A stretch of DNA of 64,000 nucleotides from Thalassolituus maritimus (GTDB taxonomy: Bacteria; Pseudomonadota; Gammaproteobacteria; Pseudomonadales; Oceanobacteraceae), in assembly GCA_913019975.1 (NCBI GenBank), contig CAJWBH010000014.1:61526-125525 (forward strand). The letters run 5' to 3'. Positions 1 through 64,000 of this stretch are shown in pieces (positions within the stretch are counted from its first letter, which is position 1; every line of letters starts with the position of its first letter). The notes under the pieces were generated by a model. It saw nothing but the letters and a program-made list of their open reading frames with translations, was not told the DNA's origin and did not search any database. The translations under genes were made by a program, and so were the position numbers.

Positions 1-1
1 T

Positions 2-121
2 GCACCGCTGAACGAACGCGTTATGTTCGATAAAGAACAGCATTTTGCAGGACAGCATGAAACAGAAATGCTCGTCCACATTGGTCCTTTCGGTAGTGCT
101 GATATCAGCGCTGCGCAATAA
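2..121 (+). CDS. ectA: Diaminobutyrate acetyltransferase, C-terminal end (partial)
   Basis: An open frame enters from the left edge and ends at a TAA at 119-121, giving the last 39 residues of a protein. The residues FDKEQHF and GQHETEMLVHIGPF resemble the tail of EctA, the GNAT enzyme that acetylates L-2,4-diaminobutyrate in ectoine synthesis. The position directly before ectB (33-bp gap) in the same orientation is the standard ectABC order. The identification rests on the C-terminal tail plus synteny; the catalytic domain is outside the window. Confidence 0.85.
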   Translation, partial: APLNERVMFDKEQHFAGQHETEMLVHIGPFGSADISAAQ

Positions 122-154
122 CAGAATTTAAACCAAATACAGAGGAAATCTGAT

Positions 155-1426
155 ATGGGTATTTTTAAAGATCTTGAGTCAAACGTTCGTGGTTACTGCC
201 GTTCATTCCCTGTGACCTTTGTTAAGGCGCAGAACGCTACCGTGACCGACAGCGATGGCAACGAATACATCGATTTTCTGGGTGGCGCAGGCACACTCAA
301 CTACGGTCACAACAACCCGGCGTTCAAACAGGCTCTGATTGATTACATCGAAGCGGATGGCATGACTCACGGTCTGGATATGCATACCGATGCGAAGGCT
401 GCCTTCCTTGAGACTTTCCGTGACCTGATCCTTGAGCCACGCAACATGGACTACAAAGTTCAGTTCACTGGTCCAACCGGTACTAACGCGGTTGAGGCGG
501 CTCTGAAAGTAGCTCGTAAAAATACCGGCCGTCAGACCATTATCTCGTTCACCAATGGTTTCCACGGTGTGACTCAGGGTTCTGCAGCGGTTACCGGTAA
601 CGGTTACTACAAGAAGGCCAGTGGTCTGCCAACAACTGGTGTTCAGTTTATGCCGTATGATGGTTACCTTGGCGATTTCAATACGCTCGAATATCTGGAT
701 AAAGCGCTCGAAGACGGTTCATCAGGTCTGGGTCATCCAGCCGGTGTCATTGTTGAGTGTATCCAGGGTGAAGGTGGTCTGAATGTTGCGTCTAAAGAAT
801 GGATGCAAGGTCTGCAGGCGATCTGTAAGAAGCACGATATGCTGCTCATCGTTGATGATATTCAGGCGGGTTGTGGTCGTTCAGGTACCTTCTTCAGCTT
901 TGAAGAATTCGGTATCGAGCCTGACGTAATCACTCTGTCGAAATCGCTGGGTGGCTACGGTCTGCCGATGGCGGTTGTTCTGCTCAAAGAAGAGCTCGAT
1001 ATCTGGGGCCCGGGTGAGCACAACGGTACTTTCAGGGGTAACAACCATGCGTTCGTTACTGCACGTCGCGCACTTGAAGAGTACTGGAGCGACTACCGCT
1101 TTGCTGAAGAAATTCAGCACAAAGCAAGTGTTATCCGTCGTCGTCTGAAAGAGATTCAGGCAGAAAACGGTGGCACCTCTAAGATGAAGCACAAAGGTCG
1201 TGGCATTATGCAGGGTCTCGAGTTTGCTAACGGTGACATCGCCGATGCAATTACTGAATTAGCGTTTGAGCATAATCTGATCATTGAGACCAGTGGCTCT
1301 GACGGTCAGGTTGTGAAAATTCTCACACCGCTGACCATTGAAGAAAGCAAGTTGAGTGCGGGTCTCGATATTCTTGAGAAATGTGTTGCCCAGGTAATGT
1401 CTGAGCAGGTGAGTAAGGCTTCTTAA
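155..1426 (+). CDS. ectB: Diaminobutyrate--2-oxoglutarate transaminase
   Basis: First enzyme of the ectoine pathway: it transaminates aspartate-semialdehyde with glutamate to give L-2,4-diaminobutyrate, using PLP in the cytoplasm. The 423-residue length is usual for EctB. A class III aminotransferase fold is seen: GPTGTNAVEAALKVAR near 106-121 (cofactor phosphate binding), IVDDIQAGCGR near 231-241, and the Schiff-base lysine in TLSKSLGG at about K263. The start at 155 follows an AGAGGAAA ribosome-binding site. It lies between ectA and ectC, so it is part of one osmoprotectant operon; the promoter is upstream of the window. Confidence 0.97.
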   Translation: MGIFKDLESNVRGYCRSFPVTFVKAQNATVTDSDGNEYIDFLGGAGTLNYGHNNPAFKQALIDYIEADGMTHGLDMHTDAKAAFLETFRDLILEPRNMDYKVQFTGPTGTNAVEAALKVARKNTGRQTIISFTNGFHGVTQGSAAVTGNGYYKKASGLPTTGVQFMPYDGYLGDFNTLEYLDKALEDGSSGLGHPAGVIVECIQGEGGLNVASKEWMQGLQAICKKHDMLLIVDDIQAGCGRSGTFFSFEEFGIEPDVITLSKSLGGYGLPMAVVLLKEELDIWGPGEHNGTFRGNNHAFVTARRALEEYWSDYRFAEEIQHKASVIRRRLKEIQAENGGTSKMKHKGRGIMQGLEFANGDIADAITELAFEHNLIIETSGSDGQVVKILTPLTIEESKLSAGLDILEKCVAQVMSEQVSKAS

Positions 1427-1475
1427 GAAGCCTCCTCTAAACTCTTAACGCTAACAAATTCAGGAAAACTCAAAA

Positions 1476-1874
1476 ATGATCGTAAGAACACTCGAAGAAT
1501 GCAAAAACAGTAGTCGCGCTATTGATGGTGGCAACTGGGAAAGCGTGCGCATGTTGCTGAAAGACGACAACATGGGTTTCTCATTCCATATCACCACTAT
1601 CTTCGCGGGTACTGAAACGCCTATTCATTACCAGAACCACCTCGAATCTGTGTACTGCATGCAGGGCGAAGGTGAAATTGAGACGGTAGAAGACGGCAAA
1701 ATTTACCAGATCCGTCCGGGCACTCTCTATATTCTGGATAAGCACGATAAGCACTTACTGCGCGCGACCAAAGATATGCACATGGCATGCGTGTTTAATC
1801 CGCCACTGAACGGCAAGGAAGTCCACGATGAGAATGGTGTCTACGCACTGGAAGCCGAGACCATCGAAGACTGA
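1476..1874 (+). CDS. ectC: L-ectoine synthase
   Basis: Cupin-fold cyclase that closes N-acetyl-diaminobutyrate to ectoine, the last step of the pathway. At 132 residues it has full family length. It begins [12 protein letters not shown], typical of EctC, and carries the cupin segment [17 protein letters not shown] around 54-70 and the later [11 protein letters not shown] near 86-96. It follows ectB by 49 bp and precedes an aspartate kinase by 60 bp. No hydroxylase ectD is seen in the window, so ectoine rather than hydroxyectoine is the expected product of this locus. Confidence 0.97.
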
Positions 1875-1934
1875 TTCGCGTGATGGCCTGGAAACGGGCC
1901 AATCCAACTAACTTACAGAATCAGCAGGAATAAC

Positions 1935-3389
1935 ATGATTAAGCACAGTGTAGAAAAAATCGGCGGCACTTCGATGAGCCGTTACGACGACGTTCTGAAA
2001 AATATCTGGCAGCGCCCGCAGGTACCACACGGTGGTACTGAAAAAACCTTATATCAGCGTGCCTTTGTTGTATCGGCCTATGCCGGTATGACAAATGGAC
2101 TTCTTGAACACAAAAAGACCGGTGAGCCGGGTGTTTACGCGCTCTTCTCTGAGATGGACGAAAACCGTCCATGGCAGCAGAAACTGTACGAAGTGCAGGC
2201 AGCCATGCTGGCCATGAATGAAGAGATGTTTGAAGGTCAGGATATTGTTCGTCGTCGTGCCGATCAGTTCATCAGCAGCCGTATCGAAGACGTTAAACAG
2301 TGCCTTGAGCACCTGGAAAACGTCTGTACTTTCGGCCACTTCCAGTTGGATGATCACCTGCACCGTGTACGCGAGATGCTGAGTGCTCTGGGCGAAGCTC
2401 ACAGTGCTTACAACTCGGTTCAGCTATTGAAGCTGCACGATATCAACGCACGCTTTATTGACCTGACGAACTGGCGCTCAGACAGCCAGCAGACGTTGGA
2501 AGATCACATCAGCGATGCCTTTGCTGACGTCGATTTCACTCAGGAAATGCCGATCGTGACAGGTTATACCCAGTGCCGTGAAGGCCTGATGAAAACCTAT
2601 GACCGTGGCTACAGTGAAATGACTTTCTCGAAAGTTGCGACCGTCACGGGCGCAGGCGAAGCGATTATTCACAAAGAATATCACCTGAGTACGGCCGATC
2701 CGGAAATGGTCGGTGCTGAGAACGTACACCCGATTGGTCTGACCAACTATGACGTTGCTGACCAGCTGGCCAACCTGGGTATGGAAGCTATCCACCCACG
2801 TGCCGCGGCGGGCCTGCGTAAGCGTAATATCCTGCTTCGCGTGAAAAATACCTTCGAACCTGAGCACCGCGGTACTGAAATCCGCAGTGACTACAGCAGT
2901 AAAACACCTAAGGTCGAGATCATTGCGGGTACCCGCAGCGTCTGGGCGATGGAACTGTTCGATCAGGACATGGTGGGCGATCCGTCTTACGGCCAGAAGA
3001 TGAACGACCTGGTATTTGAGTCTGGCGTACGTGTTCTGACGAAAGACTTCAACGCTAACACCGTGACTTTCTACCTTAAGGGCAACAAGCGTCGCATCAA
3101 TTGGTTGATGGATCGTTTACAGGCCAACTACACTAATGCCGATATTCGGGTTGAGAAGATGGCAATGGTGAGTGCAATCGGTAGTGATATGAAGGTTCCG
3201 GGCCTGTTGAAGTCCGCGGCGTCCGCTTTGTCTGACGCGGGTGTGAACATTCTTTCTGTTCACCAGGCGATGCGCCAGGTGGATATGATGTTCATTGTTG
3301 CCGACCAGGATTATGCTGCTGCGGTAAAAGCACTGCACACTGGCCTGATCGAGAACAACAGTGATTGGGAGGCGGTACAGTCCGCATGA
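1935..3389 (+). CDS. ask: Ectoine-operon aspartate kinase (Ask_Ect)
   Basis: Phosphorylates L-aspartate to supply aspartate-semialdehyde to EctB. The N-terminus has the kinase signature EKIGGTSMSRYDDV and a mid-protein segment VTGYTQCREG; the C-terminal part (from about 320) has ACT-like regulatory sequence including SAIGSDMKVPGLLKS and ILSVHQAMRQVDMMFIV. At 484 residues it matches the specialised aspartokinase found downstream of ectABC in many marine bacteria, which is known in that family to be less feedback-inhibited. The ATG at 1935 follows CAGCAGGAATAAC. Its stop overlaps the ATG of the next gene, suggesting translational coupling. Confidence 0.93.
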   Translation: MIKHSVEKIGGTSMSRYDDVLKNIWQRPQVPHGGTEKTLYQRAFVVSAYAGMTNGLLEHKKTGEPGVYALFSEMDENRPWQQKLYEVQAAMLAMNEEMFEGQDIVRRRADQFISSRIEDVKQCLEHLENVCTFGHFQLDDHLHRVREMLSALGEAHSAYNSVQLLKLHDINARFIDLTNWRSDSQQTLEDHISDAFADVDFTQEMPIVTGYTQCREGLMKTYDRGYSEMTFSKVATVTGAGEAIIHKEYHLSTADPEMVGAENVHPIGLTNYDVADQLANLGMEAIHPRAAAGLRKRNILLRVKNTFEPEHRGTEIRSDYSSKTPKVEIIAGTRSVWAMELFDQDMVGDPSYGQKMNDLVFESGVRVLTKDFNANTVTFYLKGNKRRINWLMDRLQANYTNADIRVEKMAMVSAIGSDMKVPGLLKSAASALSDAGVNILSVHQAMRQVDMMFIVADQDYAAAVKALHTGLIENNSDWEAVQSA

Positions 3390-4315
3390 TAAGAACCGTC
3401 TGGCATATATTCTTGTCCCTGATGGTGTTCGCCTCAGCGCTGGTGATCTTACCGGCGCGGGTCAACGCCGCCCCAACAACTGAAACTGCTGAATCGGCCG
3501 AAGAAGTACAGGCAAACTATGCCAAGGCTGAAAAAACGATAGAGGCGCTTGATGCGCCTCTTTATTCTGCGTTCACCGAGCGTTACCTGCTGGATGAAGT
3601 CAAAGTGCTTCGTCAGATGCTGGCCGACCACCGTGTCGAAGTCACCGAGAAAATGACGGATCGCGAGCTTGGTGTAGCTGATAAAGCGTTGATGTACGCG
3701 ACCGATACCGTTACCTATTTTTTCTATCTTATCGCTGGTGCCTCAACTCTGTTGGTACTGGTTGGCTGGAATTCCTTACGCGAGATTAAAGACAGAGCGA
3801 GTGCCCTCGCCAATGACGAGATCTCCCGGATTACCAGTTCCTATGAAGAACGTCTTGAGAAACTTGAGCGTGAGCTGCACAGCAAGTCCCGTCATATTGC
3901 GGCGACTCAGGAAGAGATTGAGCTGACGAACGAAGTCCACTCACTCTGGTTAAAAGCGTCTCAGGAATCGAGTGCGCAGAATAAAATCGCCATTTACGAT
4001 CAGATTCTTGCCCTGCGACCTGATGACGTTGAAGCGATTACCTACAAGGCGGATGCGGCCTTACTGCTTGGCCAGAACCAATGGGCCAACGCTCTGGCGA
4101 ATCGCGCGTTGACGATTGATCCTGAAAACAGTCACGCGAAGTACCAACGTGCTTGTGCACACGCTGAAAGTGGCTACATTGAAGAAGCGTTGCGTGATCT
4201 CTCTGAGGCGATTGAAACGTCGGAGGCCCTGCGCGAGCAGGCTGCTCATGATCCGAGCTTCGAGAAATTACGTGACATGGAAGAGTTTATCGCTATGACG
4301 CAGGTGTCTAGTTGA
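3386..4315 (+). CDS. Membrane-associated TPR-repeat protein, function unknown
   Basis: The ATG at 3386 overlaps the aspartate kinase stop (ATGA), so this start is preferred over a TTG 21 bp upstream. The 309-residue protein begins with a signal sequence (MIRTVWHIFLSLMVFASAL, cleavage near VNA-AP), has a second hydrophobic segment near 104-125 (FFYLIAGASTLLVLVGW), a charged coiled-coil stretch near 135-190, then TPR-like helices near 195-290 (ALRPDDVEAITYKADAAL, NRALTIDPENSHAKYQRA). TPR domains mediate protein-protein contact; no enzymatic motif is seen. It is the last gene before a terminator, apparently within the ectoine transcription unit. A link to osmoadaptation is inference from position only. 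Confidence 0.7.
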   Translation: MIRTVWHIFLSLMVFASALVILPARVNAAPTTETAESAEEVQANYAKAEKTIEALDAPLYSAFTERYLLDEVKVLRQMLADHRVEVTEKMTDRELGVADKALMYATDTVTYFFYLIAGASTLLVLVGWNSLREIKDRASALANDEISRITSSYEERLEKLERELHSKSRHIAATQEEIELTNEVHSLWLKASQESSAQNKIAIYDQILALRPDDVEAITYKADAALLLGQNQWANALANRALTIDPENSHAKYQRACAHAESGYIEEALRDLSEAIETSEALREQAAHDPSFEKLRDMEEFIAMTQVSS

Positions 4316-4347
4316 GCTTGATTTAGCCTTGATAGCTACTCCTTGAT

Positions 4348-4378
4348 AAAAGCCCGGTGTACTGCATCGGGCTTTTTT
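4348..4378 (+). terminator. Rho-independent terminator of the ectoine operon
   Basis: Stem AAAAGCCCG / CGGGCTTTT with an 11-nt loop followed by a run of six T. It lies 32 bp after the TPR gene and closes the ectA-B-C-ask-TPR unit. Confidence 0.85.
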
Positions 4379-4553
4379 GTTTGCCCTGATTGTCGCAGTC
4401 AGCAAGCTTTTGCCTATTGGTTGAATTGGAAAAATTCATTTCAATGGAACCAATATGGGTGTCACCCTTCTGAAATATGTTGGCAATGCACGATCAGAAA
4501 TAAAGATCGGTAGCAGCGATTACCACGAGGGTTGGAACTAAGCGGAGATCGAT

Positions 4554-5480
4554 ATGGCAAGCGACGATACTGTAAACAATAGCGTAAAAGACAGTGTGGC
4601 AAGCAACGATACGGCTGGTGGGTCAAAGAAAGCGATCGTTGTTGAAGGTGGTGCGATGCGCGGCATATTCGCCAGCGGCGTGATTGATCACTTTCTCGAA
4701 CGAGGTTACCACGAGTTTGATTTTGCCATCGGTGTATCGGCAGGAGCCACCAACCTGACAGGATACCTGTCCCGGCAACCCGGACGGGCACGCACGGCGA
4801 TTATGGAATACGCACGCCAGAAAGAGTTCTTCAGCCCGGTACGTTTCGTCCGGGGCGGGCATATGACCGACGTACACTGGTTGTGGCATTACACACACCA
4901 GCAGCTTCCTCTGGCTGAGTTCGTGGGTGATATGGAACTGTATGCCACTGCGACGCATGTCGACACAGGGCAGGCACATTATCTGCCCGTCACAGGAAAC
5001 ACAGTGCATGACGCCATGGTGGCAACCTGTGCAATCCCTTACTTCTATCGTTCGCCTGTGACCGTCAACTCAGAACGCTATGTTGATGGTGGCGTGGCTG
5101 ATTCCATCCCTGTTCGCCAGGCCTGGAACATGGGGGCTGACGACATTACGGTGGTGCTTTCACAGCCTCTGGGTTTTCGTAAAAAAGACAGTCAGAGCCA
5201 TTGGCTGCTTGAGAAAATGTTTGCGGGTGAAGCGGGCCTGATGAATGCCATGAAATTCCGCACCGCACAATATAACGAGAGCCTCGATTTTATTGCCTCG
5301 CCTCCGGAAGGCTGCCGGGTACGCGTTATTGCTCCACCGCCGGAGTTTGCTGTGTCGCGCCTGTGTATGAATGAGAAAAAGCTGGTGGATGGTTACGACA
5401 TGGGTGTCGCGGCGGCGAGTACTTATCTTGAGGAGCTGTATGCCCCGCAACCAGACCTGCGGATAGTGTCGGTCGCCTGA
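4554..5480 (+). CDS. Patatin-like phospholipase family protein
   Basis: Predicted serine lipid acyl hydrolase with a Ser-Asp dyad. It has the oxyanion-hole motif GGAMRG near 28-33, the nucleophile elbow GVSAG near 62-66 and the aspartate in YVDGGVADS near 180-188, the expected order for the RssA/patatin family, and 308 residues is a usual length. A short polar N-terminus rich in N, D and S precedes the domain; there is no signal peptide, so a cytoplasmic place is likely. The ATG at 4554 follows GCGGAGATCGAT. It converges with hemW, with only 14 bp between the two stops. The substrate cannot be inferred. Confidence 0.85.
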   Translation: MASDDTVNNSVKDSVASNDTAGGSKKAIVVEGGAMRGIFASGVIDHFLERGYHEFDFAIGVSAGATNLTGYLSRQPGRARTAIMEYARQKEFFSPVRFVRGGHMTDVHWLWHYTHQQLPLAEFVGDMELYATATHVDTGQAHYLPVTGNTVHDAMVATCAIPYFYRSPVTVNSERYVDGGVADSIPVRQAWNMGADDITVVLSQPLGFRKKDSQSHWLLEKMFAGEAGLMNAMKFRTAQYNESLDFIASPPEGCRVRVIAPPPEFAVSRLCMNEKKLVDGYDMGVAAASTYLEELYAPQPDLRIVSVA

Positions 5481-5494
5481 TTTCCTGACGATAT

Positions 5495-6640
5495 TTAATC
5501 GGTCAGAAAGAGGGCAAGCAGTTCATTCAGGTATTGCTGGCCGCGCTCAGAAGCCCGGATAGTAGTATCGCATTCAATTAATCCAAGAGAGCGCGCTTTG
5601 CTCAGTGGGGCTTGAATACTGCTCAGCGTCATGCCTGTCCGGGCCTCAAAGTCGCTGACAGGGATGCCCTCATGCAGGCGTAACGCATTCATCATGCACT
5701 CCAGCGCTGTGTCGTCAGGCGCGATGCGATCTTGCCCTGCAAGAAAACGTTTTTCGGTATTTAAGTAGTCTTTCGGAAGGCGCGTTTTGCGTGTGCGAAG
5801 TATGGTCAGCCCTTGTGGCCCAGAGGTCGTGATTTTTCCGTGTGCACCTGCACCTATGCCGAGATAATCACCGAAGCGCCAATAATTAATATTGTGTCTG
5901 GCTTGCTTATCAGGCTGCGAATACGCCGAAATTTCGTACTGACTCAGCCCGGCTTGTGCCAGTCTTTCTTGTCCCTGCTCCTGAATATCCCATAGGGTAT
6001 CGTCTTCAGGCAGAACCGGTGGACGCTTATAAAATTCGGTGTTGGGTTCAATCGTCAGCTGATACCAGGACAGGTGAGGTGGCTGAAACGACAGCGCGGT
6101 ATTTAAATCATCGAGCGCCTGCTCTGGCGTCTGGTTGGGCAGGCCGTGCATCAGGTCGAGATTAAAATTACTGAATCCGGCATTGATGGCAGTTTCAATG
6201 GCCGCGAGTGCCTGTGCTCTGTCGTGTATTCGCCCAAGCTTTTTCAAGTGTTCGGGCTGAAAACTCTGAATACCCATGGATAAGCGGTTAATGCCCAATT
6301 GTCGATAGGCTTTAAATTTATCCGCTTCGAACGTTCCGGGGTTGGCTTCCAGGGTGATTTCTATATCAGGGCTGAAGGTGAGTTTTTCAGTCAGCCCGGT
6401 GAGGAGCGTTTCGTAGGCTCGGGCAGATAATAAACTGGGGGTGCCTCCACCAAAAAAGATACTTTCTATGGGGCGCCCCTGTACCCAGTGAAGGTCCTGT
6501 TCAAGATCATTCAGAAGCGCCTGAATATACCCTGTCTCAGGAATATCGCTGCCTGCCTCGTGAGAGTTGAAATCACAGTAAGGACATTTGCGTACACACC
6601 ACGGAACGTGGATGTACAGACTCAGAGGAGGCAGTGCCAT
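5495..6640 (-). CDS. hemW: Radical SAM heme chaperone HemW
   Basis: Radical SAM protein of the HemN/HemW family, 381 residues. The CxxxCxxC cluster motif is at C15, C19 and C22 (WCVRKCPYCDFNSHE) and GGGTPSLL follows near 65. HemN, the true oxygen-independent coproporphyrinogen oxidase, is longer and carries an additional cysteine right after this motif; here a phenylalanine follows the last Cys, which fits HemW. HemW is reported to bind heme and pass it to respiratory enzymes. It is the distal gene of a minus-strand run with rdgB and metXW, a common gammaproteobacterial arrangement. Confidence 0.93.
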   Translation of the reverse strand: MALPPLSLYIHVPWCVRKCPYCDFNSHEAGSDIPETGYIQALLNDLEQDLHWVQGRPIESIFFGGGTPSLLSARAYETLLTGLTEKLTFSPDIEITLEANPGTFEADKFKAYRQLGINRLSMGIQSFQPEHLKKLGRIHDRAQALAAIETAINAGFSNFNLDLMHGLPNQTPEQALDDLNTALSFQPPHLSWYQLTIEPNTEFYKRPPVLPEDDTLWDIQEQGQERLAQAGLSQYEISAYSQPDKQARHNINYWRFGDYLGIGAGAHGKITTSGPQGLTILRTRKTRLPKDYLNTEKRFLAGQDRIAPDDTALECMMNALRLHEGIPVSDFEARTGMTLSSIQAPLSKARSLGLIECDTTIRASERGQQYLNELLALFLTD

Positions 6641-6647
6641 GATCCTT

Positions 6648-6992
6648 TCAGGCGACTCCGGTCGCTGAAGAAGGCCCTATAGAAGGCGACTCGAGTTCAA
6701 ACTCTGTCTCGTCAATGGCTTCCATCAGCGCAGATACTTTCACTTCCCACTCATTTTTTTCGTGAGACAGACGAGTATTTTCTCTCTTAACGGACTCGTA
6801 CTGCTGTTGCAGTGCGGTAATGGCGGTGTCGCGATGTTGCAGGCGCTCTTCAGCATCCAGAACGGTCTGACGAAGCTCAGCGATCGTATTATTTAATTCT
6901 TCGGTGGTTGCCTGTAAGGCTTTATTTTCTTTCCGTGTTTCCTGCAGTGCAGAAACTGTATTCAGAATTTTCTGTTCGAGTTGTTCAAGCAT
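6648..6992 (-). CDS. Small coiled-coil protein, ZapB-like in shape
   Basis: About 114 residues, nearly all predicted coiled coil (heptads such as LEQLEQKILNTVSALQETR and LRQTVLDAEERLQHRDT), ending in an acidic then Ser/Pro/Gly-rich tail. The ATG at 6992 is chosen over a TTG two codons upstream. Its size and composition resemble cell-division factor ZapB, but coiled coils converge easily and I cannot confirm homology. It sits between rdgB and hemW on the same strand, 7 bp before hemW, so it is probably co-transcribed with them. Confidence 0.6.
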   Translation of the reverse strand: MLEQLEQKILNTVSALQETRKENKALQATTEELNNTIAELRQTVLDAEERLQHRDTAITALQQQYESVKRENTRLSHEKNEWEVKVSALMEAIDETEFELESPSIGPSSATGVA

Positions 6993-7038
6993 GTTCAAGG
7001 TGTTCTTCTTTGTGATGTTTTAGCAGTCATTGATCGCT

Positions 7039-7635
7039 TTAAGGGCGCCAGCGGGCCAGCAGTTGCTGAATGGCCTGACCGCGATGAGATAAATTGTTCT
7101 TACGCTCACGACTCAGTTCAGCTGCGCTGCATTGCTCGCTCGGAACATAGAATATCGGGTCGTAACCAAAGCCTTCAGTGCCCGATGGTTCGGTCAGAAT
7201 AATGCCTTCCCACGCCCCCTGAAATACTTGTGGGGTCGGATCTTCGGCATGGCGCATATATACCAGAACGCATTGAAAGCGCGCGGTACGTTGCGCTTCT
7301 GGAATACCCTTCATATTTTCCAGGACTTTCGCGTTATTTGCCTGGTCGCCTTCACCTGAGTAGCGAGCGCTGTAGATTCCTGGGGCACCGTCAAGTGCAT
7401 CAATTTCAATGCCCGAATCATCGGCCAGAGCGGGCAGTCCAGTGACCTGACAGGCGTGACGTGCTTTGATGATGGCATTTTCAACGAAGCTCAGGCCTGT
7501 CTCGTCGGCGTCAGAGACATTCAGTTCTGTCTGTGGAATCAGCTCAACGTTATCGTTCGCAAAATGCTCAGAAAACATGGCTGAAAATTCACGCAGTTTG
7601 CCTTTGTTTCCACTGGCAAGAACGATTCGGGTCAT
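7039..7635 (-). CDS. rdgB: XTP/dITP diphosphatase (non-canonical purine NTP pyrophosphatase)
   Basis: House-cleaning enzyme that hydrolyses dITP, XTP and similar deaminated purine nucleotides to monophosphates, preventing their incorporation into DNA. Its 198 residues show the Ham1/RdgB hallmarks: [10 protein letters not shown] near 8-17, [20 protein letters not shown] near 70-89, [11 protein letters not shown] near 155 and the C-terminal SHRGQA. It is placed 2 bp after the DUF4426 gene, in the conserved metXW-DUF4426-rdgB-hemW order. Confidence 0.96.
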
Positions 7636-7637
7636 GG

Positions 7638-8096
7638 TTATTCCTGATAAAATTTCTGGCTGAATCTCACATCAAAAGTACGGTTGCTACCGTCTGGGGT
7701 GACGTCCAGATCAATGCGATATACTTCATTTTTATCGAAGCGGAAGGTCGATACGTAATAGACCGCATTGGTTTCTTTGATTTCCCGGAATTCGATACTG
7801 CGGCTCTGACCAATAAGATTTTTGATCGTGCCCGTCAGTTCTGCGGTGACTGGAGCTGGCACATCATTTTTGACCTTCTTCAGTACCGAAATGCTCAGGT
7901 ACGCCAGCGAACGGGAGCGCGGAATATCATAGGCTTCGGCAACATCCTCCGGCAAAAAACTGGAATTGAGGCCAATGTAGTGAACCTCATAGTCGCCGAA
8001 GACCTGCTTCTGCTCACCGCGATCTGCTGCCGCATGCAGCGATAAGGTGGCCAGCGCCAGTACTAAAATGCATTGGATCTTACTCAGTGCGTTCAT
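7638..8096 (-). CDS. DUF4426 domain-containing exported protein
   Basis: A 152-residue protein with an N-terminal signal sequence ([20 protein letters not shown]) followed by one compact beta-rich domain with [16 protein letters not shown] near 33-48, matching the DUF4426 family found between metW and rdgB in pseudomonads and relatives. It is probably periplasmic. No catalytic residues are recognisable and the family has no established function that I know of. Tight spacing (2 bp on each side) indicates operon membership. Confidence 0.8.
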
Positions 8097-8098
8097 AC

Positions 8099-8701
8099 TT
8101 ATCTCCTGGTGATGTGGTAAACCGCGATTTCACCCAGCATGGCTGGCCAGAGGCGAATGCTCCAGTGTTCGCGGTGTTGATCGTCGACTACGGTTTTATT
8201 AAGTATACGTATGCCTTTTTCACGGCACAGAATTTCAAAGTCGCGGAAGGTGCACATATGAATGTTCGGCGTGTCGTACCAGTTGTACGGCAGCGTATCC
8301 GACATCGGCATGCGACCTTTCAGTAAAAGATAGAAACGTGTTTTCCAGTAACCAAAGTTCGGAAACGTCACTATGGCTTCTTTGCCGATACGCAGCATCT
8401 CGTCGAGCAGTTCATCCGGTCGCTGCACCGCCTGCAGTGCCTGAGTCATCACAACGGTATCGATGCTTTGATCTTCAAAGTTACCGAGACCATTATCCAG
8501 GTTCTGTTCGATGACATTGACGCCATTACGGATGCAGGCTGTCAGCTTCTCCGGATTGATCTCCAGACCATAGCCGTGAACGTTTTTCTCATTCTTCAAA
8601 TAGCTGAGTAATTCTCCCTCGCCACATCCAAGGTCAAGGATTTCACTTTCTGGTCGAATCCACTGCTGAATAATACTCAGATCAGGACGCAGTTCGCTCA
8701 T
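8099..8701 (-). CDS. metW: Methionine biosynthesis protein MetW
   Basis: A 200-residue class I SAM-dependent methyltransferase-like protein. Motif I is [12 protein letters not shown] near 21-32; other family segments are ESIDTVVMT-like ([19 protein letters not shown]) and the GYWKTRF / [16 protein letters not shown] region characteristic of MetW. It pairs with MetX: in Pseudomonas-type methionine synthesis MetW is needed together with MetX. Its start overlaps the metX stop by 4 bp (ATGA), so translation is coupled. Confidence 0.93.
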
Positions 8702-9855
8702 GACTTACCTCCGAAACTACGTGCTGCCACACCTTCCATATACGCATGAAAGATATCCAGGTAGCGCGGAATAGGAAGCAGAAAGGCATCGTGGCCGTTG
8801 TCAGATTCAATACAGGCATAGCTGACGTCTTTGTCGGCGTGGATCAGTGCATTCACGATTTCTTCCGAGCGCGCCGGGGCAAAACGCCAGTCGGTTGTGA
8901 AGGATACGACCAGAAAACGACATTTCGCCTGACTCAGGCATTTACGCAGATCATTATCGTGGTCGCGTGCCGGGTCAAAGTAGTCCAGTGCTTTGGTCAT
9001 CAGCATGTAAGTGTTGGCATCGAAGCGTGTACTGAATTTCTCGCCCTGATAGTGCAGGTAGCTTTCTACCTGAAACTCAGGAGCAAAACTGAAGTTCAGC
9101 TTACCCTCACGTAATTCCCGGCCAAATTTCTGCCGCATTGCATCGTCTGAAAGGTACGTCAGGTGCCCAAGCATCCGCGCTTGCATCAGGCCTGCTTTAG
9201 GCAGTGTTCCTTTCTCCTGATACCAGCCATCGTGAAAGTCGGGGTCTTTGGCGATGGCCTGTCGGGCGACTTCGTTAAAGGCGATATTCTGCGCTGAAAG
9301 TTTGGGGGCAGAAGCAATAACAACGGCGTGTTTCAGGCGCTCTGGAAACTGGATAGACCAGCGAAGCACCTGCATGCCACCGAGAGAGCCGCCGACAACG
9401 GCTGCCCAGACATCAATACCAAGAACATCGGCAAGGCGAGCCTGGCTGTTCACCCAGTCACGGACTGCCATGATAGGGAAGTCGGGTCCGTACGCTTTGC
9501 CGGTTTCAGGGTTGATACTGACCGGGCCAGTGGAGCCAGAGCAACCACCGAGGTTGTTCAGCGAAACGACAAAGAATTTATTCGTATCAATAGGCTTACC
9601 GGGGCCGATGCAGGTATCCCACCAGCCGGGCTTTTTGTCGTCCATGCTGTGATAGCCCGCGGCGTGATGATCACCGCTCAGGGCATGGCAGATCAGGACA
9701 GCATTGGAGCGGTCGGCGTTGAGTTCGCCATAAGTCTCGTAGATCAGGTCATATTGTTCTAACACTCGTCCGCTGCGTAATGTCAGGGGCGTGTCGAAGT
9801 GCTGAACCTTGGGTGTGACCAGTCCGACCGAGTTTTCTGGAATAACGTCCGGCAT
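8698..9855 (-). CDS. metX: Homoserine O-acyltransferase (MetX family, probably succinyl-specific)
   Basis: Alpha/beta-hydrolase acyltransferase, first committed step of methionine synthesis. The nucleophile lies in [10 protein letters not shown] at S157; the later acid and base are in FTTDWRFAP and [10 protein letters not shown]. Length 385 is standard. The N-terminal [16 protein letters not shown] oxyanion segment is typical. Family members coupled to metW in gammaproteobacteria are often succinyltransferases rather than acetyltransferases; I cannot settle the acyl donor from sequence alone. About 200 bp of non-coding DNA separates it from yggT upstream, so it probably has its own promoter. 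Confidence 0.93.
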
Positions 9856-10014
9856 CGGAGTCAGGTATCCATTTGCAAGCTAGTAATACAGCAAGTTTAT
9901 CAGGCTTAGAGCTGGCTTGGCACTGGCTGTGCCTGTCGGGAAAGGTAATGGTGCGTTGGCGTGGGAGGGCCATTCGCACTGAGGTTCACGGTTGGTTATT
10001 TATGCATCAGATAC

Positions 10015-10039
10015 GCGACAACAGAAGGCCTGTTGCCGC
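10015..10039. other. 10-bp hairpin between yggT and metX
   Basis: Inverted repeat GCGACAACAG / CTGTTGCCGC (one G-U pair) with a 5-nt loop. No T-run follows on either strand, so it is not a clear intrinsic terminator; it could be an RNA 3'-end stabiliser for yggT or part of the metX control region. The rest of the 199-bp gap shows nothing else I recognise. Confidence 0.35.
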
Positions 10040-10054
10040 GCAGAAAATTTTAGC

Positions 10055-10651
10055 TTATAGACCCATGATTAAGCCCGAAGGCACCTGCAGAACCTGTTTC
10101 AGTGGGTACAGAATCAGGATCTCAGCGAGCTGAATGCCAAGGATGACTACCAGTGGTGACAGATCAAGGCCACCCATGTCCGGCATGATCTTGCGTACCG
10201 GGCGGATAACCGGCTCAAGCAGCTGATTGATCAGGATCAGCGCCGGATTATACGACCCCGGAGCAACCCAGGAGGCGATCACCATGATCAGCATGCCCCA
10301 GAAATAGATACTGATGAGAAGCTTGATAATGCCCACCGCGGCCCAGCCGATCATGGCGACAAAGGGCATGCCTGTTCCGTAACCCGCGAGCATCAGAATC
10401 AGCGCCATGATGACGTACTGTATGGCCAGTGCGAGTACCAGTGACGCCATGTCGAGACCTCCAAGGCCGGGAATCACTCTGCGCAGTGGAATAAGCAGTG
10501 GATTGGTGAACTTCACAATCATCTGTGACAGGGGGTTATAGAAATCAGCGCGGACAAGTTGAAGCAGGAAGCGCAGCATAACGATCAGCAAGACAAGGCT
10601 TCCGATGGCGTTGACGAGCAGCAGACCCGCCTGTGTGAGTGGTGAACCCAT
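10055..10651 (-). CDS. YggT family integral membrane protein
   Basis: A 198-residue protein with two tandem YggT domains, each with two membrane spans. The repeat is visible as GLDMASLVLALAIQYV and GLDLSPLVVILGIQLAE, each preceded by LIPLRRVIPGLGG or VIRPVRKIMPDMGG. It is an inner-membrane protein of uncertain role; family members have been linked to osmotic tolerance and, in cyanobacteria and plants, to membrane-complex assembly. It sits downstream of proC and yggS in their usual order. Confidence 0.9.
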   Translation of the reverse strand: MGSPLTQAGLLLVNAIGSLVLLIVMLRFLLQLVRADFYNPLSQMIVKFTNPLLIPLRRVIPGLGGLDMASLVLALAIQYVIMALILMLAGYGTGMPFVAMIGWAAVGIIKLLISIYFWGMLIMVIASWVAPGSYNPALILINQLLEPVIRPVRKIMPDMGGLDLSPLVVILGIQLAEILILYPLKQVLQVPSGLIMGL

Positions 10652-10799
10652 GAATACTCCAGTTTAAATTGAGCGGCCTTTGGGCCGCACGGTACGATCT
10701 TGTTAACCCACTTGTTATCTCAAGTGCTTATATTCTCAAATACGTATTACCTCAGATGGGGACGCCTGAGAAAATTTCACCCCCCTGCTGAGTCAGGAT

Positions 10800-11621
10800 T
10801 CAGCCATTGCCCAGTTCGTCGCTGAGCTCAGCGGCTCTTCTTGCGGCGGCGTCCATGGCGGCTTTAACGAGATCGCGCAGGTGCGCGCCTTCGAACGTCG
10901 CGATTGCCTGTTCAGTGGTACCGCCCGGAGACGTTACCCGGCGACGTAATTCATCCGGGGCAACATCCGAACTGCTCGCCATTTTTCCTGCGCCCAGCGC
11001 CGTCTGTAAGGTCAGACGACGTGCGGTTTCTTCGCTCAGCCCGAGTTTGATACCGGCATCGATCATGGATTCCATCAGCAGGAAGTAGTAAGCCGGGCCA
11101 CTGCCAGACAACGCCGTGACCGCGTCAATTTCAGCTTCGGTCTGTACCCACATAGCCAGGCCTGTGGCGCCGAGCAAGGTATCCGTCAGATTACGCTGGT
11201 CCAGCGACACTTCTTCACTGGCAAACAACCCGGTAGCGCCGAAACCTGTCAGCGCAGGCGTGTTCGGCATTGCGCGTACGACGGCTGTACATCCACTCCA
11301 TTCTTTAAGCGTTGGAAGACTGATACCCGCTGCAACAGAAATAAGTAGCGGCTGGCGGGTGTTCAGCGTGGCCTGCAGCGGTTCCAGTACGGCTTTCATC
11401 ATCTGTGGCTTTACTGCAAGGATAACCACGGTCGCGCTGCTGATAGCGTCGAGATTGGACTCATGGGTCACAATGCCAAAATCGCGGGTGAGGCGTTCCC
11501 GTTGCTCTGCGCCTGGGTCACTGACGTGAATCAGATCCGGGCTGACTGCACCCTCTCTGATCAGGCCGCCGATGATGCTGGTGGCCATATTGCCACCGCC
11601 GATGAATGCTATCTGTGTCAT
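10800..11621 (-). CDS. proC: Pyrroline-5-carboxylate reductase
   Basis: Catalyses the NAD(P)H-dependent last step of proline synthesis. The start is placed at the ATG at 11621, giving 273 residues that open MTQIAFIGGGNMATSIIGG, the Rossmann GxGxxA-type motif at once; a 37-residue longer frame is rejected because it lacks homology and runs back into the yggS coding sequence. The C-terminal domain has ALSGSGPAYYFLLME and RRRVTSPGGTTEQAI, the conserved P5CR signature. It follows yggS by 25 bp. Confidence 0.96.
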   Translation of the reverse strand: MTQIAFIGGGNMATSIIGGLIREGAVSPDLIHVSDPGAEQRERLTRDFGIVTHESNLDAISSATVVILAVKPQMMKAVLEPLQATLNTRQPLLISVAAGISLPTLKEWSGCTAVVRAMPNTPALTGFGATGLFASEEVSLDQRNLTDTLLGATGLAMWVQTEAEIDAVTALSGSGPAYYFLLMESMIDAGIKLGLSEETARRLTLQTALGAGKMASSSDVAPDELRRRVTSPGGTTEQAIATFEGAHLRDLVKAAMDAAARRAAELSDELGNG

Positions 11622-11646
11622 TGTTGGTTCCTGCTTCTGAATACCT

Positions 11647-12348
11647 TCACTGAGCGCCCGGGATGTCCCGCGCTCCGAATATGTCTGTGCCGATACGAAC
11701 TTCCGTTGATCCACATGCAATCGCGAGTTCAAGATCGGACGACATGCCCATCGACAGCGTGTCTGCGTCCGGGCATAGTTCCTTTAATTCCTGCCACAGC
11801 CTATGCATTTTGAGGAACTGATCTCGCAGTCGCTCCTCATCGCTGGTTGCTTCCGGGATACACATCAATCCCCGAACTTTCAGTCTAGGCAAGGATAGGA
11901 GATTCTGCGCAAAACTCGCGACGCTGTCTGTCGCGATGCCACTCTTCTGCTCTTCGTTACTGATGTTGACCTGGATAAGTACGTTCAGCGGCGGCAGATC
12001 GTCAGGGCGCTGTTCATTCAGGCGGCGGGCGATCTTTTCACGATCCAGCGTTTCCAGCCAATGAAAGTACTCGGCGACCGGGCGTGTTTTGTTTGATTGC
12101 AGCGGGCCGATAAAATGCCACTCGATGTCGGTCAGCTCCGACAAGGCTTCAATCTTGTCGAGCCCATCCTGCAGGTAATTCTCACCGAAGGCTCGCTGAC
12201 CCAGTTCATAACAGGTGCGCACCATGCTCGCGGGTTTAGTTTTACTCACCGCCAGCAGGCGAATGCTTTCAGGCTCGCGTGAAGCGTTTGCACAGGCCGC
12301 GTTAAGACGCTCACGGACCCGTTGATAGTTCTGTTCGACAGTAGACAT
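11647..12348 (-). CDS. yggS: YggS family PLP homeostasis protein
   Basis: Alanine-racemase-fold protein that binds pyridoxal phosphate and buffers it; it has no known catalytic activity. The start is set to the ATG at 12348 (MSTVEQNYQRVRE), giving 233 residues, the usual length, and discarding 18 non-conserved residues of a longer frame. Seen: the PLP lysine in LLAVSKTKPA near 32-41, GENYLQDGLDK, EWHFIGPLQSNKTR, and the phosphate-binding LSMGMSSDLELAI near the C-terminus. It heads the yggS-proC-yggT group and is divergent from pilT. Confidence 0.95.
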   Translation of the reverse strand: MSTVEQNYQRVRERLNAACANASREPESIRLLAVSKTKPASMVRTCYELGQRAFGENYLQDGLDKIEALSELTDIEWHFIGPLQSNKTRPVAEYFHWLETLDREKIARRLNEQRPDDLPPLNVLIQVNISNEEQKSGIATDSVASFAQNLLSLPRLKVRGLMCIPEATSDEERLRDQFLKMHRLWQELKELCPDADTLSMGMSSDLELAIACGSTEVRIGTDIFGARDIPGAQ

Positions 12349-12438
12349 TACGCTTGCTTGGTTTAGGATTAACTTGATTGTTGCTGTAGTGACGCTGTTC
12401 ATAGAAATTTGTTCAACAGCGATTACATTACATCATAC

Positions 12439-12473
12439 ACCAGTCGAGGGATTGACCGCTTCATCCGACTGGT
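12439..12473. promoter_or_regulatory. Dyad in the yggS/pilT divergent intergenic region
   Basis: Perfect 8-bp arms ACCAGTCG / CGACTGGT separated by 19 bp, in the 204-bp gap between divergent yggS and pilT. It could be an operator or an mRNA hairpin. No clear promoter hexamers are assigned around it. Confidence 0.25.
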
Positions 12474-12552
12474 CGCATCACTAATATTTTGGCATTTATA
12501 GGGCTGTCTGGCTGAGCTGGCGCATCTGGCCCGAGATCATAGAGAGGATCAC

Positions 12553-13587
12553 ATGGATATTACCGAGTTATTGGCCTTTAGCGCGAAGCAGGGGGCCTCT
12601 GACCTCCACCTGTCGGCAGATATGCCTCCTATGATCCGTGTCGATGGTGATGTCCGCCGTATTAATTTACCAGCGCTGAGTCACAAAGAAGTGCACGCCC
12701 TTGTGTACGACATTATGAACGACAAGCAGCGAAAAGATTTCGAAGAATTTCTGGAAACTGACTTCTCATTCGAAGTGCCTGGTGTTGCCCGCTTCCGTGT
12801 GAATGCCTTTAACCACAACCGCGGTGCGGGCGCCGTGTTCCGTACCATTCCGTCAAAAGTCGTGACTATGGATCAGCTGGGCATGGGGCAGGTGTTTAAA
12901 GATCTCGCCATGATCAGTCGTGGCATTGTGCTTGTGACCGGCCCAACCGGTTCAGGTAAATCAACCACACTGGCGGCCATGGTCGATTACATCAATGAGA
13001 CCAAGTTCGACCATATCCTCACCGTTGAAGACCCAATCGAATTTGTTCACGAATCGAAAAAGAGTCTGATTAACCAGCGTGAAGTGCATCGCGATACGCT
13101 GGGCTTTAATGAAGCGCTACGCTCAGCGCTGCGTGAAGACCCTGACGTGATTCTCGTGGGCGAGCTGCGTGACCTCGAAACCATTCGTCTGGCGTTGACC
13201 GCTGCAGAAACAGGCCACGTTGTGTTTGGTACTCTGCACACCAGCTCCGCGGCGAAAACCATTGACCGTATTGTCGATGTATTCCCTGCGGAAGAAAAAT
13301 CCATGGTGCGTTCGATGTTGTCTGAGTCGCTGCAGGGCGTTGTATCTCAGGCGCTGCTGAAAAAGAACGGTGGCGGCCGGATTGCAGCCCATGAGATTAT
13401 GGTTGGTACGGCGGCGATTCGTAACCTGATTCGTGAAGACAAGGTTGCGCAGATGTACTCTGCCATTCAGACTGGGGCAGCGCATGGAATGCAGACCATG
13501 GATCAATGTTTGCAAAGCCTGGTCAGCAAAGGCCTGATCAGTCGTGAAATCGCCCGTGAAAAGGCAAAAATGCCAGAAAACTTCTGA
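12553..13587 (+). CDS. pilT: Type IV pilus retraction ATPase PilT
   Basis: Hexameric cytoplasmic ATPase that powers pilus retraction and twitching motility. At 344 residues it has full length, opening MDITELLAFSAKQGASDLHL. Walker A is GPTGSGKST at 130-138; the Asp box and Walker B lie in ILTVEDPIEF near 155-164 and LREDPDVILVGELRD near 195-209; the His box follows in GHVVFGTLHT. The C-terminal AIRNLIREDKVAQ matches the retraction motif region of PilT. The ATG follows AGAGAGGATCAC. It is followed by pilU after 11 bp. Confidence 0.97.
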   Translation: MDITELLAFSAKQGASDLHLSADMPPMIRVDGDVRRINLPALSHKEVHALVYDIMNDKQRKDFEEFLETDFSFEVPGVARFRVNAFNHNRGAGAVFRTIPSKVVTMDQLGMGQVFKDLAMISRGIVLVTGPTGSGKSTTLAAMVDYINETKFDHILTVEDPIEFVHESKKSLINQREVHRDTLGFNEALRSALREDPDVILVGELRDLETIRLALTAAETGHVVFGTLHTSSAAKTIDRIVDVFPAEEKSMVRSMLSESLQGVVSQALLKKNGGGRIAAHEIMVGTAAIRNLIREDKVAQMYSAIQTGAAHGMQTMDQCLQSLVSKGLISREIAREKAKMPENF

Positions 13588-13598
13588 GGTAGCTGATT

Positions 13599-14714
13599 GT
13601 GTCAATGGATAAGTTTCTGCGGTTAATGGTTGAAAAGACCGCGTCAGATCTCTTCATTACGGCCGGTGTTCCACCGTCCATGAAGGTCCATGGCAAGCTG
13701 GTTCCTCTCAATAAAACTGTCCTCAGTGCTGAGCAGGCGAAAGAAATCGTCTACGGCCTCATGAATGACAGACAGCAGGCTGAGTTTGAAGAACGGAAAG
13801 AACTGAACTTCGCGATCAATGCGACGGGGATTGGTCGTTTCCGTGCCAGTGCCTTCTTCCAGCGCAATGTCGCTGGGATGGTGCTACGTCGGATTGAAAC
13901 GCGAATTCCGAACATTGATCAGCTCGGCTTACCTGAAGTTATTAAAGAATTATCGCTCGCTAAACGCGGCCTGGTGCTGTTTGTGGGGGCAACGGGGGCG
14001 GGTAAATCGACCTCGCTGGCGTCGATGATTGGCTACCGTAACCGCAACAGTAAGGGTCATATTCTCAGCATCGAGGACCCGATCGAATTTATCCATCAGC
14101 ATGAAACCTGCATCGTTACTCAGCGTGAAGTCGGCTTGGATACCGACAGCTATGAAATTGCGCTGAAGAACTGCCTGCGTCAGGCACCGGACGTGATCAT
14201 GATCGGTGAGGTACGTTCTGCTGAAACGATGGAACACGCGATTACCTTTGCTGAAACAGGCCACCTGTGTCTTGCCACTCTGCACAGTAATAACGCGAAC
14301 CAAGCGCTTGATCGCATCATTCACTTTTTCCCACCGGAGAGACATTCGCAGATCTGGATGGACCTCTCTCTGAACCTGAAAGCGATCGTGGCGCAGCAGT
14401 TAATCCCGACGCCTGATGGTCGTGGTCGTCGTGCTGTTGTCGAGGTCTTACTGAATACACCTCTGGTGTCGGACCTGATCCGTAAAGGCGATGTGCACGA
14501 GCTGAAGAGCCTGATGGCACGCTCGACAGAATTGGGTATGCAGACCTTTGACCAGGCGCTGTACGCACTCTACGAGCAGAGTGAGATTACCTATGAAGAC
14601 GCGATCGCCCATGCTGATTCGCCGAACGATCTGCGCCTGATGATTAAACTGGGTAATGAAACCAACGCCGACCGATTAGAAGGTGCGACGCGCAATCTGC
14701 GTCTGCAGGACTGA
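13599..14714 (+). CDS. pilU: Type IV pilus retraction ATPase accessory PilU
   Basis: PilT paralogue that assists retraction under load. 371 residues, opening M(SM)DKFLRLMVEKTASDLFITAG, which is close to known PilU N-termini. Walker A is GATGAGKST at 130-138 and the Walker B region is APDVIMIGEVRS. A GTG at 13599 is chosen because GAGGT lies 8 bp before it; an ATG at 13605 is an alternative. The coding end nearly meets moaE on the opposite strand (14 bp apart). Confidence 0.95.
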   Translation: MSMDKFLRLMVEKTASDLFITAGVPPSMKVHGKLVPLNKTVLSAEQAKEIVYGLMNDRQQAEFEERKELNFAINATGIGRFRASAFFQRNVAGMVLRRIETRIPNIDQLGLPEVIKELSLAKRGLVLFVGATGAGKSTSLASMIGYRNRNSKGHILSIEDPIEFIHQHETCIVTQREVGLDTDSYEIALKNCLRQAPDVIMIGEVRSAETMEHAITFAETGHLCLATLHSNNANQALDRIIHFFPPERHSQIWMDLSLNLKAIVAQQLIPTPDGRGRRAVVEVLLNTPLVSDLIRKGDVHELKSLMARSTELGMQTFDQALYALYEQSEITYEDAIAHADSPNDLRLMIKLGNETNADRLEGATRNLRLQD

Positions 14715-14728
14715 TCCAATATGTGATT

Positions 14729-15214
14729 TCAGTCCGGGTTGCTCCAGCGCGCCCGGGCTGCCTGATCCTTTTCTCTTGCCTCAACCCAGTGCTCACCAGA
14801 TCGGGTGATTTCTTTTTTCCAGAAAGGCGCTTCAGTCTTCAGGTAATCCATGATGTAGCGGGCAGCTTCGAAAGCAGCTTCTCTGTGCGCGCTGCTGACA
14901 CCAACAAACACAATCTGATCTTCAACGGCCAGTGAGCCGATTCGGTGGATGACACTGATACGTTGAATGTCCCAGCGCTGCTGGGCTTGTTCTATGATGC
15001 GTTTTAATGATTTCTCTGTCATGCCGGGGTAGTGCTCTAAAAAGAGCCCGGTGACATCAGGTTGCTCACTGAACTCGCGGACACGTCCGGTAAAGGTGAC
15101 GACAGCCCCGATTTCTGGGGCTTGATTGCTCAAAAAATGATTTTCTTTTTCTATCGAAAAATCACTTTCCTGAATGGATATTTTAATGTTTTCAGTAGGT
15201 GTCTTGTTGCTCAT
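14729..15214 (-). CDS. moaE: Molybdopterin synthase catalytic subunit
   Basis: Large subunit that, with thiocarboxylated MoaD, inserts sulfur into precursor Z to make molybdopterin. The start is the ATG at 15214, one base after the moaD stop, giving 161 residues; a frame beginning inside moaD is rejected. Conserved segments are GAVVTFTGRVREF, LEHYPGMTEKSL, RIGSLAVEDQIVFVGVSSAHR and the active-site region APFWKKE. The first ~30 codons are AT-rich compared with the rest of the gene, continuing the composition seen in moaD. Confidence 0.95.
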   Translation of the reverse strand: MSNKTPTENIKISIQESDFSIEKENHFLSNQAPEIGAVVTFTGRVREFSEQPDVTGLFLEHYPGMTEKSLKRIIEQAQQRWDIQRISVIHRIGSLAVEDQIVFVGVSSAHREAAFEAARYIMDYLKTEAPFWKKEITRSGEHWVEAREKDQAARARWSNPD

Positions 15215-15215
15215 T

Positions 15216-15464
15216 CTAGCCTCCTGTGACTGGAGGGAAAAAAGCAACTTCATCATTACTCTCTACACATTTTTTATCATCAGATAATTCCTGATTTACT
15301 GCGCATATCGAATAGTCGATGTTGAACAAATATTTGTGACTGTTAAATTCAGAAATCAATGAATTTCTGATTTCAGAAACGCTGCAGGGTGTTTCTATAT
15401 CCAGATCAAAAAAATTAAGAGAAAGTTCTTCTTTAATTTTTGCAAAAAAGTATATGCGCACCAT
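15216..15464 (-). CDS. moaD: Molybdopterin synthase sulfur-carrier subunit
   Basis: Ubiquitin-fold sulfur carrier of 82 residues ending in the required C-terminal Gly-Gly (FFPPVTGG), which is adenylated and thiocarboxylated. The N-terminus [14 protein letters not shown] is typical. Its start overlaps the moaC stop (ATGA). The gene is strikingly AT-rich: I count about 31% GC over 15241-15460, against roughly half in neighbouring genes, with many Asn, Lys, Ile and Phe codons ending in A or T. The gene is intact, so this reflects divergence or a foreign allele, not decay. Confidence 0.93.
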   Translation of the reverse strand: MVRIYFFAKIKEELSLNFFDLDIETPCSVSEIRNSLISEFNSHKYLFNIDYSICAVNQELSDDKKCVESNDEVAFFPPVTGG

Positions 15465-15943
15465 CAGAATCTCTCCCAGCGACCGGTCTTTCCGCCTGAT
15501 TTTTCAAGTACTTTTATGCCTTCGATGATCATCCCGGGGTCGACGGCTTTACACATATCAAATAGGGTCAATGTTGCAACTGAAACCGCAGTGAGTGCTT
15601 CCATTTCAACGCCGGTCTGCCCTGTTAGCCGGCAAAGACTATGGACCCGTATTCGCGAGTTATCTGGCTCTACGTCAAACTCCACAGCCACTTTGCTGAG
15701 CATCAATGGGTGGCATAACGGGATAAGCTGACTGGTCTGCTTTGCTGCTTGAATGCCTGCGATACGCGCTACGCCAAACACGTCGCCTTTGTGATGATTA
15801 CCCTCGACGATAGCCTGCAACGTGGACGGCTGCATGGTGACATAGCCCTCTGCTCTGGCTTCGCGAACGGTGGGTTCTTTGCCCGATACATCGACCATAG
15901 AAGCCTCTCCGCGGGCGTTGACGTGGGAGAACTCAGTCATCAT
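15464..15943 (-). CDS. moaC: Cyclic pyranopterin monophosphate synthase
   Basis: Converts the MoaA product 3',8-cyclo-dihydro-GTP to cyclic pyranopterin monophosphate. 159 residues with the family motifs [19 protein letters not shown] (substrate loop), [18 protein letters not shown] and [19 protein letters not shown]-type sequence, then [10 protein letters not shown]. The start at 15943 overlaps the end of moaB by 11 bp; the second Met codon at 15940 is equally possible. Base composition here is ordinary for the window, unlike its two neighbours. Confidence 0.96.
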
Positions 15944-16466
15944 TGGTTACCTTTTTCAGACGCATGGCGAAGTTGCACGGCTTGTGGCGGCTATCAAGTT
16001 GCTGGCAAATGATTTGCTCCCAGGCCTGACGGCAGGCGTTCGTTGAGCCTGGCACGCAGAAGATCAGAGTGTCATTGGCTAAACCGGCCGTTGCCCGGCT
16101 CTGAATGGTCGAGGTGCCGATGGTTTCGTAGGAAAGCTGGCGGAACAGTTCTCCAAATCCGTCGATCTTTTTATCGAAGAGAGGTTCTGCGGCTTCGGGT
16201 GTCGAATCCCGCTCGGTGAAGCCTGTACCTCCCGTGACGATAATGACTTGTGTACAGTCGTCGGCGATCCATTTGGAAAGCGATTCGCGAATTTTATAAA
16301 TGTTGTCGACAACGATTTTTTTCTCAATAGAGTTGTGTCCTGAACTCTTGATTGAATCGACTAAAAAATCACCGCTTTTATCATTTTCTTCTGTTCTTGA
16401 ATCAGACACTGTGAGTACAGAAATATTAAGACGTATAAAATCATCGTTGAACATTTTTACCATCAT
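15933..16466 (-). CDS. moaB: Molybdenum cofactor biosynthesis protein B
   Basis: MoaB/MogA-fold protein, 177 residues, with [18 protein letters not shown] near the start, [18 protein letters not shown] in the middle and [15 protein letters not shown] near the end, all expected of the molybdopterin-binding fold. MoaB is usually dispensable or acts in adenylation in some lineages. The first ATG at 16466 directly follows the mobA stop; an internal Met at 16454 is an alternative start. The 5' third is AT-rich (about 33% GC over 16321-16680 together with the mobA end), the 3' part is not. Confidence 0.92.
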
Positions 16467-17054
16467 TTAATTCCTATAATTATTTAGTATATCGCATGCA
16501 TCATCCCAGGATTCTGGTGTGTTGCAGCTCTTGAGTTCGATTGTATTTTCTGAAGATATAAAATCGCATTTTATATTTTTCAGAAAAAACCTAATTGAGG
16601 GGTTTTGGTCACTCGATAATATATTTTCGGCGACTTTTTTTGCTTGTTCCAGATTGCGAATGATCATTGGGAAAAAGCTCTGGTCAAATGCAGTTGATTG
16701 ACTACTTTTAAGCAGGCGGGAGAATACACCGCACTTCAGCAGAGGCATGTCGCACGGAACAACGATCAGGGAGTCTGTGTCTGGCTTGCAATGAGCAAAG
16801 GCTGAGTGAATGCCTGCAAGAGGCCCTTTTTCAGGGTAGACATCCTCGACACTTTTCAGTCCGCTCAAACCGGCACCACTGACCAAAATATCTTCGATGC
16901 CAGCTTCTCTCAGGCAATCGGCGGTAAATGACAGCTGCGAGCGGCCGTCAGGCCGAATCAGCTGCGCTTTGTCGCGTCCCATCCGCTCTGACTTTCCACC
17001 TGCAAGGATAACGGCGGTAATCTGCTCGCTGGCTGCAGTTGCTATTTGTTTCAT
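16467..17054 (-). CDS. mobA: Molybdenum cofactor guanylyltransferase
   Basis: Transfers GMP from GTP to molybdopterin to give the MGD cofactor used by enzymes such as nitrate and DMSO reductases. 195 residues; nucleotide-binding motif ILAGGKSERMGRDKAQL near 16-32, PLAGIHSAF near 78-86 and the metal-binding VVPCDMPLL near 98-106. The 3' half of the gene (minus-strand direction) changes abruptly to AT-rich sequence while the 5' half is normal. A 12-bp repeat array lies between it and moaA. Confidence 0.92.
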   Translation of the reverse strand: MKQIATAASEQITAVILAGGKSERMGRDKAQLIRPDGRSQLSFTADCLREAGIEDILVSGAGLSGLKSVEDVYPEKGPLAGIHSAFAHCKPDTDSLIVVPCDMPLLKCGVFSRLLKSSQSTAFDQSFFPMIIRNLEQAKKVAENILSSDQNPSIRFFLKNIKCDFISSENTIELKSCNTPESWDDACDILNNYRN

Positions 17055-17069
17055 TTGTGGGCCCTCAGC

Positions 17070-17129
17070 TTAACTGGCAATTCAGCCACCAATTTAACCG
17101 CCAACTTAGCCATCAACTTAGCCGCCAAT
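17070..17129 (-). repeat. Five 12-bp tandem repeats spanning the moaA stop codon
   Basis: Read on the minus strand the units are ATTGGCGGCTAA (the last three codons and stop of moaA), GTTGATGGCTAA, GTTGGCGGTTAA, ATTGGTGGCTGA and ATTGCCAGTTAA. All stay in the moaA frame, every unit ends in a stop codon, and the first four end in a Gly codon before it. A weaker sixth unit may run into the mobA ribosome-binding region. Confidence 0.9.
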
Positions 17130-18095
17130 GCCCGCGAAATGCGTTCGCACTCCGGTATCACCATCGTGCAAGGCATGTGTCGCTTTTTTCTCGTTCAGGC
17201 TCTCCTGAAGGAATGCGATGACGTCGGTGATTTGCTCGTCCCTGCCGAGCAGGTGACGGAAGTCGTAGCCCTTGTCACCAAAGAGACATAGATGAAGCTG
17301 TCCGTTCGCTGACACCCTGAGTCGGTTGCAGCTTGAGCAGAAGTCTTTACTGTAGGGCATGATCAGGCCGATGCGCCCGGCGTAGTCCGGGTGCCAGAAC
17401 TCCTGCGCGGGGCCATCGGTGAGTTTTCTCAGTACGGACTGCCAGCCAGAATCGAGCAATTGAGCTTTGATGCTGTCACCGCTGATATGGTTCTCTTCGA
17501 AGAACTCCTGATTGTCGCTGGTCTGCATCAATTCGATAAAGCGCAGTGACACCGGCGTTGTCCGGATCCAGTTCAGAAAGTGCGGTAGCTGGTCGGCATT
17601 GTGGCCGCGCATCAGCACGGCGTTTACTTTGATGTCGTTGAACCCCATCTCATGAGCCATCGCCAGTCCATCGAGCAGATCCTGAAGGCGGTCGTGACCC
17701 GTAATGGCTTTGAACTGTCGTGGGTCGAGACTATCGATACTGACATTAAGGCGTGTCAGGCCGGCATCAATCCAGTCAGGCAGGAAGGTCGGTAGCTTCC
17801 AGCCATTGGTGGTCAGTGCGATGTCGTCAATGCCGGATACGGCTGCAACTGTGCGGATAATCTCAGGGAGATCGCGGCGCACGGAGGGTTCTCCGCCGGT
17901 AATGCGGATCTTTCGGGTGCCCTGGCGGGCGAATGCGGTCACGACGCGACGTATCTCATCCACCGACAACGGGGGCGTGCTATCGCTGCACTGGTAGCCG
18001 TCTGGCAAACAGTAATTGCAGCTGAAATTGCACACGTCCGTCACCGACAGGCGCAGATAGTTAAAGCGCCGACCGTGATGGTCCTGCAATGTCAT
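17118..18095 (-). CDS. moaA: GTP 3',8-cyclase (radical SAM)
   Basis: First step of molybdenum cofactor synthesis: GTP to 3',8-cyclo-dihydro-GTP. 325 residues. The N-terminal [4Fe-4S] motif is at C22, C26 and C29 (VCNFSCNYCLP); the C-terminal cluster cysteines are in FCSSCNRLRVSANGQLHLC. The protein ends in the Gly-Gly needed by MoaA for activity, and the codons for that tail are the first unit of a 12-bp repeat array. It leads the minus-strand operon moaA-mobA-moaB-moaC-moaD-moaE and is preceded by a long structured leader. Confidence 0.96.
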   Translation of the reverse strand: MTLQDHHGRRFNYLRLSVTDVCNFSCNYCLPDGYQCSDSTPPLSVDEIRRVVTAFARQGTRKIRITGGEPSVRRDLPEIIRTVAAVSGIDDIALTTNGWKLPTFLPDWIDAGLTRLNVSIDSLDPRQFKAITGHDRLQDLLDGLAMAHEMGFNDIKVNAVLMRGHNADQLPHFLNWIRTTPVSLRFIELMQTSDNQEFFEENHISGDSIKAQLLDSGWQSVLRKLTDGPAQEFWHPDYAGRIGLIMPYSKDFCSSCNRLRVSANGQLHLCLFGDKGYDFRHLLGRDEQITDVIAFLQESLNEKKATHALHDGDTGVRTHFAGIGG

Positions 18096-18245
18096 GGGTA
18101 CACCTTTCCAAGCGCGGGAGGCCCGTCAGTTTCCCAACGAACCCGGCGAACCTGCAGAGCTGAGGCGGATTCCTCAGTCCGGGTCGCGGCCCGTCAACCA
18201 TATCCATGTGGGATGAAGGTTGCCGGGCTTCGGCGTAAATCTGGG
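18096..18245 (-). promoter_or_regulatory. Structured moaA leader, candidate Moco-type riboswitch
   Basis: The leader of about 150 nt upstream of moaA contains several local stems on the minus strand: GCCG-AAGCC-CGGC near its start, ATCC/GGAT, a perfect CTGAGG-AATCCG-CCTCAG hairpin (plus 18157-18174), and GGGA/TCCC close to the start codon. moaA leaders are the classic site of the molybdenum-cofactor riboswitch. I could not match the published consensus from memory, so class assignment is inference from position, length and folding potential. Confidence 0.45.
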
Positions 18246-18248
18246 ATC

Positions 18249-18277
18249 AGTGTACGCCTTCCATGCACTACGGACAA
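18249..18277 (-). promoter_or_regulatory. Putative moaA promoter
   Basis: On the minus strand TTGTCC (plus 18272-18277), a 17-bp spacer and TACACT (plus 18249-18254) fit a weak sigma-70 promoter. Initiation a few bases downstream would produce the structured leader. The remainder of the 403-bp gap up to 18498 includes a TTGACA at about 18439 that may serve the plus-strand DUF6916 gene, but its -10 partner is poor. Confidence 0.4.
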
Positions 18278-18498
18278 TTGTTGGCCGGTGCACATGTTCG
18301 TTTCACCGAGTGATCCGGCCAGGGTGATATACAAGTGGATATGCTTAGTTCGTATGAGACAGATGTATGCTTGTGGCATGATAAAGCTTTGCATCGTGGT
18401 GGATATCGCATCGCAGTGGACAATCGTCATCTGTCGTCCATTGACACTCTCAGTCGTAGTGCGTCTGATACCTGTGTTGTGTTTTACAGGACGTATTT

Positions 18499-18783
18499 AT
18501 GGAAGCAATCACATACGACTCAATGGACTCCCTGCTCGGTCAGCAAGTGACTTTATCGGACCATGCTGAAAATTCCGTGCGGCTGACCATCTCAGAGGTT
18601 GAGCGTACGGCGCTGGATGGTGATGAGTGGGAGGCGTTTGCAGTCTCGCTTGAGGGGCAGGATGATTTTCGGGTACCGCAGGGGATGTATCGGCTCACGC
18701 ACGAGGCGATTGGCAGTGGCGAACTCTTTATTACTGCGCACGGCCCGACCGAGTATCAGGCCGTGATCAGCAGGAAGCGTTAG
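18499..18783 (+). CDS. DUF6916 family small protein
   Basis: A 94-residue protein resembling the DUF6916 family, with SLLGQQVTLSD near 11-21, an acidic beta-rich middle, FRVPQGMYRLTHEAIG near 57-72, and YQAVISR at the end (family pattern QGxYxLxHxxLG). The family is small, cytoplasmic-looking and uncharacterised; members I know of occur beside phage tail-collar-like proteins, as here. A TTTACAGGACG stretch before the ATG supplies a ribosome-binding site. It starts the collar/surface-protein region; a GNAT gene on the opposite strand separates it from the collar genes. Confidence 0.65.
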   Translation: MEAITYDSMDSLLGQQVTLSDHAENSVRLTISEVERTALDGDEWEAFAVSLEGQDDFRVPQGMYRLTHEAIGSGELFITAHGPTEYQAVISRKR

Positions 18784-18807
18784 GAATCATCTATGCATGG
18801 ATGCAGA

Positions 18808-19311
18808 TCAGACAGACATCAATGCGGGCGTTGTCTCCATCAGAACATAGACCTCATTAAAGCGGCTGACCTCCTTGAAGCCCAGGCGCTCATAGAGTTT
18901 TTTCGCCGGATTATTCTGCTCAACGTGAATTCTCACCGGCAGGCCTTTCTCATTACCTTCTTCGATTATGTTCTGCAGCAGGTAGCTGCCTGCGCCAGAG
19001 TCCTGGTGTTCTGGAAGGATGGCAATATCAACAATGCGGATTTCATCGCTCCAGTAATCAATAAAGAAACGACCGGAAGGTCGGCCATCAATTTCAATAA
19101 TGCAGAAATGATCGCTGCAGTAATGGCTGTGGTAGTGCTGTGTCTGTGCCGAAAACTGCTGCTGAATAAAAAGTGTTTTTTGTTGTTCGTTAAAGGGCGT
19201 CATCGCCAGCTCCGCTTCGCGGGTGGTGCGGTATAACGACTCCATAAACGAATAATCATTGTCGCGTACAGAGCGCAGTGTGATGCGGCTTTCCCAGGCT
19301 CGGTTGGTCAT
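18808..19311 (-). CDS. GNAT family N-acetyltransferase
   Basis: Predicted acetyl-CoA-dependent N-acetyltransferase of 167 residues. Start chosen at the ATG at 19311 because AAGGA sits 7 bp before it; a 9-codon longer frame is less likely. Motif A of the GNAT fold is IAILPEHQDSGAGSYLLQ, followed by HVEQNNPAKKLYERLGFKEV (motif B). The substrate is unknown. Its place between DUF6916 and the collar triad, on the opposite strand, recurs in microcystin-dependent-protein-like loci as far as I recall; a role in modifying the neighbours would be inference. Confidence 0.88.
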   Translation of the reverse strand: MTNRAWESRITLRSVRDNDYSFMESLYRTTREAELAMTPFNEQQKTLFIQQQFSAQTQHYHSHYCSDHFCIIEIDGRPSGRFFIDYWSDEIRIVDIAILPEHQDSGAGSYLLQNIIEEGNEKGLPVRIHVEQNNPAKKLYERLGFKEVSRFNEVYVLMETTPALMSV

Positions 19312-19394
19312 TGGTAGTTCCTTGATTACCAGGATCATTCTTAGGAAGAAAGTGTGGGTAAAACCACGAATAAAGTAAACAGAGGGAGATCAGA

Positions 19395-19910
19395 ATGGCA
19401 GAACCTTTTTTGAGTGAAATCCGCATGTTCGGATTCGGCTGGCCGCCGCGTGGCTGGGCCGAATGCGATGGCCAGATTTTACCTATTAATCAAAATCAGT
19501 CTTTGTATTCATTGCTGGGTACGACTTACGGGGGCGATGGGCGCACGTCATTTGCACTGCCTGACCTCCGTAGCCGGACACCAGTGGGGATGGATGCAAG
19601 TTTGCGCCAGGGTCAAGGTGAGGGGATAGAAACCGTGACCCTCACGGGTGCCAATATGCCAGCGCACCGACATCCATTGAATGCGACGACAGAAGGCGGA
19701 ACGACCAAGTCCTTTGATGGCAATATATTAGCGTCCGCAGTCGATGATGGTTCACCAACGGATTACTATGCAGAGCCTCAGAACCTGGTCTCGTTCGCAT
19801 CGCAATCGGTGTCTTATATTGGTGGTTCTATGTCGCACAATAACGAACAGCCATCCCTCGTCGTTAATTTCTGCATCGCGATGCAGGGCCTTTTCCCATC
19901 GCGTAATTAA
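19395..19910 (+). CDS. Phage tail-collar domain protein (MdpB-like), paralogue 1
   Basis: 171 residues. N-terminal collar fold with the hallmark FLSEIRMFGFGWPPRGWAE, CDGQILPINQNQSLYSLLG and TYGGDGRTSFALPDLRSR, then a His-containing segment MPAHRHPLN, and a C-terminal NEQPSLVVNFCIAMQG. These features match microcystin-dependent protein MdpB-type sequences, which are related to the receptor-side collar of T4 short tail fibre gp12. No signal peptide. First of three tandem paralogues spaced 10-14 bp apart. No other phage structural genes are near, so this is not a prophage. Confidence 0.88.
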   Translation: MAEPFLSEIRMFGFGWPPRGWAECDGQILPINQNQSLYSLLGTTYGGDGRTSFALPDLRSRTPVGMDASLRQGQGEGIETVTLTGANMPAHRHPLNATTEGGTTKSFDGNILASAVDDGSPTDYYAEPQNLVSFASQSVSYIGGSMSHNNEQPSLVVNFCIAMQGLFPSRN

Positions 19911-19920
19911 GGAGCCAGTT

Positions 19921-20451
19921 ATGTCAGAACCATTTGTTGGCGAGATTCGTATGTTCGCCGGAAATTTCGCTCCGCGTGGCTGGGCTTTCTGTGATGGTCA
20001 GCTGCTGGCTGTCAGCCAGAATGATGCGCTGTTTTCATTGATCGGGACGATTTATGGCGGTGATGGCCGCACTACATTCGCTTTACCGGATATGCGCGGT
20101 CGCTTGCCTGTGCATCAGGGGCAAGGACCGGGGTTAAGCCCGCGCCGCCTGGGTGCGCGTTACGGCAGTGAGAAGGTGAACCTGACCATCAATCAGATTC
20201 CCAGTCACAGTCACGAATATCTGGGGTCGGCCAATATCGCTGATAGCAACAACCCGGCAAGTGATGTTGTAGCGTCTCATAATGATGGTGACCTTCCTTA
20301 CGTTGAGGTGCCGTCAGTCGACAAAATCAAAAGCCTCAGTAGCGATGCAGTCAGTGCGACGGGTGGCTCACAAGCGCATGAGAATATGATGCCGTCACTG
20401 TGCATTAATTACATTATGGCCCTGGTCGGTATTTATCCCTCGCGGCACTGA
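19921..20451 (+). CDS. Phage tail-collar domain protein (MdpB-like), paralogue 2
   Basis: 176 residues from the ATG at 19921, preceded by AAGGAGCC; a longer frame reaching back into paralogue 1 is rejected. It opens MSEPFVGEIRMFAGNFAPRG and keeps CDGQLLAVSQNDALFSLIG, YGGDGRTTFALPDMRGR, HQGQGPGLSPRRLG and the C-terminal ENMMPSLCINYIMALVGIYP. It differs from paralogue 1 by the RRLG segment shared with paralogue 3, suggesting 2 and 3 are the closer pair. Probably co-translated with both. Confidence 0.88.
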   Translation: MSEPFVGEIRMFAGNFAPRGWAFCDGQLLAVSQNDALFSLIGTIYGGDGRTTFALPDMRGRLPVHQGQGPGLSPRRLGARYGSEKVNLTINQIPSHSHEYLGSANIADSNNPASDVVASHNDGDLPYVEVPSVDKIKSLSSDAVSATGGSQAHENMMPSLCINYIMALVGIYPSRH

Positions 20452-20465
20452 AAAGGAGTTTTATT

Positions 20466-21005
20466 ATGTCTGAACCATTTATCGGAGAAATCCGTATTTT
20501 TGGCTGCAACTTTGCCCCTCGTGGCTGGGCCTTCTGCCAGGGGCAGTTACTACCGATTGCTCAGAATACGGCATTGTTCTCAATTCTGGGTACAACCTAT
20601 GGTGGTGACGGTCGTACGACACTTGCCTTGCCGGACCTGCAGGGCCGTGCGCCGATGCATCCGGGGCGAGGTCCTGGTCTGACAGCGCGTCGTCTGGGAG
20701 AAACAACCGGCGTTAATGAAGTCACGCTCACAGAGGCCGAACTTCCCAACCATAAGCACGTCGTCTACGGGGCTCAGACAGTGGGTACAGAGGCGTCACC
20801 ATCGAATACCAGAATGATGGCGATAGACAGACCGTCGACTGGCGACAATATCGTGTACCTGAACACCGCATCGACGAAAAATACAGTGATGGCAACCGAG
20901 ACCATCGGTTCGATGGGGGGGAGCCAGGCGCACGAAAACCGTCAGCCTTTGATGGGCATGAATTTTTGTATCGCGCTGGTGGGGCTCTACCCAAGTCGCA
21001 GTTAA
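20466..21005 (+). CDS. Phage tail-collar domain protein (MdpB-like), paralogue 3
   Basis: 179 residues, opening MSEPFIGEIRIFGCNFAPRG, with CQGQLLPIAQNTALFSILG, TYGGDGRTTLALPDLQGR, HPGRGPGLTARRLGETTG and a C-terminal ENRQPLMGMNFCIALVG. The middle (about 95-150) is the variable part of the three paralogues, as expected for the exposed region of a collar trimer. An AAAAGGAG site precedes the ATG. A four-unit 13-bp repeat begins inside its stop codon. Confidence 0.88.
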   Translation: MSEPFIGEIRIFGCNFAPRGWAFCQGQLLPIAQNTALFSILGTTYGGDGRTTLALPDLQGRAPMHPGRGPGLTARRLGETTGVNEVTLTEAELPNHKHVVYGAQTVGTEASPSNTRMMAIDRPSTGDNIVYLNTASTKNTVMATETIGSMGGSQAHENRQPLMGMNFCIALVGLYPSRS

Positions 21006-21053
21006 TCGCCAGAGTTAACGGTAAGGATTAACGGCGAGGCTTAATCGCGATAA
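21002..21053 (+). repeat. Four 13-bp tandem repeats overlapping a stop codon
   Basis: TTAA recurs at 21002, 21015, 21028 and 21041, exactly 13 bp apart, in units TTAATCGCCAGAG, TTAACGGTAAGGA, TTAACGGCGAGGC and TTAATCGCGATAA. The first unit contains the stop codon of the third collar gene. Confidence 0.75.
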
Positions 21054-21070
21054 GTGATGTGTGTACGAGT

Positions 21071-21094
21071 GAGGGGCAGGGAGGCCCCTCTTTC
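21071..21094 (+). terminator. Hairpin after the collar triad
   Basis: Perfect 7-bp stem GAGGGGC / GCCCCTC with a 6-nt loop followed by a short TTTC tract. It may be a weak or partial intrinsic terminator separating the collar genes from the subtilase, 27 bp upstream of the subtilase start. Confidence 0.45.
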
Positions 21095-21116
21095 AGTTTG
21101 ATTGGTTTGAGAAATA

Positions 21117-22328
21117 ATGCGTATTTTATTGCTGTTGCTCGTTATATTTTCGTCCCCTGTAATGGGTTGTGAACTGCCATTCCCGAATCTCGGTAAAGTC
21201 TGGTGCTTAGTGCCTTCCGCCAATGACTCCCAGACAGGCGTGTACCGGGTCAGTGGCAAAGATTTGCAGGTAAGTTTGTCTGATCGCCTGATTGTTCGGG
21301 CAAATGGCTTTACTCGCGAATCCCTGCAGGCGCTTGATTCGCGTATTGAGGCTGTCAGTGAGCTTTACCTCATGGACGACGCCGTCTATTACTCCGTTAA
21401 TGTCGGCATAAAAGACCGCCTTCCCGGAGTGATCCGTTCGTTGTCTAAGGTTCAGGGCATCAGTCTGGTGCAGCCAGATATCCTGCAACTGCGGGAGAAG
21501 CATGTAACAGACGTCCCGGCGCTGACTCCTCCCGCCTATCTCACCCAGCTCGGTATACCTGAGTTGTGGCCGGCGACTCCTCAAGGGCGAGGGGTGCGCG
21601 TTGCCGTTATTGATGATGGTTTTGATCTGGAGCATGAGGAGCTCACGCACACTCAGGTGATTTTCAGTTACGACACGACCAGCCGTTCACAGGATGTAAG
21701 CCCAGGGGGAGGGGATGACTCGCATGGAACCAGAGTCGCGGGCACGATATTCGCTGCTCATAATGGCGTCGGCATTGACGGAATCGCGCCGCAGGCGAAC
21801 CTGATAGCTATCCGTCAGCCGGATACCTGGACGAGTCATACGATCCTCAGTTTCTACCTCTCTAAACTGTCTCAAGCTGACATTGTTAACGCTAGTTGGC
21901 GCTCCCAATGGTTATTGGAACCCGTCGCTGATATTGTTGAAGACTTGGCGCAAAATGGCCGCAGAGGAAAAGGCTCTGCTGTGGTATTTTCCGCCGGAAA
22001 CAGTGGTATGGAGTTGACTGGGGGTGACTCGGAATCCCAGCTGCAAGCCGCTGTGGTGATCGGAGCAGATAACGGACAGGGACAAAGGACGAGGTTCAGC
22101 AACTATGGACAGTCAGTGGATGCATACGTTTATGGTAAGGCCGCGCCCGCAGTGGTGCCGGGCGGCTATGGACGTTTCAGTGGCACTTCCTTGTCTGCGG
22201 CTGTGGTCAGTGGCTATTTTGCTCTTCTTCTCTCACAAGACCCGTCGCTTACCCTTCATCAGTTGGTTGCGCGACTGCAACAACGCTTGTCTCTATATCA
22301 GTCCAGTCTGCAGGGGCCAGAATCATGA
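21117..22328 (+). CDS. S8 (subtilisin-like) serine protease, probable lipoprotein
   Basis: 403 residues with the complete subtilase triad: Asp in VAVIDDGFD (D166), His in DSHGTRVAGT (H203) and Ser in RFSGTSLSAAVV (S358); the oxyanion Asn region is VVFSAGNSG. An N-terminal signal sequence ends SSPVMGC with Cys18 in a lipobox-like setting, so a membrane-anchored periplasmic or surface place is plausible. Residues ~30-130 resemble an inhibitory propeptide-like domain. Its stop overlaps the next start (ATGA), tying it to the TIGR03032 gene and the giant surface protein, which could be its substrate (inference). Confidence 0.9.
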   Translation: MRILLLLLVIFSSPVMGCELPFPNLGKVWCLVPSANDSQTGVYRVSGKDLQVSLSDRLIVRANGFTRESLQALDSRIEAVSELYLMDDAVYYSVNVGIKDRLPGVIRSLSKVQGISLVQPDILQLREKHVTDVPALTPPAYLTQLGIPELWPATPQGRGVRVAVIDDGFDLEHEELTHTQVIFSYDTTSRSQDVSPGGGDDSHGTRVAGTIFAAHNGVGIDGIAPQANLIAIRQPDTWTSHTILSFYLSKLSQADIVNASWRSQWLLEPVADIVEDLAQNGRRGKGSAVVFSAGNSGMELTGGDSESQLQAAVVIGADNGQGQRTRFSNYGQSVDAYVYGKAAPAVVPGGYGRFSGTSLSAAVVSGYFALLLSQDPSLTLHQLVARLQQRLSLYQSSLQGPES

Positions 22329-23557
22329 CTGATACGCCCCAAACTCAGGAGCCGCAGGAAGATTCTGCACAGAATGACACTGTGAAGAATGACGCTTTGG
22401 AGAGCGCGACTGATTTCTCGTTTACGTATTCGGGAAATATCCCCGCGATCCTTAAGCATCTGAATATCTCTTTGGCGTTTACTTCCTATCAGGCCGGTCG
22501 TCTGATGCTGGTTCGTACGGACGGAGAAGACCTGGAAATCAACTTTAAAGAATTTCCCCGACCAATGGGCCTGACGGCAACCGATCAGGGGCTGATACTC
22601 GGTACCTTTACTCAGATTATTCAATTCCAGCGAGAAGACGGTCTGCTTGAGCAGATTAAGAAACCCCTGCCGGATATTGCTCAGGACATCACTGCGCCCC
22701 GAGCCCATAAAAACGACGAAGAGAAACAGGCCGACGCCGAAAAGCGGCTGGCGAATAAGACCTATGTTGAAAAACTGAAACCGGTCGACGCACGCGTCGA
22801 TGCTTGTTTTATTACCCGTTCAACTCACTACACCGGCATGATTAACATCCATGACATCGAATGGGGAAACACTGGTTTATGGGCGGTTAATTCAAGTTTT
22901 TCATGCCTTTGTACTATCGATCCTTCCTACAGTTTTGTGCCTCAGTGGAAGCCCCCATTTATTGAAACACTGACGCCTGAAGACCGCTGCCACTTAAATG
23001 GCATGACGCTCCGCGATGGTGAGCCTGCGTATGTCACCACCTTTTCCCAATACGAAGACCGCAAACAGTGGCGTGACAGCGACAAGCATACGGGCACGCT
23101 GATTGACGTAAAGCGCAATGAAGTGGTGGTCAGTGGACTGGCAATGCCTCATTCACCGCGTTGGCACAATGGTCGGGTTTATTTCTGTCATTCGGGGCTG
23201 GGTCATCTCAATTGCTATCACCCTGACACGGGTGAAATGGAAGTGATTGCAGAATTGCCGGGCTTTACCCGGGGAATCGATATTTACGGCAGCATTATGT
23301 TTGTCGGCTTATCGCGTAAGCGTCAGAGTGATGTGACAAGCCCCGGCCTGGTGACCGAAGACTCCGAGAAAACCTGCTCAGGTATCTGGCTGTTTAACCT
23401 CGATACGCACGAAGTGATCGGCACCATTAAATTTCAGGGCAATGTTGATCAGATATACGACATCGCCATCTTATATAACACCAGCTTTCCGGAAGTGATC
23501 GAACCTGATCACCCGAGAATGCGGAACCACTTTTCTCACCCAGGCCTCCCAACCTGA
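22325..23557 (+). CDS. TIGR03032 family protein
   Basis: 410 residues. Recognised from FTYSGNIPAILKHLNISLAF-type opening (FSFTYSG then SLAFTSYQAGRLMLVR), FPRPMGL, ARVDACFITRSTHYTGMINIHDIEW-type core (ITRSTHYTGMINIHDIE), WAVNSSFSCLC, DRCHLNGMTLRDGEPAYVT, GLAMPHSPRWHNGRVYF and a late LPGFTRGIDIYGSIMFVGLS. The repeated short strands suggest a beta-propeller. No signal peptide; the first 30 residues are polar. The family is uncharacterised. It is translationally coupled to the subtilase before it and lies 10 bp before the giant protein, so a role in that protein's maturation or modification is a reasonable hypothesis only. Confidence 0.8.
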   Translation: MTDTPQTQEPQEDSAQNDTVKNDALESATDFSFTYSGNIPAILKHLNISLAFTSYQAGRLMLVRTDGEDLEINFKEFPRPMGLTATDQGLILGTFTQIIQFQREDGLLEQIKKPLPDIAQDITAPRAHKNDEEKQADAEKRLANKTYVEKLKPVDARVDACFITRSTHYTGMINIHDIEWGNTGLWAVNSSFSCLCTIDPSYSFVPQWKPPFIETLTPEDRCHLNGMTLRDGEPAYVTTFSQYEDRKQWRDSDKHTGTLIDVKRNEVVVSGLAMPHSPRWHNGRVYFCHSGLGHLNCYHPDTGEMEVIAELPGFTRGIDIYGSIMFVGLSRKRQSDVTSPGLVTEDSEKTCSGIWLFNLDTHEVIGTIKFQGNVDQIYDIAILYNTSFPEVIEPDHPRMRNHFSHPGLPT

Positions 23558-23567
23558 AGGATTTATT

Positions 23568-26500
23568 ATGGATAACAATCCCAATAAGAAACGACCAGGA
23601 ACGTCGGCGCCATTGAAAGCTATCGCGCCTGTGATCGCCATGGCTGTGCCTTTCTCTGCGCCTTTTTCTGCATCAATGGCCAATGCATCTTCGCGCTTAG
23701 CCAGTGTCAGCCGCAATGGCCTGAATAAGCGCGCTGTTGTTTCTCAGGTTGAGCAATACCGTCGTCCAGAGGCGGCAGGAGCATTCTCCGCGTTTGGGGG
23801 CGTTGCAAATGCACGGGCTGTTTCTCGAACGGTTGATCAGGACGCGCTCGCTTTTCTGGCCAGCAATGATTTGTTATCGGTTGGCGATGAAAGGGTCGGA
23901 TATGAAAGTGGCGACCTGGATGATCTGACCGGCAGAAAGAATTTTCTTAGCTGCACGAAAAGTGGTGCACCGTATTACTTCCCGGGCGGAACTTTTCCGA
24001 TTACCACTTCGTTTTTCTGTACCAGTCTCTATAGCGCAAACTGGATTCCTGGCCAGGACGAGCAACCCCCGCATTTCAAAGACGGTATTGGCCAGGAAAC
24101 TCTGGTCGATATGACGATTCTTCCCGGCAACTCAGATTCTCAGTTGTTTGAAATGGCCGACAAGAACCTCAGCTCGATTTCATTGACCGCCGCGTCCAGT
24201 AACCAGGCCGCGGTACGCGATGCCGATATTACGATTACTCGTGACGCGGTCGCGATCGATACTTACACCATAGCGATCAACAATGTAGTGGGCGGTGGTG
24301 GCGCGACCATTACCGTAACGGCTACCGATGGTAATGGTAATTCCCGGAGTGACACTTTCTTTATCGACACGGGTGTAGCGCCAGATCCTCTGGAAATGAC
24401 CGGAGGTGACAGCGCAGTGTCTCTGATGATTCTTGAGGATGCCGGGCTGACCGCACTCAGCGCTGCGGATTTCGCTGCGGCAACCGGTGCGACGGGTACG
24501 CTGAGCTGGTCAGCGAGCGGGGCAACAAAAGGCACCGCCAGCGCAACGGGTTCAGTGTCAGCGCCAACGACCGGTGCCTCACCTACGTCGGTCACATACG
24601 CACCGAACGCCAATGCCACAGGCAGTGATACCTTTACCGTTACCGTCAATGATGGCTCGGCGACCGACAGTCGTGCTGTGAATGTCACTATTACTCCAGT
24701 GAACGATGCACCAACGCTGATTGTTCCGTCGACGCAGCGCGTCAGTGGCACAGGGGGCTCGCAGCGGTCCATTCCGGGGTATGCGACAGCGCAGCCGGGA
24801 GGTGGTTCTGATGAAGCTGGCCAGACATTTACCTATTCGGTGGTAGAAACCCTTGATGAAAATAATGTTGTTTCCGGCGTGTCCATTACGTCAACAGGAG
24901 AACTGCGCTTCACCCCGGCGGTGGATGCGGAAGGCTACGCTTACTACTCCGTCACGGTGACCGACAGCGGTGGTACCGCCAACGGTGGGGTAGATACCTC
25001 GGCACCTATTGTGGTGACGTTGAGCATCGACACTCTGGCTCCGGAACTCACTCTGAACACGCCGGTTGCCTCACCGACCACGGATCACCGTCCGGAAGTC
25101 ACCTACTCCTCGAACGAAGCCGGTTACCTGTCAGGCGGCGGTTCGTGTGGTGTGGCAGATGCAGGACTGAAAACTCCCGGAACGTACACCGTTCGCCTGA
25201 CGCAGACCGACAATACTACGCCGCTGGCTGATGGCACCTACAGTGACTGTACACTGATCGTGGAAGACACGAACGGCAATGCCACTACATTGCCGCTGGG
25301 TACCTTCGTTGTAACGTCTGACCTGACGCCGCCAACCGTCACTTCAGTCGACGTTCCCACCAACGGGACCTACGGTGTTGGCGATGTACTGAGTTTCACG
25401 GTGAACACTGACGAAGCCGTTAACGTCAGCGGCAGTCCGGCAATCAATATGATGATTGGCGGCACTCCGCGCAAAGTTACTTACAGCAGTGGTTCCGGCA
25501 GCCAGTCACTGGTGTTCAGTACGACGGTCGCTGTTGGCGATCTGGACACCGATGGTATCGAAGTACTGTCTCTGACCCTGGACGGTGGAACACTGACCGA
25601 CGCCGCGGGCAATGCGATGGACCTGACACTGAATGGCCGTGGCCCGACCGCGGGCATTCTGGTTGACGGTGTGGCCCCCGTTGTCAGCAGTGTCACTGTA
25701 CCTGCTGCCGGTACCTATGCCGTGGGGGATGTGCTTGCCTTTACGGTTACTGCATCCGAAGCACTGACCATTTCTGGAGGCACGCCTTCGCTTGAACTGG
25801 TCGTTGGCTCTACAGTCCGTCAGGCATCCATGGTAAGTGCTTCCGGCACAGATATGACCTTTACCTATACCGTGACTGCTGGTGACCTGGATAGTGACGG
25901 CATTTCCGTAAACAACCTAGTGGCTAACGGTGCGACCCTGCAGGACGCTGCTGGAAATGATCTGGCTCTGGGAGTGGGTGCGGTTGATAGTAGTGGCGTG
26001 CTTGTTGATGCTGTTGTGCCCGTAGTGACCTCTGTTGCGGTGCCGGCTGATGGCTTATACAGCGAAGGTGGCACGTTCGACTTTACCGTAAACCTGTCAG
26101 AGCCGGTTACGACCACTGGCGCTCGCCCTGTATTGAATCTGAATATTGGTGGGCAGTTACGCGAAGCCGCATTGTTGGATGGTAATGGAACTGCAGCACA
26201 TGTATTCCGCTACGCCGTACAACCGGGCGATGAAGATTCTGACGGCATCGAAGTGCTGACCATGGATCTGAAAGGCTCAACGGCAGTCGATGCTGCCGGT
26301 AACGGTCTGAATACGGCGTTGAATAACGTCGCGACAACAACAGGTATCACGGTCGACGCGGTAGTGCCTGTAATCAGTGTGATCAACACCAGCGCCACAG
26401 CAACAATCCCAGCCGGCGGGACGCACGACTTTATTCTGCGCTTCTCCGAAGATGTCACTCTGAATACCACGGGTGGCAGCCCTCGAATTGCTCTCGATGT

Positions 26501-29500
26501 GGGTGGCGAAATCCGTTATGCAACGGCGCCCACTTCTTTCTCTGGTGTGTTCGCGACCTTTACCTATACCGCTCTGGCTGGCGATGTTGATACCGACGGC
26601 ATCAGCATGACGGCGATTGAACCGAACGGTGGATATTTTGCAGACGCTGCGGGCAACCGTGTTGACCTGACAAGCTATGTGACCCCGGATACCAGCAATC
26701 TGAAAGTGGATGCGATTCCACCGTCAATTTCTGGTCTTGAGGTCACTGCTCCGAACCATGCGAAAGCAGGTGATGAAATTACTGTCACACTGGTAGCAGA
26801 TAAAGTGATCACGCTGGGGAATGGTGGTATTCCAGCGATCAAATTACAGGTAGGTAGTCGTGAAGTGGATGCTCTGTATCGTACGGGGTCGGGCACTCAG
26901 CGATTTGATTTCACCTATACGGTGGTCGACGGGGACAACGACGGTGATGGCTTTGCTATTAACAGTCTGGCCATGAATGCTGCAGTGATTGAAGACAGTG
27001 CGGGTAATGCGCTGGATACCACATTGCCTTCTCTGCCTGATACATCGGCCTATAAGGTTGATACCACAGCGCCAGCGTTGCAGTCATTCCGTCGCCACAA
27101 CCCGGTTGATGAAGTCACCTCCAGTGACTCACTGACCTGGCGCGTGGAATTTAATGAGGCCGTTAGCGGTGTCATGCCGACAAGTTTCTCCGTGTCCGGA
27201 ACAACCGCGACTGTTGTCACGGCAAAAATTACTGACACGACATATGACGTCACGGTTACCGGGGGCGATTTATCTGCTCTGGATGGCACGGTTGGGCTTA
27301 ACCTCGCCGCAACGTCGGGGATCACTGACCTGGCGGGCAATGCACTGCCAGCGACTGAGCCCGCGACGGATGAAACCTACACCGTCGATAACACGGCACC
27401 TGCGGTGAACATTCAGGCGCCATCAGCAACGTTAACGTCCAGTACCGCGATTACTTATGTGGTCCAGTACACAGACGCTGATAGCATCAGCCTGAGTGCT
27501 GACGACATCGCCGTGACATCGACGGGAGATGCCGCTGCGGGCACGATTACCGTGACGGGAAGCGGGCCAATGTCGAGAACCGTGACTCTGAGTGACTTCA
27601 GTGGCGACGGTACTCTGGCCATCGATATTGCTGCGGGTACGGCAGAGGACGGAGCAGGTAACGCCAGTGCCGCACCGGCCACGTCAGATGCCTTTACCGT
27701 TGATACTACGCGACCTACGGTCAGCATTACCGCACCGACCGCATCGCCTGATCCGTTCGATATTACAGTGACCTTCAGCGAGTCAGTGTCTGATTTTGTT
27801 GTGGGGGACATCACGATAGCGGGCGGCAGCCTGAGTGAGTTTGCCGGCTCTGGCACGACTTATACCGCGAAGGTTACCCCGAACGTCGTCGGCTCTCCGG
27901 TAAACCTGAGTATCGCTGCGGATGTCGCTGAAGATGCTGCGACCAACGGCAACGAAGCTTCCGCATCCGTGTCGGTAGATACCAATAACGTACCGACGAT
28001 TGCGATTAGCGGTGATGAGATTGAAGGCCAGACTCTGGCCGCTCAGTTGTCTGACAGCGATGGCGTCAGTGGAGCCGTTACCTACGATTGGGTGTCTGAC
28101 GGAAACAGCGTTGGCAATGCCGAAACCTACACGCTGCAAGCCAGTGATGTGGGGAACCAGTTGAGCGTTAACGCTGTATATACCGATGACGCAGGTTATG
28201 CCGAAAATGTCACCTCTGCACTGACCGGTGTGATTATCAGCATCGAGCAGAACGCCTGGAACAACATCGGCGACAGTGTGGGCTCACCATCGACGCCAGC
28301 GTCGTTTGATGACTACGGTAATGTCGGTCTGAGTGGCCCGAGTGATGATGAACTGAACCGCATTATGTCGATTCTGAATCGTGCCGTCAGTCAGCAGGCA
28401 GCGGTGACCGACATCGATGAACTCAGCGAACTTGAAGCACTGGTCGATACCATTATGGAAGGTCAGGACGACGACAAAGACGGTCTGCCGAATCTGGTTG
28501 AAGACGATGGTCTTAAAGACACCGACCGCGACGGCATTGATGATCGTGACGATGTCGACGCCGATAATGACGGGATCCGCGACAATCTCGAAGTCGATGC
28601 CCTTGGCGCCATGGACGACGATGATGCCGACGGCATTGTAAATCTCTTCGACTTTGATCAGGACGGCGATGGCTACCCAGATTCAAGAGACTTCAGCGAT
28701 GCCAACCTGGATGGTGTGATTGATGAATTCGATACGCTGGAAGAGCTGGTGGATTACTTTGCGGCTGATGCGACAGGTACACCAGTAGCTCCGGGTGCGG
28801 TTTCCGGAGCGGCCTCGGTTCTCGCAGCCAGAAATGCCGAAGTGGATACCGACGGCGATGGCCTGATCAATTCTCTTGATATCGATTCCGACAACGACAG
28901 TGTGCCGGATGTTATTGAGGCTGGTCTTTCCGATAGCAATGATGATGCCCTGGTCGATGATGGCACTGCCCTTATTGAGGATGCCAATGACCTGCCTGAC
29001 ACAGACAGCGATAGCCGTGCAGACTTCCTGCAACTACTGAGTAACGGTACAGACCCTGATATCAGCCAGTCTGCCGTCTTCACTGCAACCATGGTTGCGG
29101 CGCTGGATCAGGACGGTGATGGTCAGCTCGATAGCACTACGGATGTTGATCTCGATGGATTAATGGATGTTGTTGATAACGCGATCGGCGCCTTTGGCTC
29201 TGCCAAAGACTTCGATGGCGATGGTATCCCGAATCACCTTGATCCGGATGATGACAACGACAACATCTCAGACATCGAAGAAAACGCTGAGCTGGCGCAA
29301 TTCTTCACTGGCGAAGATGCCGACGGTGACGGCATTGATGACGGCTTCGATGCCGAAATCAATGGCGTGACCTATGGTACCGACACCAACAACAATGGCG
29401 TGCGCGATGATCGTGAACTACCTGACCTCGATGGCGATGGGCTGGTCGACTATCTGGATGACGATGCAGATAACGATGGCATTCACGACAGTGTTGATGA

Positions 29501-30227
29501 CGATATCTCTCTGCCGGTAGATCCGGGACCGGGTAATGGTCAGGCGCCGGGTAACAACGATGCCGATGGTGATGGCGTGGACGATGATGTTGATGCATCG
29601 GTGAATTCTGATAACGACGTTGAAGTATCGACAGGCGTTGGTAGTGCTGGTCTGGCCACCCTGTTTGCCCTGGGGTTAGTGCTGGTGGCGGTGCGTCGCA
29701 AGCCAATACTGGCGGCAACGCTGCCTTTACTGTTAGCGGCTCAGGCGGTGAAAGCAGAGAATGATAACAACCACTGGAGTATCGGCACTGCGGTTGGTCT
29801 GAGTAAATACGATACGAATATCGTTGGCCCTGGCCTTGAGTTAACTGACCGCGAAGGCCTCGGGTTTCAGCTCAACGCCGGTTATCACCTGAACAGCGAG
29901 TTGAGCGCGGAAGTTGCTCTTACCGAGCTGGGTGATGCGGGTGTTGGTACTGGCTGGGTCAGTTATCAGAGTCAGGCAATATTCCTCGGTTACCGTCCAG
30001 AGGCGATTCAATATTCTGGCTTCCGGCCGCAGGTTAAGGTGGGAGTGAATCGTATGGAATATGAAGGTCACAAAGGCCTGAATATTGATAAAGAATCAGC
30101 CACGATGCCGGCATGGAGTCTTGGGGTTGATTACCCTCTGGGGCGCGAAGGATACGTGGAGTTAATGTTTACAGCATTCTCGGAAGAGGTGAACTTTTAC
30201 AGTGTGGGCTTCCGTCAGCGCTTTTGA
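23568..30227 (+). CDS. Giant Ig-like/TSP3-repeat surface protein with C-terminal beta-barrel
   Basis: 2219 residues. An N-terminal export-like segment (about 17-42) is followed by a unique region to ~225, cadherin/Ig-like domains to ~580, then several ~110-residue Ig-like modules (pattern VxSVxVPxxGxY..GDVLxFTV..SEAVT..GD.DxDGI...) to ~1560. Residues ~1634-2015 are calcium-binding thrombospondin-3-type repeats (DTDRDGIDDRDD, DADNDGIRD). Next come a glycine-led hydrophobic segment 2025-2041 closed by RRK, a second signal-like segment VRRKPILAATLPLLLAAQAV with an A-x-A site near 2063, and a ~156-residue outer-membrane barrel ending in Phe. A ribosome-binding GAAGGA precedes the ATG at 23568. 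Last gene of the collar/subtilase/TIGR03032 cluster. Function is unknown; adhesion or surface display is inferred. Confidence 0.88.
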   Translation: MDNNPNKKRPGTSAPLKAIAPVIAMAVPFSAPFSASMANASSRLASVSRNGLNKRAVVSQVEQYRRPEAAGAFSAFGGVANARAVSRTVDQDALAFLASNDLLSVGDERVGYESGDLDDLTGRKNFLSCTKSGAPYYFPGGTFPITTSFFCTSLYSANWIPGQDEQPPHFKDGIGQETLVDMTILPGNSDSQLFEMADKNLSSISLTAASSNQAAVRDADITITRDAVAIDTYTIAINNVVGGGGATITVTATDGNGNSRSDTFFIDTGVAPDPLEMTGGDSAVSLMILEDAGLTALSAADFAAATGATGTLSWSASGATKGTASATGSVSAPTTGASPTSVTYAPNANATGSDTFTVTVNDGSATDSRAVNVTITPVNDAPTLIVPSTQRVSGTGGSQRSIPGYATAQPGGGSDEAGQTFTYSVVETLDENNVVSGVSITSTGELRFTPAVDAEGYAYYSVTVTDSGGTANGGVDTSAPIVVTLSIDTLAPELTLNTPVASPTTDHRPEVTYSSNEAGYLSGGGSCGVADAGLKTPGTYTVRLTQTDNTTPLADGTYSDCTLIVEDTNGNATTLPLGTFVVTSDLTPPTVTSVDVPTNGTYGVGDVLSFTVNTDEAVNVSGSPAINMMIGGTPRKVTYSSGSGSQSLVFSTTVAVGDLDTDGIEVLSLTLDGGTLTDAAGNAMDLTLNGRGPTAGILVDGVAPVVSSVTVPAAGTYAVGDVLAFTVTASEALTISGGTPSLELVVGSTVRQASMVSASGTDMTFTYTVTAGDLDSDGISVNNLVANGATLQDAAGNDLALGVGAVDSSGVLVDAVVPVVTSVAVPADGLYSEGGTFDFTVNLSEPVTTTGARPVLNLNIGGQLREAALLDGNGTAAHVFRYAVQPGDEDSDGIEVLTMDLKGSTAVDAAGNGLNTALNNVATTTGITVDAVVPVISVINTSATATIPAGGTHDFILRFSEDVTLNTTGGSPRIALDVGGEIRYATAPTSFSGVFATFTYTALAGDVDTDGISMTAIEPNGGYFADAAGNRVDLTSYVTPDTSNLKVDAIPPSISGLEVTAPNHAKAGDEITVTLVADKVITLGNGGIPAIKLQVGSREVDALYRTGSGTQRFDFTYTVVDGDNDGDGFAINSLAMNAAVIEDSAGNALDTTLPSLPDTSAYKVDTTAPALQSFRRHNPVDEVTSSDSLTWRVEFNEAVSGVMPTSFSVSGTTATVVTAKITDTTYDVTVTGGDLSALDGTVGLNLAATSGITDLAGNALPATEPATDETYTVDNTAPAVNIQAPSATLTSSTAITYVVQYTDADSISLSADDIAVTSTGDAAAGTITVTGSGPMSRTVTLSDFSGDGTLAIDIAAGTAEDGAGNASAAPATSDAFTVDTTRPTVSITAPTASPDPFDITVTFSESVSDFVVGDITIAGGSLSEFAGSGTTYTAKVTPNVVGSPVNLSIAADVAEDAATNGNEASASVSVDTNNVPTIAISGDEIEGQTLAAQLSDSDGVSGAVTYDWVSDGNSVGNAETYTLQASDVGNQLSVNAVYTDDAGYAENVTSALTGVIISIEQNAWNNIGDSVGSPSTPASFDDYGNVGLSGPSDDELNRIMSILNRAVSQQAAVTDIDELSELEALVDTIMEGQDDDKDGLPNLVEDDGLKDTDRDGIDDRDDVDADNDGIRDNLEVDALGAMDDDDADGIVNLFDFDQDGDGYPDSRDFSDANLDGVIDEFDTLEELVDYFAADATGTPVAPGAVSGAASVLAARNAEVDTDGDGLINSLDIDSDNDSVPDVIEAGLSDSNDDALVDDGTALIEDANDLPDTDSDSRADFLQLLSNGTDPDISQSAVFTATMVAALDQDGDGQLDSTTDVDLDGLMDVVDNAIGAFGSAKDFDGDGIPNHLDPDDDNDNISDIEENAELAQFFTGEDADGDGIDDGFDAEINGVTYGTDTNNNGVRDDRELPDLDGDGLVDYLDDDADNDGIHDSVDDDISLPVDPGPGNGQAPGNNDADGDGVDDDVDASVNSDNDVEVSTGVGSAGLATLFALGLVLVAVRRKPILAATLPLLLAAQAVKAENDNNHWSIGTAVGLSKYDTNIVGPGLELTDREGLGFQLNAGYHLNSELSAEVALTELGDAGVGTGWVSYQSQAIFLGYRPEAIQYSGFRPQVKVGVNRMEYEGHKGLNIDKESATMPAWSLGVDYPLGREGYVELMFTAFSEEVNFYSVGFRQRF

Positions 30228-30229
30228 TA

Positions 30230-31003
30230 TCAACGCGGAGAAAGCGCTTGTCCAAGGGCAGAGAAATAGCGAGCGAAGGCTTGGTTAATTCTCTGCCGCA
30301 GGGAGCCAGAAGGGTATAACCCCAGCTCGGCCTCACGTGACTTTTTTGTGCCTTTGACCAGAAAGTTATTCTTGATAGGCGCGTCCTGAACGAAGGCTTC
30401 AAACGCTCTGGCAGTCATCTCCTCCGGGCGAGAATAGTAAAGAATACCTGATGCACGGTCAGCCTTGGCTGAGGCGCTGAAAAGATCGCTAGGGGCGTCG
30501 CCGGTAGGGTCGAGGATGACTGCCCGGAAGCAAGCAAAAAGGAGATCGTTGAGAGGGTGAGCTACTGGTGTGGCTTTTTGATTGAGCCACTCTGGTGAGG
30601 CAAAGCGGCTTGCAGGCAGGTCGGCAAAAGCCTGTTGTGCAATGTAATGGTCGAAGGCATGAAACCATTCATGGGCGATACTCCCCGGCCCGGCATTCTT
30701 GGCCAGAGCAAACGCACGTTCCTGAGGGCTGTAGTGCGCTGCTACACCTCGGCGGCCTCCGGTGCCGAAGTGCAGGGCGATAGACCCCCTCAATGAAATC
30801 ACAGTCTCGGGAACCCCGAGGATGTGCATAAGATCACAGAGTGCATCGTAGAAATGCACTGCAGCTTGCTGTTGTTCACTGGCGGTTACCCAGCGCCCGG
30901 TTTTGACGGCGTAGAAGCCGAAGCGTTCACGTACCTCACGGAACGAGATGTATTCGTCCGCAGAACGATGCTGCGGCCCGTTACGTGTAATGGGGTAGAT
31001 CAT
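30230..31003 (-). CDS. CLCA_X family protein (putative zinc metalloprotease-like)
   Basis: 257 residues. The segment SIAHEWFHAFDHYIAQQ near 108-124 carries an HExxH-type helix (HEWFH) followed by FDH, as in metallopeptidase-like domains, and YYSRPEEMTARAFEAFVQD near 191-209 may supply the third ligand. Other recognisable parts are FRFGFYAV-like EVRERFGFYAVKTGRWV and ALHFGTGGRRGVAAHY. There is no signal peptide. This matches the family called CLCA_X by annotators, whose substrate is not known. It converges on the giant surface protein with 2 bp between stops and is divergent from the GGDEF/EAL gene. Confidence 0.75.
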   Translation of the reverse strand: MIYPITRNGPQHRSADEYISFREVRERFGFYAVKTGRWVTASEQQQAAVHFYDALCDLMHILGVPETVISLRGSIALHFGTGGRRGVAAHYSPQERAFALAKNAGPGSIAHEWFHAFDHYIAQQAFADLPASRFASPEWLNQKATPVAHPLNDLLFACFRAVILDPTGDAPSDLFSASAKADRASGILYYSRPEEMTARAFEAFVQDAPIKNNFLVKGTKKSREAELGLYPSGSLRQRINQAFARYFSALGQALSPR

Positions 31004-31187
31004 GGCTGTGTCAGAGTAGCGTTGACCGAAATGTAATGTAAGTTATACGGTAATTGTACGTTATTTTATTGGCCTTTCTGGACATGTCGTATTCGCGGGC
31101 TATAGTTCAGTGGCCAGGGATGTGACGCCTCAGAGGAAGTTGACCCCACCGATTGAAGGGTGGCCAGCAGGGATAGTGCTATAAGGG

Positions 31188-33791
31188 ATGACTAATGTGA
31201 ACCGTAGAACCGATCATCAGTTGAGACAATCCATCTCGAATCTTGAGAGGCTTTTGTTAAGCACTCAGGGGGCGGATACGATTTTGTCCCGGTGCTTACA
31301 GGAGCTGGGACACTTACTCAAGGCTGAGTTTGGTTACGTCTATGAAGTTCAGCCCATGGAAGGCGGAAACGTTCACTGGGACCTCGCCGGCTACGGCAGT
31401 CTCGCCCGCGATTTTGAGCTTGAACCGGCCATTGCAACAAGTCGTACCATTCCCCATGCCCTGTTATTTCAGTTTCGCAGTGGACGCTTTATCGCATCTG
31501 CAGACGGTCTGCCCGATGGCCACCCGGTATTAAATGGTGATCATCCCATTGAAAACGTTCTATGTATCCCACTGGCGGACGTACGTAACTTATACGGGGT
31601 GATTTACCTCTGCAATCTGCCCGAAAACCCAGAAAATCTGGTCGCTGAGCGACTAAGACCGTTCGTCACGGCTGCCTGCTGTTTGTTGAGAATGACTTGG
31701 TCGAAGGCATTGAAGCATGGCAGGCCGGAGCCCGTGGCTAAGGCGTCAGAAGTGTCGATGGAGAAGTTGTTCAACTCGCTGTTTGACGGCGTGATTCTTG
31801 TCGACGAAAGTGGCGGCATTATTCGCTGTAACCGCGCAGCGTCAGAGATGCTTCAGGTTCCCCGAAATAAGATTATCGGACAACAGATAGAGCAGTTTTT
31901 TGATTACTCCATTGTCAGTTTGGTTAACGGCACAGGTCTTTTAAAAGCTAATGCCGATAGCAAGGCAGCTCTGTCAGTTATTCGTGGCGTCACAGTGCGC
32001 TCGACTAACGGAGCGAAGAAACTGGCTGACCTGCGGGTGTTTCCATGCGGACTTTTCGGAAATGACTGCCGGGGTATAGTGATCGATGATATTTCAGAGC
32101 AAATGCGATCCGCGTCTGAATTTCGAGAGACTCAGCAGCGTTTACGCGCATTGACCACACTTGCGCCGGTCGGAATCCTGCAGCTGAATCGGGCCTGGGA
32201 GTGTACCTATGTTAACGATACCTGGTGTGATTTTGTCGGTATGACAGCGGATGAAATGATGGGCGTTGGCTGGGTGAATGCGGTACACCAGCTCGACTGT
32301 GACCGGTTTCTGGACAGCGTAAGAAAAGAAGCTGCCGGTCACGGGCGGTACACCGGGGATGTAAGGTTTCAGACGCCCTTGGGCGATGTTCGCTGGGCGT
32401 CGGTCAGTGCATGCATGTTGTATGACGAAACAGGTGGCATCGATGGTCTGTTGATGACGCAGAGTGATATTACCGACTACCTGAGAAAAGAGCAGCGACT
32501 GCGCGAAATTGCAGAGCATGATCAGTTAACGGGTCTTACAAACCGCACCAGTTTTCACGCTCGCCTGACTTCGGCGCTTAAAGAGTCGGAGCGCTATGGC
32601 CCTGTCGCCCTGATGTTTATCGACCTCGACAATTTTAAGCATATCAATGACACCCTTGGGCATGATGCGGGTGATGACCTTCTTATACAGGTTGCCCAGC
32701 GCCTGCGGGATCAAATTCGTAAAGTGGACTCCATTTCACGTGTGGGTGGCGACGAATTTACTGTGATTCTTACTCACCTGAGTAATCAGGCTGCGGTAAA
32801 AATGGTCGCAGAGAAATTGCTTAAAGCCTTGGCTGAGCCCTTTAGTCTGGGTGAGAAAAATGTATACGTGACCTGCAGTATTGGCATTGCGGTTGTTGAG
32901 GAAATGACTGACCGGAAGCAATTTCTGAAACAGGCCGACATCGCGTTGTACAAGGCCAAAGAGTCGGGTCGCAATCAGTATCGCTTCTATACGTCAGAAC
33001 TTAATCGCGATGCTCATATGATGATGAGTTTAAGGCAAAGTGTTAAGGCGAGTGTCGAAGAAGACTTTAATATCGTTTTTCAGCCCTGGTTCAGCGCCCG
33101 TAGCGGTACGATAATTGGCATTGAAGCTTTGACCCGCTGGAATACTGATGCCGGTAATAACGTCAGCCCTTCGGTATTTATCAAACAGATTGAAGAATCC
33201 GGTTTGATTATTGATTTTTCACGTTGGCTGTTTGGCGAAGTGTTCAGGCAGAGTCAACAGTGGCGAGAGCAGCTTGAGAACGGCCTGAAAGTATCAATAA
33301 ACCTGTCAGAAAGACAGTTCCTGAATGATGAATTGACCGATGAAATCATACGCCTCGTACGTAAATACAATCTGAATGCCTCCTGGTTTGTCCTTGAAGT
33401 GAAAGAGAAAGCCCTATTGGCTGATCCTGACAAAGCAGCTGTCGCATTAGATAGCCTGGCTCGTCAGGGCTTCAGTATTCATCTTGACGACTTTGGTACA
33501 GGGTATTCGGCACTGATGCACCTGCAGAAGATGCCGATATGTTGTATCAAAATTGATCAGTCGTGCGTCGCTGACCTGATGTCTCTCGAAAGTAAGCAAC
33601 GAATTATGCGCGCTGTCCTGAGTCTGGCAGAGTCGCTTGAACTTGGGATTATTGCTGAAGGTGTTGAAGATAAAGACACCAGTGACTGGTTGCTGGATCA
33701 AGGCTGTGTACTACAGCAGGGCTTTTTGTTCTCACCACCTGTTGAGCCAGTCGAAATCTCAGGTATTCTAGATGAGCTGCCAGTGAAATAA
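31188..33791 (+). CDS. GAF-PAS-PAS-GGDEF-EAL cyclic-di-GMP enzyme
   Basis: 867 residues. A GAF-like domain (~15-170), PAS (~190-305), PAS (~315-430), GGDEF (~440-600) and EAL (~610-860). The diguanylate cyclase site GGDEF at 520-524 is intact and an RxxD inhibitory site (RKVD, 511-514) precedes it. The phosphodiesterase domain has IEALTRW at 644-650, INLSERQF, HLDDFGTGYS, IAEGVE and QGFLFSPP; the usual ELTES is EVKEK, keeping the first Glu. Both activities may therefore exist, with net direction unknown. No transmembrane segment. The ATG at 31188 is close to AAGGG; a GTG at 31197 has better spacing. Confidence 0.9.
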   Translation: MTNVNRRTDHQLRQSISNLERLLLSTQGADTILSRCLQELGHLLKAEFGYVYEVQPMEGGNVHWDLAGYGSLARDFELEPAIATSRTIPHALLFQFRSGRFIASADGLPDGHPVLNGDHPIENVLCIPLADVRNLYGVIYLCNLPENPENLVAERLRPFVTAACCLLRMTWSKALKHGRPEPVAKASEVSMEKLFNSLFDGVILVDESGGIIRCNRAASEMLQVPRNKIIGQQIEQFFDYSIVSLVNGTGLLKANADSKAALSVIRGVTVRSTNGAKKLADLRVFPCGLFGNDCRGIVIDDISEQMRSASEFRETQQRLRALTTLAPVGILQLNRAWECTYVNDTWCDFVGMTADEMMGVGWVNAVHQLDCDRFLDSVRKEAAGHGRYTGDVRFQTPLGDVRWASVSACMLYDETGGIDGLLMTQSDITDYLRKEQRLREIAEHDQLTGLTNRTSFHARLTSALKESERYGPVALMFIDLDNFKHINDTLGHDAGDDLLIQVAQRLRDQIRKVDSISRVGGDEFTVILTHLSNQAAVKMVAEKLLKALAEPFSLGEKNVYVTCSIGIAVVEEMTDRKQFLKQADIALYKAKESGRNQYRFYTSELNRDAHMMMSLRQSVKASVEEDFNIVFQPWFSARSGTIIGIEALTRWNTDAGNNVSPSVFIKQIEESGLIIDFSRWLFGEVFRQSQQWREQLENGLKVSINLSERQFLNDELTDEIIRLVRKYNLNASWFVLEVKEKALLADPDKAAVALDSLARQGFSIHLDDFGTGYSALMHLQKMPICCIKIDQSCVADLMSLESKQRIMRAVLSLAESLELGIIAEGVEDKDTSDWLLDQGCVLQQGFLFSPPVEPVEISGILDELPVK

Positions 33792-33823
33792 CCCTGATAA
33801 CTGAACCTCCCGGATGGACCCAG

Positions 33824-36800
33824 ATGAGCAATGCCCCCGACGCTGTATCCCCTACTCACTACATTGGCATCGGCGCATCGGCTGGGGGGCTTGAGGCACT
33901 TCAGGATTTGTTTGCCAATACACCCTCAGACACAGGGGTGGCCTTTATTGTTGTGCAACATCTGTCGCCTGACTACAAGAGCATGGTCCCGGAATTACTG
34001 AGTCGCTACTCCGATATGCCGATTCAGCAGATATCTGATTCTACCGAGATATACCCCGATCACATCTATCTGATGCCTCCGCGAAAAAACATGATGATCG
34101 CCGATGGCAAGCTTCTGTTGACGGATGCGATGCCAGAATCACCACCTCAAATGCCCATTAATTTCTTTTTTAAATCACTCGCTCAGAATTATGGCCATCG
34201 AGCGGTCGGTATCGTTTTGTCTGGTACGGGAAGCGATGGCACGCGTGGTATTAAGTCGCTGAAAGAGGAGGGCGGACTGGTTATTGTTCAGGAGCCAGAT
34301 TCTGCTAAATTCGATGGCATGCCGCGCAGTGCATTGAATACAGGGCTGGCTGATCTGATCTTACCGGCTACTGACATAGGCGAAAATTTAGTTCGCTTCT
34401 TCCAACACCCCTATATCTCAGGTGCACAGCCTGTACGAAGTGAAAATGAGGAAGATAATCAGGCTTACGATGATATTTTCAAACTTCTGAAGCGACAGTC
34501 ATCAATTAACTTCTCTCAGTATAAAGCTTCTACTGTTGCCAGGCGTATTGAGCGCCGCCTTGGGATTAATCAGCTTAATGGCCTGAATTCTTATCATCGT
34601 CTATTGCTCGAGTCACCCAAAGAACTGCAGATTCTCAGTAAAGAACTGCTGATTGGTGTCACCCGATTTTTCCGTGATGAAGAGGTGTTTGATTACATCT
34701 ATGGGCGGGTGATCCCTGATTTGGTCGCCAGTGTTATGGAGCGCGACAAATCTCTACGTATCTGGGTTGCGGGTTGCTCTACCGGTGAAGAAGCTTACAG
34801 TCTGGCAATCCTGTTCAGAGAATATATTGAAAAAGAAGAGCTTGATTGCAAAGTCAGTATTTTCGCAACAGATGTAGATTCAAACGCCATTGCAGAAGCG
34901 AGTACGGGGTTGTACTCCGAGGACATTCAGTTTGATGTCTCTGAAGAGCGCCTCGAAAAATATTTTGAAGGTCGTCCCGGCGGCTTTCAGATTGTCCGTA
35001 GCATCAGGGAGTCGGTAATCTTCGCAACGCATAACATGCTTGAAGATCCTCCGTTCTCTAATATTGATTTAGTGACTTGCCGGAATGTATTGATCTATTT
35101 CCAGCAAGGTGCTCAGAAGCGCGTGCTGTCGTCGCTGTTCTTTGCACTTCGGTACAAGGGTTATCTATGGCTTGGCCCCTCTGAAAGTATGGGGGACCTG
35201 AAGTCGCACTTCGATCAGGTTAGTGACCGTAATAAGCTATTCCAGAAGATATCGAATCAGCGTGTACCTGTTGGTAGCACACCGCCAGGTATTACGTTCA
35301 CCGGAAAGTTGGCCAGTCCGGTATCAATGCAACCTTTCAATAGTGTTACTCGCGCATCTAAAGCTGTTTCTGGCCCGCTCTCGCTGGTGCAGGACCGCCT
35401 GTTAAAAGAGTTTGTGCCTGCATGTATTGTATTAAACGATACCTTTGAAGCTGTTCATGTCTATGGTGATGTCAGCCGCTTTGTGCGCCCTATGGGAGCA
35501 GGAAAAGTCAGTAATAATATCAACGATATTATTCACGAGGACTTATCTGTCGCGGTTTCGACTGCTCTGTATCGCTGTGAAAAGTGCCGGGAAGACATCT
35601 TTTACACTGACGTTATTTTGCATGACGACGATGGCGAGGATCTTAATCTTAATCTGTCTGTGTTGATTGTACGTTCGGGTGACCGTGAATCACCCATGAC
35701 TTCAACAAACTATGTGATTCAGTTTCAGATTAATGAAAATGCAGAACGGGTCATTGCTAAGCCAGGTGTTTCTTTCGATGCACAGGAAAGTTCGCGTCAT
35801 CGCATCATGGATCTTGAGGCTGAACTGGTGAAAAAGCAGGAGCACCTGCAGGTGACCATCGAAGAGCTGGAAACCACGAATGAGGAGCTGCAGTCTGCGA
35901 ACGAAGAATTGATGTCCGCTAATGAAGAGCTGCAGAGCACTAATGAGGAACTGCAGTCAGTCAATGAAGAATTGTATACCGTTAACAGTGAATATCAGGA
36001 GAAAATCACTCAGCTTACCGAGTTGAATGATGATCTTGATAGTGTCATCAATGCGACGAATATCGGTATTGTTTTCCTTGATGAGTCATTATCTATCCGT
36101 AAGTTTACATCGGTTGCGAAACAGTATATCCACCTGATGGAGAATGATGTCGGTCGTCCTTTTCACCATATTTCGCATGATTTGAAGTATCATGACTTGA
36201 TAAGCGATGTTGTCTCTGTAAGTACTAACGGTGAAACTATCGAACGGGCGGTTTATACCCGTACTGAGAGTGCTGTTCTCGTTCGTATTCTTCCTTATCG
36301 CAATTCGGGTGGCCGCATCAGTCGCGGTATTGTTATTACATTGACGAATATATCGCGTCAGCGTTTTGTTGAGGCTGCACTCGAGCGAGCCCAGAGCCAG
36401 CTTCGTGATGTGGTGCTGGAAGGCAGTGCACAGTTACTGATTGATCATGACCGATCAGAGCTGTCAGTACTATTGCTGGAAGACGACGAAGTCGATCAGT
36501 TGCGTATTCAGCGGATGCTCACCGATATAGGTGATCGTACCTATAACATTCAGACGTTTGGTCAGATAGATGAGGCCGTAAAAGCTGCGAGCAGTTCAGA
36601 GTTCGATGTTTGCCTGCTGGATTATCGATTACCTGGAGGGACAGCGAAGGACTTCCTTGATCAGGCCAGTGAATATGTGCTGAACACACCGTGTGTATTG
36701 ATGTCGGGTTATTCTGAAGACGATGTTGATCCATCTTTCGTGGAATCTGGAGTATTCGATTTTCTTAATAAGGACGAATTGACTACGCAGCTGATTGTGA

Positions 36801-36877
36801 GAAGCATAGACTACGCTATCGAGCGCAGAAGAGTTCAGGCTTCGATTGAAGAGTTAAGCGTTTCCAGTGATACCTGA
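33824..36877 (+). CDS. CheB-CheR-PAS fusion with C-terminal receiver domain
   Basis: 1017 residues. CheB-type methylesterase domain (~12-195) with Ser19 in GASAGG, His46 in VVQHLS and Asp in [10 protein letters not shown]; CheR methyltransferase domain (~220-480) with [15 protein letters not shown]; a heptad coiled coil near 670-720 (repeats of TNEELQS); a PAS-like domain (~735-860); then a receiver domain (~885-1000) with acidic LLLEDDEVD, phospho-acceptor in [11 protein letters not shown] and SGYSEDD. CheB-CheR-PAS fusions are known sensory hubs; the added receiver is less common. The gene follows the GGDEF-EAL gene by 32 bp and probably forms a unit with it. Confidence 0.92.
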
Positions 36878-36885
36878 TTTTATGC

Positions 36886-38442
36886 TCAGGTATTTTCCAG
36901 AGGCCAGGTAAACGAAAATACATTGCTGTATCTTACATTCGTAATTTCTTGATCTACAGGGGCGGGGTAGTATGACAGCGAGCCACCCATGCTATTGACG
37001 AGCCTCTCGGCTATGGCCAGTCCCATGCCGCTGCCCTCGACCTGATCCCGGGGGCGTAAGGTTTGAAACATCTCAAAAATGCGCTGGCGATACTCCTCGG
37101 GTATCTGCGGGTTCTGATCCATTACCTCAATAACGACACGACCTTTATCTACGGCTGTCGTGACAAGCAGATGTTCTGAGCTGTCGCCTTTATGCTTTAT
37201 TGCGTTACTCAGCAGGTTCTGTAGCACCTGAGACAGCTTGGTGGGCGACGGTACCCTTTGAGGGGGGATGCTTGTTATGTTCAGTGTAAGAGTACGATCA
37301 GGGCAAAGAGATTCGAATATTTCGCGAATGAGTGAATCAAAATTCACTTCTTCAGTTGGGTTGTTAGTCTCAGATCCAGACCTGGAGTAGGTGAGTATAT
37401 CTTCGAGTAGGTGCTCAAGGCGGGCGACCCGTTTATTCATCATGCTTATATGACTTTTGACGGATTCAGGTGGATCCGGAAGGTCTTCCTCTATCCAGGA
37501 CGCTAGCTGGCGAATGCCACGCAGAGGTGCTTTAAGGTCGTGAGAAGCGACATAAGCGAATCGTTCGAGATCACGATTGGAACGCTCAAGCTCCTGTTCC
37601 CTCAGTTTTTCTTCTGTGATGTCCCAGTTTGCACCTCGCATTCGTAGTGGCTCGCCAGCTTCGTTATAAAAAATCTCAGCAGCAGACTTGATGTAGCGAA
37701 TGCTGCCATCACGGAGTGGCACACGAATTTCTGTTCTGAAGAAGCGCTCACCCTTGATCGCGGCTTGCATACGCTGTTCGATGTCTTCGATATCATCGGG
37801 GTGAACCGCGCCGCGCCAATGTTCGTACTGCAAGGCCTGTCCGTCAGTATCGAGCTGATAGAGCTCAAGCATGGTATCGTCCCAGATAATCTGATCGGTT
37901 GTCAGATCCCAGAGCCAGATACCGATGCCGGCAGTTTCCAGTACAACCTTGTTGGTTTCGCTGACGTCTTCAAGGCTGGCCTCGAGTTCTTTACCGATAG
38001 CAACCAGTTGCTCCCGGGCACGCATCAGCTCAGTCAGATCTGTGTGGGCGCCAAGCATGCGCGTTGGTTGGTTATTCTCATCCCGGATGATCAGCCCGCG
38101 ACAGCGTATCCAGACAGTGTGGCCATCCTTGTGCCGGTATCTGACGACCTGGTCGTAGGGGTGGTTTGGGTCAGCTTTATGCTTTTCAAAATTGTCCAGT
38201 ACGCCGGGTAGATCTTCGGGGAAGATATTTTCCTGCCACCAGGCTGAGGTATGTGGAATTTCGTCGTTTTTATAACCGAAGACTCTTTTGAACTGGGGGC
38301 TCAGCCACTCTTGCTCGGGGTCTGTGAGGTCCCAATACCAGAGACCGTCCGTGGCGCCCAGCTCGAACCAGTCGAACAGATCGGCATCTTCTCTCAGTTT
38401 ATTGGAGAGCTCAGTGTAGAGGTAATGAGTTTCCTTTGACAT
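36886..38442 (-). CDS. PAS-PAS sensor histidine kinase
   Basis: 518 residues. Two PAS/PAC domains (~25-140 and ~165-280), the second ending in WDITEEKLREQELERSNRDL; a HisKA domain with phospho-acceptor H301 in VASHDLKAPLRGI; and a HATPase domain with the N box LQNLLSNAIKHKG, EVMDQNPQIP (G1) and GSGMGLAIAERL (G2). No membrane span, so it is a soluble sensor. It is transcribed divergently from the receiver gene at 38578, forming a phytochrome/Rcp-like kinase-regulator pair, and converges on the CheB-CheR gene with 8 bp between stops. Confidence 0.92.
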   Translation of the reverse strand: MSKETHYLYTELSNKLREDADLFDWFELGATDGLWYWDLTDPEQEWLSPQFKRVFGYKNDEIPHTSAWWQENIFPEDLPGVLDNFEKHKADPNHPYDQVVRYRHKDGHTVWIRCRGLIIRDENNQPTRMLGAHTDLTELMRAREQLVAIGKELEASLEDVSETNKVVLETAGIGIWLWDLTTDQIIWDDTMLELYQLDTDGQALQYEHWRGAVHPDDIEDIEQRMQAAIKGERFFRTEIRVPLRDGSIRYIKSAAEIFYNEAGEPLRMRGANWDITEEKLREQELERSNRDLERFAYVASHDLKAPLRGIRQLASWIEEDLPDPPESVKSHISMMNKRVARLEHLLEDILTYSRSGSETNNPTEEVNFDSLIREIFESLCPDRTLTLNITSIPPQRVPSPTKLSQVLQNLLSNAIKHKGDSSEHLLVTTAVDKGRVVIEVMDQNPQIPEEYRQRIFEMFQTLRPRDQVEGSGMGLAIAERLVNSMGGSLSYYPAPVDQEITNVRYSNVFSFTWPLENT

Positions 38443-38577
38443 GATGACTCCCTGTGACTTCTTCCGGTGAACTCTTTTATCAGGTGACTCTTATCTCATG
38501 TGAGTCGAACACTGACTTCTTGTAGTTTTACGCAGTGGTAAGCTATTGTGGTGCAGTACTTTGAAGGTGACAACCGG

Positions 38578-38994
38578 ATGTCTGAGATAGATGAAATATT
38601 TCTGGTCGATGATGACGACGTTGATGTGATGGCGATACGCCGTGCGCTGCAACGCGTCAGTAATCCGCCGAAGCTCATCGTTGCGAACGATGGTGAAGAA
38701 GCACTCAACCTTCTTATCGAAGGCCGGTTGAGTAAGTCATCTGTCATTGTGCTGGACATAAATATGCCACGCATATCCGGTTTTGAGCTTTTGAAGAAGC
38801 TTCGTTGTAATGTTGAGCTGCAAGCCTATCGCGACCTCCCCGTCTGGGTTATGACGACATCTGAGGCTGATCGCGATCTGGAACGCGCCGATGAGTATGA
38901 TGTAGCAGGGTATATCCGCAAGACGTTTCAGAGTGCGGATGTGAATAGGATTCTGCGTCGGATATTGGGTGATGGATCAGCGGACGCAGGTTGA
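38578..38994 (+). CDS. Stand-alone response regulator receiver (Rcp1-like)
   Basis: 138 residues, receiver domain only. The acidic pocket is LVDDDDVD near 9-16, the phospho-acceptor D60 lies in VIVLDINMPRISGFELL, followed by VMTTSEADRD and GYIRKTF (conserved Lys). The ATG at 38578 is chosen over a GTG 30 bp upstream because GAAGGTGA lies 7 bp before it. Such single-domain regulators usually partner a nearby soluble histidine kinase, here the divergent PAS-PAS kinase. It is followed by a DUF2805 gene after 12 bp. Confidence 0.92.
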   Translation: MSEIDEIFLVDDDDVDVMAIRRALQRVSNPPKLIVANDGEEALNLLIEGRLSKSSVIVLDINMPRISGFELLKKLRCNVELQAYRDLPVWVMTTSEADRDLERADEYDVAGYIRKTFQSADVNRILRRILGDGSADAG

Positions 38995-39006
38995 GAGGTA
39001 ACAAGT

Positions 39007-39273
39007 GTGACAGGCTCCGATCGCCATTTTTCCGCAGAAGATATATCACGAATCATTGAGATGGCCTGGGAGGACCGAACGCCCTTTGAGGCGATCGAAA
39101 CTCTTTTCGGGCTGCCAGAAAAAGAGGTCATCGTTCTTATGCGCAGAGAGATGAAGCCTTCATCTTTCCGCATGTGGCGCAAACGAGTCAGTGGCCGGGC
39201 CACTAAGCATCTTGCTTTGCGGCCTGCAGGTATCGACCGTGCCTACTGCCCGACTCAATACAAGCATCGCTGA
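39007..39273 (+). CDS. TIGR03643/DUF2805 family small protein
   Basis: 88 residues beginning at a GTG preceded by GAGAGGTAAC. Recognised by IIEMAWEDRTPFEAIE, GLPEKEVIVLMRREMKPSSF and WRKRVSGRATKH, the conserved core of this family. It is a small basic protein that may have a helix-turn-helix-like shape (DRTPFEAIETLFGLPEKEVI), but no function is established that I know. It is packed tightly behind the response regulator. Confidence 0.8.
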   Translation: MTGSDRHFSAEDISRIIEMAWEDRTPFEAIETLFGLPEKEVIVLMRREMKPSSFRMWRKRVSGRATKHLALRPAGIDRAYCPTQYKHR

Positions 39274-39300
39274 TCTATACAAGCGCCGCAGAGTAGCACT

Positions 39301-40134
39301 TTGAACAGTCTTTCGATCTTTGGTGTCAGTTTCCCTCTGGTTCCTTTTCTAGGCCTCAGCGCGCTATTGCTGATGGCCGTTGCGAATCGTGTTTTACCCG
39401 ACGGAATCCCCGGCCTGGTTGATCGCATTATCTCGAGAGTGTTTGTCGCATTGGTGATCTCGCGCATGGTATTCGTCGTCCAATACCGCGATCAGTACTT
39501 TGCCGCGGAAACACCCGCATTCGCTATTGTAGATATCCGTGACCGAGGATTCGAGCCCATCGCATTCCTGGTGGTTATCGCACTGGGTATCGGGCACATG
39601 CTGCTAAGGGAAGTAGCATGGCGTAGGCCACTAATCGTCATGGTAACGATTGCTCTGCTATGGATTGGCGCAGGATTCAGCTTGTTTAAATTCACTCATA
39701 GCACGCCAGATCTGTGGCCGGAATACAGCTTTAACGACCTGACGGGTAAGTCTTTTCCGCTCAGGTCTGATGTTGCGAATGTCACGGTTGTGAATCTGTG
39801 GGCGACCTGGTGTCCGACGTGCAGGGCTGAAATGGAAGTGTTTGAACAAGCCCAGCAAGCCTACCCACATGTACGTTTTGTTATGCTCAACCAGGGGGAG
39901 AGCAAGGCTGAGGTCGCAGCCTTTATCGAAGCGGAGGGGTATCAGTTTGATAACCTATGGCTCGATATGGAAGGACGTATGGGGCACTGGTTTGGCCAGA
40001 GCGCTTTGCCTGTGACTCTCGTATTTAACAAGGAGGGTAAGCTGCTGAATGGCCGTATGGGAGCGATGTCGGCTGCTACTCTTGAACAGCTCCTTACCCA
40101 GGGTTCTGGCCTTTCACTTCCCACCCATTTCTGA
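39301..40134 (+). CDS. Membrane-anchored TlpA-like thioredoxin-fold protein
   Basis: 277 residues from a TTG start. The N-terminal ~130 residues have about three to four hydrophobic segments (PLVPFLGLSALLLMAV, VALVISRMVFVV, IAFLVVIALGIGHMLL, LIVMVTIALLWIGAGF) and resemble an Lgt-like membrane region without its catalytic signature that I can see. The C-terminal half is a thioredoxin domain with the redox motif in WATWCPTCRAEM (CPTC) and a cis-Pro in SALPVTLVFN. Likely a periplasmic thiol-disulfide reductase tethered to the inner membrane. The TTG start is uncertain; no ATG is available before the first hydrophobic segment. Confidence 0.75.
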   Translation: MNSLSIFGVSFPLVPFLGLSALLLMAVANRVLPDGIPGLVDRIISRVFVALVISRMVFVVQYRDQYFAAETPAFAIVDIRDRGFEPIAFLVVIALGIGHMLLREVAWRRPLIVMVTIALLWIGAGFSLFKFTHSTPDLWPEYSFNDLTGKSFPLRSDVANVTVVNLWATWCPTCRAEMEVFEQAQQAYPHVRFVMLNQGESKAEVAAFIEAEGYQFDNLWLDMEGRMGHWFGQSALPVTLVFNKEGKLLNGRMGAMSAATLEQLLTQGSGLSLPTHF

Positions 40135-40188
40135 CTTCTTGCCGAGTTATTAAGCCCTGGTACTCAAAGGCTTCTCTTTTTGGTGCAT

Positions 40189-40205
40189 CTGGCCTGCATT
40201 TTGCT
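40189..40205 (+). promoter_or_regulatory. Sigma-54 type promoter of the urease operon
   Basis: CTGGCCTGCATTTTGCT matches the RpoN consensus YTGGCACG-N4-TTGCW, with the invariant GG (40191-40192) and GC (40203-40204) separated by exactly 10 bp. Transcription would begin about 12 bp downstream, leaving a leader of about 40 nt before ureD. Sigma-54 control fits nitrogen regulation of urease. I did not find a convincing NtrC site. Confidence 0.65.
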
Positions 40206-40255
40206 CTGTTAGTGCACAATAAAGTGAATACAATCGTGGATACCTGATTCAGACC

Positions 40256-41107
40256 ATGTTGCAGGCTGTAAAAAACGTTCGACCCGGCTGGCAAGCCAAG
40301 ATGAATATGCGCCTTGAAAAGCGAGGCGAGCGAACCGTGATGGCTGGTCTGACGCACCATGGCCCCCTCCGCGTGCAGCGCCCCTTCTACCCTGAGGGCG
40401 AAACCAGTCACATTTATCTTCTGCATCCACCGGGCGGCGTTGTGGGCGGAGATGGCTTATCGATTGATATTGAATGCTGTCAGAACGCTCATGGTTTGTT
40501 TACTACGCCGGGAGCTACCAAGTTCTATCTGAGTGCAGGCGCGACCGCGGATGTAACACAGGTGCTTCATATTGGTGCAGGCTGTGCACTGGAATGGTTC
40601 CCTCAGGAGAGCATTTTCTTTACCGGCGCCAAAGTGAAAGCAAAAACTCAGATCGATCTTGAGGATGATGCTCATTTCATGGGCTGGGAAATCAGCTGCT
40701 TCGGGCGGCCGGTTAATGAAGAACGCTTTCTGCATGGCAAGGTGCACTCGAAGTTTTTTGTCCGACGCAACGGACGGCCCTTGTTGAGCGATCACCTGTT
40801 GGTCTCTGATCCTAAGCATCTCAGTGCGGCTGCAGGATTGCGGGACTATCCGATGCAGGGGCTGTTTGTGGCGACTGGCGGTACTGAAGCACTACTGGAG
40901 GCCTGCCGCGATGTTCTCGCTGAGGCGCAGACGAAGCTGGAAAGCCCACTTCCTGCTGGGCTGACCCTGCTGGATGATCTGATTGTTCTGAGAGTGCTGG
41001 GCATCAGCACTGAAAAAATGCAGTCGTTAATGATTCCGGTGTGGCAACTGCTGCGCCAGAAAGTATTAAATAAAGGGGCGGAAATTCCGCGAATCTGGAA
41101 TACCTGA
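40256..41107 (+). CDS. ureD: Urease accessory protein UreD
   Basis: 283 residues; UreD(H) scaffold that binds apo-urease and recruits UreF and UreG for nickel insertion. Family features are [71 protein letters not shown] and a late [10 protein letters not shown]. First gene of ureDABCE-x-FG, 11 bp before ureA. Confidence 0.95.
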
Positions 41108-41118
41108 CAGGCAGACTT

Positions 41119-41421
41119 ATGGAACTGACACCAAGAGAGAAAGACAAGTTACTTATTTTTACCGCTGCTCTGTTAGCCGAGCGTCGTATGGCTCGGGGAG
41201 TAAAACTGAATTATCCGGAAGCCGTCGCCTTTATTACCGCGGCGATTATGGAAGGCGCTCGTGATGGTCGGACTGTCTCTGAATTAATGGGGCATGGCCG
41301 GACTCTCCTTACCCGCGATGACGTGATGGAAGGTGTACCCGAAATGATTCACGAAGTGCAGGTCGAAGCGACTTTCCCCGATGGTACTAAGTTAGTCACT
41401 GTTCATAACCCTATTGTCTGA
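41119..41421 (+). CDS. ureA: Urease subunit gamma
   Basis: 100 residues, the standard length, with [52 protein letters not shown] and [18 protein letters not shown]. Smallest structural subunit of the three-subunit bacterial urease. Confidence 0.98.
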
Positions 41422-41453
41422 TCACGGCAGTTTAACGGATTGAGGAGCACGCA

Positions 41454-41759
41454 ATGATACCTGGTGAAGTTAAGGCTGCGGAAGGCAGTATCACACTCAA
41501 TGAAGGTCGTCAGACGTTAGAAATAGAAGTGGCGAATACGGGCGATCGTCCTATTCAGGTTGGATCTCACTATCACTTTTACGAAGTGAATAATTCACTG
41601 ACATTTGATCGTGAAAAGACCCGCGGCTACCGACTCAATATTCCTGCGGGAACCGCAGTCCGCATTGAACCGGGGCAAACGCGAACGGTGGAATTAGTTG
41701 AGTATACCGGTGCACGGAAAGTGTATGGATTCCAGGGCAAAGTGATGGGAGACCTGTAA
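41454..41759 (+). CDS. ureB: Urease subunit beta
   Basis: 101 residues with the diagnostic [38 protein letters not shown] and [29 protein letters not shown]. The ATG follows TTGAGGAGCACGCA, a strong ribosome-binding site. Its last base is the first base of the ureC ATG, so the two are coupled. Confidence 0.98.
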
Positions 41760-43474
41760 TGACGGACAGCAATAAAACGATTTCGCGTCAGGCCTATGCC
41801 GATATGTTCGGGCCCACAAAGGGCGATAAAGTGCGCCTTGCGGATACTGAACTCTGGATTGAAGTTGAGAACGACTATACGACGTACGGCGATGAAGTAA
41901 AATTCGGCGGTGGTAAAGTAATTCGTGACGGCATGGGGCAATCACAAAGCACCTCAGAAAAAGTCATGGATTGTGTCATGACGAATGCTCTGGTCATCGA
42001 TTACACCGGAATTTATAAGGCAGACATCGGTATTAAAGGTGGGCGTATTGCCGCCATTGGTAAAGCCGGTAATCCAGATGTTCAGCCGGACGTCACCATT
42101 GAAGTTGGTCCGGGTACCGACGTGATTGCCGCAGAAGGTAAGATCGTCACGGCGGGTGGTATCGACTCTCATATTCACTTTATTTGCCCACAGCAGATCG
42201 AAGAAGCACTGGCATCCGGTGTCACGACCATGCTGGGAGGTGGCACAGGCCCGACAACAGGCACCAACGCAACAACGGTAACGCCGGGCCCCTGGAATAT
42301 GGCGCGCATGCTTGAAGCTGCTGACGAATTTCCGATGAACCTTGGTTTTCTGGGTAAGGGCAATGCCAGTCAACCTGAAGGTCTGCGTGAGCAGATTGCA
42401 GCGGGAGCGATTGGTCTTAAATTGCACGAAGATTGGGGAACAACGCCAGCGTCGATTGACTGCGCACTCACGGTGGCAGAAGAAACCGACACCCAGATCG
42501 CGATTCACACCGATACTCTGAACGAGTCGGGTTTTGTTGAAGACACCATTGCTGCATTTAAAGGTCGTACCATTCACACGTACCACACTGAGGGTGCGGG
42601 TGGTGGTCACGCGCCGGACATTATTAAAGCCGCCGGGCTGTCTAATGTGTTGCCGTCGTCAACCAACCCAACGCGCCCGTATACTGTAAATACAGCAGAC
42701 GAACACCTCGATATGCTGATGGTGTGTCACCACCTTGATCCAAGCATTCCAGAAGACGTTGCCTTTGCTGAGTCACGTATTCGTGTTGAAACCATTGCTG
42801 CGGAAGATATTCTTCACGACCTGGGCGCATTCTCGATGATTTCGTCAGACTCTCAGGCGATGGGGCGTGTTGGCGAAGTGGTGACCCGTACCTGGCAGAC
42901 TGCGCACAAAATGAAAGTACAGCGTGGCAATCTCCCTGAAGACCCGGAAACTCATGATAACTTCCGGGTAAAACGTTATATCGCGAAATACACCATTAAC
43001 CCTGCCATTGCCCACGGTATGTCGCACGAAATCGGTTCCGTCGAAGTCGGAAAACTTGCTGACCTGGTGGTCTGGAGCCCGGCATTCTTTGGTGTTAAAC
43101 CCGACCTGATTCTGAAAGGCGGCTTTATTGCGATGGCCAAAATGGGTGACCCGAATGCGTCTATTCCGACGCCACAGCCTGTCCACTACCGTCCGATGTT
43201 TGGTAGTTATGGTAAAACCCGTAACGCAACCAGCATGACCTTTATTTCTCAGGCGGCGCTGGATGCCGGTGTGCCAGAGAAATTAGGCCTTAAAAACCTG
43301 ATTGGTGTGGTGAAAGGCTGCCGTACTGCAACCAAAGCGAGCATGGTGCTTAACGATTGGCAGCCGGATATTTCGGTCGACCCTCAGACGTACGAAGTGC
43401 GTGCGAACGGTGAGTTGCTGACCTGTGAACCTGCGGAAGTATTGCCTATGGCGCAGAGATACTTTTTATTCTAA
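41759..43474 (+). CDS. ureC: Urease subunit alpha (nickel enzyme)
   Basis: 571-residue catalytic subunit that hydrolyses urea to ammonia and carbamate. All nickel-site residues are visible: H138 and H140 in GIDSHIHF, the carbamylated K221 in [12 protein letters not shown]250 in [10 protein letters not shown]276 in [14 protein letters not shown] and D364 in [10 protein letters not shown]; the catalytic flap His is H324 in MVCHHLDP. Length and start ([20 protein letters not shown]) are canonical, so the enzyme should be active. Confidence 0.98.
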
Positions 43475-43511
43475 TTAAAGGCAAAGCCGCTTTTTTAAAT
43501 TGAAGAAAAAC

Positions 43512-44033
43512 ATGATTGAACTGATTAAAAAATTAACCGCTCACGAAGTGTCGCACGCAGATTTATCTGCAGCGAAAACACTGAGCCTCCCGATTGATCT
43601 GCGCATTAAGAGTCGTCAGCGAGTAACGCTGGAAGACGGCGCTGAAGCCGGCTTATTTTTAGAACGCGGTACTCTGCTGCGTGGTGGTGACATCATTACT
43701 GATGGGCAGGGAATATTGGTACGAGTAGTGGCTGCTGATGAAACGGTATCTACTGTTCGCTGTGCAGATCCTCTGTTACTGGCAAAAATCGCCTATCACC
43801 TGGGTAATCGTCACGTTCCGTTGCAGATCGAGTCTGGCTGGTTGCGCTTCCAGCATGATCATGTCCTTGAAGATATGGTGCGTCAGCTGCCGGGTGCCTC
43901 CGAAGCTGCAGAGGTGATCTGTGAGCAGGCTCCTTTTGAGCCTGAGTCGGGCGCCTATCAGCAGGGCGGTGGGCATCACCACCATGGGCACGACCATGAT
44001 GACCATTCACATACACATAGCCACTCGCACTGA
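43512..44033 (+). CDS. ureE: Urease accessory nickel chaperone UreE
   Basis: 173 residues from the ATG at 43512; an in-frame TTG four codons upstream is less likely. Typical domain order: SLPIDLRIKSRQRVTLEDG, EAGLFLERGTLLRGGDII, then the metal-site region IAYHLGNRHVPLQI and HDHVLEDMV. The tail from about 150 is very His-rich (GGGHHHHGHDHDDHSHTHSH), the Ni2+-storing extension seen in some UreE proteins. It donates Ni to UreG. Confidence 0.95.
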   Translation: MIELIKKLTAHEVSHADLSAAKTLSLPIDLRIKSRQRVTLEDGAEAGLFLERGTLLRGGDIITDGQGILVRVVAADETVSTVRCADPLLLAKIAYHLGNRHVPLQIESGWLRFQHDHVLEDMVRQLPGASEAAEVICEQAPFEPESGAYQQGGGHHHHGHDHDDHSHTHSHSH

Positions 44034-44068
44034 ATGCGAGTGGTTGAAATATCGATTGGAGATTTGAA

Positions 44069-44296
44069 ATGAAAAAATTACTGGCTGGCCTCGCGGCTTC
44101 TGCAATGTCTACTGTTGCATTCGCGCACGAAGGTGATCACTCCGGCGAATCTTTGGGTGGTCTGGTGCATCACTCTCTATTTGATGCCGACCACTTGTTG
44201 ATGTTGCTTGGCGCTGTACTGGTCATCGGTAGTGGTGTGGCGATGTTTGTGCGTAGCCAGAAAGCGCGTGCGAATTCTGAGAACGCAGACAAGTAA
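44069..44296 (+). CDS. Small exported His-rich membrane protein, HupE/UreJ-like fragment
   Basis: 75 residues between ureE and ureF. A signal sequence (MKKLLAGLAASAMSTVAFA) is followed by a mature N-terminus HEGDHSGESLGG, then VHHSLFDADHLLMLLGAVLV and one membrane span ending in RSQKARA. The mature His at position 1 and the DADHLLMLLG segment recall HupE/UreJ nickel permeases (HPxxGxDHLL), but only one of their several spans is present. GATTTGAA precedes the ATG weakly. The uniform spacing in the operon and export signal suggest a small nickel-handling protein, which is inference. Confidence 0.7.
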   Translation: MKKLLAGLAASAMSTVAFAHEGDHSGESLGGLVHHSLFDADHLLMLLGAVLVIGSGVAMFVRSQKARANSENADK

Positions 44297-44302
44297 TACG
44301 CT

Positions 44303-44989
44303 ATGTCCGCAGCCTACTTTCGCTTGCAGCAACTGATCAGCCCGTCATTGCCTATTGGCGCATTCACTTATTCACAGGGGATGGAATGGGCCGTAGAAAG
44401 TGGCTGGATTAAAGATGCAGAAAGCCTGTATGCATGGCTGGATTCTGTACTCAGCGGCACCATGGTGACGATGGAGCTACCCCTGCTTCTACGTATCGCA
44501 GACTGCATTGAAAATAAAGATGCGCAGGGTTGCCATGACTGGTCGGCCTATCTTCTTTCCTGCCGGGAAACCAGTGAATTGCGCGCAGAAGAACAGCAGC
44601 GGGGTCAGGCGTTTTCTGCTCTGCTGGATAAGCTGCCTGAAGCCGCTGCCTGGCCAGAGTTAAGTGACCCGGTCTGGCGCGGTGCTATGGATATCAGCCA
44701 GCTCACAGGCTTCGCACTCGCTTGCTACAAGTGGAATATATCCCGCGAAGATATGCTGAGAGGGTACCTATGGAGTTGGCTTGAGAATATGGTTATTGGT
44801 GCCGTTAAGCTTATTCCCCTAGGGCAGAGTGATGGGCAGCGGGTACTGTTCCGCTTTACGGATTATCTGAGTACGGCCTGTGAGGAGGCGTTCGATGTTG
44901 AAGATGATGACATCGGGGCTTCTTCACCAGCGCAAGCGATTGCCAGCAGTCTGCATGAAACACAATATTGTCGTTTGTTCCGCTCATAA
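44303..44989 (+). CDS. ureF: Urease accessory protein UreF
   Basis: 228 residues, all-helical UreF family. Seen: [21 protein letters not shown]-like opening ([20 protein letters not shown]), [16 protein letters not shown], and a late [19 protein letters not shown] with GQRVLF. It bridges UreD and UreG in the activation complex and acts on UreG GTPase fidelity. It starts 6 bp after the small HupE-like gene. Confidence 0.95.
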
Positions 44990-45039
44990 AAATAGCGGGA
45001 AAAACCAGAATTAAAGAATTGATAAAACAGGAAATAAAA

Positions 45040-45681
45040 ATGGCTGATTACAAATCTCCACTCCGTGTTGGTATTGGCGGCCCGGTGGGCTCAGGAAAAA
45101 CTGCACTGTTAGAGCAGCTGTGTAAAGCCATGCGCGACGACTATCATATTGCTGTGGTAACCAACGATATTTACACCAAAGAAGACCAGCGTATCCTGAC
45201 TCAGGCGGAAGCTTTGGAGCCAGAGCGTATCGTGGGGGTTGAAACAGGTGGCTGCCCGCATACGGCGATTCGTGAAGACGCATCGATGAACCTTGCGGCG
45301 GTAGAAACGCTGGCAAAGAAATTCGGTAATCTGGATGTGGTGTTCGTTGAAAGTGGCGGTGACAACCTTTCGGCAACCTTCAGCCCTGAACTGGCGGATC
45401 TCACTATCTACGTGATCGACGTAGCTTCGGGCGAGAAGATTCCACGCAAGGGCGGCCCGGGTATTACCAAGTCAGACCTGCTGGTGATTAATAAAATCGA
45501 CCTGGCTGAGCTGGTGGGTGCGAACCTGAGCATTATGGACTCCGATACCAAGCGTATGCGTGGCGAGAAGCCTTATGTGTTCTCGAATCTGCGCACAGAC
45601 ATCGAAGGCCTGAACGACATCATCAGCTTTATCACCCGTGAAGGAATGCTGAAGAGTCATGCGGAGAAAATGGCGGGCTGA
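45040..45681 (+). CDS. ureG: Urease accessory GTPase UreG
   Basis: 213 residues from the ATG at 45040, preceded by ACAGGAAATAAA; a longer frame beginning inside ureF is rejected. SIMIBI-class GTPase with P-loop GGPVGSGKT (13-21), nickel-site C72-P-H74 in [25 protein letters not shown] and the guanine-specificity NKID. Drives nickel delivery to urease. Last gene of the operon; it converges on the NrtR-like gene with 6 bp between. Confidence 0.97.
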
Positions 45682-45687
45682 TTGTCT

Positions 45688-46416
45688 TCAGTCTCCAAAT
45701 ACACGAACAAACAGATGGTTCTCTGAGCCATCTGCGGGTTCGTAAAGTGCAGCGGGGCGACCTTTGCCCCCGTCTGGTATACCTTCTCCGACTTCTTTTA
45801 ATACGTCGGCGTTCAACAGTCTTCGCCGGAACGATTTCTTTTCTAATTCCGTATCCATAAGTAGCTCGAACGCTTTCTGTAACTGCGACAATGAGAACGG
45901 GCGTTTCAGAACGTGTATCGGTAATACGGTGTAAGCCGTCTTATTTTTCAGGCGCTCCCTAGCGAGTTGAAGTAGTTCAGAGTGATCGAAGGCGAGTTGT
46001 AACTGTTCGATTTCTTCTATTGGAAACCAGCGCGCTTCATTCACTGCCTCAATAAACTCAGCGGTCGGTGCGTATGGGATTAACGCCATGTAGAGTGTGG
46101 TAATACTCCAGTGTCTGGGATCGCGGTGGGCATTGCCGATCGTCGACACCTGTTCCAGTAATGGGGCATCGACGCCGGTTTTGGATACCAGCTTCCGGCG
46201 GGCTGTTGCGTTAATGTTGCTATCTTTCTTCAAGTCAACGAAACCACCCGGCAGTGCCCAGTAGTCTTTATAAGGGTATTCGTTGCGCTCCACCATAAGC
46301 ACTTTTAGTTGGCCCTCATGGAGGGTGAAAATAGCTATATCTACTGAGTAAATTGGGGTATCGAACTCTTTCGGGTTATAGCTATCGAGGGACGACTGCT
46401 CAGGTGATTCGGGCAT
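45688..46416 (-). CDS. nrtR: NrtR-like Nudix-related transcriptional regulator of NAD metabolism
   Basis: 242 residues from the ATG at 46416 (MPESPEQSSLDSY); a GTG 51 bp upstream is rejected because it would put the 46432-46452 operator inside the gene. A Nudix fold domain (~20-160) carries WALPGGFVDLKKDS but the box is degenerate: where an active box has RELxEETG it has RKLVSKTG, losing the metal-binding glutamates. A winged-helix domain (~165-240) includes VLKRPFSLSQLQKAFELLM and FRRRLLNADVLKEVGEG. This is the NrtR architecture, which senses ADP-ribose and represses NAD salvage genes. It is divergent from nadM-nadV, its likely target. Confidence 0.85.
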   Translation of the reverse strand: MPESPEQSSLDSYNPKEFDTPIYSVDIAIFTLHEGQLKVLMVERNEYPYKDYWALPGGFVDLKKDSNINATARRKLVSKTGVDAPLLEQVSTIGNAHRDPRHWSITTLYMALIPYAPTAEFIEAVNEARWFPIEEIEQLQLAFDHSELLQLARERLKNKTAYTVLPIHVLKRPFSLSQLQKAFELLMDTELEKKSFRRRLLNADVLKEVGEGIPDGGKGRPAALYEPADGSENHLFVRVFGD

Positions 46417-46425
46417 GAGAGTTAC

Positions 46426-46453
46426 TTGACAATAGTGGCGATTAGCCAATAAT
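46426..46453 (+). promoter_or_regulatory. nadM promoter with overlapping palindromic operator
   Basis: TTGACA (46426-46431), 16 bp, AATAAT (46448-46453). Between and over the -10 lies ATAGTGGC-N5-GCCAATAA (46432-46452), an imperfect version of the perfect palindrome found before nadV. A repressor bound here would block RNA polymerase. Confidence 0.65.
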
Positions 46454-46545
46454 ACAGCGCTATCCACGATAAGATCAATTTAGATGGTGGACTCACATGC
46501 CGGATAGACCGGCAGTAAGATTATTAACGGCAAGGAGCTTGCTGT

Positions 46546-47610
46546 ATGCCGATAGACAAGAAATTCGATTTTGCGGTCTTTATTGGCCGTTTTCAGCCCT
46601 TTCATCAGGGGCATTTACAGGTCATCCAGTCCGGATTAAAGCAGGCTGACAAACTGATCGTGCTGATTGGTTCGTCCTGGCAGGCTCGGAATCCGCGTAA
46701 CCCCTGGTTGCACAGTGAGCGTGAACATATGATTCGTACCTGCTTGTCAGAAGATGAAAACCAGCGTCTGATCTGCGTTCCCTTGATGGATGTGCCGTAC
46801 AACGATGAAGTCTGGGTGCGTAACGTGCAGACCACAGTTTCAGGGTTGGTAACCGCTCACTATTCGACGCCTCATAAACCTGCAAAGATCGCGCTGATCG
46901 GCCATAAGAAAGATCAGACGGGCTTTTATCTCAGTTTATTTCCGCAGTGGCAGAGCATTGGTGTGGATAACTATCGAAGCATCAGCGCAACGCCTATCCG
47001 TGAAGCATTCTTCTCTCAGGGGAAAGAGCAGGAGTTGGGCGCAATGATCAATGACGGACTGCTGCCAGCCCCTGTGGTTAGCTGGCTGGATGAGTTCAGC
47101 CGGTCCTCCCCAGGCTACGCACAGATCTGTGAGGAAATCGCCTTCGTTCACAAGTATAAAACGGCCTGGGAGGCAGCTCCTTATGCTCCGACCTTTGTAA
47201 CCGTGGACGCAGTATTGGTGCAGTCTGGGCATATTCTTCTGGTTGAGCGGCGCGCGAATCCGGGCAAAGGTTTGTGGGCTCTGCCAGGCGGGTTTGTTGA
47301 TCCGCATGAGCGTTTGTTGGATGCCTGCCTGCGGGAGTTACGTGAAGAGACGCGCCTTAAAGTCCCTGCGCCAGTGTTAAAAGGCTCTATCCGTAAGCAG
47401 GCGGTGTTTGATGATCCTTATCGTTCTGCCCGTGGGCGTACTATCACTCACGCTTTCTATATTGAGTTGGAACCCAATGCATCGCTACCGAAAGTGAAGG
47501 GCAGTGATGATGCTCGCCAGGCGTGCTGGGTGCCGCTGGGAGACCTGAAACCTCAGGATATGTTCGAAGATCACTATTTTGTGATTCAGGACATGCTGGG
47601 TACCGGCTGA
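46546..47610 (+). CDS. nadM: Bifunctional NMN adenylyltransferase/Nudix hydrolase
   Basis: 354 residues. The N-terminal nucleotidyltransferase domain has FIGRFQPFHQGHLQVI (HQGH at 20-23) and later ISATPIREAF, joining ATP to NMN to make NAD. The C-terminal Nudix domain (~210-345) has an intact catalytic box at about 246-269 (GGFVDPHERLLDACLRELRE then ET), expected to cleave ADP-ribose. The ATG follows GCAAGGAGCTTGC. Followed by a terminator and then nadV, which supplies its NMN substrate. Confidence 0.95.
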   Translation: MPIDKKFDFAVFIGRFQPFHQGHLQVIQSGLKQADKLIVLIGSSWQARNPRNPWLHSEREHMIRTCLSEDENQRLICVPLMDVPYNDEVWVRNVQTTVSGLVTAHYSTPHKPAKIALIGHKKDQTGFYLSLFPQWQSIGVDNYRSISATPIREAFFSQGKEQELGAMINDGLLPAPVVSWLDEFSRSSPGYAQICEEIAFVHKYKTAWEAAPYAPTFVTVDAVLVQSGHILLVERRANPGKGLWALPGGFVDPHERLLDACLRELREETRLKVPAPVLKGSIRKQAVFDDPYRSARGRTITHAFYIELEPNASLPKVKGSDDARQACWVPLGDLKPQDMFEDHYFVIQDMLGTG

Positions 47611-47648
47611 GCACTGCTTCGGCACTGCCAGAGCGGGGTTGTGAAAAG

Positions 47649-47674
47649 ATCCGGAAGCTTCTCCGGATTTTTTT
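47649..47674 (+). terminator. Rho-independent terminator after nadM
   Basis: Stem ATCCGGA / TCCGGAT with a 6-nt loop and a T-run to 47674. It sits directly against the -35 box of the nadV promoter. Confidence 0.85.
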
Positions 47675-47675
47675 G

Positions 47676-47704
47676 TTGACAATATAGTGGCTGTACGCCA
47701 CTAT
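47676..47704 (+). promoter_or_regulatory. nadV promoter with perfect 21-bp palindromic operator
   Basis: TTGACA (47676-47681) is followed two bases later by ATAGTGGC-TGTAC-GCCACTAT (47684-47704), a perfect 8+5+8 dyad. The -10 would be CACTAT (47699-47704, 17-bp spacer), inside the dyad. The same half-site and same position relative to TTGACA occur before nadM. Confidence 0.75.
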
Positions 47705-47797
47705 GTGTTCATCGGCAGCGGGAACCGCTACCTGACAACGAACAACAACACTGGATAGACCGGCGTTGTTTCATAAAACGACTGGAGGAGCTCCGTC

Positions 47798-49174
47798 ATG
47801 AAAAACCTGATTCTGAATACCGATTCTTACAAAGCCTCTCACTTTGCTCAGTACCCACAGGGTGCCGAGTTTGTATCCAGCTACATCGAGTCCCGTGGTG
47901 GCGTATACAGCGAGACTCTCTTCTTCGGCCTGCAGGCGTTTATTAAAGAATATCTGACCACGCCAATAACCGCGGCTGATATTGATGAAGCTGATGCAGT
48001 TTTCACCGCACACGGTGTTCCGTTTAACCGCGCTGGTTGGGAATACATTCTCGAGACTTATAACGGTTACTTACCGCTCGAAATTCAGGCGGTGAAAGAA
48101 GGCACTATGTTGCCGACCGGTAACGTCATGGTTCAGGTCATTAACACCGACCCTAAATGTGCCTGGTTGACCAGCTACATTGAAACTGCACTGCTCCGCG
48201 CTGTCTGGTACCCAACAACGGTTGCTACGGTATCGAAAGAATGCCGAAACATTATTGCCCGTTACATGGAAGACACTGCCGGCAGCACTGACGGTATTGA
48301 ATTCAAACTGCACGACTTTGGCGCCCGCGGTGCGAGTTCTGAAGAGACAGCCGCTTTGGGTGGCGCTGCACACTTAGTTAACTTTTCGGGTACCGATACA
48401 CTTTCCGGCATTATCGCAGCACGTCGTGCGTACGGAGTGGACATGGCGGGTTTTTCGATACCAGCGGCGGAACACAGCACTATCACGAGCTGGGGCAAAG
48501 ACGGCGAATCCGACGCTTACGCCAACATGATCGCGCAGTTCGGCGGCGAAGGGCGCTTAGTTGCCGTCGTTAGTGATTCCTATGATATCTGGAATGCCAT
48601 CGACAATATCTGGGGCGGCGAGTTGAAAGAACAGGTTGAAACCATGGGCGGTACCCTGGTAGTACGCCCTGACTCTGGCGAGCCGGTGGAGATCGTTCCT
48701 GAAGCCATTGAGCGTTTAATGGCGAAGTTCGGCTATCGCGTAAATGCAATGGGTTATCGGGTATTGCCAGACTGCGTTCGCTTGATTCAGGGCGATGGTG
48801 TTAATGCAGCATCTATCGCGGCGATTCTCGATGCGCTCAAAGTACGGAAAATCAGCGCCGAAAACATCGCTTTTGGTATGGGAGGCGAGTTGCTTCAGAA
48901 AGTAAATCGTGACACCCAGAAGTTTGCCATGAAGGCATCAGCGATCAGTATCAATGGTCAATGGCGAGATGTATATAAAGATCCGATTACTGATCCGGGC
49001 AAGCGCTCGAAACGTGGTCGCCTTGCATTGGTTCGTGACGATGAAGGTTATCAAACGGTTCGTGAATCTGAACTTGGCAATCGACAGAACGAATTGATCA
49101 CAGTGTATCGCAATGGCGACATGCTCAATCAGATCACGTTTGATGAAATCCGTGCGCGTGCAGCGCAACAATAA
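47798..49174 (+). CDS. nadV: Nicotinamide phosphoribosyltransferase
   Basis: 458 residues, NAMPT/NadV family, making NMN from nicotinamide and PRPP. Recognised by NLILNTDSYKASHFAQYPQG at the N-terminus, LHDFGARGASSEETA near 169-183, TIIAARRAYG-like GIIAARRAYG, FSIPAAEHSTITSWGKDGE near 226-244, VVSDSYDIWN, TLVVRPDSGEP near 285-295 and LIQGDGVN. The ATG follows CTGGAGGAGCTC. With NadM it forms a two-step nicotinamide-to-NAD salvage route. First gene of an operon with an SPFH protein and a NAD-kinase-like protein. Confidence 0.96.
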   Translation: MKNLILNTDSYKASHFAQYPQGAEFVSSYIESRGGVYSETLFFGLQAFIKEYLTTPITAADIDEADAVFTAHGVPFNRAGWEYILETYNGYLPLEIQAVKEGTMLPTGNVMVQVINTDPKCAWLTSYIETALLRAVWYPTTVATVSKECRNIIARYMEDTAGSTDGIEFKLHDFGARGASSEETAALGGAAHLVNFSGTDTLSGIIAARRAYGVDMAGFSIPAAEHSTITSWGKDGESDAYANMIAQFGGEGRLVAVVSDSYDIWNAIDNIWGGELKEQVETMGGTLVVRPDSGEPVEIVPEAIERLMAKFGYRVNAMGYRVLPDCVRLIQGDGVNAASIAAILDALKVRKISAENIAFGMGGELLQKVNRDTQKFAMKASAISINGQWRDVYKDPITDPGKRSKRGRLALVRDDEGYQTVRESELGNRQNELITVYRNGDMLNQITFDEIRARAAQQ

Positions 49175-49194
49175 ACAGTAAAGGAGTACTGACT

Positions 49195-50214
49195 ATGTTG
49201 AATATCCGATATTACAAAGCAGAACCAACGACGTATGTTTTTCGCTATCGAAAAGGCGCAATAAAACAAGAAGGTCGGGGGTTATCCTTCGTATATTTTG
49301 AACCCGGTACAACACTGGTTGCCGTACCAATGGCAACGCAGGAAACCCCGTTCATTATGAAAGAAACCACCGCAGACTATCAGGAAGTTTCGGTACAGGG
49401 GCAATTGGTTTTCCGTATCAGTGATCCGGAAAAGATATCTGGGATGATGAACTATTCGTTGAATAAAAGCGCGAATGGCTATGTCAGCGAAGACCCGGAG
49501 AAACTCAGTAATCGTGTGCTGAATATTGCTCAGGTTATTGCACGGTCTGAAATACAGACTCTGAAATTGCAGGATGCACTTGGGGCCTCACGCCAGTTGG
49601 TTGATCTGATTCGTACCGAGATGGCAGCCTCCAATACCCTTGAAACACTCGGTATTGAGCTGGTGGACTTGTCGATTCAGGCGATTCGCCCAGCGCCAGA
49701 GACGGCCAGAGCTCTGGAAACTGCGGCGAGGGAAGAGCTGCTGCGAGAAGCGGATGAAGCGATCTATGCGCGACGCAAATCCGCAATCGAGCAGGAACGG
49801 ACGATCAAAGAAAGCGAGTTACGTACCGAGTTAGCGGTGGAAGAAAAGCGTCGCGAGATCAGTGAAAGTAAGATTGAAGCAGAGCGCGCATTGCAGGAAA
49901 AAAGACGCCAGATTCAGCAAGAACAGATGAATGCGGATGTGGCCCTTGAAGTGAAACGAAAAGAACTGGTCGATATGGCGACTGAAAACGAGAAGAAACA
50001 GGGAGAGGCTAAAGCCTACGGTATCGAGCAGATGATGCTGGCATTGTCGAAGCTCGACCCTGCGCTTGTTGAAGCGATCTCGAATTCCGGCATGGAGCCA
50101 GACCGTATTATCGCTCAGGCATTCAAAGGACTCGCGGGTAACGCCAGCAAAATTGGTCAGCTGAATATCACGCCAGATTTACTGGAAGGTCTGATGCAAC
50201 GGAGCCGGTCGTAA
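49195..50214 (+). CDS. SPFH (band 7) domain protein
   Basis: 339 residues. SPFH domain (~5-175) with VSVQGQLVFRISDP and LGIELVDLSIQAIRP, followed by a long charged coiled coil (~175-275, EEKRREISESKIEAERALQ) and a C-terminal helical region (LSKLDPALVEAISNSG). Unlike stomatin or flotillin it lacks an N-terminal membrane span, so it should be soluble or peripherally attached. SPFH proteins oligomerise into rings or cages. An AAAGGAG site precedes the ATG. Placed between nadV and a NAD-kinase-like gene with short gaps (20 and 34 bp), so NAD-linked expression is expected; its role is unknown. Confidence 0.85.
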   Translation: MLNIRYYKAEPTTYVFRYRKGAIKQEGRGLSFVYFEPGTTLVAVPMATQETPFIMKETTADYQEVSVQGQLVFRISDPEKISGMMNYSLNKSANGYVSEDPEKLSNRVLNIAQVIARSEIQTLKLQDALGASRQLVDLIRTEMAASNTLETLGIELVDLSIQAIRPAPETARALETAAREELLREADEAIYARRKSAIEQERTIKESELRTELAVEEKRREISESKIEAERALQEKRRQIQQEQMNADVALEVKRKELVDMATENEKKQGEAKAYGIEQMMLALSKLDPALVEAISNSGMEPDRIIAQAFKGLAGNASKIGQLNITPDLLEGLMQRSRS

Positions 50215-50248
50215 GGCCGGCCATTGACCGCTGGTAAAGGAGGAAGCC

Positions 50249-51172
50249 ATGAACCGTATCAGTGAGCGTAAGATCATTCTTATCTATCGCGATACGCGAT
50301 TAGATGAGTTGATCAGACGTTATAACACGCGGGAACAGGTGCGCTTTTATCTCGAAAGTCGTAGTCAATCATTTGCTGACTACGACGAAGAAGATCGCGA
50401 AATGAAATCGGTAATACGGGATATATCCAGAGAGCTTGCCTCGCTTGGGCGGGTTCAGCCGTTAGAGCGTAGCTTCTTACCGAATTTTCTTTTCGGCCCA
50501 GATGATATTCCTTTGGTTGTTGGTCAGGACGGGCTGGTGGCGAATGTACTGAAATATCTTCAGGGGCAGCCATTAGTTGCTGTAAATCCATTGCCAGAAG
50601 TGTTTGATGGAATACTTCTGCCGTTCTCACCCAGCGACGTCAGTGCTGTAGTACGAAGCCTGATTGCTTCTGATGAAATGACGATTAAAAGCGTCAGCCT
50701 GGCCCGTGCAGACTTTAACGACGGCCAGTCGATGTTGGCGGTTAACGACTTTTATATTGGCCCTAAACTGCCAGTATCGGTGCGTTATTGTATTGAACTG
50801 GACGGCCAGAAAGAAAACCAGTCATCATCAGGAGTGATTGTATCGACAGGTCTGGGAGCAACCGGTTGGATGTCGAGCCTGATCGCTGGCGCTGAAGGTA
50901 TCAGTGGCAAAGAGATTGCTCCTTTTGCTGGTGATTGGGCTGCACAGGATCTGATGTTTGGTGTACGAGAGCCTTTCCGGTCGAACACAACATCAACAGA
51001 CATCGTATATGGGCGTATTCAGCCGGGTAAAAAGCTCGTGCTGTCTTCATACGTCCCGGAGGGTGGGGTGGTGTTTTCCGATGGCATAGTGTCAGATGCC
51101 ATAGACTTTAATGCAGGAACCCACGTAAGTATTCGACTTTCAGAACAGCAGGGTTATTTAGTTTCGCGTTGA
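50249..51172 (+). CDS. Divergent NAD(+)/NADH kinase-like protein
   Basis: 307 residues. An NAD-kinase fold is suggested by ILIYRDTRLDELIRRYNT at the start, PLVVGQDGLVANVLKYL near 88-104 (the GGDGT position, here GQDGL), LAVNDFYIGP near 169-178 (NE/ND position) and SSSGVIVSTGLGATGWMSSL near 191-210 (canonical SDGLIxSTPTGSTAY). The changed GGDGT and the missing Asp before G suggest altered or lost phosphoryl transfer. Preceded by AAAGGAGGAAGCC, a strong ribosome-binding site. Last gene of the nadV operon; direct repeats begin just after its stop. Confidence 0.75.
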   Translation: MNRISERKIILIYRDTRLDELIRRYNTREQVRFYLESRSQSFADYDEEDREMKSVIRDISRELASLGRVQPLERSFLPNFLFGPDDIPLVVGQDGLVANVLKYLQGQPLVAVNPLPEVFDGILLPFSPSDVSAVVRSLIASDEMTIKSVSLARADFNDGQSMLAVNDFYIGPKLPVSVRYCIELDGQKENQSSSGVIVSTGLGATGWMSSLIAGAEGISGKEIAPFAGDWAAQDLMFGVREPFRSNTTSTDIVYGRIQPGKKLVLSSYVPEGGVVFSDGIVSDAIDFNAGTHVSIRLSEQQGYLVSR

Positions 51173-51178
51173 GAAATT

Positions 51179-51850
51179 GAAATAGGTTGGTTCAGTCAGT
51201 GGGGAGCAATGGCCCGGAGGATGACAGTCGTCGCAGGCTCCTGGTTTTGAAAAGAGGGTTCTTTCCGTTCGCAGGCTCACTGCGATTGTCTCTCGGGCGT
51301 CCTGCCCTCGCCCCTTCGGGCGCAGCCGCGGACCAAATTGCTCCTGGCAATTTGTCGAACCTATCAGAGGTTGTTCGTATCGTCCTGATACTCACCCTGC
51401 GGGCTACGCGCAAATCTGTTCCATACAGATTTGTCTCGTCCGACTCGGGCATCGGTGTCTTCGATTACGCTAGCGGAAAATTGAAATAGGTCGCTTCGGG
51501 CAGAGGGGGGTAATGGCCCGGAGGATGACCGTCGTCGCAGGCTCCTGGTTTTGAAAAGAGGGTTCTCTCCAGTCGCAGCTCCTTCCGAGTCGAACCTATC
51601 AGAGGTTGTTCGTATCGTCCTGATACTCACCCTGCAGGCTACGCGCAAATCTGTTCCATACAGATTTGTCTCGTCCGACTCGGGCATCGGCGTCTATGAA
51701 TACGGTGTGGTGAAGTTGAAGTGCGTCGCTTCGAACAAAAGGGAATAATGGCCCGGAGGATGACCGTCGTCGCAGGCTCCTCCGTTCTCTCCAGTCGCAA
51801 GCTCCTTCCGAGTCGAACCTATCAGAGGTTCTCGTCCTTCTCAGACTTGC
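51179..51850. repeat. Three tandem direct-repeat units next to tRNA-Arg
   Basis: Units begin near 51179, 51481 and 51716 (about 303, 235 and 135 bp). Each contains ATGGCCCGGAGGATGAC (51209, 51513, 51748) followed by GTCGTCGCAGGCTCC and later TCGAACCTATCAGAGGTT. Units 1 and 2 also share GTATCGTCCTGATAC and a CAAATCTGT/ACAGATTTG hairpin. Unit 1 has ~90 bp of extra sequence, unit 3 is cut short. Read on the minus strand, the GGTTCGA and CCGGGCCATT segments resemble the T-arm and 3' end of the adjacent tRNA-Arg. Open frames here (opening MPESDETNLYGTDLRV on the minus strand) follow the repeats and are not called as genes. Confidence 0.85.
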
Positions 51851-51852
51851 GG

Positions 51853-51917
51853 TTAAATAAAAAAGGCTCCTGAATCAGCACGCGTTGCATGCGAATTCAG
51901 GAGCCTTTTTTATTTAA
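51853..51917. terminator. Terminator of tRNA-Arg: 23-bp perfect inverted repeat
   Basis: Arms at 51853-51875 and 51895-51917 are perfect reverse complements (core AAAAAAGGCTCCTGAAT), loop 19 nt. A-run and T-run on opposite sides make it able to terminate in both directions. On the minus strand it begins directly after the CCA of tRNA-Arg. Confidence 0.85.
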
Positions 51918-51994
<77 letters not shown>

Positions 51995-52082
51995 TTTACG
52001 GTGAGCTTCTCGCCGTAAGTGGCTGCATTGTATATGGTTTTCTTCTGAGCCTCTACTCCCTGCAAAGGAGAGAGGATGCTAC

Positions 52083-53159
52083 TCAGATCAGAGCCGCCGT
52101 TTTGATGTGTGCGTACATCTGCATCTGGGGCTCAAGCCCTAGCTGACTGGCAGACTGACGCGTTATCCGGGTGATGAGTTCTATTCTTTCTGTACGAAGC
52201 CTGATGATCATCAATGCCGGGTTTGGGTCATGGCGGATGTCTTCAATCTGGCAGGGCAGGCTGTTGCTGATGCTGTTTTCTTTTAACGGCTCATGGCTGA
52301 GGCTGATGTCACTGGCGCGTATCCACAGGCGCACGGCATCACCGGGGTTCAGGTTGTTTGCAGGAACGGTGATAAGCGCCGAGCTGCCGGTTCTGATCTG
52401 AGCGAGGTGCCATTTCGCGTCGATGCAGTGGACGGTTCCTGTGACGACGGTACCGGCTTCGCGGCTGATATCCCCCGGAAATTTTGGGTCGCTGATGACA
52501 TCGTACAGTTCCCCCTGGCTGACGACCTCGCCTTTATCAAGTGCAACTATGTAATCGCCCAGGCGTGCGGCTTCGTAGGCGGAGTGGGTTACATAGATGA
52601 TGGGCAGCTCGAATTCGTTTTTCAGGCGCTCTAAATAAGGAAGAATCTCGTGCTTGCGAGCGTCATCGAGTGATGCCAGAGGTTCATCCATCAGAAGTAT
52701 GTCGGGCTGGCGTAGAAGCGCTCGGGCGATGGCGGCACGCTGGCGTTCGCCACCCGATAAGCGATCGGGCCTGCGGGACATCAGGTCGGCAATATCAAAC
52801 AGTTCAATCAGATCATCGCGCTTTGAGGCATTACCCGGGCGTAAGGTATAGCGTTCAGCAAAGTCGAGGTTTTCAGATACTGTCATATGCGGGAACAGGC
52901 TGGCTTCCTGAAAAACATAAGCAAGCGGGCGTTCTGCTGTTTTCCGGTAACGCCCGTTACCCTGCCAGTAATCACCGTTAAACCAGATGTCACCGTCGCA
53001 GGGCTGAAGCCCTGCGATGGCTCTCAATAGGGTGGTTTTGCCGGAGCCCGATGGCCCGAATATCACGCTCACACCTTTGGCAGGCAGTGTGATGTCTGTA
53101 CTCAGCTCAAATGGTTCAAGGCGCACCCGCAGGCGCGTGGTGAGTCCGCTTACAGCCAT
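52083..53159 (-). CDS. modC: Molybdate ABC transporter ATP-binding protein
   Basis: 358 residues. ABC ATPase with Walker A GPSGSGKTT at 35-43, Q-loop in YVFQEASLFPHM, signature LSGGERQRAAIARALL, Walker B LLMDEPLASLD and switch His in IYVTHS. The C-terminal ~100 residues form a molybdopterin-binding-like (TOBE) domain (LIRASDISLSHEP-like IRASDISLS) typical of ModC. It overlaps modB by 10 bp. It energises molybdate uptake, feeding the moa/mob pathway encoded elsewhere in the window. Confidence 0.95.
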   Translation of the reverse strand: MAVSGLTTRLRVRLEPFELSTDITLPAKGVSVIFGPSGSGKTTLLRAIAGLQPCDGDIWFNGDYWQGNGRYRKTAERPLAYVFQEASLFPHMTVSENLDFAERYTLRPGNASKRDDLIELFDIADLMSRRPDRLSGGERQRAAIARALLRQPDILLMDEPLASLDDARKHEILPYLERLKNEFELPIIYVTHSAYEAARLGDYIVALDKGEVVSQGELYDVISDPKFPGDISREAGTVVTGTVHCIDAKWHLAQIRTGSSALITVPANNLNPGDAVRLWIRASDISLSHEPLKENSISNSLPCQIEDIRHDPNPALMIIRLRTERIELITRITRQSASQLGLEPQMQMYAHIKTAALI

Positions 53160-53869
53160 GCTTTGGCCTCTTTATTACCAGGCTGCCGCGCATAGACCCA
53201 GAGCAATACTGCGAACGAGAACAACAGCAGAATCGCAGACAGCGTATGCGCTTGAGGGTAAGCGAGCGCTTCCACATGGTCGTATATCTGTACCGAGGCA
53301 ACGCGGGTTTCGCCAGCGATATTGCCCCCGATCATGAGTACCACTCCGAACTCGCCAACCGTATGGGCAAAGCCGAGCACGCCAGCAGTTATAAAGCCGG
53401 GTCGTGCCAGTGGCAGGGTGATATAGCGGAAGGTATCCCAGCGCCCGGCGCCGAGCGTTGCTGCGGCTTCCGCATGACGTGGCCCGATGGCATTGAACGC
53501 ATTAACGAGTGGTTGAACAACAAAAGGCAGGGAGTAAATCATGGAGGCGATCACCAGCCCGCTGAAACTGAATGCGAGAGATCCGAGCCCGATGGCGTGA
53601 CTGAATTGTCCAAGCAGGGAGTTTGGGCTGAAAGCGATCAAGAGATAGAAGCCCAGCACAGTCGGCGGCAGTACTAATGGGAGTGCAATAACAGCCTGAA
53701 CGATGCCTTTAACCTTTGAGCGGTTTCTGGTCTGCGATGTGTCGTCGTCGCTCAACCAAAGTGCCAGAGGCGTGCTGATGATCAGGAGCAGAACGGTGAC
53801 CACGCTGGCTAGTTTTAAGGTAAGCCAGAGTGCTTCTATATCAGCCGGTGCCAGTAAGGAATCAGTCAT
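53150..53869 (-). CDS. modB: Molybdate ABC transporter permease
   Basis: 239 residues from the ATG at 53869, or 243 from one at 53881; neither has a strong ribosome-binding site, and both overlap the modA end. An integral membrane protein with about five spans and the permease EAA-type loop AEAAATLGAGRWDTFRYITL. Segments LPLVLPPTVLGFYLL and GFAHTVGEFGVVLMIGG are diagnostic of ModB. Confidence 0.94.
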   Translation of the reverse strand: MTDSLLAPADIEALWLTLKLASVVTVLLLIISTPLALWLSDDDTSQTRNRSKVKGIVQAVIALPLVLPPTVLGFYLLIAFSPNSLLGQFSHAIGLGSLAFSFSGLVIASMIYSLPFVVQPLVNAFNAIGPRHAEAAATLGAGRWDTFRYITLPLARPGFITAGVLGFAHTVGEFGVVLMIGGNIAGETRVASVQIYDHVEALAYPQAHTLSAILLLFSFAVLLWVYARQPGNKEAKAWL

Positions 53870-54638
53870 ACAGGGGATCATACCCGTGTTCGGCTATCCG
53901 TGCCTGCACCGCGGTACTGAGAAGGTAGGTTACGAATGCCTGTGCTGCCGGTTTGTTTAGTCCTTGAGCCGTGAGTATGCCTGCTTGTTCCAGAGGCTGG
54001 TGATGCTCATCCGGGATAAGCCAGTACTGATCCGAGGATGTCTTTGCTGTTATGACCTGTGACTGCGCGACAAAGCCCGCTGCTGCGTTGCCACTTTCGA
54101 TAAAGCGATAGGCCTGGCCTATGTTCTCGCCTGTGACGACTTTTGCGGCGGTAAACCCGAAGGCATCCATCGTCTGTTGCGCCGCGAGACCGTAAGGCGC
54201 AAGCCGTGGGTTAGCGATGGCTATGGTCTGGTTATTCGCTGTTATCCCGGAGAGTGGGTACTCACATTTTACAGGGCACCAGAAAACGAGCCTGCCAATA
54301 GCGTAGGTAAACAGCGCAGGTTCAGTCTCTGGTAGTTGCTTTGAAAGCTGCTTTGAGAGCTTCTGTGCGAGTCGCTGCGGCTTATCGGTATCGGCCGAAA
54401 GAAAGACATCAAATGGAGCACCATGGAGTATCTGAGCGTACAGCTTGCCGGAAGAGGCGCTGCTGACTTCAACGCTGTGTCCAGTTGCTTTTTCAAACGC
54501 AGGAAGCAGTGTTTGTAAGGTGTACGCGAAGTTCGATGCCACGGCGATACGCAAGGAGTCTGCATGGCCCAGAACAGGCAGGAGCAGGCAAAGAAACGTC
54601 AGTGCAAAGCGGATCACAGAAGCCAGGCCTCGAATCAT
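53862..54638 (-). CDS. modA: Molybdate-binding periplasmic protein
   Basis: 258 residues with a signal sequence ending near LGHADS. The mature protein starts LRIAVASNFAYTLQTLLPAF and has VEVSSASSGKLYAQI near 57-71, FDVFLSADTDKPQRL and TIAIANPRLAPYGLAAQQ, which supply the tetrahedral oxyanion-binding residues. First gene of modABC; divergent from ytoQ. Confidence 0.94.
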   Translation of the reverse strand: MIRGLASVIRFALTFLCLLLPVLGHADSLRIAVASNFAYTLQTLLPAFEKATGHSVEVSSASSGKLYAQILHGAPFDVFLSADTDKPQRLAQKLSKQLSKQLPETEPALFTYAIGRLVFWCPVKCEYPLSGITANNQTIAIANPRLAPYGLAAQQTMDAFGFTAAKVVTGENIGQAYRFIESGNAAAGFVAQSQVITAKTSSDQYWLIPDEHHQPLEQAGILTAQGLNKPAAQAFVTYLLSTAVQARIAEHGYDPLYD

Positions 54639-54676
54639 AGAGTCAGTCAGGCATAATAGCGGCTTCTGTATCCAAT

Positions 54677-54696
54677 GTTACAGCCCGTTTTATAAC
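54677..54696. promoter_or_regulatory. Possible ModE-like dyad between modA and ytoQ
   Basis: GTTACA-N8-TATAAC, an imperfect inverted repeat (read on the minus strand GTTATA-N8-TGTAAC). ModE sites contain GTTATA-type arms but usually with a wider spacing; no modE gene is in the window. Weak evidence. Confidence 0.25.
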
Positions 54697-54713
54697 CGAT
54701 AGCGAGAGAGATT

Positions 54714-55160
54714 ATGCACTGGAATATTTACCTGTCCGGCGAGATTCATACTGATTGGCGCGAGCAGATCATCAAGGGCTGTGAGGCTCTGGAACTGCCT
54801 GTGAGCTTTTCGTCGGCCAATACGGATCACGATTCCAGCGATGCTGCCGGTGATGTACTCGGCCCTCAGTGCGAAGGCTTCTGGCGAGATCATAAATCAG
54901 CAAAGATTAACGCTATTCGCATTAAGACCTTGATCGAAAACTGCGATATGGCGGTCATCCGTTTCGGTGATAAGTACAAACAGTGGAATGCTGCGTTTGA
55001 CGCTGGCTTCTGCGCGGCACTGGGTAAGCCCTATGTGACGCTCCACAGTGAAGACATTATTCACCCCCTGAAAGAAGTCGATGGTTCAGCGATGGGCTGG
55101 GCCACGACGCCTGAGCAGGTGGTGGAAGTCATTCGCTATACCATTAAGGGGAAGGGCTGA
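54714..55160 (+). CDS. ytoQ: YtoQ family protein
   Basis: 148 residues. WNIYLSGEIHTDWREQI at the N-terminus, then SFSSANTDHDSSDAAGD, LIENCDMAVIRFGDKYKQWN and AFDAGFCAALGKPYVTLHSE match the YtoQ family, which resembles nucleoside deoxyribosyltransferases in fold (the D-x-GF-A-AL-KP segment). No biochemical role is established that I know of. It is a single gene divergent from modA. Confidence 0.85.
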   Translation: MHWNIYLSGEIHTDWREQIIKGCEALELPVSFSSANTDHDSSDAAGDVLGPQCEGFWRDHKSAKINAIRIKTLIENCDMAVIRFGDKYKQWNAAFDAGFCAALGKPYVTLHSEDIIHPLKEVDGSAMGWATTPEQVVEVIRYTIKGKG

Positions 55161-55226
55161 AGTCAGACTGAAGCAAAGCCCGGTAATGGCTGAGTCCTTG
55201 GCTTGGTAATTCCGCATTGTGAACAC

Positions 55227-55300
55227 ATGTCCGGTTTTGCTACTTGCTGGCTAACTTTCTGACCTGAAGGCGTGCTCTGAGGCGCCTTCAAACCGGACAT
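55227..55300 (+). other. Nested inverted repeats, possible structured RNA
   Basis: Outer arms ATGTCCGGTTT (55227-55237) and AAACCGGACAT (55290-55300) are perfect over 11 bp; a second stem GAAGGCG (55266-55272) / CGCCTTC (55283-55289) lies directly against the 3' outer arm. No T-run follows. It lies in the 219-bp gap between ytoQ and ogt. Confidence 0.5.
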
Positions 55301-55379
55301 TCCTGTGCTTTCGTGCGTTTCTCAGTACAGCTTCTTCAGCACCTGATAAGGTTAAAGAAACGTTAACGTAAAATGATTT

Positions 55380-55955
55380 ATGCCCGGTAAATATATTCCT
55401 TCATTAGATGTTGCCTTTGGGCTTTCCTCGTACGGCGTTATTGCTGCGGCCGTGTGTGATGGAGAGCTCTTCGCTGTGCTTCCCGGAGAGTGTCGTACCG
55501 AACTCCTGGATGAGCTGCTGCATCTGTTTCCCAATATAACTCTGACATCTGAAAAACGCGCCGCGCATGTACTCAGTGATGTACTTCAGTCGGTGGAGTC
55601 TCCACGCAGAACTCTGAAAACACCACTGCATATGCTGGGAACGGAATTTCAGTGTCGGGTGTGGCGATATCTGCAAACGATTCCTGTCGGCGAGACCCGG
55701 ACATATGCCGAGGTGGCTGAGGGTATCGGTCAGCCGGGTGCGGTTCGGGCTGTGGCGAACGCCTGTGGCACCAACAAGCTGGGAATATTGATTCCGTGCC
55801 ATCGGGTCGTTCGCTCAGACGGTTCTCTAGGGGGGTATCGCTGGGGAACAGAACTGAAGGAACGCTTGCTAGCGCGTGAGCAGGAACTCACTTCTGGTGA
55901 TTCTTTGCACGATGTGGATAAGTCAAGCCCAAGATTTCAGAATATTTTGTGTTGA
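55380..55955 (+). CDS. ogt: Methylated-DNA--protein-cysteine methyltransferase
   Basis: 191 residues. Suicide repair of O6-methylguanine. Active-site C140 lies in ILIPCHRVVRSDGSLGGYRWG; the DNA-binding helix-turn-helix includes TRTYAEVAEGIGQPGAVRAVANACG. The N-terminal domain (AFGLSSYGVIAAAVCDGEL) resembles the C-terminal half of Ada, but no Ada AraC-type domain is present. There is no good ribosome-binding site at the ATG. A perfect DnaA box lies in its last codons. Confidence 0.93.
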   Translation: MPGKYIPSLDVAFGLSSYGVIAAAVCDGELFAVLPGECRTELLDELLHLFPNITLTSEKRAAHVLSDVLQSVESPRRTLKTPLHMLGTEFQCRVWRYLQTIPVGETRTYAEVAEGIGQPGAVRAVANACGTNKLGILIPCHRVVRSDGSLGGYRWGTELKERLLAREQELTSGDSLHDVDKSSPRFQNILC

Positions 55956-56090
55956 CGTGTTGTAATTCTGTCGTTCTCTCCGAAAACGGAGATAAGATTA
56001 TGAAATATATAGGTTTTTCGTAAAAATCTGTTTAAGAATTGATCTCTTTTGGCCTGTGGGTATTCCACAGTATCTGTGGATAACTTTGTG
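55913..56090. other. Pair of perfect DnaA boxes around an AT-rich stretch
   Basis: TGTGGATAA (complement of TTATCCACA) occurs at 55913-55921, in the end of ogt, and again at 56075-56083. Between them is an AT-rich segment (55990-56050) ending in GATCTCTTTT, and CTGTGG/TCCACAG at 56054-56070 offers weaker boxes. The 227-bp convergent gap 55956-56182 has no gene. Confidence 0.45.
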
Positions 56091-56182
56091 GGAAGTTTGC
56101 GGGAAAGGTGCTCTGACCCGCATGGTCACAGGGGCGCTTTCAATCTGGCTGGATTATGAGCAGTGTCGACTCAGTGCTTCGA

Positions 56183-56950
56183 TCAGGGCTTTCTGGCGGA
56201 GATGTAGAACAGAGACCAGCGCAAGCCAATTGCGCCATTTGCGTTCGTTTCAAAACCAAGGTGCTCGCGTATGCCTTCTCTCACTTCATTGACGTTCGCC
56301 AGGTCAATGCCGAACAAGCGTTTGCAGTAGGTAGCGGCCTCGTGTTCTGAGCTAAATACCCAGTGGTACTCTTCATTGATGGCGGTGACGTCGGTGAAAC
56401 CTATCTCCTGCAGGGTGCTCAGCGTGCCCTCGTTCAGGTACCAGCCATGATGCCCCATGCTGTTGTGATTCCCCATCCAGCCGTCCAGGAACTTCGCGGT
56501 GGCAGACTCTGAGTGCGCATCCGCAATTCTGGCCCAGCCTCCGGGTTTCAGTACCCTGAATAGCTCTCTGAACAGCGGGGTTTTATCTTCTATGTGATGC
56601 AATCCTGCGAGGCTGCAGGCGAGGTCGGTAGAGTTATCCTGCTCGGGCAGGTTTTCAAGCTCACAAAGGGTAAGTGGGTGCTTGCTCCCGGAATGCGCTT
56701 CTTCTTCAAACAGACGAGCAAATAGCTCGCTGGTCTCGAGGTGGTGGAGGCTGACGTCGTCGGGCAGGTATCGAGCGAGATATCCGCCTCCGGAGGGTAC
56801 ATCAATGATGTGCATGCCCGCTTTCAGAGACATACCTTTAAACAAGGTGGTGAACTCAGCATCTCTCGCGTCAGGCCAGCGCCTCATAGCCTCGTGATAC
56901 GCGTCAGCACGAGCATTAAAAATGGAGGCGTAATCTTCCGGTGAAAACAT
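56183..56950 (-). CDS. Class I SAM-dependent methyltransferase
   Basis: 255 residues with a UbiE/Methyltransf_11-like fold: motif I IIDVPSGGGYLARYLP near 48-63, acidic loop HHLETSE, motif post-I DLACSLAGLHHIEDK, and FRVLKPGGWARIADAHS. The substrate is unknown. It is 2 bp downstream of the CoA-ligase remnant and on the same strand, so the two were probably a functional pair before the ligase lost its 5' end. Confidence 0.85.
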   Translation of the reverse strand: MFSPEDYASIFNARADAYHEAMRRWPDARDAEFTTLFKGMSLKAGMHIIDVPSGGGYLARYLPDDVSLHHLETSELFARLFEEEAHSGSKHPLTLCELENLPEQDNSTDLACSLAGLHHIEDKTPLFRELFRVLKPGGWARIADAHSESATAKFLDGWMGNHNSMGHHGWYLNEGTLSTLQEIGFTDVTAINEEYHWVFSSEHEAATYCKRLFGIDLANVNEVREGIREHLGFETNANGAIGLRWSLFYISARKP

Positions 56951-56952
56951 AA

Positions 56953-57894
56953 CTACAGTACCGATTTGAACTCTTCGTATTTACCACCGGCTGAGCGCGG
57001 GAGGTCGTCTACTTTTTCAACCGTGATATTAAATGGGTGCTGCATAGCATCCTGAATAATTTTGATAGCTTGCTGCTTATTTTCTGGCGAAATTTCCGTT
57101 TCAGTCATCACCCGGAAAGTAATGTCATTGACCGCAGTTTGTTCGAGCTGAAATCGCGCTAATGGAAAAATTTCCATCAATGCCATCGGGTTGTACGAAG
57201 GCCAGGTTTTGCGGCCGTCAGGATAGGTCAGCAGATTTCGGGTTCGACCAGCGATATGCTTAATAACAGGCAAAGTAATACCGCAGTCGCAGCCCTCCCC
57301 CGGAACGGCGTAGTCACCGATTTCATAGCGGATAAGCGGCATGATGTAGTTTTGTAGGCTGGTCACGACCACGCGCCCCATTACACCGGGTGGGCATGGC
57401 TGGTTATTCTCATCCAGAATCTCGACCATGCAGCTCTCTTGTTGGATGTGATAGTGATCGTGCTTTGGGCACTGAAGCGCGATGTAACCGATCTCTTGAG
57501 AGCTGTACATATCATGAATGCGGCAACCGAACGCTTTTTCTACGATTTTCCGGGTTTCATCTGACAGGTTTTCGCCAAGAGTAGAGATACTCTTGAGGCG
57601 ATTGATCTTCTTTTCTCGCCGTTGAATCTGGGCGAGCTCAAGTAATGCGCTAGGGTAGGTCAGGAGGTAGTCCGGCTGCTGCTCTGTTAACCAGCGGTAT
57701 TGTGTGGCCGTCGATTCGGAACTGTTCAGCATGACTGACGGGCCCTGATACCCTAGTGCTGCTGCTGAAGGCCCCCATGTTTTCGAGGCGACGCCCGGAT
57801 ACATGGACTGGCCGGTGGGTAAGAACTTGATGATCGCAATTTTCTTCGAGCAATCACGCCTCGCCCATAAATGATCCTGGGCGCGAGCACAGGT
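56953..57894 (-). pseudogene. 5'-truncated phenylacetate-CoA ligase-like (PaaK/CapK) gene
   Basis: An AMP-forming ligase homologue of which only the C-terminal ~310 residues remain. The first ATG (57804) starts mid-domain (MYPGVASKTWGP), yet family-like sequence continues in frame upstream (QDHLWARRDCSKKIAIIK) to a TAA at 57895-57897, with no start codon of the usual kind there. The family is normally about 430-460 residues, so roughly 120-150 residues are missing, and the kinase gene ends only 16 bp further on. Kept motifs: YPSALLELAQI, STLGENLSDETR, DMYSSQEIGYIALQCP, IRYEIGDYAVPG and the C-terminal RSAGGKYEEF. Probably a deletion relic; a shortened product from 57804 cannot be excluded. Confidence 0.7.
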
Positions 57895-57909
57895 TTACCC
57901 TTTGGCGGG

Positions 57910-58899
57910 TTATAAAACGTCTTTCAAAGGGGCATGCTGCTCAGCTTCCAGGCGTGGCCCAAATTGACTGACAACCTGCGCCGAGGCCGCGCTGGCGAGT
58001 CGGCCAGCAGCTGCGAAATCGTGACCATGGGTGATGGCGTACAGGAAGGCACCTGCGAACATGTCACCGGCCCCGTTGCTGTCGACCGCACTCACTGAGT
58101 TGGGCGCAATCTCGTGCAGAGTGTTGCCATCCCATGCCAGTGCGCCTTTCGGCCCCAGTGTGATAGCGAACGTATTGGCTACTTTTTTAATGGCTTCGAT
58201 CGCTGTTTCCAGATCGTCGGTGTCTGCGAACAGCTTTGCTTCCTGCTCATTACAGAACAGCAGATCGACACCGTCGCCGACCATTTCCTGAACCCCCTCT
58301 TTGAAGAACTGAACCATCGCAGGGTCAGAGAAGGTCATGGCGACTTTCACGCCGTGCTTACGGGCTAACTCGCGCACCTGAATAGCTGCGGCCCGACTTG
58401 GTTCGGAGGTCACCAGGTAACCTTCAATGTAGGCGTATTCAGACTTGGCCAGGGCCCCTTCATCGATATGGTCTGAATGTAGTTCACTGGTAATACCCAG
58501 ATAAGTATTCATGGTGCGCTCTGCATCAGGCGTTACCATCACCAGGCATTTGCCAGTGACGCCTTCGTCACGGTCGTCGCCGAGGTTGGTATCGACTCCG
58601 GCTGCTTTCATATCGGCAATGTAAAAGTCGCCGGCTTCGTCGTTGGCGACGTTGCAGGTGTAGAAGGTTTTCGCACCGAAGTAGCTCGCGCCAATAATGG
58701 TGTTGGCTGCGCTGCCACCACAGGCACGCTTTTTAAGCCCATAGCGGGAGGTCAGAGTGTCCAGCATGGACGCCAGTTGATCGGCTTCGATCAGGGTCAT
58801 CATGCCTTTTTCTATACCTGCATCTTTAAAGAAGGCGTCATCAACTTCGAATTCTTTATCAACCAGGGCGTTGCCGATGCCGTAAATGTGGTAGCTCAT
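57910..58899 (-). CDS. PfkB family carbohydrate kinase (adenosine kinase-like)
   Basis: 329 residues from the ATG at 58899 (MSYHIYGIGNALVDKEFEV), chosen over a frame 77 codons longer that has no family resemblance; GGAACC precedes it. Features: CGGSAANTI near 53-61 (substrate-binding GG motif), NVANDEAGDFY, and the catalytic anion-hole DSNGAGDMFAGAF near 274-286. This subgroup is commonly annotated adenosine kinase; sugar specificity cannot be decided from sequence. Confidence 0.88.
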   Translation of the reverse strand: MSYHIYGIGNALVDKEFEVDDAFFKDAGIEKGMMTLIEADQLASMLDTLTSRYGLKKRACGGSAANTIIGASYFGAKTFYTCNVANDEAGDFYIADMKAAGVDTNLGDDRDEGVTGKCLVMVTPDAERTMNTYLGITSELHSDHIDEGALAKSEYAYIEGYLVTSEPSRAAAIQVRELARKHGVKVAMTFSDPAMVQFFKEGVQEMVGDGVDLLFCNEQEAKLFADTDDLETAIEAIKKVANTFAITLGPKGALAWDGNTLHEIAPNSVSAVDSNGAGDMFAGAFLYAITHGHDFAAAGRLASAASAQVVSQFGPRLEAEQHAPLKDVL

Positions 58900-59001
58900 A
58901 GCGGTTCCATTGTTCGTATATTTGCGGTGAGTGTAACCGAAAGCGGGCCTGGTATCAGGTGAGGGATCGCAGAGAAGGGGCGGACGGGCTATGATGCAAC
59001 G

Positions 59002-60132
59002 ATGAATAAACTCACTCGCTTCGTCCGGCACCAGAATCGGGTTCGTCATGCTATTTACATGACTGATCGGCATATCATGCGTGGTGTGCGGAAAATCGCT
59101 CTGATTCTTCTCAGTTTTATCGCACTGCACATGCTCGCCATGGTGGTGTTTGAAGGACTGTCTGCGTGGCAGGCGTTCTGGTTAACGTTGACGACGCTGA
59201 CCACCGTGGGATATGGCGACCTTTCGGCACAGACGGTGCCTGGCCAGTTCTCGACCATATTACTTATATTTGGTGTCGGTATTAGGCTGATGACGTTGCT
59301 TGTCAGTGATTACGTGGACTATCGAATCGCGCGCCGTGAGCGCATCAGAAGCGGACATTGGAACTGGAATATGGCTGAGCACATTCTCATTATTAATACG
59401 CCGAAATATAACCGTGAGGAATATTTCGTTCGACTCGTCACTCAGGTCCGCGAAAGTCGCGACTATGCAGAAACGCCAATTATGTTGCTGAGCGAAGACT
59501 TTCGTGACGGTTTACCTGACAGTCTTCGTGAGCTTGGTGTGGTGCATGTCACGGGCCTTGCGAGTCGTCCGGAAGATCTGCAGCGGGCAAATGCAGAGCG
59601 CGCCAGGCATATCGTGGTGCTGGCCCGGGATGAGTACTCTTCGGACAGTGACAGTTACACCTTTGATGTTGCCCATCGGTTGTGGGAAATGTCACTGGCC
59701 AGTAAAGCGATTGTTGAGGTGGTGGACGATAACAACCGCGCACGTATCCACGACTTAGATATCCGTTCGCTTTTACGACCAATTCGCTCGTACCCAGAGC
59801 TGGTGGTACGCTCGATGACGGCGCCAGGCTCCGAAGTCGTGATCGAAGATATGTTCACACACGCAAATGATCATACGGTGCGTTACCCGGTATGGCTGGA
59901 GGGTGAGCGTTGGGCGGATTTGGTTAATTCGATTGTGCAGGCGAATGTCGGTACGCCACTGGCGTACATTACGCGTGATGGCGAAGTTATCACACACCCC
60001 GATGGTGACCATCATGTGCATGCGCAATCATTGTTGATTCTGGTTCATACGGAACACGTGCCTGAAATCAAGGAAGTTCATCGGGCCATTGAAAATCACT
60101 TTAACTTTCGACTGAAAGATATCGAGCGCTGA
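59002..60132 (+). CDS. Potassium channel family protein with RCK-like domain
   Basis: 376 residues. Membrane part: a span near 31-50 (KIALILLSFIALHMLAMVVF), a pore loop with the K+ selectivity filter TVGYGD at 68-73, and a second span near 82-100. The C-terminal cytoplasmic region from ~118 is TrkA-N/RCK-like (HILIINTPKYNREEYF, HIVVLARDEYSSDSDSYTFD, SKAIVEVVDDNNRARI), although the usual GxGxxG is not preserved (IINTPKYN). Likely a tetrameric ligand-gated K+ channel. It is monocistronic and converges on the solute-binding-like gene with 3 bp between stops. Confidence 0.88.
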   Translation: MNKLTRFVRHQNRVRHAIYMTDRHIMRGVRKIALILLSFIALHMLAMVVFEGLSAWQAFWLTLTTLTTVGYGDLSAQTVPGQFSTILLIFGVGIRLMTLLVSDYVDYRIARRERIRSGHWNWNMAEHILIINTPKYNREEYFVRLVTQVRESRDYAETPIMLLSEDFRDGLPDSLRELGVVHVTGLASRPEDLQRANAERARHIVVLARDEYSSDSDSYTFDVAHRLWEMSLASKAIVEVVDDNNRARIHDLDIRSLLRPIRSYPELVVRSMTAPGSEVVIEDMFTHANDHTVRYPVWLEGERWADLVNSIVQANVGTPLAYITRDGEVITHPDGDHHVHAQSLLILVHTEHVPEIKEVHRAIENHFNFRLKDIER

Positions 60133-60135
60133 CCT

Positions 60136-61032
60136 TTATTCGAACAAGTGGATGGCTTGTAAGTCTGCATCAGAATTTTGTCCAGGCATCAGCCAGAGTG
60201 CGGTATCACTAAGGGGAGTTTCTGTTGGCAGATCGGGGTTATGCAGATAGAAAATCGTCGACTCGCGGAACCGTGATAAAGGAAATGCGTGGCGGGTTGC
60301 CGGGTGTGTTTTCATAAACTCAAGTAATTGTCCGGAAGTTGCGAAATTATAAAGACTTGATTCCAGTGACTTCGCCAGCGCTTCTCTCTCGTACGACATG
60401 AAGTAATACATCGGGAATGTATACGAAAGCAGCAGGCGCTCGTAAACGATAAGGTCAGTGCGGTCGGGAGCCTCAAGTTCGCCGTATACTTCAATGATTG
60501 ACCTTGGAAAATAATGACAGCGCCCCCCTTTGAGCATGCGATACATGCTTTCAAATTTAGCAACACGCTCGACGGTGTAATGATTGCGCTCAAGGATGTC
60601 CGAATCCGGCCATTGATCTCCCTGACACGCCACCAGTTTCTGCAATTGTTTTTCTTCGGTGATCTTATCAAAGAGATCGATGTCAGACCGGCGGATTACA
60701 GGCACTCTTACTCCAAGCAGTCCGAGAAACAGAGGAACCCTTACTGGTCGATATAGGTTTTCCCGTCGATAACTGGTGCCGCTCCAGGTCACTGTGAGAT
60801 CCCCGCTGTTCAGTAATAGCATACTGCGTTCCTGCGTGACCGGGCGTTCAATAGTCGAAAGCTGATCGCTGGAGGTGAGCTGGGCGCTTAATAAGTCACG
60901 GTAATAACTATGAGAAGCATCCTCCAGGGCTCGAGGTGGCTGAATATAGAGGGTCTCTGCATAGGACCAATACGATTGGATGCTTGCGTAAATAACGATG
61001 AGCAGTGATGAAATACGGTGCCAGCCGGCCAT
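60136..61032 (-). CDS. Exported solute-binding-like protein (SBP_bac_3-like)
   Basis: 298 residues with a signal sequence (ISSLLIVIYASIQSYWSYA-ET). The body has the shape of orphan periplasmic binding proteins: DLTVTWSGTSYRRE near 78-91, VPLFLGLLGVRVPVIR, FESMYRMLKGGRCHYFPR near 159-176 and YTFPMYYFMSYEREALAKSL near 210-229. No transporter genes are adjacent. Such orphans often serve as sensors or remain uncharacterised; assignment is by pattern only. Confidence 0.6.
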   Translation of the reverse strand: MAGWHRISSLLIVIYASIQSYWSYAETLYIQPPRALEDASHSYYRDLLSAQLTSSDQLSTIERPVTQERSMLLLNSGDLTVTWSGTSYRRENLYRPVRVPLFLGLLGVRVPVIRRSDIDLFDKITEEKQLQKLVACQGDQWPDSDILERNHYTVERVAKFESMYRMLKGGRCHYFPRSIIEVYGELEAPDRTDLIVYERLLLSYTFPMYYFMSYEREALAKSLESSLYNFATSGQLLEFMKTHPATRHAFPLSRFRESTIFYLHNPDLPTETPLSDTALWLMPGQNSDADLQAIHLFE

Positions 61033-61119
61033 GGGAACCTCGGTTGTGCTCTCTTATAGTTTAGCCCAGTTGGATAAATATCACTTAGTGACGGGTGGGA
61101 TGTCATCTGGATTTACACT

Positions 61120-61147
61120 CTGACAGCGAATAGCCCTCTGATATAGT
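61120..61147 (+). promoter_or_regulatory. Putative birA promoter
   Basis: CTGACA (61120-61125), 16-bp spacer, TATAGT (61142-61147), each 5 of 6 matches to sigma-70 consensus, 26 bp upstream of the birA start. Confidence 0.5.
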
Positions 61148-61173
61148 GATGCGGTTAACAAAGGTACTCCTCT

Positions 61174-62130
61174 ATGCTCAAGAAATTACTTCGCCATCTC
61201 TCTGATGGACACTTCCATTCAGGCGAGGCCCTCGGTGAGGCTATGGGCGTCAGCAGGGCGGCCGTCTGGAAGCAGCTGAAAAAGCTAGAAGAGCTGGAGG
61301 TGCCTTTCTCATCTGTTAAGGGTAAGGGGTATCGTTTGCACGATCCGATAGAGCTGCTGGATGAAGACGCGATACGCAGCGTAGTTAGCCAGCGATTGGA
61401 TTGCCTGGAGTTGCTGCTCGAGGTGAACTCCACTAATACCTACCTGTTTGAGCGCGCATCGGATCATATGGGTAAGCGATACGCAGTTCTCGCTGAAAAG
61501 CAGAGTAATGGCCGTGGTCGCCGTGGAAGGCAATGGATCAGCCCGTTTGGTCGCAATATATATTTGTCGTTGCTGGTGTCGTTTTCCGGAGGAATGTCGG
61601 CGCTGGAAGGTTTGAGTCTGACGGTTGGAGTGGCCGTAGAAAAGGCGCTCTCGCGGCTGGGGATTGATGGTGTAGGTCTCAAATGGCCCAACGATGTGTA
61701 TGCCGACGGTCGCAAGCTTGCCGGGATACTTCTGGAGGTCACAGGCGAGTACAACAGTCACTGTCAGGTGGTAATTGGTATTGGCCTTAACTTATCGATG
61801 TCGGAAGCCGAAGCACGGGACATAGACCAGCCCTGGGTCGATCTGAAAAGCCTGAAACCCGACTTGTCGAGAAATCAGGTCGCGGGAGTATTACTGGACG
61901 AATTGCTGTCCAGTATTGATACGTTTCAACGAGAAGGATTTGCTCCCTTGCAGGAATACTGGTCCCAGAAAGACATTTACCATGATAAAGACGTTGTTAT
62001 CAGTTCACCAACACAGCAGATCAGTGGCACCGTAAAAGGCGTAAACCGCAAAGGCGAATTGATGCTGAGAACTGAACGGGGTATGGAAATTATCAGCGCA
62101 GGAGAACTCAGTGTCCGTCCTGCTGATTGA
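61174..62130 (+). CDS. birA: Bifunctional biotin ligase/biotin operon repressor
   Basis: 318 residues. N-terminal winged helix (1-60; GEALGEAMGVSRAAVWKQLK) followed by the ligase domain with the adenylate-binding SNGRGRRGRQW near 111-121, LSLTVGVAVEKAL, LKWPNDVYADGRKLAGILLE near 168-187 and IGIGLNLS. The C-terminal SH3-like part includes GELMLRTERG. It biotinylates acetyl-CoA carboxylase carrier protein and can repress biotin genes. It overlaps coaX by 20 bp. Confidence 0.96.
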   Translation: MLKKLLRHLSDGHFHSGEALGEAMGVSRAAVWKQLKKLEELEVPFSSVKGKGYRLHDPIELLDEDAIRSVVSQRLDCLELLLEVNSTNTYLFERASDHMGKRYAVLAEKQSNGRGRRGRQWISPFGRNIYLSLLVSFSGGMSALEGLSLTVGVAVEKALSRLGIDGVGLKWPNDVYADGRKLAGILLEVTGEYNSHCQVVIGIGLNLSMSEAEARDIDQPWVDLKSLKPDLSRNQVAGVLLDELLSSIDTFQREGFAPLQEYWSQKDIYHDKDVVISSPTQQISGTVKGVNRKGELMLRTERGMEIISAGELSVRPAD

Positions 62131-62812
62131 TATCGGGAATACCCGGATAAAGTGGCAAACCCGTCAGCGGGGGGAGATCCTCGCGGAAGGGCATGTCGAT
62201 AAAAACAAGGCGCCACACTACGCCTGGCCAGACAGCATCGACGAAGTCGCGGTGTCCAGTGTTAGCACCAATGAAGAACTGCGCGAACTCTTCAGTGCGC
62301 GCTATGGCAACCGTTTGCGCTGGATTGCACATCCGGTAGAAGGGCATACCGGATTTCATCATTGCTATGCTGATCCAAAGCGTCTCGGTGTTGACCGCTG
62401 GCTGGCGATGCTGGGAGCCAGAGCCATATTCAATGATGATCTGCTGGTGGTCGATGCAGGGACAGCACTTACGCTCGACTTACTCGACGAAAATAATCAG
62501 CATCTGGGCGGCTATATAGTGCCCGGAATCCAGATGGCTCAGCGTGCTTTATTTGGCGGTACTGATCGGGTCCGGCCATTCAGTGACGAACAGCACGATA
62601 CGAATCTGGCCCCTGGTAAAAGTACAGTTGCCTGCGTTAAAGCTGGTGTCCTGCATCAGCAGGCTGCTCTGGTGAAGTCAGTCGCTGAGAATCATAAAGA
62701 CTTCAGGCTGGTGGTTACGGGGGGAGATGGCGCTCAGCTGGCTGATTGGCTGGATAGTGGATATTATCCAAACCTTATATTTGATGGCATGGAATTGTTA
62801 TGCGCTGGATAG
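62111..62812 (+). CDS. coaX: Type III pantothenate kinase
   Basis: 233 residues from a GTG, preceded by GCAGGAGAACTCA. First step of coenzyme A synthesis. Conserved: phosphate-binding LLIDIGNTRIKW at 4-15, GVDRWLAMLGAR near 94-105, VVDAGTALTLDLL near 115-127 and GGYIVPGIQM. The birA-coaX pairing with overlapping ends is common in gammaproteobacteria. Confidence 0.96.
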   Translation: MSVLLIDIGNTRIKWQTRQRGEILAEGHVDKNKAPHYAWPDSIDEVAVSSVSTNEELRELFSARYGNRLRWIAHPVEGHTGFHHCYADPKRLGVDRWLAMLGARAIFNDDLLVVDAGTALTLDLLDENNQHLGGYIVPGIQMAQRALFGGTDRVRPFSDEQHDTNLAPGKSTVACVKAGVLHQQAALVKSVAENHKDFRLVVTGGDGAQLADWLDSGYYPNLIFDGMELLCAG

Positions 62813-63480
62813 TTTACAGCCTGATCGTAATTAATCTGGGAATCGCCGGGTATTTTATTACGCGCCCTACAGAAGACAGCATTGCCCGCACTCAGGACGG
62901 TAACCTCGGACAAGGCAAAACGCTCGTCTTACTGTCTGAAAAACAATCCGGCAATCTGCCAGTGAGTCAGCAACCTGTCCGCCCGGACCCCGGCAAAAAG
63001 CTGTGCTATGCACTCGGCCCCTATCTTGATGATCTCAGTGCTCGTGTTGCTCAGGCACGCTCACTTGAGCTGGGTCTTACAGGCTTAATCAGTCAGCATA
63101 AAGTGCCGAACCTCAAAGACGCCGAGTTCTGGGTGCATGTTCGGCCGCTGCCGAGTCGCGGTGAGGCCATGACGCTACTGCGTAAGCTTCAGGCGCGGTC
63201 GGTCGATAGCTACATCATTACCCAGGGAGACCTGGCTGACGGGATCTCGCTCGGGTTGTTCCGGCAGAAAAGCTCGGCCGATGCTCTGCAAAAGAAAGTG
63301 ACAGGCTTGGGTTTTGAGGACGTCGCGATCAGAGAAGTCGGAAGTACCACGACAGAGTTCTGGGTTGAGATCCGGGAAATTTCTAAACTGGATGAAACGA
63401 TGCGCCGTCGTGTTAAAGCGGAAGACCAAGATGTTCAATGGCAAATGGTGAGCTGTCGTCATCAGCCCGCTGACGGATAA
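62800..63480 (+). CDS. SPOR-domain membrane protein
   Basis: 226 residues. A single N-terminal membrane anchor (IVYSLIVINLGIAGYFI) is followed by a low-complexity linker and a C-terminal SPOR-like region (~105-190: AEFWVHVRPLPSRGEAMTLL, SYIITQGDLADGISLGLFR, KVTGLGFEDVAIREVG). SPOR domains bind denuded peptidoglycan at the septum. It overlaps coaX by 13 bp. A short tail follows the domain. Confidence 0.8.
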   Translation: MRWIVYSLIVINLGIAGYFITRPTEDSIARTQDGNLGQGKTLVLLSEKQSGNLPVSQQPVRPDPGKKLCYALGPYLDDLSARVAQARSLELGLTGLISQHKVPNLKDAEFWVHVRPLPSRGEAMTLLRKLQARSVDSYIITQGDLADGISLGLFRQKSSADALQKKVTGLGFEDVAIREVGSTTTEFWVEIREISKLDETMRRRVKAEDQDVQWQMVSCRHQPADG

Positions 63481-63514
63481 TCCATAAGTTAATAATAAAT
63501 AAGCAAAAAAGTTG

Positions 63515-63543
63515 TTGACAGACCCCGGCCACGTACTGATAAT
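63515..63543 (+). promoter_or_regulatory. tRNA-tuf operon promoter
   Basis: TTGACA (63515-63520), 17 bp, GATAAT (63538-63543), followed by a GC-rich discriminator ACGCGCC and preceded by an AT-rich UP-like stretch (63489-63510). This is the pattern of stringently controlled stable-RNA promoters. Confidence 0.85.
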
Positions 63544-63555
63544 ACGCGCCACTTT

Positions 63556-63639
63556 GGTGGGGTTCCCGAGCGGCCAAAGGGATCAGACTGTAAATCTGAC
63601 GCGAAAGCTTCGCTGGTTCGAATCCAGCCCCCACCACCA
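63556..63639 (+). tRNA. tRNA-Tyr (anticodon GTA)
   Basis: 84 nt with a class II long variable arm. Acceptor GGTGGGG / CCCCACC, discriminator A, CCA encoded; anticodon loop CTGTAAA; T-arm CTGGTTCGAATCCAG. Confidence 0.97.
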
Positions 63640-63703
63640 TTTTCAGACAGTGAATCACTGTCGAAACAGCCTGGAACGCTGAACTGCCTGGGCTGATTGC
63701 GAC

Positions 63704-63777
<74 letters not shown>

Positions 63778-63784
63778 ATAATTC

Positions 63785-63860
<76 letters not shown>

Positions 63861-63865
63861 TAATC

Positions 63866-63894
63866 AAAAAGGTAGACCCTAGGTCTGCCTTTTT
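63866..63894 (+). terminator. Hairpin between tRNA-Thr and tuf
   Basis: AAAAAGGTAGACC / GGTCTGCCTTTTT, 13 pairs with one G-U, loop of three, ending in a T-run. It could terminate or attenuate transcription between the tRNAs and tuf, or mark tRNA 3' processing. Confidence 0.7.
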
Positions 63895-63945
63895 GTGTAT
63901 ACGACGAAAAAAACCTGTACCCACAGAAACGAGAGAGACAAGGTT

Positions 63946-64000
63946 ATGGCTAAGGAAACGTTTGAACGTTCCAAACCCCACGTAAACGTGGGTACTATCG
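63946..64000 (+). CDS. tuf: Elongation factor Tu, N-terminal start (partial)
   Basis: The ATG at 63946, preceded by GACAAGGTT, opens MAKETFERSKPHVNVGTI, the invariant EF-Tu N-terminus; the gene runs off the window. The order tRNA-Tyr, tRNA-Gly, tRNA-Thr, tuf matches the tufB operon of enterobacteria. Confidence 0.97.
   Translation, partial: MAKETFERSKPHVNVGTI

Follow-up and report, generated by a model that had tools for sequence, protein, structure and literature searches.

In a locus of Thalassolituus maritimus, a surface protein and the anchor that holds it may both come from a single gene. Here, we report its analysis within the window (the whole 64,000-nucleotide stretch of DNA examined) and read its 2,219-residue giant protein, at a probability of roughly 0.55, as a polyprotein that would give rise to a sorted surface protein and an OmpA-type barrel, with a subtilase and a TIGR03032/DUF4915 protein as core partners and a block of collar genes as an accessory. 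The architecture, its fused and split states, the co-occurrence of genes across genomes and the folds are backed by sequence and structure prediction.

Gene order

Pfam and NCBIfam scans of the window found, in line, genes for a DUF6916 protein (18499..18783, forward strand; PF21880, 66 bits), a divergent GNAT acetyltransferase (18808..19338, reverse strand; PF00583, 52.1 bits), three collar paralogues, a subtilase, a TIGR03032 protein and the giant, the last six all on the forward strand. Collar proteins 1 (19395..19910; PF07484, 97.7 bits), 2 (19921..20451, with its ATG at 19921; 105.4 bits, scanned from 19918) and 3 (20466..21005; 97.8 bits) had no signal peptides, and their genes were separated by 10 and 14 bp. 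A gap of 111 bp, containing a terminator-like hairpin (21071..21090, forward strand), divided this accessory block from the core; the hairpin came from a pattern scan that returned 20 such sites against 11.1 expected, and its signal is therefore weak. The core comprised the subtilase with its signal sequence (21117..22328; PF00082, Peptidase_S8), the TIGR03032 protein without a signal peptide (22325..23557), joined to the subtilase by an ATGA overlap (22325-22328), and, 10 bp further on, the giant as a single open frame (23568..30227; Big_12 and Big_9 matches in Pfam). The sequence-only reading had described the tandem collar triad, its DUF6916 and GNAT flanks, the ATGA coupling and the 2,219-residue protein 10 bp past TIGR03032, and all of these were recovered. 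Its TSP3 region was recovered in part: 11 acidic DxDxDG-type repeats were matched by pattern (28518..29585, forward strand), but Pfam returned no match in the fragment 28500-29750.

The same reading had held that the locus is not a prophage, which agrees with our scan. When seven proteins (the set without the GNAT and giant proteins) were compared with PHROGs, the collars were the only tail-like ones, and the flanks appeared nonphage by eye; a prophage or tail-derived weapon was rejected.

C-terminal region of the giant protein

Near its C-terminal end, the giant carried a Gly/Ser motif (GVGSAG), a hydrophobic helix and a basic cluster (RRK) at residues 2023 to 2045 (29634..29702, forward strand), which by eye is the layout of a GlyGly-CTERM sorting tag. 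A second hydrophobic stretch followed at residues 2046 to 2063 (29703..29756, forward strand), ending in AVKA and resembling, by eye, the remainder of a second signal peptide for which the preceding RRK would be the n-region. The chain then ended in a 156-residue barrel (29757..30224, forward strand) with F as its final residue, so 174 residues lay beyond the tag segment, which was thus not at the extreme C terminus. In a model of this end, eight strands were predicted, along with two helices at low confidence (one at 18-34 of the fragment); OmpA was among the top Foldseek matches and was matched by profile (1.1e-5), and the score for Pfam OMP_b-brl was 27 bits, slightly below the cut-off of 28.7. 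The predicted strand number and fold are those of an OmpA-type transmembrane barrel. The peptidoglycan-binding OmpA domain was absent from the window, where the open reading frame (ORF) stops at the barrel, and present in one relative (L128), whose fused part was a complete OmpA including the wall-binding domain. The sequence-only reading had mentioned neither of the hydrophobic segments that precede the barrel, the sorting segment and the putative second signal peptide.

The GlyGly-CTERM model TIGR03501 (cut-off, 15.5 bits) did not match the window segment; it scored above cut-off in four of seven embedded segments (the window's among the seven) and in none of three true C-terminal tags, so we describe the segment as working like a GlyGly tag rather than as being one. 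Its best models were of the MYXO-CTERM type, TIGR03382 (15.9 bits; cut-off, 15.85) and TIGR03901 (15.6 bits; cut-off, 20). The MYXO-CTERM motif has an invariant cysteine, according to the sections of PMC11980579 covered here, and the window segment has no Cys. All 13 fused rows of alignment A4 had, by eye, an Ala ahead of the barrel where cleavage by signal peptidase is plausible, one of them (L072) with an unusual residue at -3. An automatic count of A-x-A after the helix was discarded as too loose, having accepted 34/47 rows, including that of an unfused relative (L074).

Fused and split forms

By junction we mean the Gly/Ser motif, its helix and the basic residues, followed by a second hydrophobic stretch with Ala at its end and then by the barrel. 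Among 28 classified subtilase-linked giants (broken or contig-cut ones such as L129 and L136 being left out of the count), 20 were fused, 5 ended just past the tag (L066, L074, L076, L078 and L146), and 3 were tagless (L083, L087 and L084, the last without a visible subtilase but with the N-terminal module described below). In Bowmanella (L074), the giant stopped past the tag, and its stop was overlapped by a separate frame for a 193-residue barrel that carries a signal peptide of its own (PF13505, 44.6 bits). In the other four of the five unfused relatives, no barrel gene adjoined the giant in the DNA examined (short downstream in L076 and L078), so the pairing of giant and barrel is not obligatory. 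The fused or unfused state changed at least five times on a quick tree (two to three times when starred branches only were counted), and fused and unfused giants did not cluster on it beyond shuffles (103/500 as low).

Among 293 genomes from the order, at least 25 had large ORFs that close with the junction, and TIGR03032 was absent from 16 of these 25 (profile start of 23 or less, open frame of at least 700 amino acids, 36 C-terminal ends inspected; G043 was counted without sight of its Gly motif). The window's own genome had at least three further junctions, in a 3,295-residue ORF with a complete OmpA and in two neighboring ORFs on another contig; the genome's best GlyGly-CTERM match (17.5 bits) fell on the embedded tag in one member of this neighboring pair.

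Rhombosortase scored above cut-off in 24 of the 25 junction genomes versus 71/268 others (Fisher's P = 3.7e-12, a test that ignores kinship), the exception being G009; in the own genome, TIGR03902 scored 131 bits against a cut-off of 84. Among genomes of subtilase-linked giants, it passed its cut-off in 25/25 with tagged giants and 0/3 with tagless ones. In one genome (G199), the last 14 bp of the fused gene were shared with a rhombosortase-type frame on that strand, although the true start of the rhombosortase-type frame may be later. GspD was present in 12/12 genomes checked, including the own genome, and also in Campylobacterota without rhombosortase matches.

Subtilase and TIGR03032 pair

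Membership of the subtilase in family S8 rested on its Pfam score (123.4 bits) and on an Asp/His/Ser triad seen by eye in the motifs IDDG, HGT and GTS, in agreement with the full triad reported earlier. The lipobox-like signal of the sequence-only reading held for the window (PVMGC) but recurred solely in the closest relatives; N termini elsewhere mostly looked like ordinary signal peptides (by eye). Because the lipobox was not conserved, a lipoprotein subtilase was rejected. Trimming of the giant by the subtilase, which the sequence-only reading had proposed, is a plausible possibility.

The TIGR03032 protein was a full-length match to its family model (379.1 bits; cut-off, 251.5) and belonged to the subtilase-linked branch; elsewhere, family members bore TPRs or were fused to an Asp/Asn hydroxylase and a sulfotransferase. 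It was modeled as a six-bladed propeller (pLDDT, 87.3; pTM, 0.85). By sequence, nothing in the PDB matched below E = 0.26; by fold, the best 50 matches were generic propellers, mostly six-bladed. A search for the names TIGR03032, DUF4915 and DUF6916 found no paper in the collection covered. Away from the subtilase, TIGR03032 had a large secreted-type neighbor at 10/15 loci, compared with 19/110 background genes (P = 1.5e-4, by a crude rule), and the neighbors included autotransporter-like, CSLREA-like and VCBS-like proteins (by eye, scanned in part). One family member combined an Asp/Asn hydroxylase, a sulfotransferase and DUF4915 in a single chain, and another had Asp/Asn hydroxylase and PhyH genes close by; in the window, neither a hydroxylase nor a sulfotransferase gene adjoined TIGR03032. 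From these contexts, TIGR03032 may help modify giant surface proteins before export.

Giants beside the subtilase and TIGR03032 shared an N-terminal module (23568..24047, forward strand, in the window) made up of a signal peptide, a Ser/Arg-rich stretch, F-x-x-F, L-x-F-L with L-L, S-G and G-R-K-x-F (motifs from alignment A5, from which single rows deviate). Its profile matched 8/293 genomes, exactly the eight where the subtilase had been found beside TIGR03032; the matches arise partly by construction, while absence in the remaining 285 does not, and G006, outside the rows of the profile, was still matched at 5.5e-15. The module would thus be a candidate target of the pair. At L083 and L087, the pair stood beside giants without tag or barrel, which argues that the N-terminal and C-terminal machineries are independent.

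Recurrence and accessory block

The sequence-only reading had asked for a genome survey of co-occurrence, and adjacency proved not to be confined to the window genome. TIGR03032 was present in 30/293 genomes of the order, 23 of them above cut-off, and the surroundings were examined in 19 of these 23; in four genomes (G179, G045, G200 and G011), no subtilase lay within about 1.5 kb around TIGR03032. Of the four further genomes in the genus, three kept the gene order and one (G104) was without TIGR03032. When the subfamily alignment was used to scan a single genome from each species, 54 TIGR03032 loci were obtained, including ones in Colwellia, Shewanella, Vibrio, Pseudoalteromonas, Rheinheimera, Hahella, Sulfurimonas and SAR324. 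The subtilase was found at 46/54 of them (within 200 bp in 43/54). Upstream DNA of 4,200 bp or more was available for 48 loci; of these, 24 had the three collars with DUF6916 and GNAT, and 22 showed no collar. Since the order recurs in many genera, the arrangement is not due to chance, and the adjacency elsewhere indicates a genuine association of these genes with giant surface proteins.

DUF6916 occurred in 11/369 genomes of the class, the own genome counted. None of the 10 DUF6916 loci from other genomes had a subtilase or TIGR03032 in the DNA covered (mostly 20 kb; 3.3 kb in L112), and the collar triad stood at five of the 10. Collar/DUF6916 loci elsewhere lay near an Ig protein that has a GlyGly-like tail and a rhomboid gene next to it (L139), a PEP-CTERM protein (L137) or a DUF4347/cadherin protein (L145); at another DUF6916 locus (L141), no surface-type protein was seen nearby. 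The state of the collar block changed nine times across the TIGR03032 tree.

The sequence-only reading had proposed that the collars and TIGR03032 assist folding, modification or display of the giant. None of the collar, DUF6916, GNAT and TIGR03032 proteins of the window had a hydrophobic N terminus, so a direct role in surface display is unlikely; action of these proteins before export is possible.

Alternative readings

The junction could instead contain two genes, with translation of the barrel beginning internally, at a separate start codon close to the basic residues, and the shared frame being an extreme overlap; we consider this unlikely. A GTG before RRK in the window would yield a usual signal peptide, the giant and barrel genes of Bowmanella truly overlap, and the best SD-like site ahead of an in-frame start near the junction was within 1% of background in 4/17 fused genes and within 10% in 10/17 (window, 0.08). 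These values are, however, the best of one to six candidates each, the basic cluster of L063 was misplaced, and the sites of the other 7/17 lay at 0.24 to 0.67 of background; glycine codons, moreover, create SD-like sequence and may cause the mild excess. Still less credible, and very improbable in our judgment, is an uncut one-chain surface protein held in the outer membrane by its barrel in the fashion of an autotransporter. The order of signal peptide, passenger and C-terminal barrel ending in F would suit it, but two hydrophobic segments precede the barrel, eight strands are predicted, unfused relatives stop at the tag, and rhombosortase co-occurs. A classical autotransporter has a 12-stranded barrel joined to its passenger without membrane helices and was rejected on the predicted eight strands and the two preceding hydrophobic segments.

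At the level of the locus, the sequence-only reading had proposed one surface system in which the collars, DUF6916, GNAT, subtilase and TIGR03032 jointly build or display the giant. That the genes recur together beside giants stood, with the entire block beside the core at half of the loci scored, and collar blocks elsewhere also lie near surface-type proteins (with an adjacent rhomboid gene in one case). Their unity did not stand: collars are missing at 22/48 core loci, the core is missing at 10/10 other DUF6916 loci, the block changed nine times on the tree, and the hairpin lies between the blocks. These observations argue for separate modules, and from the sequences we take the locus as two, with the collars, DUF6916 and GNAT as accessory and the subtilase, TIGR03032 and giant as core; a single system is a doubtful alternative.

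Proposed mechanism

Under the polyprotein reading, the cleavages, modification, secretion route and docking, and the roles of the subtilase and TIGR03032, are what we infer. The N-terminal signal peptide of the giant would export the long Ig/acidic-repeat region until the GlyGly-CTERM-like helix stops transfer, leaving its basic cluster on the cytoplasmic side; this cluster would also start the second signal peptide, with which export would resume for the OmpA-type barrel. Signal peptidase I would release the barrel, and the BAM machine would put it into the outer membrane. Rhombosortase would cut the helix and modify the surface part, which would exit via type II secretion. The barrel would thus be made 1:1 with the surface part and would probably dock it, by analogy with TraB for TraA in Myxococcus. 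The subtilase would mature the N-terminal module, and TIGR03032 would be a cytosolic propeller that binds the giant or aids its modification before export.

As a more tentative extension, many marine gammaproteobacteria might produce a self-splitting chain that yields a surface protein together with the outer-membrane receptor for it, a single basic cluster closing the rhombosortase tag and at once opening the second signal peptide. In some of them, the subtilase and the cytosolic TIGR03032 propeller would be added as a dedicated N-terminal maturation pair, the propeller being the docking subunit of a hydroxylation or sulfation system for giant surface proteins across several secretion types.

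Relation to known systems

GlyGly tags are described as C-terminal, and 219 nonredundant substrates had no further membrane segment from signal peptide to tag, in the sections of PMC3237569 covered. The giant shares with VesB-type GlyGly-CTERM/rhombosortase substrates (PMC3237569 and PMC13393428, in part) a signal peptide, a long exported part, a Gly/Ser motif, a helix and basic residues, and their genomes, like that of the window, have rhombosortase and GspD; unlike these substrates, whose tag is at the extreme C terminus, it continues past the tag for 174 residues, which hold the putative second signal peptide and the barrel. Because sorting tags are sought at protein ends, embedded tags are missed.

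In the portions of the literature covered (on GlyGly-CTERM/rhombosortase, internal signal peptides or polyproteins, and rhombosortase with OmpA), the sole precedent found was MXAN_5598 of Myxococcus xanthus, one atypical protein with an internal MYXO-CTERM before an outer-membrane barrel and an OmpA domain; its authors suggested gene fusion and processing and likened it to TraA plus TraB (PMC11980579, in part). Both proteins have a large adhesin region, an internal C-terminal sorting tag and then an outer-membrane barrel. MXAN_5598 differs in its MYXO-CTERM with myxosortase, its OmpA wall-binding domain and its being a single protein, while the giant has a rhombosortase-type tag, occurs in many genomes, has a split counterpart and, in the window, lacks a wall-binding domain. 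TraA and TraB likewise pair a CTERM-tagged surface protein with an OmpA-barrel partner, are encoded by genes overlapping by four bases (PMC3325183 and PMC12045341, in part) and form 1:1 complexes (PMC12045341, in part); they differ in being two genes, in the TSP3 of TraB and its OmpA domain past the barrel, and in their role in outer membrane exchange. As far as the covered portions of these sources go, the kind had been glimpsed once, in MXAN_5598, and what is new here is its widespread rhombosortase-type version, a natural split state and the linked N-terminal pair.

If the polyprotein reading is true, the ratio of surface protein to anchor would be fixed, OmpA-type barrels at the ends of giant ORFs would be accounted for, and environmental bacteria would have an extra class of rhombosortase substrates. 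Clues to TIGR03032/DUF4915 are its strict pairing with the subtilase and the N-terminal module and its fusion to an Asp/Asn hydroxylase and a sulfotransferase. The TIGR03032 protein of the window was 97% identical to that of the nearest named relative found, Thalassolituus maritimus. The gene 3' of the giant encoded a CLCA_X family protein on the opposite strand, and in one same-genus genome (G132), the CLCA_X gene sat two genes further on.

Besides the giant surface protein of the window, the same assembly encoded at least three more proteins in which a GlyGly-CTERM-like segment, a second signal peptide, and an OmpA-type barrel were fused in one open reading frame, each with an OmpA-like C-terminal end. 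One lay on contig C13 (L205:1841-11728, −), and the other two formed a tandem pair on contig C2 (L206:1-2727 and 2849-6877, both +). In compared genome G199, the end of such a fused frame (L207:3943-7941, −) was overlapped by a frame (L207:3345-3956, −) of the type of rhombosortase, the protease that cuts GlyGly-CTERM tags. A second rhombosortase-like match in the window's own genome (C34:4388-4882, −) scored 77.2 bits, slightly below the TIGR03902 cut-off of 84; G104, G132, and G178 held matches resembling it.

The giant's gene was adjoined by that of a CLCA_X family protein (window 30230-31003, −; HExxH-like motif HEWFH), as it was in G178 and G278.

DUF4915, the name paired with TIGR03032, was joined to an Asp/Asn beta-hydroxylase and a sulfotransferase in a single 1,030-amino-acid protein (L039:9576-12668, −). 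Autotransporter-like proteins with a common long signal sequence (SRFRILKGGK) were located near TPR-type TIGR03032 in Campylobacterota loci L106, L107, L108, and L109.

Three collar blocks (collar genes with DUF6916 and GNAT) each had nearby a protein of approximately 700 amino acids, alike among the loci (L049:6708-8813, −; L074:701-2839, +; L092:1088-3202, +), with a PhyH dioxygenase domain found in both of the two scanned (L049 and L092).
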